Shown here in pieces: positions 1-64,000 of a DNA stretch of 64,000 nucleotides (position 1 is the stretch's first letter; each line of letters opens with the position of its first letter). Made by a program: the position numbers and the translations under genes. The notes beneath the pieces are model-generated. The model had not been told where the DNA came from, did no database searches, and was given only the letters and a program-made list of their open reading frames with translations. This stretch comes from Lotus japonicus. Taxonomy: Eukaryota > Streptophyta > Magnoliopsida > Fabales > Fabaceae. The stretch is taken from assembly GCF_012489685.1 (NCBI RefSeq), contig NC_080041.1:107167760-107231759 (forward strand), in the 5' to 3' direction.

Positions 1-2399
1 GATCGATCTCACAAGAACTTGGTGATGTATTAATTGATATTAGAGTAAAACAAAATAATTAAAAATGGGGTTTGGTTGAATTGATTGAAAATTAAGCAAA
101 CATAAATTAAAAGAGATTTAAATCAAATAAGAGAAAGTGTTAGTCATCGGATTATAACATTCAAGTGGAACAAACCTTCATTGGTTACAAAAGATTAATT
201 CTTCCTTATCAATTCCCTAATTCGTGAGAACTAATTAACTAAGCGAAAATTAATTCACAGTTTCCTAAACTAAGCGATCAAGAAACAGTTACGAACTAAC
301 ATAAACTAAGCGAACATGCATCAACTCTTATTCATAAAACTCCGGAATTAAGCAAACCCTAGATCAGAAATAGATGTAAGATCAAGTTTTGATCTAGTAG
401 TACAACTCTATGTTTTGATGATTACATGTTAACTATTGTGTATGAACAATTATGGTACTCTAACGTTGTTTTCTGAGTGTTTTTATGACAGGCTCTGACT
501 CTGATCTAATTACACATAATTCAGAAGCACTTTGCTCAAAGAGTAACCTCTGCAACGCTTTCGCACTCACTATGTTCAATCTAAACAGTAGACTAAGCTT
601 CAGAAGATCTGAAGATAGTAAAGCTCTGATATGGATTCAGCTCACTTGAAGCTCTGAAGGATCAGAAGCTCTGAAGGTCCGAAAGCTCTGAAGGTCCAGA
701 AGCTGAGTAGTGAAGATTCTGAAGTCCAAGAGTAAGCTGGCTCTGAAGACCAAGTACTTCTCCTCTGAGTCCAGAAGCAGAAGGAACAAAAGTCAGAGGA
801 TCCAAGTTTCCCTCTGACTCTGATCACCAAGCTTCACAAGTTCCAACATGAAGCGTCGCTCTGATCAGAAGTAAACTAGGATAAAGGTCATGTCGCTATC
901 CAAAGTACAAAATCAATTGTACCATTCCTGACGACCTTACCTAACTTATTCAGCCACAGCAGAACCTGAAAAACCAGATCTTCCCTCCAACGGTAGCATT
1001 CCATGCAAACTTCCAAACCTTATTCCTTGGAGTATATGAAGAGGCTGAAGATGAAAGATGCTTTTTTAGAAGAAACTTTGTTCAAGCTCACGCGATATTC
1101 AAATATTTCTCTTAAGCAATCTTTCTTCATATTGTACTAATTGCGTTTACCATTAGCTTTCTGATAAGCATTTCTTTGTAAACTCAAACTTTCAAACAGT
1201 TGTTTGTTTTTCCTTAAGGAGACCAAGATTGGTCGGATCCTTGAGAAGACTAAGAGAGTGAATCTTAGTGATAGCTAAGTCAGTGTATTGTTAGTCACTT
1301 TGCAGGTTGCAAGTGCAGTTGTAACAAACTCTGATTAGTGGATTGCCTTCATTCTAAGAAAGAAGAAATCACCTTAACGGGTGGATTGGATTAGCTTGAG
1401 GGATTTATCAAGTGAACCAGGATAAAATCATTGTGTGCTTTCCTCAACTCTTATCTTAGCACTTTTATCTTTGGTGTTTGAAGAGATTTGTTAAAATCTC
1501 AAGTGAGAAAGGTTTTAGATTGAAAACGCTATTCAAACCCCCCCCTTTCTATCGTTTTTCATACCTTCAATAGAGATGAAGATAATTAATAAGAACAAAT
1601 TCGCATTAAGAATAGAACCTCAAGTTTGCAAACACAAGAATATTAAAAATCCTAAGACTAACTATGGAGTTTAGTAACTCATAATAGAAAAGAGAGAGAG
1701 AGAGAAAGGAGGAGGAGGAGGAGGTTATGGTGAGATGAGGTGAGGTGGTGTGGTGAAGAGGTGGTGAGGTGGTGTGTCTAACAAAAGCCTAAACCTCACT
1801 TATTTATACTAATAAATAAACTTGTCCTCCAAGTAACAATCCTTGTTATCTAAATCTTTTCTAAATCTTCACAAAATCGGGCCCACATAAAGGAGTAAGC
1901 TGTTGAAAAATCAGGCATTCGCGGGTCCCACAATAAGTCTGAATCTTCAATCGAGGTAAACAAGAGAGTTGTAGCTCTTTAAGTCAGCTTTGCGGGCCTT
2001 CAATCAGATCCTAATTCGGAGTTCTGTAGCCCAAGATATGATCATTTTAGTGCAGACTGTTCCAGACTCGCAGGATTAGCGACAGCAACTTTTCAAGGAA
2101 ATTATGATCATGTTAGAAGCTTTTTCTCGAATTGGGATGAACATCAAAGTTGTAGGGCTTCGAGTTAGCTTTCCAAAGACATATTATTCATCATATTTAG
2201 ATATTTTTAACTCCAGATTCAACCTGTTCTAGCAAAACAGTCACAGAAACTAAAAGTGTAGAATTAAGCTCTTTTCCATGAATAATCCAAATAAACACTA
2301 ATGGTCAAAACATGGCTAAGTCATAACAATTAAGCACAAGAATGTACATAATGAAGCTTAGAAAGACAAACATAAAGTGAATCAATTATACGCTTATCA
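1..2399 (-). mobile_element. LTR of a Ty3/gypsy-type retrotransposon, open at the left edge
   Basis: Read on the minus strand, this block starts with TGATAAGCG exactly where the MULE transposase reading frame at 2400 and above is cut off, as expected for the first bases of an LTR. A TATAAATA-type promoter box lies near 1800-1810 (minus strand), and the last bases before the window edge resemble the gypsy LTR end that precedes a primer-binding site. No coding sequence is visible. A separate solo LTR (375-1569) is inserted in it. The superfamily is inferred from LTR style (Athila/Tat/Calypso-like); the target duplication cannot be tested because the other end lies outside the window. Confidence 0.55.
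375..1569 (+). mobile_element. Solo LTR, Ty1/copia SIRE/Maximus-like
   Basis: The 1,195-bp block begins with TGTAAGATCAAG and ends with CATACCTTCA, so it has the TG...CA ends of an LTR. It is flanked by a perfect 5-bp target duplication, ATAGA at 370-374 and 1570-1574. The C-run followed by CTATCG near its 3' end and the repeated AGCTCTGAAG units at 640-730 fit SIRE/Maximus-type copia LTRs of legumes. No internal region or second LTR is present, so it is a solo LTR left by recombination. It is younger than the gypsy LTR that contains it. Confidence 0.85.
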
Positions 2400-4761
2400 C
2401 TCCATCATGGTGAGAATAGGTTTGTCTCTGGCCAAAATAATTGCTGCATTGAATGACTCCGAGAGATTTTTCATTATGACATCACACCTTGGATAAATGC
2501 TAAATGCATGCCTGCACCAGGAAGATGTTGGTTTCTCCATCAACCATTCATAAGCAAGCATATTCTTCTCCTTAATGAGCTGTATTTTCTCCCTCTATGC
2601 TTCTTCATATGTAGCTTTTGCTGCTGCCATCATTAAGTCCCTTAAAAGAACTCCACCACCAAACTTGGTCTTTAAATTTGCATACAGATGCCTCACACAC
2701 AGCCTGTGATTAGAACCTTGCAGCAACTCTTCTTTGAAGACTTCCATCAAACCCTGCCATGATGACATAACACAAGACAGTCAATTAGATTATCACCATT
2801 AAAGCTATGTTTTAATTGTAAGAGAAAGAACATGAGAATATATACATTTACCTTTTGTTGGTCTGAGATAAAGACCCATCTTCTTGACCTTGTAGGGTCA
2901 ATGTCGCCCATCAACAACTCCATAAACCACCTCCAACTGTCCTTGTTTTCAGATTCAACCACATCAAATGCAAGAGGGAAGTATTCCTCATTTGCATCAC
3001 GAGCCATAGTTGACAAAAGGATCCCTCCGTGTTTAGTTTTCAGATGGCATCCAACCAAGCCAATGAATGGCCTACATCCCCTTAGAAACCCTCTCTTACA
3101 CCCTTCCAAGCACATATAAAATCTACTAAACCTAGGATGCAAGCTATATCTTGGTGTTACAAAGTTCATCTTGCATGTGTTACCTGCATCCCTTCTTCTT
3201 AACTCATTGTTGAATCTCCATAGCAAAGTATATTGCATCTCAGTAGCTCCATCAACCTCCTCAGTTGCCAACTGCTTACCTTTCCAAGCTCTGTATGTAG
3301 TAATTCCAGTCCCAAGATTTACCCTAAAGTCATCAACAATCTCATTTGTGCTAATTTTGTTTACAGTCCTAATTTTGTTCAACAATTTTTTCTTCACCCA
3401 TCTAACACTGGCAGACTTATTATCAAAAACCCTAGCACATGTGTGCTCTCCCTTAAGAGTTTTGATTCTATAAGTCTGTTTGTTTCCAACCTGGCTGCAT
3501 AACATAAAAAATGGACAGTCCTCACTCCTGCATCCCACCCTACATCTCTTACTGTCATTCTTCAGGAATTTAAATTCTCTGTTATTGTTCACAGAATAGT
3601 CAGTGAGGGCATCTTTGAATTGTGTAAGTGATATGAAGTCCATACCCAATCTGAATTTGAAATCCGGGCCCATGTCATCCTTTCTGAATCTTTCAAACCT
3701 TCTCCTAGGAATGTCTTCATGATCACTATCAGTGGGGACACTCTCAAGGTCCTCACTCACATAGCCTCCATCTAAATCTGAAACATTTTTCCCATCACCA
3801 ATATCCACATTACCACCAGTTTGTTGAAGCATTTGGGCAATGTGCTCATTTAGTAGGGTCTCAGCCTCAGCAAATCCTAGGTTTGTAACCTCCCCATTTT
3901 CTAAATCCCTTTCTTCATCACCGTCATAGAGCCTATCAACTTCTACAGAAACATCAGAGTCATCATTTCGGTCTTCCTGGTTACCATCAGCAGCCAATTC
4001 ACCATTCACCCCATCTACTACTTCAGAAACAACAATTTCAGGCACCACACCATCAGGGGTAACAACTTCATGCACCAAAACATCAGGAGTAACAACTTCA
4101 TGCACCACAACATCAGGAGTAACAACTTCAGGCACCACAACAGATTCAGGGAGAATAGTTGGCTCAGGGAGAACAGATTCAGTAGTTTCAGGGAGATCAG
4201 CTTCCAACCAATCATCTTCTTTTTCCAGCATTTCAAATTCATTATCAAATTGGTCATCATCAGATAAAACTACAACTTCAGGAGGGCCTGAGTTTTTGCA
4301 TGTCTCACCATTGCTTGCAACCGATGTGACTTTCTCACCTTCAGTTTTTCTAGTTTAACTTTCTTCATAGCATCTATCTTCTTTTTCTTTACTGTAGTAG
4401 GTAGAGTGGGAGGGTCTTCAAATAAGGACTTTGGTGCATGCATAGGGGGGAGGTCTGAGGATAGATTGTCCACAAATATGTAAACTTCACCCCAATCATT
4501 TCCAGCTGCATACTTAGCCAACTCCACAACATCCATATCTGTTTTGTAATTCCTGAAAACATGTCTGGCAGCATCCTCAACAGTAAACCACAGTAAATCA
4601 AACTCCTTGTAGCCAAGTCCTTTGACAATTTCCATGGTCTTAGAGAACGACCAATTAGCCTCGTCAAGATCATGGAACTTAGGTTTGCCACCACCAAAGT
4701 AATGCCAGTAAGGAGCACTTCCAAACCAACCACCATGTCGCACAATCAAAGTAAACACCAT
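2400..4761 (-). pseudogene. MuDR-type MULE transposase, broken
   Basis: Reading from ATG at 4761 (just after an AG acceptor), an N-terminal PB1-like domain is followed by an acidic linker with PDVVVHEVVT-type repeats, a MuDR DNA-binding region and the start of the MULE transposase domain. The reading frame shifts between about 4290 and 4340. The first catalytic Asp of the GLDGC motif is Val here (codon 3052-3054, GLVGC). A 98-bp intron (2754-2851) interrupts the second catalytic motif ISDQQK/GLM. A TAG stop lies at 2595-2597, and the frame is cut at 2399 by the gypsy LTR, so the SWIM zinc finger and the distal end are missing. Family membership is certain; the gene is dead for at least four independent reasons. 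Confidence 0.9.
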
Positions 4762-5300
4762 CCTGCGAAATACCAAATTTATCAACCACATAAACCAAAA
4801 ATGAAGCATGCTAATATAGAAACCATGAAACCCAAATTTAGCAACCACATAACCTTGCAAATATAGCAACCACGATACCCAAAACCCAAACCGAAACTCA
4901 AACCCAAAACTCAAACCCAAACCCAAACTCAAAACCAAAACCCCAAACATCTATCGAAGAACAAGGACAGAACAAGAACAAAACAAAAAGAGATTGAAGA
5001 GTAGAGGAATAACGAAACTTACTTCGAACAAGCACCAGCAGTAGACGCTTCAACGAGTGGCGACAACGACCGGCGAAGACAACCGGCGAACACGGCCAGC
5101 GACGGAGAAGTCGATGAAGAACGTCAGAGGAAGAAGGAAAATTAGGGTTCTTTTGTGTAAATCTTCAGATTGATTTTGGAATTGGGAATTTGGGTTAAGT
5201 GAGGTGAATTTGGTTAAGTTTAGGGGGGGGGAGAATTAGTTTTGGTTAATCAAGTTAGGGTTTAATTAAGATTATGTTAATTATGTTTAAAAACCTGAGG
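4762..5300 (-). other. 5' leader and upstream part of the broken MULE
   Basis: The sequence just upstream of the ATG at 4761 reads TTTCGCAG, a splice acceptor, so a 5'-UTR intron is likely. Oligonucleotide runs of AAACCCAAA type fill 4870-4950, and a GC-richer stretch at 5035-5130 would be the non-coding first exon. No terminal inverted repeat can be defined because the opposite end of the element has been lost. Confidence 0.45.
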
Positions 5301-5561
5301 TTATTTTTGAATTTTTATTTATTTTTTAATTCCACCTCACTTCATTAAAGTTAGTCAGTATGCCACACATGCACTCACCGGAGCTCCGCCCTCCGGCGAG
5401 GATCTGCCCCAAAAACATTTCAGAAACGAGGACCCAGATCAATAAATTTTCCGAGAAGGAACCTAGTTCAGACAGCGACACAAAGACAATGACCACTATA
5501 ACGCTTAACACTAAATTTTTCATGTCAAATCATGTAAAATGTATTAAAACAAATGTTGGGC

Positions 5562-5637
5562 CCGTGCGTTGCACTACAAATGCTAGTCTGGATATTATAT
5601 AGAAAGCTTAGTCAATACATTTGTGGTGCAATGCACA
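5562..5637. repeat. Pair of inverted Helitron-end-like hairpins
   Basis: A GTGCGTTGCAC hairpin at about 5565 is followed about ten bases later by CTAGT (5583-5587), the layout of a Helitron 3' end. A second, inverted copy of the same 19-bp segment, differing at two bases, lies at 5619-5637. Either two Helitron ends abut, or a short hairpin-bearing repeat was duplicated. No Helitron coding sequence is nearby. Confidence 0.35.
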
Positions 5638-5639
5638 GG

Positions 5640-5959
5640 TGCAGCATTAGTTTAAATACGTTTGACGTGATTTGACAGTTGTCTATGTCAATTCATCCTC
5701 CCTTCACCTTAAAGTGCGCTCTTTTGTCGGTTTGAAGTTGGCATCTACATGTGGATTAATCATTATATATATTTTATTTGGCCTTATTTGGTGGTCTCAT
5801 TCAATGATTCTAAGTACCGCTAAGATTAAGAATCTAGACTTCTCGTGTTTGTCAGTCTTTTATTATGCACTTGCCCTCTTTTGAAAAAATTTAGTCATTT
5901 ATATGGACTCTGGATTTAAGAAGGATGGGCAATTCTTGAAGTCTTTGAAATTTAGTATA

Positions 5960-6004
<45 letters not shown>

Positions 6005-6748
6005 AATGCAAGCCATGTTATCAATTAGCTGGCTGGATTTGTACACATCTCTCAATTTTACTATTACGTTGACCAAAAAGAAAAGAAAAGAAAAAGACCA
6101 ACTTGTAATGCCCAACGTCCAGTTCCAGTATTTATCGATCCCGTGAGGAAAAGCTTGGTTAAGGCAGAAAACAAAATCAACTTTCTGGGTGCAGTGCATG
6201 CCATCTCCACATTTTGTGGCAGCAATTACACTTTGGAGTAAGTTAAAATTCCATTCATCACTTGTACTACTACTGTTTTCGTTTCTACATTCTATATATT
6301 TTCATATCATATAAGTGCTTTCCTTTTATCGATCGATGCTGAATTATGAATTATTGTCTCCCAGCAAAATTTTATATGAATGTTTCACATAATTTTTGAA
6401 AGTCGATTTTAAACTATGTAAGTGCTAAGTAACTCGATCATCCTGCAGGCATATATATAATTATAGATTTTATATCCTTATGACTATATATTGTGATTCT
6501 CTTACTAAAAAATTGTCTATTACATCATGCGGATTTTGCATTAGAATTTCCAGGAAACATGGTGGATAAATTCTATAAGACTTGCTTATTTTAAGTGTCA
6601 AGCATTTTTCTCTGATTTGTTCTGTTTGGTTAAGATATAGGCCTAAGATATAAATCAAATCAAAGAAAATGTTTATGAAGATAAAGAAAATCCTGTCATA
6701 TGTTGATTAATTAAATTGATGATTTTCCATGTATTTTATCAAATTCAG
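5640..6748 (+). other. Upstream region of the NB-TIR gene
   Basis: No gene is supported here. The stretch is AT-rich and contains a (TA)n microsatellite at about 5957-5999. It ends in a good acceptor (AAATTCAG at 6741-6748) directly before the chosen ATG, so at least one upstream exon, non-coding or coding, probably lies in this interval; I could not identify it. Confidence 0.4.
5957..5999. repeat. (TA)n microsatellite
   Basis: About 20 uninterrupted TA units followed by (CA)n. It is likely to be length-polymorphic. Confidence 0.95.
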
Positions 6749-9700
6749 ATGGAGAGCTCTCCCTCGCCTACAATTCAGGCCAAATATGATCTTTTGAATG
6801 CACTACAAGATGATACATGCCATTCAATTGGACTGTTTGGAGAGAGGGGCTCTGGTAAAACAGCTCTAGTGAAAGCCGAGATACCCGAGTATCGGAAGAT
6901 CTTTGATGCAGTTGTATTTGTCACTGTGAAACCATTAGATATCTGGAAGCTTCAACACCAAATTGCTCTCCAGTTCAGAATAAATATGGAGTCCGTTAAA
7001 AAACAAAGTGCAAGAGCATCAGTGATACATTCTGCAATAAAAAGTAAAAATAAAGCTCTTGTCATCTTTGATGATGTTTCCACAGGCACAGCTGACTTCA
7101 ATCTACAAAACATTGGTATTCCTAATCCTAGTATGAAGTGCAAGATTCTTTTGATCACACATGACAAAAACTTCTGCAACATGATGAGATATTACTATTG
7201 GATTCCTATGCATCCCCTGCAGTCCTTCCCTTCCGGAAACTTTGGGTATTATTTCAACACTACAAAAGAGGCTTCTCAGAAACTTTTAGAGGCACTAAAT
7301 GATGATAGCTGCTATGTAATTGGATTGTACGGGAAGAAGGGTTCCGGTAAAACATCATTGGTGAGAGCTGAGATTGACAAGTATAAAATGATTTTTGACA
7401 ATGTTTTGTTTCCCACTGTGTCAAAAAATCAAGATATCTCAAGCATTCAAGAGGGAATTGCTAACAAGTTGGATAATGTTCATTTTGAAAGAGATGACAG
7501 TGATCGTGTAAGATTAATGAAAACAAATTCTGCATTTGATGCTATGGATGGAACTACTCTTGTCATCTTGGATGATTTCCCAACAATTTATAAACCGCAG
7601 GAACTTGGTATTCCTTATGGAGGGAAACAGTGCAAGGTTCTCTTGACCACACGTGATGAAGCAGATTGCATCTCGATGGAATGTGACCGTTCAATTTTTC
7701 TCAAGCCCTTATCTGATGATGAAGCTTGGGTGCTGCTACAAAAGCTCTCAGGTGTTAACTACAGATCCACTCTATTAGACGTGGCCCAGAAAGTTGCTTT
7801 TAAATGCAATGGGCTGCCTGGTCTAATCAAAGAAGTGACATCTTCCTTAAAAAAGAAGTCTGCTCTAGAGTGGGAAGAATCATTAGTCAGTCTAAGCCAC
7901 TCGACCGCTCGTTACCAGATATTTATCAGTTTTCGAGGAATGGATACTCGAGATGATTTTACAAAGCCTCTATATCAAGGATTGTGTCGGGAGGGATTCG
8001 TGACCTTTAAAGATGATGAATCATTGGAGGGTGGGTCTCCAATCGAGAAACTCCTTGATGACATTGAAGAATCGAGGTTTGCAATTATTATTTTATCTAA
8101 GAACTATGCAGAATCTGAATGGTGCCTTAAAGAACTTTCTAAGATTCTTGAATGTAAAGATCAAGAGGGGAAGAATCAATTAGTTTTACCAATCTTCTAC
8201 GAAGTGACACCCACGGAAGTAAGGCATGTAATAAACAGATATGCTGATGCCATGGCCAAACATGAAAAGAATGGAATAGATTCCAAGACAATTCAAGCAT
8301 GGAAGAAGGCTTTGTTTGATGTTTGTACGCTGACGGGATTTGAAAAGCCTTCCGATTGGTACGTACGTAGTATATTTTTTATTTACTTTTAGTTAAGTTC
8401 ATAATTTAGGGTGATTGAATGAATTGTTTTAAAATTTAGTATGTGTTGGGAAACTAAAATAAGGTAATGCATGCATTTAATCTTTTTAGGGTATTGAGCT
8501 TGGGGACATATTAGTTGGGTTGAGTGATCAGGAAGGTACAAGGATCAATTCCTAAAAGATGCAATTCTCTCTGATGTAAAAAAAATCTTTTTAGGGGACT
8601 TTAATACCAAATACTTAATCGGTTTGGGTATTAAATAATTAAAGGGTTGTTTTTTGTTAACATAATTAAGGACTGTTTAAATTACATATGAGTACAATTT
8701 TACCTCACTCTATTGGAAAAATATCATTTTCAATTGTGAAATGTCTTTTTTATTAAGATACAGTAAAATAAAAAGTTTTGTGATATATATACTTCTCTCA
8801 TTCCTAGTTATAAGGCCATTTAAAAACTCTTTAAAAAAAAGGCTTAATCGCACTTTTGGTCTCCCACGAAAGCGATATGTGCCATTGGGATCCCTAAACT
8901 TTAAAAATCCCACTTTGCCTCCCAGACGTTAACCTCTGTTAACAACTTTGGTCCCTCCCCTCTTTTCCATCCAAAAACTAACAGGTTCTAGGACCAAAAG
9001 TGCAATTAAACTAATAAAAGAAATTTTAAAATAAAAATAAAATAAAAACCCAGAAACATTAGTATTGTTCTTCATCTTCATCTTCTTCCTCTTCAATTTC
9101 ATCATCTTCAAACCCAAAACCCAGAAAAATCTATGAAACCCCAAATTAAGTAAAACCCAAAATACCCACACTTTTTCCCCTCTATCACCTTGTCTCTCAT
9201 CATTGAATCACTCTCCATCATCTAACCTTTCGAGATCTGGTCATAGTGTGGGAATGATTACGAAATCAAAAGTGCTTCCAGTGGATGAGGAATCCAAGAA
9301 CCCAAAATAAGAGAATGAAGAAACCCCATGATTCCGGAATGTAAAAAGATTCATACTTTTTCTAAGAAATTGAAGGGAGAAGAGGAAAAGGAGAAGGAGG
9401 TAAAACCCACGTCTTCCTTCATCACTTTCAGACTCGGATTTGCGAGAGGAAAATGAAAGGAGAAGAAGAGGTAAAACCCATGGCTTCAAACAAATCTATC
9501 CTTCCAGATTTGTTTGATTTCATATTCCAAATTGCATCTGTTGTTCTAGATATGCAGCAAAGAAATTACATGTTATGGGTTTTTAATTTGCAAGATTGAA
9601 ATCTGCAGCAAAGAAATTACATGAAATGTTCTGAAAAGATTCAAAGTTTTCCATGGAATGAAGATGATGAAATTGAAGAGGAAGAAGATAAAGAAAGATA

Positions 9701-12400
9701 AAGATCAATAATGTTTTATGAGTTTTAATTTTAATATTTAATTTTTAATTCTTTTTTGGTTTAATTACATTTTTAACCTCAAAACCGTTAGGTTTGGATG
9801 GAAAAGAGGGGAGGGACTAAAATTGTTAACGGAGGTTAACGTTGGGGAGACAAAGTAGGATTTTTGAAGTTTAGGGACCTCAATGACACATATCGCTTTC
9901 GTGGGGGACCAAAAGTGCGATTAAGCCTAAAAAAAACTATTTCAAAACATGTTTAATTTAGTATTCGTGTATGTAAGATCATCTACTAAATATTTAGTAA
10001 TATTTATTTTCCGTGTAAACCTCTCGTATTTATTGAATTTTCATAATTAATTCTAAGATGTTAATTACCACTAATTAACAAAGATATGTTATCTGTAGGA
10101 TTTGAACTCTGGACTTGAGAAATTTTGTTCCATCAAGTTTCATTTAGGTCATTCTACCAGTTTTACCACTAACAATAATTCTTTTCAAAGCTACACAATA
10201 GTACAAATTAAGGCTAACTAGGGAAGAAAATATAAATATTTCTAAGCCCAATACATTAACTAACATCATTAATTTTTTTAATAAAGGTTATTATTTTAAG
10301 AGTGTCTTATAATTACAAATCTATCTATCTATATATATATGTAAAGGTTTTGTTGCACTCCTTTACATTAAATGCATTAAATACATTAGCATAAATTATT
10401 TTTTGAATGTAATTAACATAAAAACTTAAATACCTTGATATTAAAATATATTAAGTAATAACAAATTATCTTTGTAATCAATATATTAAATAAAAAAACT
10501 GAAAAAAAATTCTATTGTCAAAACTCAAAAGTTATTCAACTACTTACATTAATATTCACAAAATTATCTATATTAAATAATAATATTTATAATTTTAAAA
10601 TATTAACTTGAGTTGAGAAATATTGACAAGTAAAATTAATTAATTATAAATAATATTTACTAATGAATAACTTAGGTAAATTAGATATAAAATTAATCAA
10701 TATTTGTTATTAAATAATTATTGACAGTTAAAATTATCATAGAATATTTTTTCTATTTAAATACATATATGATGATAAATAAATTAAATAGATTAAAAAC
10801 TAAGTCAATTAAATTAAGTGATATCTATAAAATATGTTATTTATCTCATGTTAATGATAAAAAATTAATAGAATAATATAATTAAATTTATTTGTCAAAA
10901 TATCTTAATTTTAAAAATTTTGGCTGATAATAGTTATAGTTTTGATTTAAAATATGGTTTTTAATAATATTTAATATGAGTTTATAACCTCCGATGAGCT
11001 TTATCATTGTTCCACTCACCTACAATAGATTAAAAATGCAGTATACAATAAAGTATTTAATAAACTTCCTAAATGCAATTATATTTATGTAGCTACAATA
11101 TTTCTTCATTGATAAAAAATAACAATCATTCTTAGCCAATTTGCACATTATTATCATTATAATCAGATGCACGAATTTAACAATTTTTTTTTCACTAAGC
11201 CCTTATGATTTATTTGTGTTAACCATATGTATCCTCTACTGAGTGAACCATGTTCTACTCGAGTGTAGTGAAAGTTAAAGGTCTATCATAAAGTACAGTC
11301 CTTAAAAACCGAATCTCAGTACTCATTATGCAATAAATAATATAATTTTTATATGTGTCACTAAGAAAATGTTTCGACATTACTTTCACTAGCACACTTC
11401 CCATAAAATTTCAACTGAAAACACTACTTTGATGGCCAAAACATGAAAGCAAGAGATAAATACCACTTTATAAAAGTCTTTTTACTTTTATAGAAGATTT
11501 TACACAAACACATACTAAATTATTCATCTCTAATGATATATTTTCATTATTTTATTTAATATTGAGAGTGCATTACTATTAAAACATATGGTCACCAAAT
11601 GAATTGAAAATAATTTTTACTATTAAAGAAACATAAAATATGTGCTTTAATATACTGAAAAAAAATAGTGTACAGTAGATTTTTTGTTGAACTTCATTAA
11701 TGTAATTACACTATATATGTTTATCATATTCTTAGTTATCTACTGTTTAATTTATTAACTTTTCACATGACATATATTATTTCTACAAATAATAGACACA
11801 TAATAACTTAAAAACAAACCCGTGCCCCGTGCAACGCACGGTTTCTACGTACATTATACAATTACCTAGAGTATTCAATTCTATCTTTCGATTTTTGAAA
11901 AATGCATTGAATCAAGTAAATCCTTTTAACTTGCTCAAAAAAAAGTAAATCTTTTTTTTTACATCGAAAAGATAAATTGCACCCGTCAAGAATCAATCCC
12001 TGGACCTCCCCCTACCCAACTCATATGTCCCCAGCTCCTATCACTTGAGCTATCATACGGAGACAAAAAGTAAATCCTTTTAACAAATACATTATTGCCA
12101 TATCAAATATTTTAATTAATGCAGATTAGTGTTCTGTGTGACCATATATTTTTTTGAAGAATTTTAAATCAAGCTTAACTTTTATAACTGTTAAGAAATA
12201 AATTGGTAGTGTTTTTTTTTTGGGTGCATCGAAAAGAAAAATTGGTAGTAATAGATGAAAATCAAATTGGTGCATAATGAATTGAAAAGTTTTATTTACT
12301 TTTAATTTGCAGGACCAGAGATCAATTCATAGGGAAGATCGTCAATTTTGCTTGTGAGCACAAACATCGCTTGCATATACAAAGCAAGTATATGAATTAG
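6749..12400 (+). CDS. NB-ARC/NB-ARC/TIR protein (domain order reversed), 2 exons
   Basis: Exons 6749-8358 and 12313-12400 join (donor GTACGT, acceptor TTTGCAG, phase 2) to give 565 aa. Two P-loop modules come first: GERGSGKT at about residues 31-38 and GKKGSGKT at about 194-202. Their kinase-2 motifs are VIFDDV and VILDDF (about 268), followed by a CKVLLTTRDE motif (about 295) and a GLP motif (about 352). They resemble the NB-ARC of RPS2/At4g27220-like CNL proteins. A complete TIR domain follows from about residue 387 (ISFRGMDTR, SKNYAESEWCLKEL) and retains the Glu used by NAD-cleaving TIRs. Canonical TIR-NLRs have TIR first. No LRRs are seen. The start follows an AG acceptor, so upstream coding exons cannot be excluded. 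The intron (3,954 bp) carries several transposons. Probable role: immune signalling or NADase activity, inferred from the family. Confidence 0.8.
8493..8590 (+). mobile_element. Decayed tRNA-derived SINE
   Basis: It shares GAGCTTGGGGACATATTAG...GATCAATTCCT...GATGTAAAAAAAA with the better copies at 11952-12063 and 51519-51630. It lies in the intron of the NB-TIR gene. The A and B box regions are degraded and I found no clear target duplication. Confidence 0.5.
8841..9927. mobile_element. Non-autonomous Mutator-type foldback element (family M1)
   Basis: Terminal inverted repeats of roughly 110 bp begin GGCTTAATCGCACTTTTGGTC and are flanked by a perfect 9-bp duplication, TAAAAAAAA (8832-8840 and 9928-9936). 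The 9-bp duplication and long TIRs place it in the Mutator superfamily. The interior codes for nothing evident. It sits in the NB-TIR intron. Relatives lie at 18587-20104 and 30129-31270, with a divergent one at 16931-17835. Confidence 0.85.
10324..11852 (+). mobile_element. Possible non-autonomous Helitron
   Basis: A very AT-rich block begins TCTATATATATATG after an A and ends near a perfect stem CCGTGC-AAC-GCACGG (11827-11841), followed by TTTCTACGT where CTAG/CTRR would be expected. The start and the hairpin fit a plant Helitron; the mutated terminus leaves the call uncertain. It lies in the NB-TIR intron and has no coding potential. Confidence 0.4.
11952..12063 (-). mobile_element. tRNA-derived SINE
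   Basis: On the minus strand it carries an A-box-like segment (TAGCTCAAGTGATAGGAGC) and a B-box-like segment (GGTCCAGGGATTGATTC), ending in a T/A-rich tail. It is flanked by a 12-bp duplication, AAAAAGTAAATC (11940-11951 and 12065-12076). It is inserted in the intron of the NB-TIR gene about 250 bp before the last exon. Confidence 0.8.
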
Positions 12401-12794
12401 AAGATTTCAACTTCTCATTTTTTTTTTCGAAAACAGAAGAAATTTCAACTTCTCTTTTACAATGAGTGAAACACACAGAATTGGTTGTAGTAATGGTTAT
12501 TGGCTCAAAAATGGATTGTGATTGCTTATCGTTTTTTATATAGATGTTCTTTGATTGTGATTGTAATTTGTACGTTTTGGACACATTTCTATGGATCGTA
12601 TTTAGTATTTACTAATGAATTGAATAATAAAAATGTGTTGAAGAAGAGTAAAATTTTTAGGCGACGTGATATTTTTATTTTTTTAATGGAAAAAACAAAA
12701 AAAAAAAACTACACCACTAAGACATCATTGGAAAGTAAGGAAACGCCACACTGCTAGTGAGCACCTATTCCTGCTAGACGATCTACAAGACCAC
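12401..12794 (+). other. 3' flank of the NB-TIR gene
   Basis: No gene is seen. A 13-bp duplication (ATTTCAACTTCTC at about 12404 and 12440) flanks a small T-rich insert just after the stop codon, which looks like a minor insertion scar. The region is otherwise AT-rich and could hold the 3' UTR. Confidence 0.4.
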
Positions 12795-14050
12795 TAGCCT
12801 GTTTGGAATATGTCTAACATCTTGTTCTTGAAATAAACATTCAAAGAAGGGGTAGACCCCAAAGGCTCAGAGAAATCACACACACGTTCATAGTGAGTTA
12901 GTTTGTTATTGATCAAATTAGTCAAAAGTCCTTTACAACAGACCTTTGGTCCTCTATAATAGATGTCTCGTGGGCTTTTGAATTTCACCCTGATGAACCG
13001 GTTGGGCCGCACTACTTCAAGCCCAACTCCCTTACATACACTCCCCGCCCCGGGTGTGTACCCTAAGGAAAGAAACACCGACTCCTACTTAAATGAGACC
13101 CCGTCGGTGGGCGGGACTCTACGCCCTCTTATCCCTGGGCGAGCCTCTTCAAACCATGGGGGCTCGCCCAGTCCACAAGGCACCAAGCTCCTAGCATAGT
13201 GCAATGTGTCTTTAAAACGTGACCGCCAACTTCCGTTCCCATGTGATCCCACTAGCAGGTCGCCCGTTGCCACTTTCCACTTGGTACAACATTCCTCGGC
13301 TGGCGGTTTCGACCAACGTACGGGAACTATTCCCAAGCTTCTAGTTGCAATAGCTTCCCCGCCCAAGAGATTCCTAAGAAATGTTTCCAAACATCGCCAC
13401 GCCAATCGCCATTTCAAATGTTCCATCGCCAATCCCTGCAGACATCACCCGCCCAGTCCACAAGACACCGAGCTTGAACCATAAGAGCATAGTGTGTATT
13501 TATTGCCCTCCTGACTCTCGCTACTCGCTTGGGCAGACCAAGTTTGTTACTCGCTACATGAGTTTGCGCTTCTCAGCTGGCGACCTTAACCAGCACGCAG
13601 AAACTTCGGGATACTCAGCATATCCCGAAAAATCAGGCTCTATTTTCAAAACGTCACATCCAAAATCAAAACGCCAGATGTCAATCAATCATTTCCTTTA
13701 ATACATCGCGTCTTCCCAAGATAATCATGATTAGGCGTCGCCTCGATCTCCACTATTCTCCAAGCCACGTGCGCGTCCAAGAACGCACTCCATACCAAAG
13801 GTTTTTCATTAACCTATAAGAACCCGTTCAATCCTTCATTAGACATTTTCGATTGTCTTTCCTGTCAAACATCTGATCTCTTTTCTCCACTGACATTTTC
13901 GATTGTCTTTCCGGCGCCACCGTTCTCAAACCCCTTCATTCCTTCCGACTCCCGTTACACCGCCCATTCCGGTGAGTTCCCTCTTGACAACTCAACTCTT
14001 GCATTTCGTTTCACTTTATTTCTTTCCTTATTTTCTTTACACCATTCACC
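12795..14050 (+). mobile_element. LTR/leader-like part of a decayed gypsy element
   Basis: This GC-richer block lies directly upstream of a broken gypsy-type ORF and reads as retroelement leader: cysteine-free, stop-riddled and with CGCCC-type runs. A local direct repeat (GACATTTTCGATTGTCTTTCC at about 13845 and 13890) is present. I could not define LTR ends, so the boundaries are approximate. Confidence 0.4.
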
Positions 14051-15901
14051 ATGGCTTCAAATACCAAGCACAAAACCTCTGGCAGAATGCCAAAAACGCT
14101 AGTCCAGAACCATTCCCCTAACTCCGAAGTTGCACAACCTCCTTCCATACCTCAAATTTAGGCCTTTCTGCGTAGGACCCATGAAACTCTGCCTACACCA
14201 GTTCAAACTGCCCCTTCCGCAAAGGTCGTCGACCAGTCCTCCATATACTCCACCACCCTCCATGTAAAAGACTTATTCGAAAGGGTCGGGGGTTCTACCA
14301 TGAAACTGACTTCAACCAAAAACTGCGTGTCGTTGGCTGCAACGGCGACGAACACCCCTAAGACTACTGGGCGCGCGATGACCCCAACACCCATTATTTC
14401 TTCGTTTATGAATTCATCTTTACTGAACTTGGAATAAAATTTCCCCTATCTCCCTTCTACTGCGAAGTCATGAGTTATATCAACTTCGCCCCCATCCAGT
14501 TGCATCTGAACGCATGGCCTTTCATGCGCTGCTTTGAGATTTTGTGTGACGCCATTCACCTAGTCCCCTCGCCAGTCCACTTCTTTTATTTTTATGATGT
14601 GGACCGCAAATCCTTGTCATCTCAATGATGGATTTCCATGAAGGCCCGCCCTAGCCGCCGGGGCTTCGCTCCCTCTAAGAGCAACGCCAAAAGCTCCTTC
14701 GCCTAGAGATACTTCAAGATTGGGATCCATCATGAGTACCCCGAGTTATTCACCCGCAAAGACGGGACCATTCGATTTCCACTCTAATGGACTGAAAAGT
14801 CGATTGGTATTATGGATATTGTCGATGACTCCTTGACGGACAAGGACAAAAGAATCATTTGCTTTTTCGCCAAAATTGCAAACATCCCAAGTCCTCAGCC
14901 AACGGCGAGACGACACCCAAAAAGGTGAAGAAAACCAAATTCACACACAAGCCCTCATCTTCCAACCGCCAACCCGAAAACCATGAGACGCCGACAATCC
15001 CCACCGGAGAAACCACCTCAAACAAAGAGACTGCCGCCAACCAAACCGGCACCCACAAACCAAGTCATCCAAACCGCCATCCCCAAAAAACAGTCAACTC
15101 TCCCAACCCTCAGTAGCAAACTCCACACTCTCCCAACCATGACAACAAATCCCCTCGAACAGTAAACGAGGAAGAAGATGGCGACCCGCACCATGTTCCT
15201 TTGCATGATACTTACGACCCTGTCACCTTCCTCCTTTCCCACCTCAAGCTTCAATACATAGAGGCTGCGACTGTTGAAAAAGGAATGGCCCACATGGCCA
15301 AAGAGGCTTTTATGGCCCTGCTTCACGTCGGGAGCCTGTTTGCGACTCCTTCCAATGCTATAAGACCGCACCAAAGAACAAGAGGCCATTGCTCACGGGA
15401 AGAGCCTTGACCTTGAAAACGGCGAACTTCGCTTCGCCGCCGCCCAAGCCAACGAAAAAGTCAAAACGTTGGAAAGAAGCCTAAAGGACCAAAAGGTCCT
15501 CTATGAACAGAAACTGAACCTCCTGGGGAGACAAGTGGGCCGGGCCAAGTCAAAATTGACTTGGAGACCCAAAATGACTTGATCGCCCAACAGGAAGCGA
15601 AAATCGTTGCTCAACAACAAGAACTCGACGCCAAGGAGGCAAAGCTGATCGGCCAACAATCGGAGCTTGAAGTTAAGGCCAAGATGATTTCTAGTTTGGA
15701 GCAACAGGTCGTTGACGTTGCAACAATGAGGCGTCAACTAGCCCTTTCCGCCGCCAAGCAGCGTGAAGAGGGTTTTTACTTGGCTCAAAACCAAGTTCAT
15801 TTTTTGTCACCTTACGATGAATAATCTGAAAGCAGCGGGGATGAAGAAGAAGAAGAGGAAGAAAAAAATGACGAGGGAAATCAGAATGGCGACCGACCAT
15901 A
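14051..15901 (+). pseudogene. Gypsy-type transposon ORF with coiled-coil tail, broken
   Basis: From ATG 14051 the frame meets a stop near 14160 and shifts around 14300. It then encodes a region resembling the plant 'putative gypsy type transposon' domain (SYINFAPIQLHLNAWPFMR and on), with further in-frame stops near 14626, 14704 and 14788. A basic Pro/Lys linker follows, then an Ala/Gln/Glu-rich coiled coil (about 15380-15820, KIVAQQQELDAKEAKL) and an acidic C-terminus ending near 15901. Family assignment rests on the domain and coiled-coil layout. There is no evidence of function. Confidence 0.7.
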
Positions 15902-16218
15902 AAAATATTTAATGTACCTTTTTTTTTAATTAATGGTTTCGCCAGCCCTCCATGAAGCATTTTGTAATGACTTTAATTCTGCTCGCTTCGAAGAGCTAAT
16001 GCTACTACGCTTCGTTTTTTTTTTGTTATCACCCCTAAATTTACTTTCGCTATCACCTTCAATATTCATTTGCGCCTTTGTTTCACGCTTTTATTTTGAC
16101 TGAATTACGTTTGATGACCTTTCATGTGTAAATAAAGTGGGGCTTAGTGCTTGATTTAATTTGACCAAGGCTTGGACTCGCAAAGTGAGACTTTGGATTT
16201 CACAAAGTATTCGTCCAT

Positions 16219-16719
16219 TTGGGGCTCAACGTGCTCGGATCCCAATGGCCATTTGGGGTTGCCCAAGGCTTATGCCCAGTTATAAATGCTCGCCCTTATT
16301 CCGGGGAGACTAAGGTGACTACTATAACGAAGAACAAAGCTGTTGGTGACAAACGCAGGAAAGCTAAAGTTTTCAATGTGGGAGACGATGTGATGATGTT
16401 CTTACGGAAGGAGAGGTTCCCAGTTGGTACTTCCAACAAGCTAAAGCCACGCAAGTATGGCCCGTTCAAGGTTAGTCGAAAGATAAATGGTAACGCTTAT
16501 GTCAGTTATGTGGTAGCTCCCCCAGATTCCATGAATATTTCCAATACTTTCAATGTGGCTGACATTCATGAGTATCAGGCATATGAGGTCCCTTATCACG
16601 AAGAGAACTTGGGGTCGAGTTCTTCAGAGGTGGAGGAAACTGATGTAGCACGGCTAGCGGCACACTTCGAGGACGACATCGCTCGTCGGAAGGGCGGATT
16701 GCGTCCCACGTCCGAATAA
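16219..16719 (+). pseudogene. C-terminal fragment of a Ty3/gypsy polyprotein
   Basis: The open stretch from about 16300 includes [32 protein letters not shown] and [11 protein letters not shown], the conserved tail of the integrase end of gypsy pol. The protease, reverse transcriptase, RNase H and integrase core are absent. The first 27 or so codons do not look like pol. It is a truncated remnant, perhaps part of the same decayed element as 14051-15901. Confidence 0.8.
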
Positions 16720-16930
16720 CTATTATTATACCTTTCCGGGCAGGGAATGGGTCAACAATCAATTCTAATGCTTTGCCTTATGCCTTATGCCATGGCTTGA
16801 AAACAACATTTTAGTATTATAGTAATTTCTTTTCAGTTGGTTTTGGGCTTATTTCAGGTTTGGGCCTATTTTAGTATCAGGGTTTCTTTCTTTTACTATC
16901 TAAACACTTGTAAGGCATATCCGTCATTAG

Positions 16931-17835
16931 TGTTTAATTGCAACTTTAGTCCTTGATGTTTATATAAACCACGATTTTAGTCCCTCACCTAATTTAATTA
17001 CAAGATTAATCCTTCACGTTTCCTCCTGTTTGCAACGTTAGTCCTTCCGTCTAATTATTAACGGAGAAGGATTATGTGGCAACACACATGCCTCTCACTT
17101 TTGGTCCCCTACTTATACACATTATGCAGTTTTGGTCCTTAAAGTTCAAAATTACATTCAAATTAATAAAAAACAAAAGAAAAAACTGAAAATGATGAGT
17201 ATTTATGTTCTTAAAATTTAATTACTTTATAAAATCATAATCAAGCATAGTAAAAGAAATTTTAATTTTAAATACTTAAAAATATATGTGCTGATTTGTT
17301 TATATTTTATAGAATATAAAAATATCTTTAATCAACACATTCAACCTAATACAAAAGATATCAAGAAAAAATATGGAGGATTGTCAATAAATAATCTCAA
17401 TTTAAATTAAATAGGATAGAAAGGGAAACAATTACGATTGTTATCAAAACATTACTAAATAAGAATTTAAATAAATATTTTATAAAATCATAATCAGGCA
17501 TAATAAAATAAATTTTAATTTGAATGCAATTTTTAAAGAAGATGTAAAGTCATCAGTTTTGTTTTGTTTTTTATTAATGTTAATGTGACTTTTGAACATT
17601 AAGGACCAAAACTACAAATGCGTATAAGTAGGGGATCAAAAGTGTAGTTAAACAATTTTCTTGGTCACATGAGAGGCATGTGTGTTGCCACATAAGCCTT
17701 CTTTGTTAATAATTAGACGGAAGGACTAACGTTGTAAACGGGAGGGAACGTGAGGGACTATTCTTATAATTAAATTAGATGAGGGACTAAAATCAGGGTT
17801 TTTATAAACGTCGGGGACTAATGTTGCAATTAAGC
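16931..17835. mobile_element. Foldback element, divergent M1 relative
   Basis: Long inverted repeats (about 230 bp) run inward from TGTTTAATTGCAACTTTAGTC at the left and from the complement of GGACTAATGTTGCAATTAAGCC at the right. They contain the recurring 'tag-TCC' spacing typical of these plant foldbacks. The middle is AT-rich with no ORF. No clean 9-bp duplication is visible, so it is old or its edges have drifted. Confidence 0.7.
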
Positions 17836-18306
17836 CTTTTTTCATTCATAATAAAATTTCAGAGTTTTCTTTTCGGGTGGATTCTAGAGTTCATCGTTAG
17901 GATTAGCGCTTGCTAATCTTTTTGTAGTTCCGACTGCATCAGTAGACTAGAGTCAACTTTGCTCTTGGAATACTCATCAGAGGGGCTTCCTATAAACTTG
18001 CATGGACAATGACGACAGATCTCGAGCCTATAACAAATACAAGTGTAGTTGTTCATTTACTTAACACACAACTCATTTTAATAAACTCCGAGTACTTTTA
18101 AGATCTTGAGATTCCCTCTTAACTCTCTAACTAACTTGGGTGTCAGAGTGCCTTATGCAAATATTCCCCTTACCGTGACGCGCAACCCTGCCACACTAGT
18201 AAAGTCGAGCCATGCGGTGTACCACCACTAGAGACAAAACTCTAGAATCACTCACAAAAGAATAGAGAAGAAGGAGGTCATTAGTAGCAGAGCGTCCCTG
18301 CAGATT
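17836..18306. other. Intergenic stretch, nothing recognised
   Basis: I see no ORF, RNA gene or repeat boundary in this stretch. Confidence 0.5.
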
Positions 18307-18566
18307 AGAGCATCTCCAATGTTAGGTTCTTAGTTCTTAGCACTATTCACGTGGGCCCGTATTGCCACATGTGCTTAAGCAACTCTTTGCAGATTTTGCT
18401 CCAACCATGAGTTCTTAGTTCATAGAACTACTCATCTGGTCCCACAACACCATTATATTAATATTTTTTATTTCCATATAATTTTGATTTAAATTTAAAT
18501 GTTAATTCAATACTTAAACTAAATTAGTTGATGAATGTGAGAGAAAAAATTAATTTTTTATGCTAA
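18307..18566. mobile_element. MITE of the GAGCATCTCCAATG family, interrupted
   Basis: It begins GAGCATCTCCAATGTTAGG and runs through GGTTCTTAGTTCTTAG, then is cut by a CACTA element at 18567. An inverted copy of the same sequence is embedded in the element at 21974-23594. Its continuation after the CACTA element (21952 onward) is short. The superfamily cannot be decided from the ends alone. Confidence 0.6.
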
Positions 18567-21500
18567 CACTACAAGCAAAATGATTTGGCTTAATTTCACT
18601 TTTGGTCCCCCAACTTTGGCCTTCTTGCGAAAATCGTCCCCAAACTTCAAAATTAGCAAAAAACGACCCTGAAGTTTACATCCGGTTGCAAAATTGGTTT
18701 TCTGTCCAACTTCCGTCCAAAATCTAACAAAAAATGATGACATGACATTTCTAAATTAATTTTAACTAAAAATAATAATTTTTTAATTAAATAACAGCAG
18801 GTCTTTTTAAAAAAAATCAAAAATCATATTTTCCTAATTAAACATTAACTTTAATTAATTTTTAAAAAAACATTTATCCTTCTCTCTCCCTCTTCACCTC
18901 TTCTCTCTTCAAACTTCTGAAGCCATTACCACAACCGGCTGTACACTTCCAGAAACAACCAAAGAATCTTCTCTTCATCTCCTTCTTCAAAGTGTTCTTC
19001 AATTTCTCAACCTTTTCTCCCAGAACTATCCTTTTCTTCCAACACCAGAAGCAACCCAGAACCCCCCAAAATGCAAACCCAGATTCAATCAAAGCCCCAT
19101 CTTCAAACCCCTAAATACAAAGAGAGATTTGGAGCACGAGAGCATGAGCGACGGAGAGAGAGAGGTAGAGAAGATCGAAGCTTCTGCAATTTCTGGGTTG
19201 ATATGTGTTTTCCCCTTGGTTTGGTTCGATCTGTTACCACCAGACCCAAATCTCACCTGTTCTTCTTCCTCTCCTTCCTGATCAACGCTTAAAATCAAGG
19301 TTCGGTTCTCTTGCTCTTCGTCATCTATCTCTCAATCGCTTCCTCTTATCTCGATCTCATCAATAGAAGCTTGGGTTTGCAGGTTAGGGTTCCAGTTGGT
19401 GGTATATTTGGGGGGTTTGAAGATTGCTTGAATTTGGGTGAATGTGAATCCACCAGATGCATGTGGTGTCGCTGATAATGGAGTTTGTGAGTCGATTTGA
19501 AGGTAGGAGATATGAGATTTTGGTATGAGCAGGAAGGGTGGTGGTGGTTCTAGCGTTGCAAGAGTTGAAACGGAATGAGGTCGTGGTATTGTTTGGTTGC
19601 ACGAGATTGATGTTGTTGTCCAATTAGATCTGCTTCTGCAATCCACCGGAAGAATTCTGTTTCTAATCCGTTGAGATTCAGAGGAAAGAAGTGTTATAGA
19701 AGCTGAAGGAAAAAGTTAAGGGTGGCTTTGGCTTCTCTTCACATGGTTTGAGGATGAAGGTGATGAAAATGTTAGGGAAATAGGTTGATGAAAATGCTCA
19801 CTGTAACGTTGAGGAAGATGAAGAAATTTGGTGACTGAATTGTGACGGAGTTTTGACGGATTATCTCCGTCACTAGTCCCAAAAATAAAAAATTATATTT
19901 CTTAATTAAATTATTAATATTTTTCAATTAAAATATTATCAAATAATACCACGTCAGCAATCTGTTAGGTTTTGAACGGAAGTTGGACGGAAAACCAATT
20001 TTGCAACCGGGTGTAAACTTCAGGGTCGCTTTTTGTTAATTTTGAAGTTTGGGGACGATTTACGCAGAAAGGACAAAGTTGGGGATCAAAAGTGCAATTA
20101 AACCAAATGATTTTTAGCGACACTTTTGTTTGCGGCTGTAACATTATTGCCGCTAATTCCATCAGAAAATTAAAAAATTTGTGTTAAGTAATGAGTAGTC
20201 GGTAATAATTTGTCTTTACCAGGGAGCCGCACGTGATGTTCACTCATCGTTTCCCATTGAAACCTGAACTTGCCGAAGATTGCCCCTCTCTCACCGAAGC
20301 CACAACCATCCCCTGAAACCTGAAGGTTCACGCGAAGGGGAGAACAACAAGGAGATCGCGTGAAGGTTCTCTCTGTTTCTCGATCCGAAATCTCCTCTCC
20401 AACTTCGTTTATTCTTCCTCGATTTAATCTAGGGTTTCAACTGAAATGTTCCACTCACATCACTCACTCTCCGTTGTTTCTTCTCGTGCTGAGCTAGGTT
20501 TTGAGTTCAGAACCAAAATAGAGGCTGGCCTTCTTCTTTGGTGGTTCGGTACCAAATTAGTTTTTAATTTAAATCAATTTTACCTTGCTTATTAGATTTG
20601 AATTAGTTTCAGTAATAGAAATTGAGTTCGATACTTGTGACATCAATTTTAAATTTCAATTCTGCATGTTGGATTTTTGGTTGTGAAAAAATTGTTTTCT
20701 CTCTTTCGCGTGTCAGCACCAAAATTTCTATATGGAATCACTTGCCTTGAAGCTTTGATCTCATCATTTCAGGAACTTAATATTTTCCCTGTTGAATCTT
20801 GATTGCATTGGTTGTAGTCTTATTTCATAGTGAATCTAAATGTTTTTTTTATAGATTTTTAGATGCATACACCTGATGATATAATGATTGAAGCCTTTTA
20901 TAATTGGGATTATGTGGTGGCGTGATCCTTGAGCCATTTTTTTACATCTGGCCTTCTATTTCTTATGCTTATGATTCATTTAGTAGAGCAAGATTATATG
21001 TCTCCATCTCTGCCAGTAAGATTGATTGTATGTCTGTCATTCTCATCCTCTTTTAAATTGAGAAATGCAAAGTTTAACTATGATCTAAACTGTTGAAAAC
21101 TAACATAAAGTACTACAGCAATCGTTATCATTCTTGAAAGGTACTAATGAAGAGTTTGAGGAAAGATGTATTGTGAAAATTCTGTAGTGCAATGATATCA
21201 AGCTGTATAACTATGGTGCATTTAGGGTGTAGGCACTCTTGAGGACCTCTGGACTTTCTCATGCTATTGTAGCACTTTTCTATGGATATTCACTTGATTT
21301 AATTTGGAATGCAACTCAAGATAGATACCACTTGTTTACTTAGGAGTTATTATTTTTGACTAAGGTATAAGATTGCAAGGAATTGTCCCATCTAGTACAT
21401 TTAAGTATGAGAACTTAACTTTTCTATCTGATTTTCTAGTCACATATGCAAGAGTCTTGTTCTAAGATAGGAAAATGCGGAAACCACAACAGCCTTTATT

Positions 21501-21951
21501 GAGTAGTGGGGTAAATATTGTTTGAAATGCCATGCTCATATTTGTTTCAGTGTAACTTATTCTTTCATTGGTGCAAGTGAAAGTTCTATGAGTTGTACAT
21601 GTAAGTTTTTCTGGCAGCTAAGGAAACAATTTATGGCAGTCCGAAACCGCTAAAACTTGTTTTACATCGTGGCTATAGTAAATTCTCAAAAACATGAAGT
21701 TCAAAAAAAAAATTCTCAAAAACATGTTTTAGTGGCAATAACAAATGCCAGGAAATATAGCCGCTACAAGGTGATGGTTTTTCCTGGAAATTCAAAACGT
21801 CTTTACCAGGGGCGGTATAATTGCTGGCAAAGCTTTTATCGACCGCCGATACAACGGCTGAAATGCGGGTGCCGGTAAAATTTGTAGCAGCAATATTAAT
21901 TGCCGCCAAAAGCAATAACTTTTGCCTCGAAAAACGCTTTTTGTTGTAGTG
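18567..21951. mobile_element. Non-autonomous CACTA element
   Basis: It starts CACTACAAGCAAAA and ends with the inverted form TTTTTGTTGTAGTG. Subterminal GCCGC/GCGGC-type motifs occur at both ends (about 20120-20160 and 21750-21900). A Mutator-type foldback (18587-20104) is inserted only 20 bp inside the left end. The interior (20220-21640) has leader-like sequence but no transposase. The expected 3-bp duplication is not preserved. Confidence 0.7.
18587..20104. mobile_element. Non-autonomous Mutator-type foldback element (M1)
   Basis: Inverted repeats of about 150 bp start GGCTTAATTTCACTTTTGG, and a perfect 9-bp target duplication, AAATGATTT, is present at 18578-18586 and 20105-20113. The interior (about 18870-19870) is less AT-rich and reads like captured gene leader or exon sequence, but no ORF is convincing. 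It shares TIRs and an inner GTGACGGAG segment with 30129-31270. Confidence 0.9.
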
Positions 21952-21973
21952 AGAAATCAAAAAGTAAAACTCT

Positions 21974-23594
21974 TAGAGCATCTTCAATGCAAGGTTCTTA
22001 GTTCTTATTTCTTCTGAGCTTGAAACTAAGAAATAAGTTTTTAACCATTGGAGGAGACTGACATAAAGTTATTAGTTCTTAAAAATAAGAACTGGTTCTT
22101 ATATAAGAAATTTTACTTTTTGAGTTCATAGCATAAAAAATTAATTTTCTCTCTCTCATTCATCAATTGATTTAACTTAGGTATTGAATTAGCTTTTAAA
22201 TTTAAAGCAAAATTTTATGAAAGTAAAAAATATTACTACTATAATGATATTGTGGGACCAAATGAATAGTTCTAAGAACTACTCCCTCCGTACCCAAATG
22301 GTTGTTGTTTAAGGAAATGCACACAATTTAAGAGTTCATTAATTGATACTAAAACTTGGCTAAAACACCCATATTTAAAGTTGAGTTTTATTAAAGAGAG
22401 AGAATGATGGTTATGGTTAAATGATAGGTGAGAATTGTGATTCGTGAGAATTGGAGGTGGTAGGTGTGAGATAGAATATTAAATGAGAGTATATGTGGAA
22501 GAATATGTGATAAATAGTCTTGAAATCCTAAAACAACAATCATTTTAGAAAATACTAGTGTTTTTTTCCTGTGCGTTGCGCGGAGAATATGTCTATTGTA
22601 TTTGACACATCAATTAATCATGAACGTGATTATGCGAGTTCGTTTTCAGTTATTAATTTTTAAATTCTAAGTTATCTATGTTTTAATCTTTTTTTTAAGT
22701 TGTTCTCAATATGTGCTCTTTTCTTTCCCCATTAATTCCCCCTTAATTGTCATTTTTTCTCCCCCAATTTCGTCTCTCTCTCTTTTCTCTCATATGACAT
22801 TTTAAATTTTAAATTTTCCTATATCTTTTTTCTCCCTGCCCATAAATTGTCATTCTCTCCCCACTCCCCCGATTCGCAAATTAGGGAAAATCTTAGATAT
22901 GCATCATCTTAGATAATTAGGGAAAATCTTTTAAAGTTTTAATGGATTATAATCTCCGCACTACATATTTTATTTTTATATTGTAGATCATGAGAAAAAA
23001 TAAAATGAGAAATCAGGGGATTCCTTAAATATATGCAGTAAATTAGGCTTGAGACTTTTCCTAATTTAAAGAGATAATGAGAACGGTTTCAAGATTTGTT
23101 TTGGAAATAAATTTAGTAAGGAGTAATCTAAGTAAATCTTAGATAATAAGGGTAAATCTTTTAAAATTCGATTTCAAGATAAAATAACACAAAAGAAGAT
23201 GAGCTCTCTAACAAATTGACACGTGAATTTTTTCTTATGAGATTGAACCAGGAGTTGCACCTCACCAAATCAGTCTTATAAAAGTTATTTTTTTCTAATA
23301 TATATTGATATTGATGTTAAAAGATAAAACAACAACCATTTTGGAACGGAGGGAGTTTAAACTAAGAATTAATGGTTGGAGCAAAATCTGCAAAGAGTTG
23401 CTTAAGCACATATGTCAGTACGGGTCCACGTGAATAAGAACTAAGAACTAAGAACCTAGCTTTGGAGATGTTCATATAAGGACTAGTTCTTATTTTTTAA
23501 AACTAAGAACTCTACGTCAGCCTTCTCCAATGGTTAAGAACTCAGTTCTTAGCTGAGAAATAAGAACTAAGAACCTTGCATTGAAGATTCTCTT
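21974..23594. mobile_element. Nested MITE with about 120-bp inverted ends
   Basis: The left end reads GAGCATCTTCAATGCAAGG. The right end is its inverted match (CCTTGCATTGAAGATTCTC), with similarity continuing about 120 bp inward. Inside lies an inverted copy of the 18307 MITE, itself split by a Stowaway-like element (22283-23355). This gives at least three layers of insertion. Confidence 0.7.
22283..23355. mobile_element. Stowaway-like element, internally rearranged
   Basis: It starts CTCCCTCCGTACCCAAATGG after TA (22281-22282) and ends with the inverted form CCATTTTGGAACGGAGGGAG, followed by TT rather than TA. A second inner copy of the terminal segment occurs at about 22530, next to a Helitron-3'-like motif (minus-strand hairpin and CTAGT near 22556). 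About 750 bp therefore seem to have been inserted near the original right end. Confidence 0.6.
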
Positions 23595-23960
23595 ACTCGT
23601 CTCACAACCCTACCAACGTCTTATACTCAGCTTAAATATTCCTTATCCAAACAACTAAAATTATGTGCAATTTAGATTTAGAATTTTAATTAGTGAGTTG
23701 GGATTAAAAAATGCAATATAAATTAAAGCAAGAGCACTTATATCATTACTTACGGTAAAAGCAAGCACAGCTTGAGAAAGTCTTCACAATAAACTAATTT
23801 ATTATTCAAGATTAAACAATATCCTTGGAATAGAAATGTGTCCAAACAACTTCTTAATATTGAACACAAACATTACAACCAACCACTGTCCATTTGTGAG
23901 CTTTGTTGTGAGCCAATACCCGGTCGTATTAGCTCTATCTTGTGAAGTTGAATCTTCCCT
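23595..23960. other. 3' flank of the minus-strand TIR gene
   Basis: AT-rich with no ORF. It would contain the 3' UTR of the gene ending at 23961. Confidence 0.5.
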
Positions 23961-24953
23961 TTAATCCATATCCATGCTTTCAATATTCAAGAAATCTTTA
24001 TTTTTATTGGCTTCTGATACAATCTCTTCAATAAAGTCATCTTCTTTCCTACAAAAGTACACACAAGACTTCTAAAATCAGTTAGACATTTAGTATTAGA
24101 ATGATTTTATCAACTATTTACACTAGGTGATACAGACAACCCTTTGGAATGATATTACTTACCGGCTAGCATCATAATGCTTTCCAGACAATTCACACAC
24201 TCCATGCAAAGCCGATCTCCATTTCTTTACTTCCTCAGAACTTTCTCCATATCTTCTTTCGTGTTTAGCCATGGCATTGGCATAACTCTTTTTCTGAAAC
24301 CTTACGTCTGTTGGATCCACTTTGTAAAATATCGGCCAGACCATCTGATCAACATTATCCATGCAGTCAAGAATCTTGATAAGTTCTTCGAGACACCAGC
24401 TGGACTCTGCATAGTTTTCAGACAAAATAACAATCGAAAGCCTTGATCCTTCAATCGCATTATAAAGAGATTGTGAAATTTTATCTCCGGTCTGCAATCC
24501 TTTATCATCTATGAAGGTCTTGAATCCCTCATCCGTCAAAGCTTGATAGAGATCATGTGTAAAACCATCCCGAGTATCTTTTCCTCGAAAGCTGAGAAAA
24601 ATCTGATACCGAGGCATTAGACGTCTTAGATGCTTATTTTTTAAGGGATATCCCAAATCTTTGGCTGGGACTGAAAATGGCTCAAATTTACGGTTGGCAT
24701 CAAGTGCCTTTATTTTCTCTATCATTTCAGTGTACCATGTGGAATTCATCACACTCGTTTTTTTGATTTGTGGATTCATCTCTTCAATGAGTTGATCCAC
24801 ATGTTTTAGCCACTCCCAAACAGCATCATTTACTTCTTCTGTTTTGTAAATTGCTTGATCAGCTCTACTCAGCACAAAATTTCGCTTAAAAAGCAGTCCC
24901 CTCTTCTCAAAGTTGAATTCTTTATGTAACGAAACTGGGGCAGAGATCTCCAT
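23961..24953 (-). CDS. CC-like/TIR protein, no NB-ARC, 2 exons
   Basis: Exons 24953-24163 and 24048-23961 (donor GTAAGT, acceptor TTTTGTAG, phase 2) encode 292 aa. Residues 1-120 resemble the end of a CNL coiled-coil region (EVNDAVWEWLKHVDQLIEEM) and the FEPFSVPA linker that normally leads into NB-ARC. The frame then runs straight into a complete TIR domain (FLSFRGKDTR, SENYAESSWCLEEL with the catalytic-type Glu). The last exon is 88 nt, identical in length and phase to that of the gene at 6749. The two are therefore paralogues of one unusual family, in opposite orientation about 11.6 kb apart. The NB-ARC seems to have been deleted rather than never present (inference). Likely role: TIR signalling protein or NADase. 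Confidence 0.8.
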
Positions 24954-25702
24954 CAGAAACTGATGTTCTTATATTTTTGCTATCCAATTAGTCAAAGGTA
25001 ATAAACCTGGAAAATGATCATCAATTTAACATGTATATAACTCAGACTCGTCTTGACAGAGTTATGTTGCCAAGATTTTATCAACTAATTAAAATTATTT
25101 TTTGTTGTGAAACATATAAAAATTTGCTGAAAGGTCTTCAGAGAACTAGTAACCATGTCAATATATTAAAGATACAGAATTAAAGAAGAGGGTGAAAGGA
25201 ATTTTAACTCACTCAGCTCTAAGGTGTTGCAGTTGCAGGCACAATAGATTGTGATCCCTTGAACCTTTCTGCAAAGAGATGATCTTCAAGTCGGCAAGAG
25301 CAACTGGAAAGTCAAAGATCAGAGTGATTTATTTGATTTGTGCTTAAACCAAACTGCTCACGGGAACAAATTAAAATATATTGATGGGAACAGGGCGTTA
25401 GGTTGGGCAATTCTTGTGCTTTTAATAAAATTTTGGCTTATCTAAAATACACCAGTTGGCTTGTTTTTTTTTTCTAAATTTCATTTGGAGATATAGCTGA
25501 CCCAGTCAAAGGTTGTCATTGGGTCAGCACGGTAGCAAATTAAAGAGCACCTGTGAATTCATGCGATCGTGGTAGACAAAAGGAGCAGCAACTTGTTCAA
25601 ATGGTGGATTAATTAACAAAGACAACTGGCAAATCATGTGAAACATTTAAGAAATTGTTGAAGACGATACAAATATGATGTATTTTTCCATATTATATAT
25701 AA
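24954..25702 (-). promoter_or_regulatory. Upstream region of the minus-strand TIR gene
   Basis: No coding sequence is seen. On the minus strand, GAGCTGAGTGAGTTAA near 25208-25222 resembles a splice donor, and an AG lies a few bases before the ATG at 24953, so a non-coding first exon with a 5'-UTR intron is plausible. This is an inference from splice signals only. Confidence 0.3.
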
Positions 25703-26586
25703 GGGGTTGTCTAAATGACCCATGATAAAAATTGGGTTAAATCACCCCATATCCAAATATATCAATCACATTATAACATGTGTCCTCTTATTATCCACCT
25801 CACTCAATTAACCTTATTTCTTTTATATTTTCGTAATTTTAATTTTATTAAATAATTTAATTGCAAAATAAACCTATTAATTTAGATAATAACATAGGAT
25901 CCTTCTTCTGAGAGAGAAGTCCAGAGAATCCCTAATCCCCATTTTCTTCCACACTTTCTTCTCTGTACGTTAGCTTTTCAGATTTGATTCGATGCAAATT
26001 GTTTTTACATTTAATTCGATTCAACTTTTCCCAAACGCACACCCATAAAAATTGCAGCAATCATTCTATAATCATAGACTGGATGCATACAATACCAAAC
26101 GATAATTTTAACTTTTTGGTTCATTTTCAATTGATCATTTCCTTTTATCTAATCACATCAAGGACATTGCAGCAATCAAGTAATCAATGATATTTTTCTT
26201 CTAAGAATAAAAGGAAAAGTCATGAATCTTTAACATCACGCCTTTTTTTTTTGTTATTGGCATTATAACTCTTGAGATGAAAATCAAGTAATATGGCAAA
26301 AAGAGAAGCATTGAAAAGATTATTGGAATCCTTCCATGGAGAAGAGCGTTCAGAAATTAGGAATTCTCTTTTTTTTAGGTTAAAAAAGGAGTACTATGTT
26401 TTATCCAAATTAATAGGTTTACTCTGCAATTAAATTATTTAATAAAATCAAATTTATGAAAATATAAAATAAATGAGTTTAATTAAGTGAGGTGGATAAT
26501 ACAATGACATGTGTTATAATATAATTGGTACATTTGCTCATGGGTGATTTAACCCAATTTTTATTATGGGTTATTTAGACAACCCC
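25703..26586. mobile_element. Foldback MITE, GGGGTTGTCTAAATGA family
   Basis: Inverted ends start GGGGTTGTCTAAATGACCC and match the complement of the right end for about 190 bp with few differences. The centre is about 450 bp with no gene. The flanks are both TA-rich, so a target duplication cannot be read confidently. Confidence 0.8.
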
Positions 26587-26720
26587 TATAATATATATAT
26601 AGAAGGAATCATATAAAATAATGTTATTTTATGGATGGATAAAACTTATGTACATTATTTTAGGTGTTGTTTGTTTATGATACAACGCGACAAAAAACTC
26701 AACTACTCATTGTCTTTATT

Positions 26721-26895
26721 GGAGTTGTCTAAATGATTCATGTGGGTTACTAACTCACAACCCAATGAATCAATCAGATTATTTTTAAATAAATTAATAA
26801 ATAAAATATAGAAATTTCAACTCACTTTTCTTCAGTTTGATTGGATGATGAATTATTTAACCCAAATTTTCTCATGAATCATTCAGACAACCCTT
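26721..26895. mobile_element. Short MITE of the same GTTGTCTAAATGA type
   Basis: The ends GTTGTCTAAATGATTCATG and the complement of CATGAATCATTCAGACAAC form a 175-bp hairpin. It looks like a deleted or distant relative of the element at 25703-26586. Confidence 0.65.
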
Positions 26896-27926
26896 ATTAT
26901 TATTATAATTTCTCGAACTACCATTTTCGAGTCTGTGTGCATGTTCTGTTATAATAAGACAACAGTAAAAAGTAAAAACTGCACAAATAGAAATACTTAA
27001 ATTTTGTCATAAATAAATATATTTTTTATATTTTTTTTAGTAAGACAAATAATTGTATTCAACCTTAGCACAAGGGGTGCTAAAGCCAAATACAAGAAAG
27101 GAAGAAAAACAGGTCTAGAAATTCAAAAACATGCTAATACTATGGTCAATGGCTACCCACTAAAACACAACCAACAAATGAGTTAACATCCAAGTGAAAG
27201 GAAATTATTTTAATTTATAAATTAGTTTTTTATTGTTCTGTAGACAAAGTCTTAAAAAATAGTGAGAGCTTCTTCGGAGCTATTTTTAAGATGGACTTAA
27301 TAGCACTTTTGGTCTCTCACTTATCACGATTTGGTAGTTTTGGTCTCTCATGAAATTTATTAGCCTATAACGTCCCTCACGTTTACTAATTGTTGCAATT
27401 TTGGTTTTCCGTCAACTTTCATTTAATTTTTGACGGTTTTTTATTAAAAAATAAATTATTCCTTTATGAATTTAATTTTGAATTTTTCCAAAACTTATAC
27501 AAATCAAAATATAATTCCTATTGTATCCCCAAAAGTGATACAAAATATCTTACCATTTATAATTGAAATTATGATCCCAATAAATACCAAAAGGCAATGC
27601 AATTAAAATTTATATGCATGACTATGAATAATTAGCATTTTAATCTTTAACATTCAAGACGCTCCCCACCATCACTGCTTTCCACCTGCGATTGGTCATA
27701 CGCGAGCAGCACCATGCAAAGAGGATCCCTCTCCTGGGCAACCTCCATGTCGGACCTCCGCCATTGAAAAGACCCCGGAGGACCTTGCTGCTAACCATAC
27801 GCTTGTGGCCACCAACCAACATAACCGTACCCACTAAAATCGTAGTCCCATCCCCACCATTGCCACGCACGAAGCCCATCATAGTTCACTACCTCGCCCC
27901 CATGAATGTTGTCGTCATCCTTAGTA
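26896..27926. other. Intergenic, with one broken foldback end
   Basis: GACTTAATAGCACTTTTGGTC at about 27293, followed by spaced 'GTCC' blocks, resembles an M1-type terminal repeat whose partner end is missing. A GC-rich patch at 27655-27920 has short ORFs on both strands but no recognisable domain, and may be captured exon sequence. No gene is called. Confidence 0.4.
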
Positions 27927-28273
27927 CTCCCTCCGTTCCTAATTATAAGACCTAGTTTTAAAATTTTCATGTTCCTAAATATAAGACCTCTTACAATAAT
28001 CTAGCAAAAAGTTTTGTACTCTTCCATATTTACCCCTCACATTAATTGTATGTTTTCAATTCCAAAGTTACCACCTACCATTAATTACTACTAATCCAAC
28101 TAATTATGACTTTTGGTATAAATGCAATGATTATTAGTGAGAGAAAATGACAAAGGATAAAAGGGAAGAATATATGAATTTTTTAAAAACCAATACACTA
28201 ATTAGTCACATTAAGTACTCTCTTAATAAGCGCAGTTTTTTAGAATATGTCTTATATTTAGGAACGGAGCGAG
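27927..28273. mobile_element. Stowaway MITE
   Basis: The 347-bp element starts CTCCCTCCGTTCCTAATTAT and ends with the inverted form ATATTTAGGAACGGAGCGAG. It is flanked by TA on both sides (27925-27926 and 28274-28275), as for Tc1/mariner-type Stowaway elements. Confidence 0.9.
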
Positions 28274-28275
28274 TA

Positions 28276-29479
28276 GCATTTTGATAATCCTTATTGCATT
28301 TCCTACAATTAAAACCATTTCATGCCATACTCCACTTAAAACAAATTTTTTATGGACACCCACGATATGACCAACCTATTATTTTGGTTTAGTGGTAGAT
28401 ACGAACATGTTCTTAAGTAAATGTCTTTCACAATTTCATATGTCAACACAAAGGAATCCCCTTGAAAAAATGATAATATATAATAAAATATAAACACATA
28501 ATCAAAACAAATTTTGATACAGTCCGAATTTATGGGATTTTGACTATTTAGATAGTAATTATTGTGGAAATCCCATTTATTTCCTTTAAAGTAAAATTGA
28601 TCAACAGAGAAACACATAAAACAAAAATATGTTATTTAACATATGAAATTCAGTTGATTCGTTGGTAAAGAGATGATGGCAAAGAAAACATTAACAAAAA
28701 AAGAACATAAATAAAAGGGATCAGGAATATGTTAAAAAAACCAATTTTAGTTTTAGTCAAAATAATTATCAATACTAATTAGTAATAATAAATGTATTAA
28801 TTAATAATTTAAAAAAGGATTCCAATTATTTTTTATCATATTTTTCGAATTTACGATGTATTTTAAATTAATGTTTGATTTATTTTAAAAAAATAATTTT
28901 TTATAATTAAGTTTAAAAAGGAAATAAGGATTAAAAAAATCATAATAAGAATCGTATTGTTAAGATACGATAGATTTCATTTTCTAAAAAAAAAAAGAAT
29001 CGTATGGTTTTTTTTTCTTTGTGGAAAGAATTGTATTGTTTACAACTTTCAAAAACATAATATTTAAATATATACAATCAAATATTAAATAGGATAAGAA
29101 ATTACTAATAATAGATGAAATTAAATAGGGTGATGGAGGGTAATCTGTTGAAAATAAACTTGGGGATGCCTTTTTTGTTTTGGAGAGAAACTAAATGATT
29201 GAGAGGGGGACACGTGACATAACCTTTAGAAATAAACCTTTTTTTTTTATATTATATAGATATAGATAAATTCTTTTATTCACATTATTAAAAAAAGCCT
29301 TGAAATCACATTCAAGACAAATATTTTAACTTCGATATTTCATATATTACACATTTCTAAATATCATGTCATAATTGGAATATTAACATAATTATTAGAT
29401 TTTTACAAACACTTTCAAATAAAATATGAACAAATAAAAAGTAGTATAAAAATATAAATACTTCTATAAAACCCCGGAC
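28276..29479. other. AT-rich intergenic stretch
   Basis: No gene, RNA or defined repeat is seen. Long A and T runs dominate. Confidence 0.5.
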
Positions 29480-29893
29480 TACTTACCAGTGACAAATTAG
29501 GGACGTAAAAAATCCCTCTCGAAGATGATGAATTCAAACAAATACAGCAGCGGAATAATTCCCTCGTTATGCTTGCGAGGAAATTAGTGACAGGTTGGTT
29601 CTAAAAAGGCTAACTAGTTAGCAATTTTGTGTAATTAGTTAGCAATGGATTCTTCCGTCGCAAATAGCGGCGAAATAAGAGTTAACCTGGTAAATTATTT
29701 AGCGACGAAATGGTATATATAAGCGACGGAAATGTAGGTAGCGACGGATTTTTAAATCCTTCTCCAATAAATTATCGACACCACTTTCGGCCACAAATTA
29801 TGGTCTGTTTCTAGTTCTATCACTAACATGTTAGCGAGTGATTTTTTCCATTTAGCGAGGGATTTCTCCCTTAGCTAATTTGTATTTTTAGTG
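29480..29893 (-). mobile_element. CACTA element end
   Basis: On the minus strand the sequence begins CACTAAAAATACAAATTAGC at 29893 and is followed by repeated AGCGA/TCGCT-type motifs typical of CACTA subterminal regions. The opposite end was not found, so it is a fragment, or its left edge has decayed. Confidence 0.5.
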
Positions 29894-29997
29894 GTGGTCT
29901 TACCAGCGAAGCGGATGGTTGATACGTGCTATCCATATTCACATGTACATATTGATATCCCTACTTACGTAGTAGCCAGTTTGGATATGATACAAAC

Positions 29998-30119
29998 TCC
30001 CTCCGATCGTTAATACAATAACTAAATGAGAGGTGCACTTTAGTCTTTATTTAAGTGTCATATTAAATTCTACATCCTATTAATTATTTTTTGAAAATGT
30101 TACCCTTATTTAATAATAT
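29998..30119. mobile_element. Broken Stowaway-like element
   Basis: CTCCCTCCGATCG marks one Stowaway-type end. The element is split by the Mutator-type foldback at 30129, and its remainder seems to continue after 31280 without a clear right end. Confidence 0.5.
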
Positions 30120-30128
30120 AAATATGAA

Positions 30129-31270
30129 GGCTTAATTGCACTTTTGGTCCCCCAACTATGGCCTTCCTGCGAAAATCGTCCCTAAACTTCAAAATTAGCA
30201 AAACTCGTCCCTCAACTATACACACAGTTGCACTTTTGGTCTTCCGTTAGCATTCCGTCAGAAATCTAACAGATTGGGACTAGTGACGGAGATAATCCGT
30301 CACAATTCACAATCCAGTCACCAAATTTCTTCATCTTCCTCATTATAACCACCACTCATCCTCCCCCTCCTCATTCTTCACTTTCTCCATCTTCATCAAC
30401 CTCAATCCCTCATCCTCCCCTCCCTTCTCCTTTCATTCCTCTTCACCACTACCTCCCTCAACCATCAACACAAACTCTCCATATTGAAATTGAATTGGAG
30501 CGGATTGCTGGAGAGAAAGGGGTTTTGGGTTTTTCTTCAACACTCTTTGCAGATCCCATTTTCTCATCTCCTCATGAAATTAGAAATCCATTTCACAACC
30601 CAAAAGAAGGAGTTGCAGACCTCTCCCTCCATATCTTCATCTCATCTTTCTCACTCGCACCTCTCCCTCCACCGAACCCACACCAGCAAACCACAACCCA
30701 GAACCACCTCTCCCTCCACCAACCCCACCCCTCCCCAGAAACCCAACCGGAACCCACCCCAAACCCCACCCAGAAACTGAGCCCACAAACCCCTTCTTCC
30801 CTCTCACAATAGATCTACCATAACTGAGAAAGGAAAACCAGAGAAGAAAATCCAAGACTTTTTTTTTTCAGATCTCAAACCATTGTTACAGATACAACTT
30901 CAACCTATCATATGGTGTCTGGAGAGGGGGAGCTCGAAGCTTGTAACCCAGAAACCCGACCAAAAACCCAGAAACTTTGAAGCTTTGAACGAGAACCATG
31001 ATCTACAGAAGAGGAGGAGGAAGAGGAAACGGATTTAAGTGAGCTTCTTTATTTTTTCAATTAAAATACTATTTTTTCTCAATTTTATTTTTTCTTTATT
31101 TTTTAATTCATTTTTAACGGAATATTCTGTTAGTTTTCTGACGGAATGCTAACGGAAGACCAAAAGTGCAACTGTGTGTATAGTTGAGGAACGAGTTTTG
31201 CTAATTTTGAAGTTTAGGGATGATTTTCGCAGGAAGGCCATAGTTGGGGGACCAAAAGTGCAATTAAGCC
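30129..31270. mobile_element. Non-autonomous Mutator-type foldback element (M1)
   Basis: Inverted ends of about 150 bp (GGCTTAATTGCACTTTTGG) are flanked by a perfect 9-bp duplication, AAATATGAA (30120-30128 and 31271-31279). The interior at 30340-30800 is C-rich with short Pro-rich ORFs and leader-like sequence, which suggests captured host sequence, but I recognise no gene. Confidence 0.9.
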
Positions 31271-31279
31271 AAATATGAA

Positions 31280-32240
31280 ATGTCTCATTAATTATAATCT
31301 CCTTTTCTCCAACAAATTTATGAGGAAATAATATTAAAAAAATGTGTAAAATATGACCCGATAATCATTTACAACAAGCTCCATCTTTCAGGTTCCGGCA
31401 GTAATATAATCAATTAATTACAAGCTTGGGTCAACTTCTCCACTCCATCCCTTATGCATTCTTTCTTGTAAGGATTTGTTAATTTTGAAGACCGGAATTC
31501 ACATTCCACGGAAATTTCACTTTCAACGGTGGGTCTTGAAGAAAAGGAGGAATTGGTGTCTGGGTGGTTTAGAGGAAAAAGAGTTTGTAATACAGGTACA
31601 TCTCTATCATCATCCCATTTTGTTTCTTTCCTGTTAATGCTTGAATTTGTGTTTTGGGATGAATTTTCTGTTCATATACACAACTTTTATCCTTTAATAT
31701 TTCTATGAACTACCATATTTACCTCTTCTTTTCCAGGCTCTTGTTAAATTTACTTTCAGTCTCCAATATGCTACTATAAATTCGTTTATTTCTAACCTTC
31801 CATATTTATATCTTCCCAACTCTCCAGCTAAACATATCATCTCTGAAAAGCATGCTTCAGGGTATATTTCATCTCTTGTATATGTTTAATTTAAGCTGAA
31901 ATATGAAGTTTTCTTGGTGTACAAATGCTGACAATGAAATTTGATGTCAAGATCTCAAGCAAGTTATTCAATCCCCTCACCAATAGTTCAATTCTAATGG
32001 TTTGACCAAGATAAAAAGATAAGGCTCAAAGTTGAAATTTTGTATACACAATACAAACAAGTTATTGGGAAATCTTGTGTATTTTGCCACAAGTCTCAGA
32101 TTCACTAGAGATATGATCAGGATAGTCCTTAGAAAGAGTAAAACAACACTCACCAAGATATTTTGTGTATTTTGTGGATGTTTGCATTTGTACTCAACAT
32201 TTCCTCATTTTCCCAGATTCCACCACATATATAGCAGAAA
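31280..32240 (+). promoter_or_regulatory. Upstream region of actin-like gene 1
   Basis: No separate gene is seen. CTTTCAACGGTGGG...TAATACAGGTACATC near 31525-31600 looks like an exon end with a GT donor, so a leader intron like that of many plant actin genes is possible. This rests only on splice-like signals. Confidence 0.3.
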
Positions 32241-33890
32241 ATGTCACACTTCGAGGATATTCAATCTGTTATTATTGACAATGGAACGGCCATGATTAAG
32301 GTACATAATGGATAAATGTTTATTAATTAGTTGTTTGTGTTAAACTTTTAAACGTATCTATTTTTATTTTTATCAGCAGCAATGTATCTATTTTTCAGGC
32401 TGGTTTTGCAAGATATAGTGAGCCACATGCTGTGTTTCCCAGCATTGTTGCTGATGTTGAAAAGGATGCATATGTTGGCGATGAGGCGTTGTTTAAGTAT
32501 GGTACTTCGCCTCTCAAGTACCCCATCAAGAATGGAGTTATAAACAATTGGGATGATATGGAAAAGATTTGGAGGCATACATTCGATAATGAGCTCCGTG
32601 TTGACCCAGAAGACCATCCGGTTCTGCTAACCGAGACTCCTTTTAACCTCAAGGCTAACCGTGAGAAGATGGCCCAAATCATGTTTGAGACTTTTAAGAC
32701 CCCTTTTATGTATATACAAAATTGTGCCACTCTTTCACTGTATGCATATGGTCGCACTACTGGTAAGTAATTTTTGAGTTGTTTGATGCATTTGGAAAGT
32801 GGAATTTGTGTCAATAGGAACCCAATCCTCTTATGATAAAAGCTTCACATGATATCGTTGTTAATCAATTGTGGAGATTTTCATAAGTTTTAGACATTCG
32901 TTGGCCCAACTATGATATTAGAGCCGATTCATGAATTAACAATACATTATAAGCTTATTTCCCTGTCTTTGGTGCTTCTTTATTTTAAAGCACCTTCCTG
33001 TACAAGTCCCCTTTCAGTTTGTACTTACCTCTTTTTTCATATATATATATATATATATACATATAATAGCTTATCTAAAAAAAAAAACATTATAAGCTTA
33101 TTTATTTGTTGCAGGCCTTGTGTTCGATTCTGGTGATGGGGTTAGCCACATTTTCCCTGTGTTTGAGGGTTGTCCCCTTAAAGAGGGCATTAATAGTATT
33201 GATTTGGCTGGTTGTGACCTCACAAATTTCATGAAGAAAATTTTGACTGATCGTAAGTACTCTTTTAGCAGCTCAGCAGAGCGTGAAATTGTGAGGGACA
33301 TGAAAGAAAAACTAGCTTACATTGCCCTTGACTATAACCAAGAGCTGAAAGCAAGTAAGGCAAGTTCTTTTGTGGAGAAGCGATATGAGTTGCCTGATGG
33401 AAAGGTGATCACCATTGGTGATGAGTGTTTCAGATGTCCAGAGTTGTTGTTCAAACCATCATTGATAAGAAGGGAAGAACCTGGCATTCATAAGGCAATA
33501 TACAATTCCATAATGAAATGCGACGTTTATTTCAGGAAACACTTGTACAATAACATTCTCCTTTCAGGAGGAACAACCATGTTCCCAGGAATTGCTAATA
33601 GACTGAGCAAGGAAATTTCTTTAATAGCCCCCAAAAGTATGAAGATCAATGTTGAAGTGTTACCTGAAAGAATATACAGTGCCTGGATTGGTGGTTCTAT
33701 CATGGCATCCTTGAAGGACTTCGATCAGGTTTTGTGTGTTCCTCCCTTCTTTTCAACTTGAAATTTTTTCATTATATGATTGCTATTATGACATTATTTC
33801 TCCTTTTGAGTGCAGATGTGGATTTCAAAGTTCGAATATGATGAATGTGGGGAATCAATTGTCAACAAAAGGTGCATATCAGCTGTTTGA
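32241..33890 (+). CDS. Divergent actin (gene 1), D-loop deleted, 4 exons
   Basis: Exons 32241-32300, 32399-32762, 33115-33728 and 33816-33890 give 370 aa. The three introns fall at the standard plant-actin positions (after codon 20, in the codon for Gly about 150, before the terminal MWI). Exon 2 is 364 nt instead of 394: ten codons are missing between VFPSIV and KDAYVGDEA, which removes the DNase-I-binding loop of subdomain 2. Other changes from conventional actin are DNGTAM in phosphate loop 1, YPIKNG (His73 lost), Cys in place of catalytic Gln137 (MYIQNCATL) and a three-residue C-terminal extension. The DSGDGV loop with His161 is kept. All splice sites and the frame are intact, so it is a gene or a very recent pseudogene. 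Normal filament contacts are unlikely (inference). Confidence 0.85.
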
Positions 33891-35237
33891 GGATTAAGAT
33901 ACTGAAATGAAAGCCTTCTAAATTTTTAGAAAAATAAAATTATTGAAGACTAATATTTATGATTTATCATGAAGCCATAAAGTCTGTAATACATTAAACT
34001 ACAAAGTTTACAATTGTTACAACCACTCAAGGGCGCAAAGAGCAAGTAGTATATTCATAGGAATATGTTTTAAATGTAAAACCAATTACTCTTTTTTTAC
34101 ACTTGAAAAGCTAAAAGATAAACCACAAGACTAAACAAGTAAGTCTTGACACAAAGTGGAATAAAATTGGAAGGAGATACTTCCAAGAACGCATAGGACC
34201 TGCATCCTGAGATGCTTGCCGAGCCAACACATACGCAACCAAATTATGCTCCCGGAACATGTAAAAAGGAGATCGTCACCGTTCATGCAACATGTCTCTA
34301 ATCTTGTGAATCTTCTCTCTCCCAGTAACTATTGATGAAATGTACTGTGATGCAACTTTCTAAAGTTTATAGAAGTGTCAAATTATTAGAAGAGATACCA
34401 AGCATATCTTTCATGCGAAGACTAGGATGGTGGAGAAAATTTCTTAGTCATTGTATCAAAGAGTTATCTAGATAATTCATGAACATGTAAACCGACATAC
34501 TCAAGCCTCTAAATAGGTAATGTGTAGTAGCATTTGTGGCGTGGAGAAATACCAAATCAACTCCACCAATGTACTTGCTAATTGTTATTCAAAATCAGTA
34601 AAACCCACACGACTTACTTCACAATCTTTGCTGCCCTGTTTCAATATTTCAACTATTTTCAAATCCAACAAAGTATTTGAAGTAAGCTTTTAGGTAAGCC
34701 TAACTCAACCCAGAAGTTAGCTAAGAGTTGAGGTTTGCATTACCATTTAACTCTAACACACTCCCTCACGCTCAGGGTTGAACATCTGGAGCGTGAAATG
34801 AAATGAGTGACCCACATATGAGGAGTCAACAAATGAATTTAAGATAAACTCTTATACCATATCAAGCAACCACTTATCACAAAAGCTTAAGCTGTTGTGT
34901 AAGGGTCATCTTAATGACTTTATATTATATTCTAACAGAACATACATGACCGAGCTCGATCCATTCTATGTCGGCTATTATTTATTTCAGCTACCCTATA
35001 GCCGTATTTCTCTCTAAGAAATTTTGTGTCTCTTTCGTACCTTTTTAATTAGTTCTACGAAGTCTTACTTTTCTTCCTTTTAATTAGTCGAGTCATTTTT
35101 TAACATATTTTTTTAATCGATTATTAAGACATTGAGTTTATAGTTATGTTAAGTCAGGTTGACTTTTTGGATAATACTTGTTTAATTTGATTAGATTAAT
35201 TAAGGTAGTGTGAAACGTCCTTCAACTTGTAGCATGT
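33891..35237. other. Intergenic stretch after actin gene 1
   Basis: No gene is recognised. The first few hundred bases hold the likely 3' UTR. Around 34740-34900 there is a dispersed-repeat-like segment (CACTCCCTCACGCTCAGGG) for which I cannot define ends. Confidence 0.4.
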
Positions 35238-35834
35238 AGTGTTTTAAGACTTGGCTCGGACAGACCAGTTGGACCGGGATTCGGTGACCTGACCGATCCG
35301 AGCCTCACTTCATATCGGTTGTGCATGCCACTCGGCTGGAACCGTTTTGAACTGGCCGGTTTAATGATCAAACCGGTGACTTAACCGATTTTTTATTGAA
35401 CTGGCAAGTCACCCATTTCATGTTTTTAAATTTGTTTTATTAATTTTTTTTTTTTACGTTGGACCATTTATGGAAGTCCATTTTCCAATTGTCCAGTAAT
35501 TATTTAACATTTTGAGCCTTTCAAATTGTTTTTTTTTTAATCCAGTTGGAAACATTTTGTATATAGTGGTACAAGGGGGTTCGAACACAGGCCATAGAGG
35601 AAATATAGAGGAAAACTAACCACTGCACCATCACGTTGTTATCGATTGGAGACATTTTTTATCATTTATATATTAACTATATTGATTTTCAAAAAAAAAA
35701 CTTTATATTGCATTGGACATTTTTTATATTTTTAATATACACCGAGTCAAGCAATCGAACCAATGACTCACTGGTCCGACTAGTGACTCAGTAACCCGAC
35801 CGAGTCGATGACCGAGCCGAGTTTCAAAACACTG
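35238..35834. mobile_element. MITE with AGTGTTTTRARACTYGGCTCGG ends
   Basis: The left end AGTGTTTTAAGACTTGGCTC is matched, inverted, by GAGCCGAGTTTCAAAACACT at the right. GC-rich terminal arms surround an AT-rich centre of about 330 bp. It has the look of a hAT-type MITE, but no target duplication was read with confidence, so the superfamily is tentative. Confidence 0.65.
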
Positions 35835-36617
35835 GTAAGAAGTATGTTGTGGCCACGAAGGACACGACCATACGACCGATGAATGCATCAACCTTAGGGA
35901 CACCGTGGAAAAACTCGTCTGAGATGTTAGACAAAGAAGTAACTTGAATGGGTGAAGAGCAAGGAGAACCAAATCCACGGGAAACCATGGCAAAGAACAA
36001 CGAACCCCTTGTCACACATAAAATAATGGGAGAGAGTGACAAAGATCTCTCGTGATGAGGGAGACTAATGAAGGTCAACGTGCATATAATCTATCTAAGG
36101 TATTTTTATGGAGGAGGAAGCTCGAATTCCTGGAAGAAACACTTGAAATTTATCATATTGCACGGATAAGTCACAACGATGCACATATAATTTATCACGA
36201 ACACAATTGTTAATTACAATTATTGGATATTTGATATTTATGGAGTGATATAAGTGATCTAATTTATTATGACCTCAACTGTTATTATTTTATTTAAATG
36301 GTTAAATGTTTATCTGTTATATTATGAATTAGATGAATTTCAAATGTTAACTGTGTTTGACACTTTCTCGATATCTTCTTTATCGCAAACTCCATGAGAG
36401 TTTTTTATACTATAACTTTAATGTAATTAAGACTTAAATATTTTTCCAGACCCTCAGAAATTAGGGTGTTTTGGTTTTTATCAGAGTAGGTTATACATAA
36501 AGTACTTCAATAATATGGAAAAGAGAAATATGACATAAATTTTAAATTGAATTTAAAACGATGGATAGTTAATCAAAAGTTTAATTAATTTATTACAAAT
36601 CTACAATATCTTTTTGA
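35835..36617. other. Intergenic stretch, nothing recognised
   Basis: Small ORFs on the minus strand at 35.7-36.08 kb have no recognisable domain. Confidence 0.4.
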
Positions 36618-36851
36618 CTACTTATTGTAAATCCTTTGAAAAACTTCCTTGAAGACAATATTCTTTGTAACATCTTGCTCTGTAGTGTCTTTATTGTCTA
36701 TTAATATCTTCAAACCAGCTCGACTCTTAACTATGGAAATAGAAACATACAATTATCCATGAGAAAAAACTGGATTTGGTAGATACACACCAACTTGGGA
36801 TAAAGATTGTCCATGACTTTTGTTTATAGTCATCGCAGAAGCCACTACCAT
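36618..36851 (-). pseudogene. Helitron PIF1-type helicase, C-terminal fragment
   Basis: The minus strand encodes AMTINKSHGQSLSQVGVYLP followed by NPVFSHG, an in-frame stop where Gln is expected, then LYVSISIVKSRAGLKILI and a short tail ending in a stop at 36618. This is the conserved C-terminal motif region of PIF1-like helicases encoded by plant Helitrons. Another stop lies just upstream of the fragment. The Rep and helicase core are missing. It is a decayed remnant. Confidence 0.8.
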
Positions 36852-39800
36852 AACTCATTTCCCAATTTTAAACAAAAAAATGTCATTACTCATTAGTGAG
36901 ACCTATGCAGTTTAAGTACTTCTTGTTGTTTGAAACTTGATATGCAACTGTTACACTAAATTCTATGGTATTATTGGAGATATGTTGCTGCATATTTTGC
37001 ACACGATGCTATTATTGGTAAAATTCCTTTACATTAACTTTTGCATCTTTAAGGTAAGAATTGCATCTAAATTTTATATATCCATGGATAGATCGTTGAA
37101 GTGCTAGACTATATGGACATAGTTTTTTGTTTGATAATTATATCCAAGGTTCCCATCTCATTAACAAAATCGAACAGGATCATTCCTTATTAAATTAATG
37201 ATTCAAACTTTGTGAGTTTGTGATGTCAAACATTGTACGCAGGAGACCCATATTTAAGATTACCAAATACTCGTGGGATAAGACGGAATATATACAAAGA
37301 ATTTTAACTATCAAGTTACACAATCAAAACACTAATATACAACATTGTGTTGTTGAGATTGATATTTATTGGCTATATTTCCTCTTTACACCTTTTTGTT
37401 GTGAAGCCTACATGTTTCAATCTTTGCCATTCCCAGTTGCTTCAATTGCTTGTTCACATGAGTTGTCCAGAAAGTCAAATCTTAAAGAAAGTTTTAATTG
37501 TGTATCAAAATCAAACATGGTCATGTAATTTCCACCATGAAGACACCACTTTTAATTGTGTGCTTAGGAGGATTCTCAACTGTGGCAATCAAGTTAATAG
37601 CTTTTCTAGCATGCTCTGCCAGCTCACGACTGGGCTCATGTATCTGAGTATCAATATTAGAATTGTCTTTGCTCATCTCTTCTTGACAGAGGCTGGTTTA
37701 GTTGATGAAGAAAACCTCAATCTGAACTCTTAAATCACCGCACTCACTTTGGGCTTACCCATGGACCAGGGTTCTCTTTCTCTCTCCTCTCATCCGCACC
37801 AACTCAGCCTCAATTTGTTTATGTTTTTCCTCCAACCCTGCATTAGTCAGTAGGCCAGTCTTGCCAACTTATAGGCTTCTAAATTGTATAATTCGCCCAA
37901 ATATCAAATGAAATTTCCTCACACCAGCAATTTATTCTTGTAATTTTACTCTTCATACTAAGATAATCTAATTATCTGCATCTAGAAATAAGCTAAGCAT
38001 TGAGGGAATGAGAGAAGCAAATTATAAACCACCATGATGATTTTTTTTTTTTTTAATTATGTTTGGTCTGAAGTTCTCTCTAATCACCATCATAAATCTA
38101 AGCAAAAGAGTTTATGCAGATAGACATTAACAGTTGGGGGGAGATGAAGAAAGAAAAAGAAGTAAACTTACCTAAAACCTCTTGCGCATTGAGGCTTAGA
38201 GAAGGTTCTGTACATAGTTAATGTCCATCCATTTATGCACCACCTGTTACCAATAAGCCAAAAGACATGAAAAAATAGGAGTCAGAATATTAGCTCTAGC
38301 TATGATTGTTAGGACTGTGTCCAAGTAAATTATTGTCATTAAAAATCTTATAATTGACGGTACACATATACTCTTCCCAATATTTGTCTATACAAAGATG
38401 ATTGGACACAGTAAAATATTTTAAATTTTCTATTTTGGGTGCTTATTACTGGGCTTGTGGAAAAAGACTTACCTTGCTGTAAAATTCATTTAGCTCAGGA
38501 AGAACTTTTTCAACAGCTTGTGATTTCACAAAGCACAAATTTCACAAATCTATACTTAAAATAGAAGCACAAAATCTGTTTGGGGTCATCCATCTCCTAC
38601 CTTTGCAGCACCAGTAGAACTTGGGATTATATTTTAAGCTGCCCCTCTTCTCCCTCGCCTATCCTTTATTGAAGGACCATCTACAGTCTTTAGTGTTGCT
38701 GGTGAAAGAGAAAAACAATGAGATGTTACTAATGGCATTTGTGAGGATATAGTGTTATGGTTTATAAATGCAAAAGAGAAAGAAATCAACGGCTATATAA
38801 TTAGCAAAAGTTCATAAGAGACATAGTTGCATGGACTGTTGTCATCAAACCTTCAAGTATACCAAACTCCTTGTGAACCACCTGATGAATAGTTTATATA
38901 GAATGGATGAGATACTTTTATGCATGTTTATGATAAAAAATGAGGGGCAGATGGAAGGGGAAGGCTCATGTTAAACTTAGCTATGTAAAATTTTGTTTCC
39001 AAGAAACCCCCTTCACTTCTCCTCTGTTAAGAGGTGAAATTTACTAATTGATCATATACCAAGATTGTGTACTGTGTATGTACAGCAACTTGCTAATAAT
39101 ATGCCAATATATAGCCACATGATAACATGAGTAGAGGACTGTCATCACAAAATTAAACTTAGGAAGAGTGAAAGTCAAAACAAAAATTATATTATATTTG
39201 ACAACCACTCTATCCAGTACCAGGAAACAATAGTTAGGATCTTAATGAGTACTTGAAGAAGTAAACAAATCCATTCCTAGATCAGCCTAAGAAAATTTGC
39301 AGTATGAAACAACATAACCACATATAAGGAATCCACTCTTTTAAAAGGATTTACATGTAAAAGTTAAACCTCTTCAATAAGGAGCTATCCACCAAAGTCA
39401 TATTATAATTGGGTATTAAGGAATATGGCAAAAGTATAACAAAAATCTCCCCTAGCAATCTTAGCCTTAAGAGGATGATAGAACTATAAGGTCCACATCA
39501 AGAATCAGTTAGTGAAGAAAGTTTTGTAAACAAAATCCATAAGATATAACATAAACAAATTCAAACTAAAGAAATACATCTGTACAATATGTGCTAAAAG
39601 CCTAAAACACCTTTGAAAAGAAAAATCAAAAGAAAGAGGAATAAGAAGGTGGATAAAAAAGCAATTAAGCTCTCTGGTGTTTCACTATAATTAAGAAGTG
39701 AAAGACCCTCAAAGAAACCATGGGCAAAAGAAACAATTTATTCATCATACTAATAGTCTAAGTTTATCATTGACTCCACCAATGATTTTAGGGAAAAGAA

Positions 39801-40559
39801 AATTAGAAATAAAACTCATGATAGAACTCTCTATCCAAAACGAAATTAAAAGAGAGGAAAAACATACCACAATGAGGAAAAACTCCATATCCATTCATAG
39901 GTCCAGCCATAAAAGAAATGACACTCATTCACCTTTTTTTATGGCCTATTAAGTTGAAATAGAAGAAAAAGTAATAACAGTGGCAGAAAATCTTAAACTA
40001 AAGTCATATTAGATTAGGTACTGATAAGAAATAGGTGAATATATACCTAACATCTTAATATGGAATAAGAAACATACTTCACAACATATTTAACAGTCTA
40101 AAAAAGAAATAACCTAGAAGAAGAATAAAAAAGGGAAATGAAGGAGAAAATCACATAACTAAGTGGCCTATAAAAGATAAAATGCAGTGAAAAATTAGAA
40201 ATAATGTAAAAGAAGAATAGGCAGTGAAGCCCACCCCTCTTACACACTGAACATGCATATGACACCCCAACATTTGAGAGCAGATTTCTAAACCCAGCTA
40301 TTTAGACCAGCAGGAAGAACATAACTTACAACTTATGACAACAGGAGCTCATATCTATCACCATAATCCATAGCTAAAAGAGTAATAAATCACAAAAGAT
40401 GATGATGTAGGAGCATGAAAGCCATATGATATATGGATAGTGTTAGGAGCACAGTGACATATACCAATTCATACATCAAAATGACTTACAAATAGACATA
40501 ATAATAGATTAATACAAAATACACTTAAGAGATGATGTCTATAGCACAATCTTCAACGT
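36852..40559. other. Long stretch without a supportable gene
   Basis: Several short ORFs lie at 37.2-37.7 kb, but none shows a recognisable domain or splice-consistent extension. Given the helicase fragment next to it, parts may be decayed Helitron cargo. The 38.6-40.5 kb part is AT-rich with A-runs and nothing defined. Confidence 0.4.
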
Positions 40560-41090
40560 GGATAAACTTAGTTTCTTAGTAGATTACTCAACATCTGCAT
40601 CTTCTTCTAGTGAAAAGGATCTTAAACTCTGAAAATGCCAGTTTTTCTTGTTCCCCTTGTTCCATTTCACCCTTTGCAGGCTTGGTCAGCACCAAAACAC
40701 AGCAAGTATGCCTCTTGGTTGCTCCTGCGCTTGCAAGGTCCTCTTTAGATTGAAACCATTTTCCATTTCATGAACTGAAGTCACAACAGTTGCAACATAC
40801 CTGTAGTATAAAAAGGGTAATCAATATAGATTTGTCATAAATAATAAGTCAAGATTTAGTATTCATAAGTAACAAAAATTCAACACTTCTAAGGCAAATG
40901 CCATTTTAGATTGATTTTAGGCAAGATTAAGCCACAAATTTCTGCCTTATTGGCTATACCAGTACTAATATACCTTCTAGTTGACTCCAATTCAAAATAT
41001 GTTGCCATAAAATGTCCAGCAGTAGCCATGGTTTCAAGCTCATCAACATTGTAAAATTCCAACATTCCGTTTAAGCCATTCAACTAGTTA
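40560..41090 (-). pseudogene. Unrecognised coding-like exons, possibly Helitron cargo
   Basis: On the minus strand, an AG acceptor near 41090 opens a stretch encoding LNGMLEFYNVDELETMATAG and then FMATYFELESTRRYI. A further open stretch near 40810-40600 encodes TSVHEMENGFNLKRTL with an in-frame stop. The protein-like character is clear, but the family is not. A replication protein A-like origin is possible, given the nearby Helitron helicase, but I cannot show it. Confidence 0.3.
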
Positions 41091-43073
41091 AAAACAAATA
41101 AAAAGAGAAAATTATCTTAGCATCAATCAAGACAAGTTGCAAATTTAGAAAGTTTAGCAGTAGGTGCCATCTCCCACTTCCTAATAAACCTTGGTCTGAT
41201 CTTCCATGCTTCTCTATCATGGTTTCAAGCTCATCTACAATAAAAGAATTCAAACAGATCAGTGAAATGAGATGAAATAGAAGGATTGGGATATGAGAAT
41301 GGTGTGAATGAGAGTTCAGAACATGGAGTATTTATAGCCAAAATTTGAAAGTGTACTGACACAAAAAGACCTCAATGAGCTGACAATATTCATCATATAT
41401 ACATGTGAAATCTCATTTAACAAAAATAAACAACAGGATATCAATTTCACATCTAGTACGAAATACATTCAAAAAAGGACCATAATTGATGAGGATTTGG
41501 ATTGATACTGGCCATTTGCTAAAGGATTCAACCATAGCAGTTGGGGTTCTCGTGATGAAGGATGACAAATGAACAGTGGACCGTGTGAGCTGTCGATACA
41601 CAATTGGTTCTACCATAATCGGCGGCGACATTAGCTTCAAACACACATCATGCGGCGGCCGAAAGTAATTGGTCATCAGATCAATCGGAAGAGACTATTT
41701 TGATGGATTGGTGAGAAGTGGGTGGAAAGAGGAAGGATAACACGGAAACACAGCTGGATTTGAGATTGATGTGGAGGAAAGTAAGGTTGTGAGAGAGGGA
41801 AATCGAAATCAGAAGGATATGGATTGTACGGTAGAGCACACCCGCAAGAAAGATCTAGGGTTGATGAGAGAGGATGAGAAAGAAACCTCAACTGAGAAAC
41901 GACGTCGTATTACAATGGCCAAAGAGGAAAAAAATATGAACACGTGTCGCTTCGCCATTGGTGTTCTTTTAGCTACAGTAATTGAAGAATAAGAAGTAAT
42001 AGATTGGTGACCTACGTCGAAAGTCATTTTTAATTGTTAAATGAGTATTATACTAAAATATCTTGGAGAAAAAAATATTAAAAATTTACTCTTGTCCTAC
42101 ATTACATCTTTAGAGCCAGCATATAACACCGACGCAAAATTAAATGCATTTGCGAGTGCCAAGTTGAAGAAGAGAGTTGAGTCGGCTAAGTTTATAAAAA
42201 ATATATATATTTTTGTAAAACATATGTTAGAGGTAGTTAAATTATGGAATCTGGGTAACAGTAAAATTAGTCTCTGTCTTTGTAGTGAGTTTTAACTTTC
42301 ATCCCTTCTCGAAAAATATTTAGCGATATCTCCCAAGTATTTCATGTGTTTTAGTATTAGTCCTTGCCGGAGGACACAACTCTGCTATTTCTCCCAACTG
42401 TGTTTTAGTATTCGTCCCTTCAACACAACTACTGTGCTATTTCCCTTATTTAACATGTTTAGCTTTTTGCTCAATTTTCCTTATTTTATTTCAAAATTCA
42501 CTTTTTCACCTGTAATCTGTCCATTGTACAATTATTATGAACAGTGAGTTTTTTTTTTGGTATTTGAACAGTGAGTTTTTGTAAAAATAACCTAAGATAT
42601 AATAATGAAAAATTAAAACAAAATAGATATTTATATGTTAGACAAATTATATAACTCGAACTTTCAAAGTAAAAATGTAAAAGAGAAGATTGTAGAGAGA
42701 TAAAATAAAATGTAAAGATCAAGGGCTGTACTCAAAAGCTAAGACTACAAACTTTTCAACCTTTTCAATTTCAATGGCAACAGCACCCATGTGAACATAA
42801 TACGTACATGTGCTAGCATCAACTATGTTAGCTATTCAATAATTCATTATTAGTTTATCCATCAATTAAAAATCGAGTTTACGCATTTGTTTACTCTTGG
42901 TGCAAGTTGCTTATAATTACTTCATAATTATTTTGTTTATATGACGAGACTCTAACAGATCGGGGTTGACCTTCATCATATTAAGTACCTCCCTCTTCCA
43001 ATTATTTGTAGAACCTCTGCACTTTTACTCACAATTAATTCTCATCTGCCATTCCATCAGAGAGTAGACAGAT
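41091..43073. other. Upstream of actin-like gene 2; short ORFs only
   Basis: A minus-strand ORF (41413-41676) and ORFs near 41.7-42.0 kb on both strands have no recognised domain. A segment containing ATGGTTTCAAGCTCATC is present twice (41028 and 41219), a small local duplication. From 42.7 to 43.07 kb lies the presumed promoter and leader of the actin gene; no element is assigned. Confidence 0.35.
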
Positions 43074-45707
43074 ATGGCATACTACGATGATATTCAACCT
43101 ATTGTTTTTGACAATGGATCAGGAGTGTTTAAGGTACGTACATATATAATGAAACTGATCTTTTATGTTTTAGAGATGGCAATTTATCTTTAAGTGCCGC
43201 TATTTGGCACGATTAATATAGCTAGGCACGATGAAGCTCGACATGAATTTCAATACACAACACTTGTGGTCGATCTGTTATCATCCCTCTCCTCTCCCTA
43301 ATTTTATCACCCTTCGCTACCTCCAGAGAGCCCCAAGGCCAAACCAAATAACCAAACAAGAAGAAGATTAAGACCCCAGACCCTGTAAGGGTGACTCTCC
43401 TAAGAACCATTAAAAAATCAATTTTTTTGTACAGTCCAATCAAATTGAAATATACGAGTTCAGATTGCAAGCTTCAATTGTATTGAACACGAATAAATTA
43501 CAAAAATGAAAAATTGAGAGAAAAGGAGGAAGGGGTAATTGAGAAAAAAGGAGGATGAAGATGAGCCATGGCTCACTGCGTCGACGAGAGCGGAGGAGGT
43601 GAGGTGTGAAACTTATGGTGGTTGTGGATATTAAGGCTTGTCTGGGTACTTGCACTGGCCAGAAAAGTGAAAGTTAAAAAGAGAGAGGGGAGCCCGGTGG
43701 AGTCTGGATCGTGACGGTGGCCGCCTCACAGTGGTGCGGCCGCCAGAGCTTTGGGTGGTAGAGTTGCAAAGGATGATTCAGCTTTTATTTTTGTAATTTA
43801 AAAATATTATTTTTTAGACATCATGCGTATCATCGTGCATAAAGCTTTAGCATTTCCTTTATCTTTTTGTATCCATCGTTTATGATTATATTTTAATATG
43901 AGAATATTTTTTCACTTTTTAGGGTGGACTTGTCAGATATGACGCTCCGCATGCTGTGTTTCCCAGCATCGTGGGGCGCTCTCAACATGCGGGTATGATG
44001 GTGGGCATAACCCGAAAAGATGCATATGTTGGCGATGAGGCAGACTCTAGAAGTGGCCTTCTAACTCTGAAATACCCAATTGAACACGGAGTTGTGAGCA
44101 ATTGGGATGACATGGAAAAGATTTGGCACCATGCCTTTTATAATGAACTTCGTGTTTCCCCAGAAGAGCATCCTCTTCTTCTAACCGAGGTTCCCTTAAA
44201 CACTAAGAATAACCGTGAGAAGATGACTCAAATCATGTTTGAGACTTTTAGTACCCCTGCTATGTATATATCCAACGGTGCTGTTCTCTCAATGTATGCA
44301 AGTGGACGTATAAATGGTAAGCTAGCGTGCAATTCGTGATTTACTTATTTAATTTCACTCGTTCGAAAAATTGTAACTGCTAATCAAGTAGGTTGGTGTA
44401 GTGGTTCAGCACTTCATCCTTCAAGCAAGTAGTTGGGGGTTCGAATCCCAACTCTTGCGAATAGAGAAAAGTCCTTGGTCAATCCCCTACCGCTTAGTGC
44501 GCTGACCGTGGGGCGAGAGATTAGTCTCACGGCTGTCGGGTGTGGGGATACGTTGATCAAGACCAAAAAAAAAAAATTGTAATTGCTTATCCTTCAAGCT
44601 CAACATTTATCCTCACCCTTCCAATACTAGGAGAGAGTCATGAGTAATTAATAGGGGTAGTTTTGAAATTGAACATGAGTAATTTATATATTATGAAAAA
44701 TATTTATAAAAAGGCTTAATGAAAGGATTATTTTTCACACTTCAGAAAATTTTAGGAGTTAAATACATTTTTTTAAACGTGAAGAATTAAGTCGCACGTA
44801 AAGCAAACAGGTTAATCCACAAGTCAAAATTAAGGGACTAAATTTATTTCATTTTCAAGTTTGTTAATTTATTTGCCTTCTCTTTGTAGGTATTGTATTG
44901 GAGTGTGGTGATGGTGTGACCAGCACTGCTCCTGTTTACGAGGGTTATGTCCTCCCACATGCCATCCAAAGTCTTAATTTTGGTGGTAGCGATATCACTA
45001 AATACTTGATAGATATTTTGGGTGAACGTGGCTATTCATTCACCAACTCCTCAGAGTGTAAAATTGTGAGGGACATGAAAGAAAAATTAGCTTACCTTGC
45101 CCTTAACTATGAGCATGAGCTAGCAACAGCCAAAACTAGTTCTTGTGTTGATTATGAGTTGCCAGATGGGCATGTAATCACTATTGGTGATGAGAGGTTC
45201 AAATGTCCAGAGGTTTTATTCCAACCATCCTTGATTGGTATGAAAGTACCTCACACTAATGATCCAGCACATGGTATTCATGAGATAATAAATGAATCCA
45301 TAATGAAATGTGATTCTGAAATTAGGAAAGACTTCTACGGAAACATTGTCCTCTCCGGGGGATCAACCATGTTCCCAGGCATTGCTGATCGATTAACCAA
45401 GGAAATTACTAGTATAGCCCCTTCAAGCATTCGCATCAAAGTGGTTGCACCACCTGAGAGGAAGTACTCTGTTTGGATTGGTGGTTCTATCTTGGCATCA
45501 CTTAGCACCTTCCAACAGGTTTCTTCTGTTCCTTCTTTCTAATTTACTTCAATCTTGACAATTGACATGCTAGCTATTGAGAGTTTTTTTTAATATATAA
45601 GACACATATACTAATAAAACAAATTGTCCTTGTGAGTGTAGATGTGGGTTACAAAGGCAGAATATGACGAGTCTGGTCCATCAATCGTGCATCAAAAGTG
45701 CTTCTAA
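43074..45707 (+). CDS. Divergent actin (gene 2), 4 exons
   Basis: Exons 43074-43133, 43923-44316, 44890-45518 and 45642-45707 give 382 aa, with introns at the standard plant-actin positions. The D-loop is present ([16 protein letters not shown]). Conventional catalytic features are altered: Gln137 is Gly (MYISNGAVL), the second phosphate loop reads ECGDGVTS (Asp154 to Glu, His161 to Ser), and exon 3 is 15 nt longer because VPHTNDPA is inserted before GIHE while two residues are lost near [11 protein letters not shown]. The frame and splice sites are intact. Intron 1 (789 nt) contains a repeat that recurs at 51.6-52.26 kb, and intron 2 carries a SINE. It likely binds nucleotide but hydrolyses it poorly (inference). 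It is the parent of the partial copy at 51.5-61.4 kb. Confidence 0.85.
44386..44571 (+). mobile_element. tRNA-derived SINE in intron 2 of actin gene 2
   Basis: It contains GGTTGGTGTAGTGGTTCAGC (A-box side) and GGTTCGAATCCC (B box), a roughly 100-bp body and an A-rich tail. Near-identical copies of AAATTGTAACTGCTAATC flank it (about 44367 and 44573), differing at two positions, as expected of a SINE target duplication. It is a different SINE family from the 11952 and 51519 copies. Confidence 0.85.
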
Positions 45708-46382
45708 TTAAGTTGTTCGGAAAATAAGTGTTGTTATCCCATGGGAGGACTATCTGTAATAATATCTCCGGAACCGCTGCAGCTTGTAACACTTCTGTAG
45801 CTTTTATTATTTGGTGGAGTGTTTGATTTGCAAATTGTGAGGAGTTGTTTATCGACATAGTCCAGCTTTTTCAGTATATTTGGATGAATATATATAGAAA
45901 AAGATGGATCCAAAATCATTTAATTTGAAAAGATTCCACAAAGTATGATTGATTTACCACAACCCAAAGCCAAATTAATATTCAAGTTTATCTTAATATT
46001 AAGTACTTAAATGTTATTGGGTTGCGGTAAATCTTAACTTCAATATTAATATACAAATTAAAGATGTCTCTTGGAGCATTTAAGGCTCATCATTTATTGA
46101 TATCAAAATACTTTGTTATTTTGCTTAACAAAGAGTTTGATCTTGCTAAAAACAATTCTTTGTTTAGCAATGGCTGATTTTAATGTTAGCGGTGGTTTCA
46201 AACCTCCTTGACAAAATTTCACTAATAACGAGACCCACAAACATCTACCAACCTATCAACTGAGAAAGAACCAGAATCACTATCTCCTACCATGGGAATA
46301 TTAATTAACAATGTTCACCACAGCTCCTACCATTGAAATTTCAAAATTAGCTTCATAGAAGCCTGAAAGATTAGGAGGAATT
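45708..46382. other. 3' flank of actin gene 2, nothing recognised
   Basis: AT-rich, presumably 3' UTR then intergenic. No ORF is supported. Confidence 0.5.
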
Positions 46383-47915
46383 TATTATGCACACCTAAAA
46401 ACTTGTGTAAGGTTACACCATGTCATTTTTAATCTGCAGTAGCAGGTTTAGTAGGTTTTTTAAAAAAAATCAAAAAACATATATATTAGTAAATTAGTTA
46501 ATGAAAGATTAGGTTAATTAGTGAATAAATTATCCTCCTCCTTCCTCAACCCATCATCTTCTCCCACCCATCAACCGCCGCAAGCCGCCATAAACACCAC
46601 CACCGGACCCTGTATCCACTTCCAGAACAAGACCCAGATCCAGATCCATGATGACTCCGCCCGCACCCATCACCGCGTTTCTTCCCCTCCTTCTCTCGCC
46701 AAATCCGGTTCTGCTTCTTCTTCTGCAACTCAAAGAACGACCCAGAAAAAATGGTGGAAGGGCTTAGATGGTGGCAAGATCTAGTTTGATCTTGCGATTT
46801 TTGTGGTAGGGAGAGGGATTTTTGCGGTTGCTGGGTTGAAGATATGGGTTTCCCACGTTTCTGAGTTTCTTTTGGGGGGGGGGGGATGAAGGTTAATCTG
46901 ATCTTCTAATGACTTTATCCAATGGTGTGCTTCCCCCAAATATTGACAGAATTTTTTGAACCCATTGAATCACTTCTTAGAAGCTGAGTTCTTCATGATA
47001 TACAACAAACAACCCAGAAAAAGCCTCCACATGGAGTGCGAAAAATCCATCGCCAGAAAGGTCTGCGACGCCGTTTTGGAAGCCAGATCTAAAGCGATAA
47101 CCCTCTCGACGAGGAACAGTGGTGCGAATCGTATAGAGGAATTCGCGAAATTGGGGACCGGAAAGAGGGGGAGTAGAGCGCGCCGATTGGAACCACGGAT
47201 TTCAGGTAGAGCTCGCGGGACATGGAAACATGCTCGTCGAGCTTGAAGGCGCAGATGGGTTTATTTCTATGTGTTTTGGGTTTATTTCTCTTCTGGGATT
47301 TCTATGTGTTTTGGATTTATTTCTCTTTTGGGGTTTTGTGTGTTGCGTTTCTTCTCTTCTAGGTTTTATGGGTGTTTTGGGTATATTAATACATGTATTT
47401 TGTCAAGGTTCTATCTATGTGATTATGCTAGTTTGAGCTCGTTTTTTGGATAATGGATTGGCGGTAGTTTTGGGTGTTGATGGATTAGTAGTTGGTGATG
47501 AATTGCGCTGATTTCATGGTGGTTTGAGGCTGTAATTGTTTTATCTTTTGATGGCTGTAATTTGCTTTTTATATATTAAGAGGGATTAATTTGTTTTTTG
47601 CTGGGTGAGGTGAAGTTGTTTTACTGGGTTTTTTTTATACTATGGAGAAGAAGATGAAGATCATGGGGGAAGATATGAAGATGATGAATTTCTGGGTTTT
47701 GATGATGAGTCTGTTGATGGGGATGGGTTTTGGTGAAGAAGGGATAGAGAAGAGGAACATATTAAGGAAAAAAATATTTTGAAAATATTTATTAAAGATA
47801 AATGTTTAATTAAGAAAATATGAATTTTGATTTTTTAAAAAAAAAACCTGTAATAGTGGGTCAAAAGTGCTTGGTGCAACCTTACACAAGTTTTTAGATG
47901 ATCATAATAAAATTT
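46383..47915. mobile_element. Foldback element with captured exon-like sequence
   Basis: The ends carry ACCTAAAAACTTGTGTAAGG at the left and its inverted match ACCTTACACAAGTTTTTAG at the right; the match runs about 45 bp. Inside, 46530-47240 is GC-rich and contains an open stretch (ECEKSIARKVCDAVLEARSK) unlike the AT-rich ends, so it looks like captured host sequence. No clear target duplication was found. A Pack-MULE-like element is likely but unproven. Confidence 0.55.
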
Positions 47916-48582
47916 TCCGAAACATTAGGTGCAATAACAGCTACGAAAAGTGCAAACATTGCATTTAGTGTGACAATGAGAACAAAACGACATCCAGTCA
48001 ACCATTTGTCATCATAATGGTGAATTTCATTTGAAGATGTTCCAGAAATCACATCAATTATTTGTGTAGCAATTTTACAAACACATTCTAAACAACGTTA
48101 AAGAATCACCAAGTTCAAACATAATTTTATTGAAGAGATTTCCTATCTATGAAGCTCTTTTACAAACTCCTTGTGAATTAACAGCATTAACAGCATATGT
48201 GCACAAACTGTATATCCAACACCTATTTGGCACTGAATTTCTTCGATCAAAATTGAGTTTTCATTGTTAAAATGAGTTACCTCTGACACAGTAACAAAAT
48301 CCCCCACACATAATGGCAAATTTGTTGATTCTTGAATTCTGGATGGCAATGAGAGGAGCATCAATTTGATCCATGACTGAATTCTTCATCACAGGAAGAT
48401 ATAGCTTGTTTCTATTACCACTGCACAATGTTGATTGAACTTGGTCAAAGTAGTACATTGTGTCTTCTTCACAATGCTGATTCAAAGAGCCACACAAAAT
48501 ATGATTCTAAATCTGATAAACAAGAAATAGTCTCTAATTCTCGAAGAGGCAATTATTGTGTCGAAATCAACAAAGCATTGAA
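47916..48582. other. Intergenic, nothing recognised
   Basis: Short ORFs only, with no domain. Confidence 0.45.
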
Positions 48583-48587
48583 GTTAT

Positions 48588-49132
48588 TGTTGGGATGTCA
48601 AGTGTGAGTAAGAAGTCTCATATTGGAAGATTAGAGGAGTAATGAGCACGTTATAACTGAGATGACCCATACACCTAATGCCTTAAGGTTTTGGGTGAAA
48701 GATGTGGCGTCTAATTCACTTGTGATTTGCTAATGTTAGCCCAATGTGGACGATACCCCCGGTTTTAAGCCTCTTGCGGCCCAACAGTGGTATCAAAGCC
48801 GATTGTTAGTGCGATCATGGTGACGGCTCTTTGTGTTGAAATGGTGGCTAGGCGGCGTGTCCCGTTGATGGAGATCCAACAGCGGGGCAAGTATTTGGAG
48901 GTTTTCCGCTTGAGATAGACTCACACTTGAGGGGGAGATTGTTGGGATGTCAAGTCTGAGTAAGAAGTCCCACATTGGAAGATTAGAGGAGTAATGAACA
49001 CTTTATAAGTGAGAGGACCCATGCACCTAATGCCTTAAGGTTTTAGGTAAATGATGTGATATTTAATCCACTTTGGTGTGCTCATGTAAGCCCAATGTGA
49101 TGATCTCCGATTTATCCTCTTGCGATCCAACA
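48588..49132 (+). mobile_element. Complete TRIM retrotransposon
   Basis: Two LTRs (48588-48786 and 48940-49132; TGTTGGGATGTCAAG...CCAACA) flank about 150 bp. The primer-binding site TGGTATCAAAGCC (48788-48800) matches the initiator methionine tRNA type, and a purine run GAGGGGGAGA precedes the second LTR. A perfect 5-bp duplication, GTTAT, lies at 48583-48587 and 49133-49137. It has no coding capacity, as expected for terminal-repeat retrotransposons in miniature. Confidence 0.95.
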
Positions 49133-49137
49133 GTTAT

Positions 49138-50329
49138 CAAAGATAAAAAGATGGATGTTACTATACAATTGGCTAGGCGTTTCAATGGTTCTATCAGAAG
49201 ATGGGAAGGTTCATTTTTTGCAACATTCATCATTTTCTGCAACATTCGTCAGGGTGTGATGGTAGGGATAGGAAGGGTGGGGGCTGGTTTATATGGTTGG
49301 CAACAATGTGGCTCATTTGGAACCTCAGAAATAGCACACAAGCATGTTTTAAAAGCCAAACCAAAACCCCTATATCTACATAATAGGGAAAGACCCATTT
49401 GAAGTCGAAAAACAAAGACAAGTAACGGGATTTAATCAAACCGCACAACATCTATAAAATAGAGACCTAGCCCAACTCATCCCAACAACAAATACCCACC
49501 TGCTAGAGCACCATAGAGCTGAAACAACCTCAAAGAAAACATAAATATTATAAACATAAAACTAGTAAAAGACAAGAAATTGTACGGTAAATAAGCAAAC
49601 AGCAGCGCCCAAACAGACACCAAGCCACCACTACCAGTCTTGCAGCAGCATCCGCCAAAGGAGAAGACGTTGAGGCCGAAAAGGGAACGTAGCCTCAACA
49701 CCCTTTGCAGAGAGATGAGAAATGACGACAGGAATAGAACCAAACAGCTGCATCGCACCCACCATCTACCAACGAGCACCACAGCCTCACCCCTCAAACA
49801 CCATATCCCCCTCTAAAATCATCAAACCGCACGCGAAAAGAAAAGCAAAACTTTTTTCTTATATTTAATTTTTTTAGTAAAAAATCTTACATTTAGTATT
49901 TGATAAAATATTATGTAAAAATATTAGATGTAGCTCTATTAAATTTATACTATTTATTCACAAAAAACTATTTTAAATTTGAACTCGACTCAGTCTTCTA
50001 ATACTTGGAAATAATTGATTATAAAAATTAAAAAGGAAATTGAAATAATAGATATTTATTGAAATAGATACCTTAGAGTGCACACAGGGAAAAAGAAAAG
50101 CAAAACCTTTTTCTTTGCGTTATTTATTCAACTTAGAGTCTGTTTGAAATTGTTATGTTGTATAGTATAAGGATTGATAGTATTAAGTCCGATAAAAATT
50201 TAATAATATACAACATTTGATCATACACTGTATAACTTATCATTTCATTTAAATTAATATAAACATCTATCTCGTAAAATACTAAATAATGATAGATATT
50301 ATAAAATGAGGATGATGTTAGTGGGTGAT
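49138..50329. other. Intergenic, nothing recognised
   Basis: Minus-strand ORF-like stretches at 49.2-49.8 kb lack any domain. From 49.85 to 50.33 kb the sequence is AT-rich. Confidence 0.45.
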
Positions 50330-51125
50330 AAGAATGACGGTGGCGGCCAAGGTGGCTAGGACAACGGCAGTAGCAGTGATGGCGGTGATGGAAGGTGGTG
50401 GTTGTGGTGGTGGTGGTTCGTGCGATAATTAATGGTGGTGGCAATGGCGATGACAGTGGAGGGTGGTCTTGGTGGTGGATTGTGTTGGTGGAGAGTGTTG
50501 TGCTGGTGGCAGTGGCCATGGTGGTTCGGGTGGAGGTGGTGTTGGAAGATGGTTTTGGTGATAGTGGTGGTGTTGGGGTGATGGTGGTGATGGTTATGGT
50601 GGTGGTGGTTGTACAGGTGACAGTGGTTATGTTGAGTGGTGGTGGCGTGGAGGAAGGTGGTAGTGGTGATGATGGGTCATGGTGGCGATGGCAATGGCGG
50701 TGATGGTGGTGGAAGGTGATGGTGATAGATCGTGTTGGTGGAGAGTACGTATTGTGGCGGTAGCAGTGTTGTAGGGCGGTGGTGGTTCGGGTGGTGGTAG
50801 TGTTGGAAGGTGATAGTGATGATGGTGGTGGCGGTGGAGAAAGATGGTTGTGGCAGTAGTGGTGATGGTGGATCATGGTTGAACATAATGGTGGTAGCAA
50901 TGACAATGAAGGTGAGGGTGGTGGAGGCGGCGACACAGTGGTGGATGGTGGTGGTGGTGACGGTCGCAATGGCGACATCGACGGTGGTGGTGGTGGCGGC
51001 GAAGGCGGAGGGTGGCGGTGGCGATAGTGATGACGATGCAGTGGTGACACTGGTGGAGCGTAATGGTGGAGGCGGCAGTGGTGGTGGTGGTGTAGGATGG
51101 TGGTGGTGGAGGGTTGTGGTGGTGG
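50330..51125. repeat. Imperfect (GGT)n/(GGTGAT)n low-complexity tract
   Basis: Almost 800 bp of G/T-rich short-unit repeat on the plus strand leave long open frames on both strands (His/Pro/Thr-rich on minus, Val/Gly-rich on plus). These are composition artefacts. Flanks with similar AT-rich inward sequence (GTATAGTATAAGGATTGATAG and the 51.2-kb side) suggest the tract is the filling of an old MITE, but this is not proven. Confidence 0.8.
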
Positions 51126-51499
51126 TGCTTGGTTAAATATTTTCATGTAACTTATACATCACATTCTTATCATGCCTTATTCATTATTTATGGGGTGGAT
51201 TAAATAATCTATCATTTTAATGTATAAGAAGAGATTGATATACAAGCTTATACAATACAGTGATAGCAACAAACAATGAATAATCTATAATGTATTGTAT
51301 AAAAGGATAAAAGGATCAGATGCAGGTTTCCTTGCTGGAAATTGAACTTCTGAATCAGCAAATTAAAGAAAGAATTTGAAGAAGAAATCAAATGACAGAA
51401 TCTACATCTTCAACCTTAATAGATTGTTCCTACTAAAGCCTACTAAGGGAATAAATGAATATTCTAGCAAATCCTCGCAGAGCATAAAAGGATAAATTA

Positions 51500-52263
51500 T
51501 GGCAATTTATCTTTCAGTGTAATCGTAGGATAGCTCAAGAAGTAGGAGCTGGGGACATATGAATTGGGTATGGGGATCCAAGAATCAATTCCTGTTGAGT
51601 GCAATTTATCTTTCTGATATATCAAACAAAAATTTATCTTTCAGTCCCGCTATTTGGCACGATTAATATAGGCACGATGAGACACGACATGAATTTCAAT
51701 AGACAACACTTGTGGTCTGTTATCATCCCTCTCCTCTCCCTAATTTTTATCGCTCATTTTCTAACTTTCCTTTTCCACTTTCTTTTCCATTGTATTGTCC
51801 CTAAACCCACTCTGGTCACCGTGAGAAGCCTTTGGATATACCCATCGGCCATCACCCTTCGCCACCTCCAGAGAGCCCCAAGGCCAAACCAAATAACCAA
51901 ACAAGAAGAAGATTAAAACTCCTAGACCCTGTAAGGGTGACTCTCCTAAGAACCATTAAGAAATCAAATTTTTTTTTTACAGTCCAATCAAATTGAAACA
52001 TAAGAGTTCAGATTGCAAGCTTCAATTCTATTGAACAGGAATAAATTATAAAAATGAAAAATGAGAGAAAAGGAGGAGGGGGAATTGAGAGAAAAGAAGG
52101 AAGAGGAAGATGAGCCCTGGCTCACGACGTCGACGAGAGCGGAGGAGGTAAGGTGTGCAACCGAAAAGTGAAAGTTGAAAAGGGAGAGGGGAGCCCGGTG
52201 GAGTCTGGGTCGTGTTGGTGGCCGCCTCGCAATGGTGCGGTCGTCAGGGCTTTGGGTGGAAGA
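51500..52263 (+). pseudogene. Left half of a partial actin gene copy (intron 1)
   Basis: From about 51500 this repeats intron 1 of actin gene 2 (about 43165-43762), including GCTATTTGGCACGATTAATA and the AGAGGGGAGCCCGGTGGAG segment. Exon 1 is absent. It stops at 52263, where the MULE begins; the other half resumes at 60775. A SINE is inserted within it. Confidence 0.85.
51519..51630 (+). mobile_element. tRNA-derived SINE with 15-bp target duplication
   Basis: It contains TAGCTCAAGAAGTAGGAGC and GGGGATCCAAGAATCAATTC, matching the SINE at 11952-12063, and ends ATATATCAAACAAA. It is bounded by perfect AATTTATCTTTCAGT copies at 51504-51518 and 51631-51645. The parent actin intron (about 43165) has the uninterrupted site, so this insertion happened after the duplication. 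Confidence 0.9.
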
Positions 52264-52305
52264 GGGATTTGGGTTTGGCACCCCACCCTTTAGGCTACGC
52301 GCCCC
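52264..52305 (+). repeat. Left terminal inverted repeat of the MULE
   Basis: About 42 bp pair with the right end, with roughly six mismatches over about 44 positions. The shared core is GGGATTTGGGTTT, then CACCCCACCC and TTAGGC. Confidence 0.9.
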
Positions 52306-52333
52306 AGCATTTTTTTTTATTCCAAAACTACCC

Positions 52334-52942
52334 ATCGGTAAATGATTTGCCGATGTCAAAATAACAATCGGTAAATGATTTACCGTTATTGTTCCTCAGT
52401 ATGAACACCTTTATCCCATTACCCAGAACACGAAGAACAATATCGGTTAATCATTAACCGATTCTTATATTGATATCGGTATATCATTTACCGATTGGTA
52501 ATCTGGCAGTTTGATCACCTTTTCACCATTACTCCTCCCTCCACCAACCCCTCCACCATTACTCCTCCCTCCAACAACCCCCCACCAGCCCCCCATAACT
52601 CGCCCAAACTACCTTATTCTACCATTACTCCACTCCTCCCTCACATTTCACCTTCCCACCACCACCACCATCTCCACATTTCCACCACCACCACCACCAC
52701 CACCAAGGGAAAGCTTTTAACTTCTGGTAAGTGGTGTTAGCTTTGGTACTTTATTTATAGTTAGTTTAAGTAGTTAGTTGTTAGTTTAAGTAGTTAGTTT
52801 AGTTAGTTAAGTTGGTAATTTAGGCTGCTGAATCGTGAATCGAATCGGTAAATGAATTGCCGTTAATGTATCGGATTATGATTTACCGTTATTATACCGG
52901 AATTTGATTTACCGTTATAGGGTCGGTTATTGATTTACCGTT
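52334..52942 (+). promoter_or_regulatory. Left subterminal palindrome array of the MULE
   Basis: Eight copies of a 21-bp imperfect palindrome (consensus near ATCGGTAAATGATTTACCG) begin at 52334, 52367, 52442, 52475, 52844, 52870, 52896 and 52922. The last four are spaced exactly 26 bp apart and end 12 bp before the transposase ATG; the first four form two pairs spaced 33 bp apart. Such subterminal arrays are where MULE transposases or their partner proteins bind. Binding is inferred, not shown. The cluster adjoining the ATG may also regulate the gene. Confidence 0.8.
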
Positions 52943-52954
52943 TTTGTTCCAGGG

Positions 52955-55900
52955 ATGACAGAGTCCTTTTTCTTTGGTGAATCACAATTGATACATGCTG
53001 CTGGATTGGAAAATGATAATCCAGAGGAGCAACCATCACTAGCTGAACCTCCGATTATATCTATAGATGTCTCTCATTTGTATCATACTGATCAGGTACT
53101 CATTGCACAAATTTTTGCATGCTTTGTTTGCTTTGTTTATGCCTTGTTTTATGCCTTATGCCTTATGCCTTGTTTATCCTGAAACAGCGTTTCCCTTTGA
53201 AAGATGATCTTATGAAATGGGTTCGCGACATTTCTATGGCAAATAATTTTGTTTTGGTGACAACAAAGTCTGATAGTGGTGCGAAGGGAAGAAAAGAATA
53301 TGTCATTCTGGGGTGTGAGAAGCATGGTGCGTATATTCCCTACAGAGAACCGGATCTTGTTGAAGGAACGTCAACACAAAAGACAGGTTGTCCTTTTAGG
53401 CTAAAAGGACGACGTACGAAAGATGATAAAGGTTGGTGGTTGAAGGTGATGGACGGTAGACACATCCATCTCGCAGCTGAGTCACTAATTGGCCACAATT
53501 ACGCTGGTAGACTGAATAGTGAGGCGAAGGAGGACGTGATAAATCAGGCTAAGACTTGGGTTCCACCTAGAAAGATGTTGGCGTCCTTGAAGGAAAAAGA
53601 TCCTTCAAACTTGACTACCATCCAACAAATTTATGGTGTTTGCAAGCGGTTCAGACAATCCGTTCGTGGGTCACTGACAGAGATACAATACTTGCTGAAG
53701 AAGTTGGACGGTGAGAAGTATGTTCACTTCGAACGAAATGAACCCGGATCGGAAGTGATTAGAGATATATTTTGGGCTCATCCGAATGCCGTCAAACTTT
53801 TCAACACATTCCCATATGTAGTGATCATGGATTGCACATACAAGACCAGCAAATACAAACTACCCTTGCTCGAGATTGTTGGCCTGACCTCCACGGATAA
53901 AACATACTCAATAGCATTCTGTTACATTGGCAGTGAGACCACAGAGGACTACATTTGGGCATTGGAGTGTATGAAGTCTCTGATTTCCGACCAATCCAGG
54001 TTGCCTAGAGTGATTGTGACGGATAGAGATCTTGCTTTATTGAGTGCTGCTTCACAAAGCCTTCCCACCACCACCCATTTAATATGCTTGTGGCACATCA
54101 ACAAGTGTGTTTTGGCAAAGTGCAAAGAGTATGTTGGCACGGATGATTTTGCTCAAGAGGTTATGGACAAGTGGGCCGAATTGGTAGATGCTCCAACAGT
54201 TCCAGAATTTGAAGCTCATTGGATTGAATTGTTTAACATGTGCAAGCATAAACACAAGTTGAAATTTGCCACTTATTGTTCTACTACATGGTTGGTCCAC
54301 AAGCAGAAATTTGCCAAGGCATGGACAAATCATGTGATGCATTTTGGAACAACAACAAGTAACAGGTACAAAAATTATGTTATGACTTGTTATATGTATT
54401 TCATTTCATAGATTATTACAGTATTAATTCTTACATGTGCGTTGTTGGTTTGCAGGGCTGAAGGTGCACATGCCAGCTTGAAGTTGATGTTGCGGAACAG
54501 TAAGGGTGACCTGGCCACATCATGGGATGCGTCGCATAGTTTGACCACCAATCGCCACACTGAGATAGTAGCATCGTTTGAGCGCAGTATGAATAAAATT
54601 GATCACCTTTTCAAGACCCCTTTCTACACAAATATTAGGGGATTTGTGTCAATCAAATGCCTGAAACTCATTGATGCTGAACTGACAAGAATGCGAGCCT
54701 GCGGCGGCAGATGCGATTGCTTATTGAGAGAGACTCATGGACTACCTTGCGGTTGTCAACTTGCAGGTTACCGGTCAACCACTCTCCTCTCAACTACTTC
54801 CAATTATTTATATTTGTGATTCAATGTAACATGTCTGTGAACTTGCAGATTATGAGAGGATTCCGTACGAGGCCATTCATCCATTCTGGAAGAGCCTAAG
54901 TTGGGAGCATGTACCTGTTGCAGATACTGGCAGCTCAGATATTTGCGGACTAAACCATGGAGAGATGCACCCAGAAGTTGAGGCACTGACACGTTATTTC
55001 CATTCTTTGGATACTGGAGGGCAGAGTATGGTAAGGAGGAAGCTTCAAGCGATATATTGTCCTGAAAGGAGTACACTATGTACTCCTGAGCTTCGGATAA
55101 AGTCCAACCGCACTCCTAAGTTGAAAGAGAGCAAACAACCCAAGGGTCGAGCAATAGGATCCTTGACTCGTGATCCTTCAGCGTTTGAACTTACAGACAA
55201 GAAGATTAAAGAGGAAAAGAAGTCTTCACAACCAGCAAAGAGGAAGAAGCGTGTGAAGAAGTCTGATACAAGCCATTTCATGTGTAACTTTCCAGCCTTT
55301 CTCCATCCATATATTGGCACAATTACAGATGTTGAGGATGATGGTAACTGTGGCTATAGATCCATTGCTGCATTAATGGGGCATTCCGCCGGTCAGGACG
55401 GTTGGCCTTGGGTTAGGGCTACATTGATACAAGAACTTGAGACCAATGTGGTAATGTATAATAGGATGTGGGGCACAGATGTTGTTTATGGCTTACATAA
55501 TCGTCTCACTCTTCCTATTGGTGACCCGGCCACCCCTGACAAATGGTTTCAACTGCCAGAGATGGGATACCTTGTTGCCACAAAGTACCAATTGGTTCTC
55601 GTATCATTATCCTCTATGGGTTGTAACACATACTTTCCACTGATAGGAGCCGGCCCACGAGATGAGCATTCTGTTATAGCTATTGGACATGTGATAAATC
55701 ACTGGGTACAGGTATATTTTGACCAAATACACTAATATTTTAGTTGCCTACTAGCTTGTCGATTAATTTTTGTATGTGGAAGTTATCTAATTTTATGGTT
55801 ATTCTCTAAAATGCAGCTCCAATTAACTCCTGGACATCCTATGCCGACTATTGCTCCCCAGTGGGAATGGCACAGTGATCTTGCCTCCAAATACTGGCGC

Positions 55901-56002
55901 AACCTATATGGTCCACGTTTAGGCATGTATGATGCACAATTCCAAGCTTGGCTTGGTGCTTTTAGTGGTCATGCGGACTATGTGGACATCACCACAGATT
56001 GA
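52955..56002 (+). CDS. MULE transposase with FAR1-type N-terminus and OTU protease domain, 5 exons
   Basis: Exons 52955-53095, 53188-54365, 54456-54766, 54849-55711 and 55817-56002 (all GT-AG) give 892 aa. A FAR1/WRKY-GCM1-like zinc-finger DNA-binding region occupies about residues 65-155. The MULE DDE domain has Asp262 (VIMDCTYKT) and Asp326 (VTDRDLAL), then CLWHINKC. A SWIM-like zinc motif, CDC...LPCGC, lies at 526-540. From about 690 an OTU cysteine-protease domain follows: DDGNC at 707-711 with Cys711 as nucleophile, and His828 in NHWVQ. Start: first ATG in the exon, preceded by the palindrome array. The DDE domain should cut and join element ends in the nucleus. The OTU domain is predicted to remove ubiquitin or a related tag, perhaps stabilising transposase or altering chromatin (inference). 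All catalytic residues are present. Confidence 0.9.
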
Positions 56003-56129
56003 ATGTTCTTGTATTGTGTAATATTAATTTGTAAACTCTCTGTAATTTGGTAGAATGTGGCCCTTATCACAGGTTGTTGTTAATGATGAAAATCTAGACA
56101 TCATCGTAGATTGGCAGGTTCATGCGTGT

Positions 56130-56229
56130 ACTTTTGGTAATGTTAATTTGATGCACTTTTGGTAATGTTAATTTGATGCACTTTTGGTAATGTTAATTTG
56201 ATGTACTTTTGGTAATGTTAATTTGATGT
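56130..56229 (+). repeat. 25-bp tandem repeat, four copies
   Basis: Four uninterrupted units of ACTTTTGGTAATGTTAATTT plus GATGC or GATGT start at 56130, 56155, 56180 and 56205, with a partial fifth. They lie between the transposase stop and the promoter of the HROB-like gene. The function is unknown; they may be a 3'-end or spacer element. Confidence 0.95.
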
Positions 56230-56354
56230 ACTCTTGTCATTTTCATTTTCATTACCCTCCACCACCAACCCTGACATTACTCTCAACCACCAGCCCCAAC
56301 CACTCTTCTACCATCCACCAGTACACCTTAAATGTTTTGACCGCACGCCTGAGC

Positions 56355-56454
56355 TATAAATATCTGTTGTGTCTTGCCTCTTCTTCTTACTCTTCATTCC
56401 TCATCTTCCTGTCTATTGTGTCTTGCCTCTTCTTATTACTCCTCTTTCTACACG
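56355..56454 (+). promoter_or_regulatory. TATA box and duplicated leader of the HROB-like gene
   Basis: TATAAATA at 56355-56362 lies about 100 bp upstream of the ATG at 56455, so the gene has its own promoter. The leader contains a duplicated pyrimidine-rich segment (TTGTGTCTTGCCTCTTCTT twice, about 47 bp apart). Confidence 0.65.
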
Positions 56455-57212
56455 ATGGAACAAGACCCAAATCCATTCCTCCGCCATTGCAAAGGTCAAA
56501 GCAACAACTCTGGCAGCTCTCGTCCTCTCATTCCTGGCCCGGCTGGCGCCATCCAGGCTGCCATGTATGCCCGTAGATCCACCCCTAACACACCACTCAT
56601 TCCGACCCAGGAAATCGTGAGGCGTGTGCTAGATCATGGATCAACCGAAACCGATCCTGATTTCAACTCACATGCTTGGCTATCAGCCCTGCAAGAGTGG
56701 GGAATAGCCACTCCGCTGGGCTCTCTGACAGCGAACGTTGAGAGGGTGGAGAATGTTGTTGCTGTTATCAAATCTTGCACTCCCAATGGGTTTGGAGATG
56801 CGAAAGTTACCCTCAAGGTATGTCTTGTCCTTGCTTTTGTAAGGCCTTGCTTTTGGTCCCCCTTGACTAACCGTTCTAATTTACTTCTCAAACGATTTCA
56901 AAAATTTAGGACCCCACGGGTGCTGTTGATGCTAGCATCCACCGCAAGGCATTTACTCACAGTGAATTTGCGAATGACATAACTGTTGGATCTGTTCTCG
57001 TTCTCCAAAAGGTCTGAAACCTAAACATGAAACTTGCTTCATTTTTTGGACAGTTAAGCATGGTTTAATTAAAGTATACATTTCACATGCAGGTTGCTGT
57101 GTTTGCACCTAGAGGAACTGTTTGTTATCTTAATATAACATTGCCCAACCTAGTGAAGGTATTCCCAAAAGATTGCGGACCCCATGACTTCATCGATATC
57201 ACAGAGGAATAA
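56455..57212 (+). CDS. HROB-like OB-fold protein carried by the MULE, 3 exons
   Basis: Exons 56455-56817, 56910-57011 and 57093-57212 (GT-AG) give 194 aa. The protein has a short N-terminal part with the PGPAGAIQAAM motif, then an OB-fold-like domain: VAVIKSCTPN, VTLKDPTGAVDASIHRK, ITVGSVLVLQKVAVFAP and CYLNITLPNLVKVF. This resembles the central and C-terminal region of the homologous recombination OB-fold protein, which in animals recruits the MCM8-9 helicase to DNA repair. Plant members I know of are longer. Introns are kept, so it was taken as genomic DNA rather than through RNA (inference). It lies 452 bp after the transposase gene on the same strand and has its own TATA box. Whether it is host cargo or a standing part of this MULE family needs a family search. 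Confidence 0.7.
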
Positions 57213-57456
57213 TTTTGTTTTCGGTGTTGCTTATGTTTAATTTGGTTGTGTAACCGTTTAACTTATTGTCATGGATTACTACATGCTTTGAATTATTTAT
57301 ATGTTGTCGTTGTTTCTGTTTTTTTCATTATAAGAGTCATAATATTAAGACTAAAAATATAACACATGTAAATAAAACGAGGCAAGAGTCATAACATAAC
57401 ATAAAAAGTCCTAACATATACATAATAATGGATCCCACATAACAAGTGTAATAAAA
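57213..57456. other. Convergent 3' ends of two MULE genes
   Basis: About 240 bp separate the stop codons of the HROB-like and mobile-domain genes. AT-rich with no ORF; it should hold both polyadenylation regions. Confidence 0.6.
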
Positions 57457-59739
57457 TCACTCTCCCCGACCCCGCCCCCTGCGACCTCTGGGTCCACGAG
57501 CTCGACCTCCACGAACACCCTCTCCAGGATCACCCTCTCCACGAGCTCTGCCTCCACGAGCTCCGCCTCCACGGGGTCTGCCTCCACGAGCTCTGCCTCC
57601 ACGAGCTCTGCCTCCCGCAGCTGCGGCTCCTCGAATAGCAGAAAAGGCAACTCCCTGGGTACCAACGAAGGAACTCCGTCGAAAGAGATCGAGCGCCCTC
57701 TCCGTGAGGATTCGGGGCTGTGTCCCTGGAGCAAGAGCACCTGGCACCTCCAGGGACTGCTCCAACAACTCCACACCCCTACGTATGGCAGACTGCATAA
57801 AAATAATATACAAAAATAATTTCATTAACAAAAATCACAATTGAATGAATAAAAATAATATACAAGTTTAGAATCCAAACTTACCACGGCACTAAGCTCC
57901 TCCCTCCTATCCTCAGGGATGATGAACACATGTGACACTCTGCTATACCACCTCATGTAACCCTCCACCGCCTCTCCCGGATATGTAGCAGGTATCCCCT
58001 GAGGGCAGAGGTGCGGCTCAAACTCAGCATAGGCAGCATCTGTGGTCTCAGCAAGGGACCCCGTCGTCTGGATCTCAGAGGGGTGTCGAGGGATGTCCTG
58101 TATGAAGCCAAACTGGCGCATAACCCGCTCTGGTAGATGTCGGCTCACAGACCGGCCGTAAGGTGTCCGGATGTAGCCGGAATAGAGGGCCCTGGGATCC
58201 CGCGGTCGAACATCTCGATGGTCCTCAAAAGGGGTCCATGTGATATCATCCACTGTAAGCTCATCGAGCATGACTCGTCTCTCATCGAGTCCGGAATGCG
58301 CGATCCGAGACGTGGACCACCGCTGCGCCCTAGGCTGGTCCTGTGTGTAGCCGGGGACCTCCGTCCTGATAATGACGCTGCTGGATATGTACTCATACGC
58401 CCATGACAGCACGAGGGAGGTGAACCCACCGATCTGCGCTGTCTTCCTGCGGGATGCACGACTCAGCTGTTCGTACAACGAAGCCAGCGCAATCGCACCC
58501 CACGCGTACTCCGACACGCGACCGAGGTCCTCAAGCATCCCGATCCAGTAGACAGTAGTGTGGTAACCACCACTCTTGCTGGCAAAGAGGGTGGCACCAA
58601 GCTGATTCACCAGCCAGATCCTAGCAGCATCCTCATAGCGTCCCCCTACAATGAAATGAATTAAGTTAACAGTTATTAATAATACTCTAAAAATAAAGTA
58701 ATTATTAAGACATACCATCCATAGCAGACGTGTACATGGTCTTCAGAGTAATGAACCGAATGTTCTGGCCACCCGCCGCCTCAAACTCAGCCAGATAAGC
58801 AGCAACAGATCCTCCCAGGAGCTGGGCGCAGAGCGCTGCAACCTCGTCTCGCTCCCCTCTGCCCGGAGTGTAGAACCTCGACCCTGTGGGAAGATGGAGA
58901 AGAGTAGACACATCGTCCAGGGTGATAGTCATCTCCCCGAACGGCATGTGGAAGCTACTCGTCTCCTCATGCCATCTCTCAACAAGGGCCAGTACGACAG
59001 CTGGGTCTGTCTCCGGTAACCCGCACCAAGGCAGGTGATACAAACCCGTCTGCTGCAGCAGCTGTCGCACATGTGTGTGGGCCTCTGAATCGCCATCACA
59101 GGGGAGGTTCCATACCTTTCCCCCAACAGTGGCCACCCTCAATGTCCGACGGTCCACGTACCGCGGGTCTGTGCGAAGAAGTGCCTGCCACGTCCAAGGA
59201 GCCTTGTGGTCAGGATAATGCGCAAGAAGCGACAGATCCTCAGGCCCCCCGGGAAACGGTGCCACCCTCTGGATGAGGTCGTCATCCGCACCGCCCTCTG
59301 CACCGCCCTCTGGCACCACATCTGGCATAACATCAGCAGCATCAATCTCCTCCTGCAGAATAAGAGGCTCCTCCTCCTCACCACTAAGCTCAGAAGAAGA
59401 AGAAGACTCCTCGCCACTAGGCTCAGAAGAAGATGTCTCCTGACGAGGTAACTCAGCCATCGGAGACAACGGAGCAGGGTCCAGCTCAGCCGGAGCCCTA
59501 GTAGCAGACGGAGCGGGGGTAGCTGACGGAGCCCCGACCGGAGTAGCAGATGGAGCCGGGGTAGCTAACGGAGCCTCGACCGGAGTAGCAGATGGGGATG
59601 GAGACGGAGCTGAAGCCTCTACCGCCTGAGTGGCTGCAATATGGTCGCCGCGCCTGGTAGAAGCATGCAAGCGCTCGTGTCGATCCGCTGGATCCTCACT
59701 AGTAGAAGCATGTCGTGACCTCTTCCTCCCGCCCTTCAT
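57457..59739 (-). CDS. Plant mobile domain (PMD) protein with RGG-rich tail, 3 exons
   Basis: Exons 59739-58716, 58645-57885 and 57792-57457 (GT-AG) give 706 aa. The start (MKGGRKRSRHAS) follows an AG acceptor, so a 5'-UTR intron is likely. Residues about 1-150 are disordered: a basic patch, ATPVEAP/ATPAPS repeats and a Ser/Glu run. The plant mobile domain runs from about 150 (DDLIQRVAPF, LVERWHEETSSFHMPFGE, ITLDDVSTLLHLPTGSRF) to about 480. The last exon encodes GGRARGGRARGGRPRGG repeats, typical of RNA/DNA-binding RGG boxes. PMD proteins occur both as host genes (MAIN/MAIL, linked to silencing) and inside transposons. Within this MULE it may help escape silencing or assist binding (inference). 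It is convergent with the HROB-like gene. Confidence 0.85.
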
Positions 59740-59745
59740 TCTCGC

Positions 59746-60200
59746 TATCTGTGCAAAACAAACAAATTTAACAATACTTGTCATAATAAGTAAAGCATTT
59801 TCACATATGAGCATATCATTTGAGTCATTTTTTAACTTAATCAGGAAATTTCCAATCAATCGTTTAGCAACTAACCATAGGAAAAGGAAAATATAGAGAA
59901 TTAGTTGTTAGTTTGCATGTGAATGTGATTAAATTAAATTTCTAGCTGTGTTAAGGTCCGCAACCATCATCACAAGCAAACAAAAACAATAAACAACTTT
60001 CCTAATTACAACACATGAAGCATATGATTTGAGCGCTTAATCTTTTCCAATAAACAATAAACAATAAACAACTTTCCTAATCACAACACATCAAATCTAT
60101 CTTGATCTTTTCCAATTCTCAACAAATCAGCAAAGTAATCCTGGAAGCTAAATACATGCCATGGTTAAATATTGGAAATAAATTTTGGAAGTCTGCACTG
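59746..60200 (-). other. 5' region of the PMD gene
   Basis: An AG acceptor just above the ATG implies a leader intron. The promoter or first exon would be in this AT-rich stretch. No other gene is seen. Confidence 0.45.
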
Positions 60201-60212
60201 TCATACTGTCAT

Positions 60213-60692
60213 ATCGGAAAATCATTTTCCATTACCATATCGGAAAATCATTTTCCATTATCATATCGGAAATTGATTTTCCGATATTACAGTAAACCCA
60301 GAAACAGACCCAAATGCACCCCACTCGTGCTCGTACTCGTTTCATGGAATTTCAGGCAACAAAACACAACAAAACCTACCTCTAATCATCAATCAACTAC
60401 CCTAGTGTTCAACCATTGACCTAATTCAAACTTCAAATGTGAAAATCATTGAAATCAAAACTTACCTTTTGAATGTAATGGAATGGGTCTTTGTGGGAGC
60501 TTTGATGATGATTAGAACCGACCTTGAGATGATTTAAGTGGTGGAACCGAGCTTTGAGAGAGGATGCGATTGAGGGAGGGAAATTTGGGTTTTGAAATAA
60601 TGGGTTTCAAAACCCAAACTGTCGTGTTTATATGTTTTAAACACGATCGGTAAATGATTACCCGTTATAGAGTCGGGTAATCATTTACCGTT
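60213..60692 (+). promoter_or_regulatory. Right subterminal palindrome arrays of the MULE
   Basis: Three copies of an ATCGGAAAATCATTTTCC-type palindrome begin at 60213, 60239 and 60265, exactly 26 bp apart. Two copies of the ATCGGTAAATGATTACCCG-type begin at 60646 and 60672, again 26 bp apart. The same motif and period at the left end make a transposase or partner binding site the simplest reading. The first cluster also sits upstream of the PMD gene, so it could regulate it. Confidence 0.8.
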
Positions 60693-60732
60693 TTTAATCA
60701 ACTGGTTTTCTGGTAATTTCGCCCCCCAAGGT

Positions 60733-60774
60733 GGGGCGGGGGGCCTAATGGGTGGGGTGTTAAACCCAAATCCC
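60733..60774 (-). repeat. Right terminal inverted repeat of the MULE
   Basis: The complement reads GGGATTTGGGTTTAACACCC, matching the left terminus. Confidence 0.9.
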
Positions 60775-61410
60775 GGTGGAAGAAGGTTGTGGGGGGTGGA
60801 GTTGCAAAGGATGATCCAACTTTTATTTTTTTAATTTAAAAATATTTTTTTTAGACATCGTGCTTGTCATCGTGCATAAAGCTTTAGCATTTCCTTAATC
60901 TTTTTGTATCCATCGTTTATGATTATTTTTTAATATGAGAATTTTTTTTCACTTTTTAGGGTGGATTTTCCGGAGATGATGCCCCGCGTGCTGTGTTTCC
61001 CAGCATCGTGGGGCGCTCTCAACATGCGGGTATGATGGTTGGCATGACTCGAAAAGATACATATGTTGGTGATGAGGCAGACTCTAGAAGTGGCATTCTG
61101 ACTCTGAATTACCCAATTGAACATGGAGTTGTGAGCAATTGGGATGACATGGAAAAGATTTGGCACCATGCCTTTTATAATGAACTTCGTGTTTCCCCGG
61201 AAGATCATCCTCTTCTTCTAACCAAGGTTCCTTTAAACACTAAGGATAACCGTGAGAAGATGACTAAAATCATGTTTGAGACTTTTAGTACCCCTGCTAT
61301 GTATATATCCAACGGTGCTGTTCTCTCATTGTATGCAAGTGGACGTATAACTGGTAAGCTAGCGCGCAATTCGTGATTTACTTATTTAATTTCACTCGTT
61401 CCAAAAATTT
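60775..61410 (+). pseudogene. Right half of the partial actin copy (end of intron 1, exon 2)
   Basis: Exon 2 (60960-61353, 394 nt) is open with intact splice sites and is very similar to exon 2 of actin gene 2, including MYISNGAVL where Gln137 is missing. It keeps [14 protein letters not shown], closer to ordinary actin than gene 2 at that spot. Exon 1 is absent and the intron upstream is split by the 8.5-kb MULE. Intron 2 breaks off at about 61410, where Stowaway elements begin; exons 3-4 may lie beyond the window. Confidence 0.85.
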
Positions 61411-61412
61411 TA

Positions 61413-61850
61413 CTCTTTCCGTTTCAAAATAACTGTACACTTTTGACTAAAAGTTTTGTTTCAAAATAACTGTTCACTTAGAATTTCAATGCAACATTAA
61501 ATGATGTTTTCCTATGCAATACTCCTACCAGCACAATAAATGAGGAGAGATAAAAGTACACTTTAAAGGATAAAATAGGAAAGTTGGTACTCTCTCCGTT
61601 CCAAAATAACTGACACTATTTCTAGCTGGATTTTGTTCATAATTATCTGTCACTTTACAAAGTTCAAGAGAGCATTAATTATACTTTATCAATTGTACCC
61701 TTCATTTATTGGTGGTGGGAAAATTGAAAAGTTAGAATTAATAAGAGAGATAAAGGGTATAATAGGAAGTTACATAGTAATTTTAATAAAACAAGAACAT
61801 TAATTGTTATTTCTTAATACTTGTACAACGACCTTAAAATGTCAGTTATA
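61413..61850. mobile_element. Two Stowaway-like MITE ends, tandem
   Basis: CTCTTTCCGTTTCAAAATAAC after TA at 61411-61412, and CTCTCTCCGTTCCAAAATAAC from 61590 after TA, are Stowaway-type left ends. The second element is opened by a CACTA element at 61851, since its expected inverted right end is cut after ATGTCAGTTAT. Confidence 0.7.
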
Positions 61851-64000
61851 CACTACTAGAAAATATAGATTTAACATCAGAGTTTTTACATCGGGGGATC
61901 AAACACCTGATGTGAAAGATAAAGCGGTGGCAAAATTGAAATTACAGGGAACTTTAGTGAGAGATTTCACATCGGTTGATGCTATGGCCGATGTGGAAAG
62001 TAATTAGTAAACATTTTTTACAACGGTTGATATAACAACCGATGTGAAATATAATGCGGTGGCATTTTTGAAATTTTAATAAAGTACTTTTCACATCGGG
62101 TATAATACAACCGTTGTGAAAAGTCCCTCACACAACACTGAAAATCCAACACGCACAAACTCAACCAATCACGGAAAAAACCTAAGTTTGCAAACACTTG
62201 GAGGAAGAAGATGGAAGTCGCTTAACTTGGAGCTTCCTGCACCAACGACGCCGTCGCGAAGACCCTTCCTGTTGTTCGTGCCAAACGACGCCGTCTCGAA
62301 GGTACGCATCTTCTGAGGTCCTCTCTTTTCTCTTCTCACATCCTATCTCACCATAAATTTCATGCGTTCTTCTGCATAACTCTCCATTCATGATGCTTGC
62401 TTCGTTTTCTAGGGCTTTCCTCGTTCCGGTATCGACATTCCAGCTGTTTGTGCCGAACGACACCGTCTTGAAGGTACGCATCTTCAATTACCCTAAGTTT
62501 GCGCTGAAAATTTTGATGCTACTAGCTATGAATACTGGGTAAAAATAGCACTGATGGTCTATGTGTAAAAATAATGATTCAGTGTTTCTTTTGGTTAAAT
62601 ACTATCCAAGATTGCTAGGTTAGAATTATCCCTAGTTAAATTCACAAGAGTATATACCCCTCAGAAATACTTATTTCGCCAACTACCAAGTTAATTCAAC
62701 TGTCAAACTACTTAAACACTCATTTAGGTATGATGTTGATATTGCAGAGAAAGAAGGGCAATGGAAAACAGATGGTTCATAGCCCAATGACATGAATGAT
62801 AGAAGTTCATGTGAGGGAAAATTGTTACAGTATCAACTAGTTCAATTTGAAACCAAATTGTCATAACTGTATTTTGGAAGCCAAGAGTTAACAAAAATTG
62901 CAAATTCTGTGATCTGTCTAAGGGCTATAATCTCTCATGGTTTTGATGTTCTGTGCAGAGTTGCGTAATGACCACAAGGAGGTAACTGAGAAAATCAATC
63001 AAAACATACAAATTTTGCATTCTGCAAGACTTGGAAAATCACCCTTCAAGAATTCAGGTATTCAGTACTGGAGAATTTATTGTTTCTCATTGTTAACTTT
63101 GCCTTCTTGTTGATGTTACATTACATTGTTTGCTTTTGAAGACAATAAATACTTCATCATATATGTACGAGTGAGAGCCGGAGCGACATTCGTTAGAGAA
63201 ATTAAGTGGAAGGAATATGTTAGGAAGTGACTATATAGAAATGATATTTTCTTGAACTCTGTATAGAAGGTTTATTGGTTGAGATAAATGTTCAGATTAT
63301 GCTCATAGAATTTGTTTCTAGGCTTTCATACTCTCTTGTAGACTTATTAGCATGTTAGTCCACGGGCATTCAACGGTAAAAATAGTATAGACCAGAGTCC
63401 TATGATCCTTGTTCTGAATTGCAGCTACTTCAATGAAACCAGTTTTCTTTCTTCTTCAATTGTTATTTGTATTAAGTTGGTATGTACTTATCCAGATTCC
63501 TAAGAGGCTAGGATCCTTGATCTGGATTTCAGCTACTTCAATGAAATCAGTTTTCTTTCTTATTCAATGGTTGTTTGTATCAATTTGGTATGTACTTATC
63601 AGATTCACATGTAAAGTTCATTTCAAGGGACAGTGTTACTGCAAGGGTTGAAGTATATAAAGATCATGCGAGGAATAGACATAGGTTATATTAAATGTTT
63701 TGATTGTAAATCTGGTTCCATTGCTTTAAACAGAGTTGTGCTAACACTTAAAAATCATGTTTGAAACTTCTATACAGCTGGAAACTAGCCCATGGGTTTA
63801 CTTATTTAATTTTTCCATTACTGCACTTTTGAAGTCTTGATATGCTTTGATGGTCTAATTTTCTGAATTTGATTTTGATTCTATCATTGTTTGGTTTTTA
63901 CATTGTATATGAATAGTGTGAGTGGTGTCTATATTATCATTTTTTATCCTATATATGTTTGGTTGTCTAGAGTGTGTGAACTATATAGGTTAGAGAATGA
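61851..64000 (+). mobile_element. CACTA element, left part, runs past the window
   Basis: It begins CACTACTAGAAAATATAG and has subterminal repeats of ACATCGG...GATGTGAAA type in both orientations (61880-62120), as CACTA elements do. The broken Stowaway on its left shows the insertion site. No transposase is seen in 2.1 kb. A GC-rich stretch at 62200-62480 holds two copies of a GACGCCGTCTCGAAGGTACG-like segment and may be captured leader or exon sequence. Confidence 0.7.
63423..63611 (+). repeat. Tandem direct duplication, 108-bp unit
   Basis: AGCTACTTCAATGAAA starts at 63423 and again at 63531, with similarity over about 80 bp. A local duplication inside the CACTA element; no gene is implied. 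Confidence 0.85.

Follow-up and report, generated by a model that had tools for sequence, protein, structure and literature searches.

The window analysed here, a 64,000-nucleotide stretch of Lotus japonicus DNA, contains at positions 52264–60774 a Mutator-like element (MULE) of 8,511 bp (Table 1). As the sequence-only reading had proposed, terminal inverted repeats (TIRs) and a perfect target site duplication (TSD) bound the element, and all three of its spliced genes have uninterrupted reading frames. Their splice sites fit the consensus, and Pfam matched their products to MULE, HROB and PMD domains. The 43-bp TIRs are those expected of the superfamily, as is a TSD within 8–11 bp (9 bp, in 18 of 20 copies of the element). 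Because the transposase is open, we rejected a Pack-MULE, that is, a non-autonomous gene carrier that has lost its transposase.

Table 1 Features of the element and its insertion site (window positions)
Feature	Position	Strand	Evidence
Unoccupied site GGTGGTAGA in actin-like paralogue (43306-44375)	43754..43762	+	8/9 positions
Target site duplication, left (GGTGGAAGA)	52255..52263	.	9/9 match to right copy
Left TIR, 43 bp	52264..52306	+	37/43 identical to right TIR
Left subterminal array, four near-palindromes, about ATCGGTAAATnATTTACCGAT	52334..52496	.	
Second left array, CGG...CCG repeats, 26-bp spacing, end ~10 bp before transposase ATG	52844..52946	.	
Transposase-OTU exon 1, starts ATG	52955..53095	+	Reading frame/splice sites
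Transposase-OTU exon 2, carrying the MULE domain; D codons 53830, 54022 (presumed catalytic)	53188..54365	+	Pfam, motif
Transposase-OTU exon 3; E codon 54460 (presumed catalytic); by-eye SWIM-like Cys/His stretch starting at 54712	54456..54766	+	
Transposase-OTU exon 4; OTU-fold part from ~55256; presumed catalytic Cys 55349, His 55700	54849..55711	+	
Transposase-OTU exon 5 with stop	55817..56002	+	
HROB-like exon 1	56455..56817	+	PF15072, 1.3e-29
HROB-like exon 2	56910..57011	+	
HROB-like exon 3	57093..57212	+	
PMD exon 3, GGRARGG-type tail	57457..57792	-	
PMD exon 2	57885..58645	-	PF10536, 1.1e-48
PMD exon 1	58716..59739	-	
Three near-palindromes, about ATCGGAAAATnATTTTCCGAT, 26-bp spacing, ~0.5 kb upstream of PMD start	60213..60289	.	
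Right subterminal inverted CGGTAAAT/ATTTACCG pair	60646..60696	.	
Right TIR, 43 bp	60732..60774	-	37/43 identical to left TIR (86%)
Target site duplication, right (GGTGGAAGA)	60775..60783	.	9/9 match to left copy

The empty site that had been reported in a neighbouring paralogue was confirmed: the paralogue aligns with the joined flanks of the element at 87% identity, with a 17-bp gap beside GGTGGTAGA. We take the flanking gene and its paralogue to be actin-like from the reading frame, recognised by eye. The empty site establishes that the element inserted after the flanking gene had been duplicated; the claim that it is datable holds to that extent only. Divergence between copies is the better means of dating.

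The first gene encodes an 892-residue product in five exons, with a MULE DDE transposase domain (PF10551, 8.6e-24). Key residues had been described as kept: D, D and E, assigned by motif and presumed catalytic, are present in the transposase part, and a presumed catalytic Cys and His in the exon-4 part. A SWIM-like Cys/His stretch is visible by eye only, and Pfam found no SWIM match in the transposase. Nor did Pfam detect the proposed OTU domain there, even at E ≤ 10, but when the exon-4 part was modelled with AlphaFold2 (pLDDT 81, pTM 0.79), every one of the 14 PDB hits at E ≤ 0.001 was an OTU protease. The exon-4 tail is predicted to have an OTU fold with Cys and His, and is a putative deubiquitinase. 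OTU-type tails can also be aligned in proteins of soybean, pistachio and Rosaceae. This part evolves fast (dN/dS 0.82), which may reflect relaxed constraint.

The second gene, in three exons, encodes a 194-residue HROB-like protein that covers the full OB-fold profile (1–85 of 85); a PDB sequence search with it gave chance-level matches only. In human HROB, as described in the relevant sections of two studies (PMC11055865, PMC7290032), MCM9 is the partner of the OB fold, MCM8 that of the preceding segment and RPA1 that of N-terminal acidic motifs. The element protein shares the OB fold (PF15072) and an IPGPAG-type segment with host HROB (MCM8IP, C17orf53), and 13 of 15 Lotus-named HROB proteins have that segment too. 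Whereas many host-type HROBs carry N-terminal acidic and C-terminal WTDEQL-type motifs, the Lotus transposon version has neither: a loose pattern test found the acidic (RPA-type) and C-terminal motifs in none of the 15 Lotus-named proteins, one of which (P0019) is a 120-residue fragment. Tree building placed the HROBs of the Lotus transposons among those of legumes.

Antisense to the transposase, the third gene encodes a 706-residue PMD protein in three exons. The tail that had been called RGG is of the GGRARGG type. The structure model of this protein was too poor for use (pLDDT 38).

We fetched 20 copies of the element from the Lotus genome, the window copy included. A perfect 9-bp TSD was present in 18 of these, or 18 of the 19 with both ends found, compared with identical flanks in 0 of 342 mismatched flank pairs. 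The 18 TSDs all differ, excluding an assembly artefact, and transposase exon 2 was 99–100% identical at 40 of 40 scored places, which led us to reject a host gene cluster, whether unique or captured. Copies that share the ends and all three genes, which the sequence-only reading had suggested looking for, make up 12 of the 20 (7 with all three intact), and all but one of the 12 (L023) have a perfect TSD. The other eight copies have internal deletions and include some lacking two genes (L010 and L014), a finding named beforehand as counting against the set. However, seven of the eight keep both family ends and the TSD (no right end was found for L016), so these copies look like deletion derivatives, and their existence is no refutation of a family with three genes. 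Of the 20 A/B copies, 11 retain an intact HROB and 8 have lost it wholly or partly. Two of the copies are separated by a single substitution and a single indel, and such near-identity points to possible continuing mobility of the family in this model legume.

The gene order is repeated in sister families. Among the matches listed, 108 of 152 transposase loci have HROB downstream, on the same strand within 6 kb, and 44 have no listed HROB; about 0.0008 per locus would be expected by chance, calculated from 150 HROB matches. By family, the association held among listed loci for 23 of 40 in A/B, 38 of 57 in C and others, 28 of 35 in F and 19 of 20 in G. At least 226 HROB loci exist in the genome, and the arrangement spans families down to 49% transposase identity, where HROB still lies about 2 kb downstream. 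By contrast, family D (L030) has an intact transposase-OTU gene and a PMD gene whose frame is open in the part resolved, short of its 3′ end, with no HROB, and none of its 29 listed PMD loci has a listed HROB within 6 kb. As family D has spread in this state, HROB is optional and spread needs no HROB in cis; we therefore rejected HROB as a required component. The earlier view of the three genes as one set thus survives as recurrent co-occurrence, but not as an obligatory one.

Pairwise dN/dS between the window copy and sister families was below 1 for each of the three genes: 0.34 for the transposase part, 0.22 for the PMD core, and 0.285 and 0.447 for HROB. Between A and B, HROB showed 3 synonymous and 0–1 non-synonymous changes in four comparisons.

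Palindrome arrays occur close to each TIR and also ahead of the two outward-facing genes, directly before the transposase start and some 0.25–0.55 kb upstream of the PMD start; the family groups have them in similar places but with differing sequences. The first left palindrome begins at position 71–72 in 5 of 5 elements compared, of which A and B have a common left end, and its sequence differs among A/B, C and D/E. Family G has a further form, with arrays also between transposase and HROB. A 22-base A/B pattern has 122 exact matches in the genome, compared with 0 for a reversed control. Only 5 of the 10 segments examined (left ends of A, B and C; right ends of D and E) contained more palindromes than any of 100 shuffles, and 5 of 8 palindromes at the right end of D are unlike the motif.

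As described in parts of Dupeyron et al. 2019 (PMC6446971), most MUDR-clade plant MULEs have an antisense PMD gene, and share with the Lotus element a 9-bp TSD, TIRs within 30–320 bp and a MULE transposase; unlike it, they have no HROB gene named in those parts. Arabidopsis VANDAL elements, in the corresponding sections of PMC5735166 and PMC10398659, likewise have three genes (VANA, VANB and VANC) and dense non-coding motifs that differ between families. The Lotus element also has dense family-specific non-coding motifs, but these are palindromic and only putatively bound, whereas VANDAL motifs are tandem and same-oriented. VANDAL TIRs are degenerate, compared with 86% identity here, and VANC has DUF1985/DUF287, neither of which matched in the three element proteins (Pfam, E ≤ 0.001). 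Kaonashi MULEs, as the relevant part of PMC13317346 describes them, similarly keep a host-derived protease domain, Ulp1 rather than an OTU-fold tail. Among the open-licence papers listed in literature searches, we saw no report of HROB in transposons and no relevant report of OTU in MULEs, both weak negatives. Since PMD carriage is already published for MULEs and OTU-type tails are known in proteins of other plants, it is mainly HROB that makes the gene set unusual, as it had been called; the new part is HROB carriage together with family-specific arrays.

The anatomy of the element and the shared inheritance of its genes are close to certain. Overall, and with slightly less than even confidence, we explain the locus best as a MULE that moved very recently, is apparently autonomous and passes on its three genes as a single set; its repair and anti-silencing roles are our inference. 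The transposase, or another element protein, would bind the arrays and ends, and the element would be cut and pasted; the OTU part may deubiquitinate the transposase or chromatin. The PMD protein is related to the MAIN/MAIL1 silencing factors and might be a VANC-like anti-silencing factor acting at the non-coding arrays; for this putative role the chances appear evenly balanced. The element HROB core keeps the part with which human HROB engages MCM8-9 and has no N-terminal acidic motif resembling the RPA1-binding one. It could bias repair of excision gaps towards long-tract copying from the sister chromatid, which would restore the donor copy and raise copy number, a putative role that we consider rather unlikely.

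The element could also be an ordinary autonomous MULE whose lineage acquired a host HROB a single time, HROB and PMD being retained passengers of little or no importance for mobility; we rate this as unlikely to a similar degree. It would account for the spread of family D, the loss of HROB from A/B copies and L029, a member of the abundant family C that retains little of its last HROB exon and has lost much of PMD. Passengers would not, however, be expected to show the HROB dN/dS values seen between families, the near-absence of non-synonymous change between A and B, or a gene intact in 11 of 20 copies and recurring downstream at 49% transposase identity. It is more doubtful still that HROB is a dominant inhibitor, its MCM8-9-binding core blocking host recombination without the RPA motif and channelling excision gaps to other repair or reinsertion: the lost motif region resembles the RPA1-binding region of human HROB, but a dN/dS below 1 fits an active role equally well.

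The arrays might instead be transposase-binding sites only, while PMD, not itself bound to the element, has another target such as the host MAIN/MAIL1–PP7L complex. We regard this as less likely than not. The constant distance of the first palindrome from the left end is as expected of a transposition site; against this reading, the start of the transposase and the upstream region of PMD have arrays as well, as does the interval from transposase to HROB in family G.

How cut-and-paste Mutator-type elements rise in copy number is an old question. Here, a constrained relative of a recombination factor, in sister families with or without HROB in the same genome, makes the repair step testable, and the arrays may offer a second test case, outside Arabidopsis, for VANC-like sequence-specific anti-silencing. 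With this element family, the possible influence of a plant transposon on gap repair and on its own silencing becomes open to study. In a broader and distinctly improbable scenario, MULEs took a host MCM8-9 helicase activator at least once and perhaps twice independently, in Lotus and in Asteraceae, the latter link resting on database names of Tanacetum proteins only; the activator would have been stripped to its helicase-binding core in Lotus and would steer repair of the element's own excision gaps, an element protein would read the family-specific palindrome arrays to hold silencing off, and sister families would diverge as separate recognition systems. Some short Tanacetum HROBs (P0041, P0045, P0049 and P0051) retain the N-terminal motif in the same loose pattern test.

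As the sequence-only reading had proposed, the element is bounded exactly by its TIRs (43 bp, 37/43 positions identical), a perfect 9-bp duplication (TSD; GGTGGAAGA on both sides) and an unoccupied site in a paralogous segment (43306-44375), where 8/9 bases of the TSD are present. The element sits in front of a reading frame that, by eye, we take to be actin-like. Three related actin-like segments (32461-32767, 43306-44375 and 60790-61412) occur in the window and are 75–94% alike in pairwise comparison. All three spliced genes are open, again as first read; their splice sites fit the consensus, and Pfam backs the MULE, HROB and PMD domains of their products. Pfam gave no match for the OTU domain in the transposase-OTU protein. 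For a structure model of the exon-4 part (pLDDT 81), all 14 PDB matches at E ≤ 0.001 were OTU proteases, with DUBA at the top. The Asp-Gly-Asn-Cys and His motifs of this part aligned in most, not all, of 14 relatives compared: among these database proteins, the Cys is missing from P0122, the middle part from P0149 and the His region from P0097, the last perhaps through a faulty gene model. The OTU-type tail also aligns in MULE-domain proteins of soybean, pistachio and Rosaceae; the closest database proteins to those of the element are from Lotus japonicus.

Window element, its genes and four elements of sister families (our own family letters)
Feature	Window coordinates	Strand	Exons	Length	Ends
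Element	52264-60774			8,511 bp	TIRs + TSD
Transposase-OTU gene		+	five	892 aa	
HROB-like gene		+	three	194 aa	
PMD gene		-	three	706 aa	
L029 (family C)				7,133 bp	TSD 9/9
L030 (family D)				7,110 bp	TSD 9/9
L031 (family E)				8,061 bp	TSD 8/9
L033 (family G)				6,363 bp	TSD 9/9

Searching the L. japonicus genome (553.7 Mb, 65 contigs; window at C1:107167760-107231759) with transposase exon 2 gave 456 candidates, 40 of which were scored, each 99–100% identical. We examined the best 20 of these 40, including the window's own copy, a sample therefore biased to the closest relatives. Further copies with both ends and all genes were recovered: 18/20 have both ends with a perfect TSD and 12/20 have three full-length genes, the other eight carrying internal deletions. 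In one copy (L023) both ends are present but the flanks agree at 2/9 positions, and no right end was found in another (L016). The 9-bp flanks are identical in 18/19 copies with both ends, compared with 0/342 mismatched flank pairs. In seven of the 20 copies (L009, L012, L019, L020, L023, L025 and L027), all three genes are open with splice sites. A single substitution and a single indel distinguish L020 from L025; 32 substitutions and four indels separate the window copy from L022, its nearest examined full-length sibling. At an assumed rate of 0.65–1.3 × 10−8 substitutions per site and year, these splits date to roughly 5–9 and 146–292 thousand years, respectively.

The 12 full-length copies fall into subfamilies A (L009, L011 and L022) and B (the nine others), which are close across the left 7 kb and diverge by 14–40% per 500-bp step past approximately position 7000, in the PMD N terminus and right end. 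One copy, L013, looks mosaic, its left part resembling A and its right end being that of B. This pattern suggests that right ends have been swapped.

The four sister-family elements in the table have a common plan. The full gene set is present in L031, where the transposase is frame-shifted and HROB contains one stop. L029 is missing the C-terminal part of PMD and most of its final HROB exon, and L033 has detectable transposase and HROB (presence, not exon-by-exon integrity) with a partial PMD. A family F element, L032, contains HROB and an internally deleted transposase. No PMD was found downstream of its HROB; upstream, on the same strand, there is PMD sequence that may belong to another element. 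Scoring linkage as HROB downstream of transposase, on the same strand and within 6 kb, we found it at 108/152 listed transposase loci (A/B 23/40; C and others 38/57; F 28/35; G 19/20), with median distances near 2.0–2.3 kb, against a chance expectation of approximately 0.0008 per locus, computed with 150 listed HROB matches. The remaining 44 loci may reflect unlisted HROBs or true losses; HROB occupies at least 226 distinct places in the genome. One query yielded 63 PMD loci, with a listed HROB at 14 and a listed transposase at 10 in the expected tail-to-tail position, and neither at 44. On the basis of frame length and score we placed 29 PMD loci in family D; a listed HROB accompanied 0/29. 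In L030, the sole family D locus read, HROB was not found, the transposase-OTU is intact (898 aa) and the PMD frame is free of stops as far as the lift-over resolved it, short of its 3′ end. Read from these loci, sister family D spread in the absence of HROB.

In a midpoint-rooted tree of 37 HROB proteins, with 'host' labels assigned by us from protein names and length, the six HROBs from Lotus transposons group together (100/99) within a 13-protein clade that also holds legume HROBs (100/99). None of the proteins compared was identified as the host HROB of Lotus. Asteraceae HROBs, among them Tanacetum proteins named 'transposase, MuDR', form with one unnamed protein a separate clade (100/100), nested in a wider Asteraceae clade (100/99). 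In this tree, amplified short HROBs have at least two origins. The Tanacetum HROB-domain proteins P0037-P0039, P0043, P0046 and P0080 bear the database name 'transposase, MuDR, MULE transposase domain protein'; such names suggest at most that Asteraceae HROBs are housed in MULEs, a second HROB–MULE association. By a loose pattern test for motifs that we named ourselves, the N-terminal acidic and C-terminal motifs each occur in 0/15 Lotus-named proteins, compared with 29/94 and 16/94 of all matches. The IPGPAG-type segment is kept in the window's HROB and in 13/15 Lotus-named proteins (exceptions P0001 and P0019). Both end motifs are also absent from the five Asteraceae proteins in that group of the tree, but the N-terminal motif is present in four other short proteins of Tanacetum.

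Simple Nei–Gojobori counts on few pairs gave dN/dS values, for the window copy against sister families, of 0.42–0.44 for transposase-OTU (transposase part 0.34, OTU part 0.82) and 0.32 for PMD (core 0.22, N terminus 0.71); HROB gave 0.285 against L031 and 0.447 against L029. Between A and B, values were 0.5–0.7 for transposase and 0.42–0.47 for PMD, and four HROB comparisons each showed three synonymous and 0–1 non-synonymous changes.

Near-palindromes with CGG...CCG half-sites adjoin both TIRs, and further ones lie directly ahead of the transposase start and approximately 0.25–0.55 kb upstream of the PMD start. In each of the five elements A to E, the first begins 71–72 bp inside the left end, an end that A and B have in common. 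The arrays differ in sequence between groups and read approximately ATCGGTAAATnATTTACCGAT in A/B, AATACGGAAAGGTACTTTCCGTATT in C and AATACGGAAnTTAAnTTCCGTATT in D/E; those of G have TTCGGAA/TTCCGAA half-sites and also fill the transposase–HROB spacer. Palindrome counts exceeded all 100 shuffles in 5/10 segments (left ends of A, B and C; right ends of D and E); 3/8 right-end palindromes in D and 3/5 in E bear the motif, the remainder being dissimilar. A 22-base version of the A/B motif matched the genome 122 times, compared with none for its reversed control. Among the first 100 matches in the list, 57 are no more than 9 kb from a listed transposase, HROB or PMD match, and such neighbourhoods cover at most 1% of the genome.

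As described in the source texts, the human HROB OB fold contacts MCM9 and is required for helicase stimulation, the segment ahead of it interacts with MCM8, and binding to RPA1 is through N-terminal acidic motifs (PMC11055865, PMC7290032). The host PMD proteins MAIN and MAIL1 are described as functioning in silencing, and anti-silencing by MULE-borne PMDs is a speculation of the same authors (PMC5418596). In VANDAL MULEs, VANC is reported to bind dense family-specific non-coding motifs, leading to methylation loss (PMC5735166, PMC10398659); the Lotus element resembles this plan in arrays and gene count but differs in protein family. From this literature and the likeness in plan, we therefore propose that the element would move by cut-and-paste transposition, that PMD-linked anti-silencing would act at the arrays and that HROB, with MCM8–9, would copy the excision gap. 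Our data show solely anatomy, copy number, co-inheritance and dN/dS; the three roles are a proposal. In several groups of plant MULEs, the majority of members are listed with a PMD gene, often antisense (PMC6446971). PMD carriage and, by alignment, an OTU-type tail are known from other plant MULEs or MULE-domain proteins, whereas we found no earlier report of HROB inside a transposon in the literature searched.

Elsewhere in the window, a 1,142-bp element (30129-31270) with 145-bp inverted repeats (98%) and an apparently perfect 9-bp duplication, AAATATGAA, is probably a short non-autonomous Mutator-type element. Its ends resemble those of 8840-9928, which has inverted repeats of approximately 270 bp (84%). 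At 63400-63606, a unit of approximately 100 bp occurs twice, head-to-tail (89% alike).
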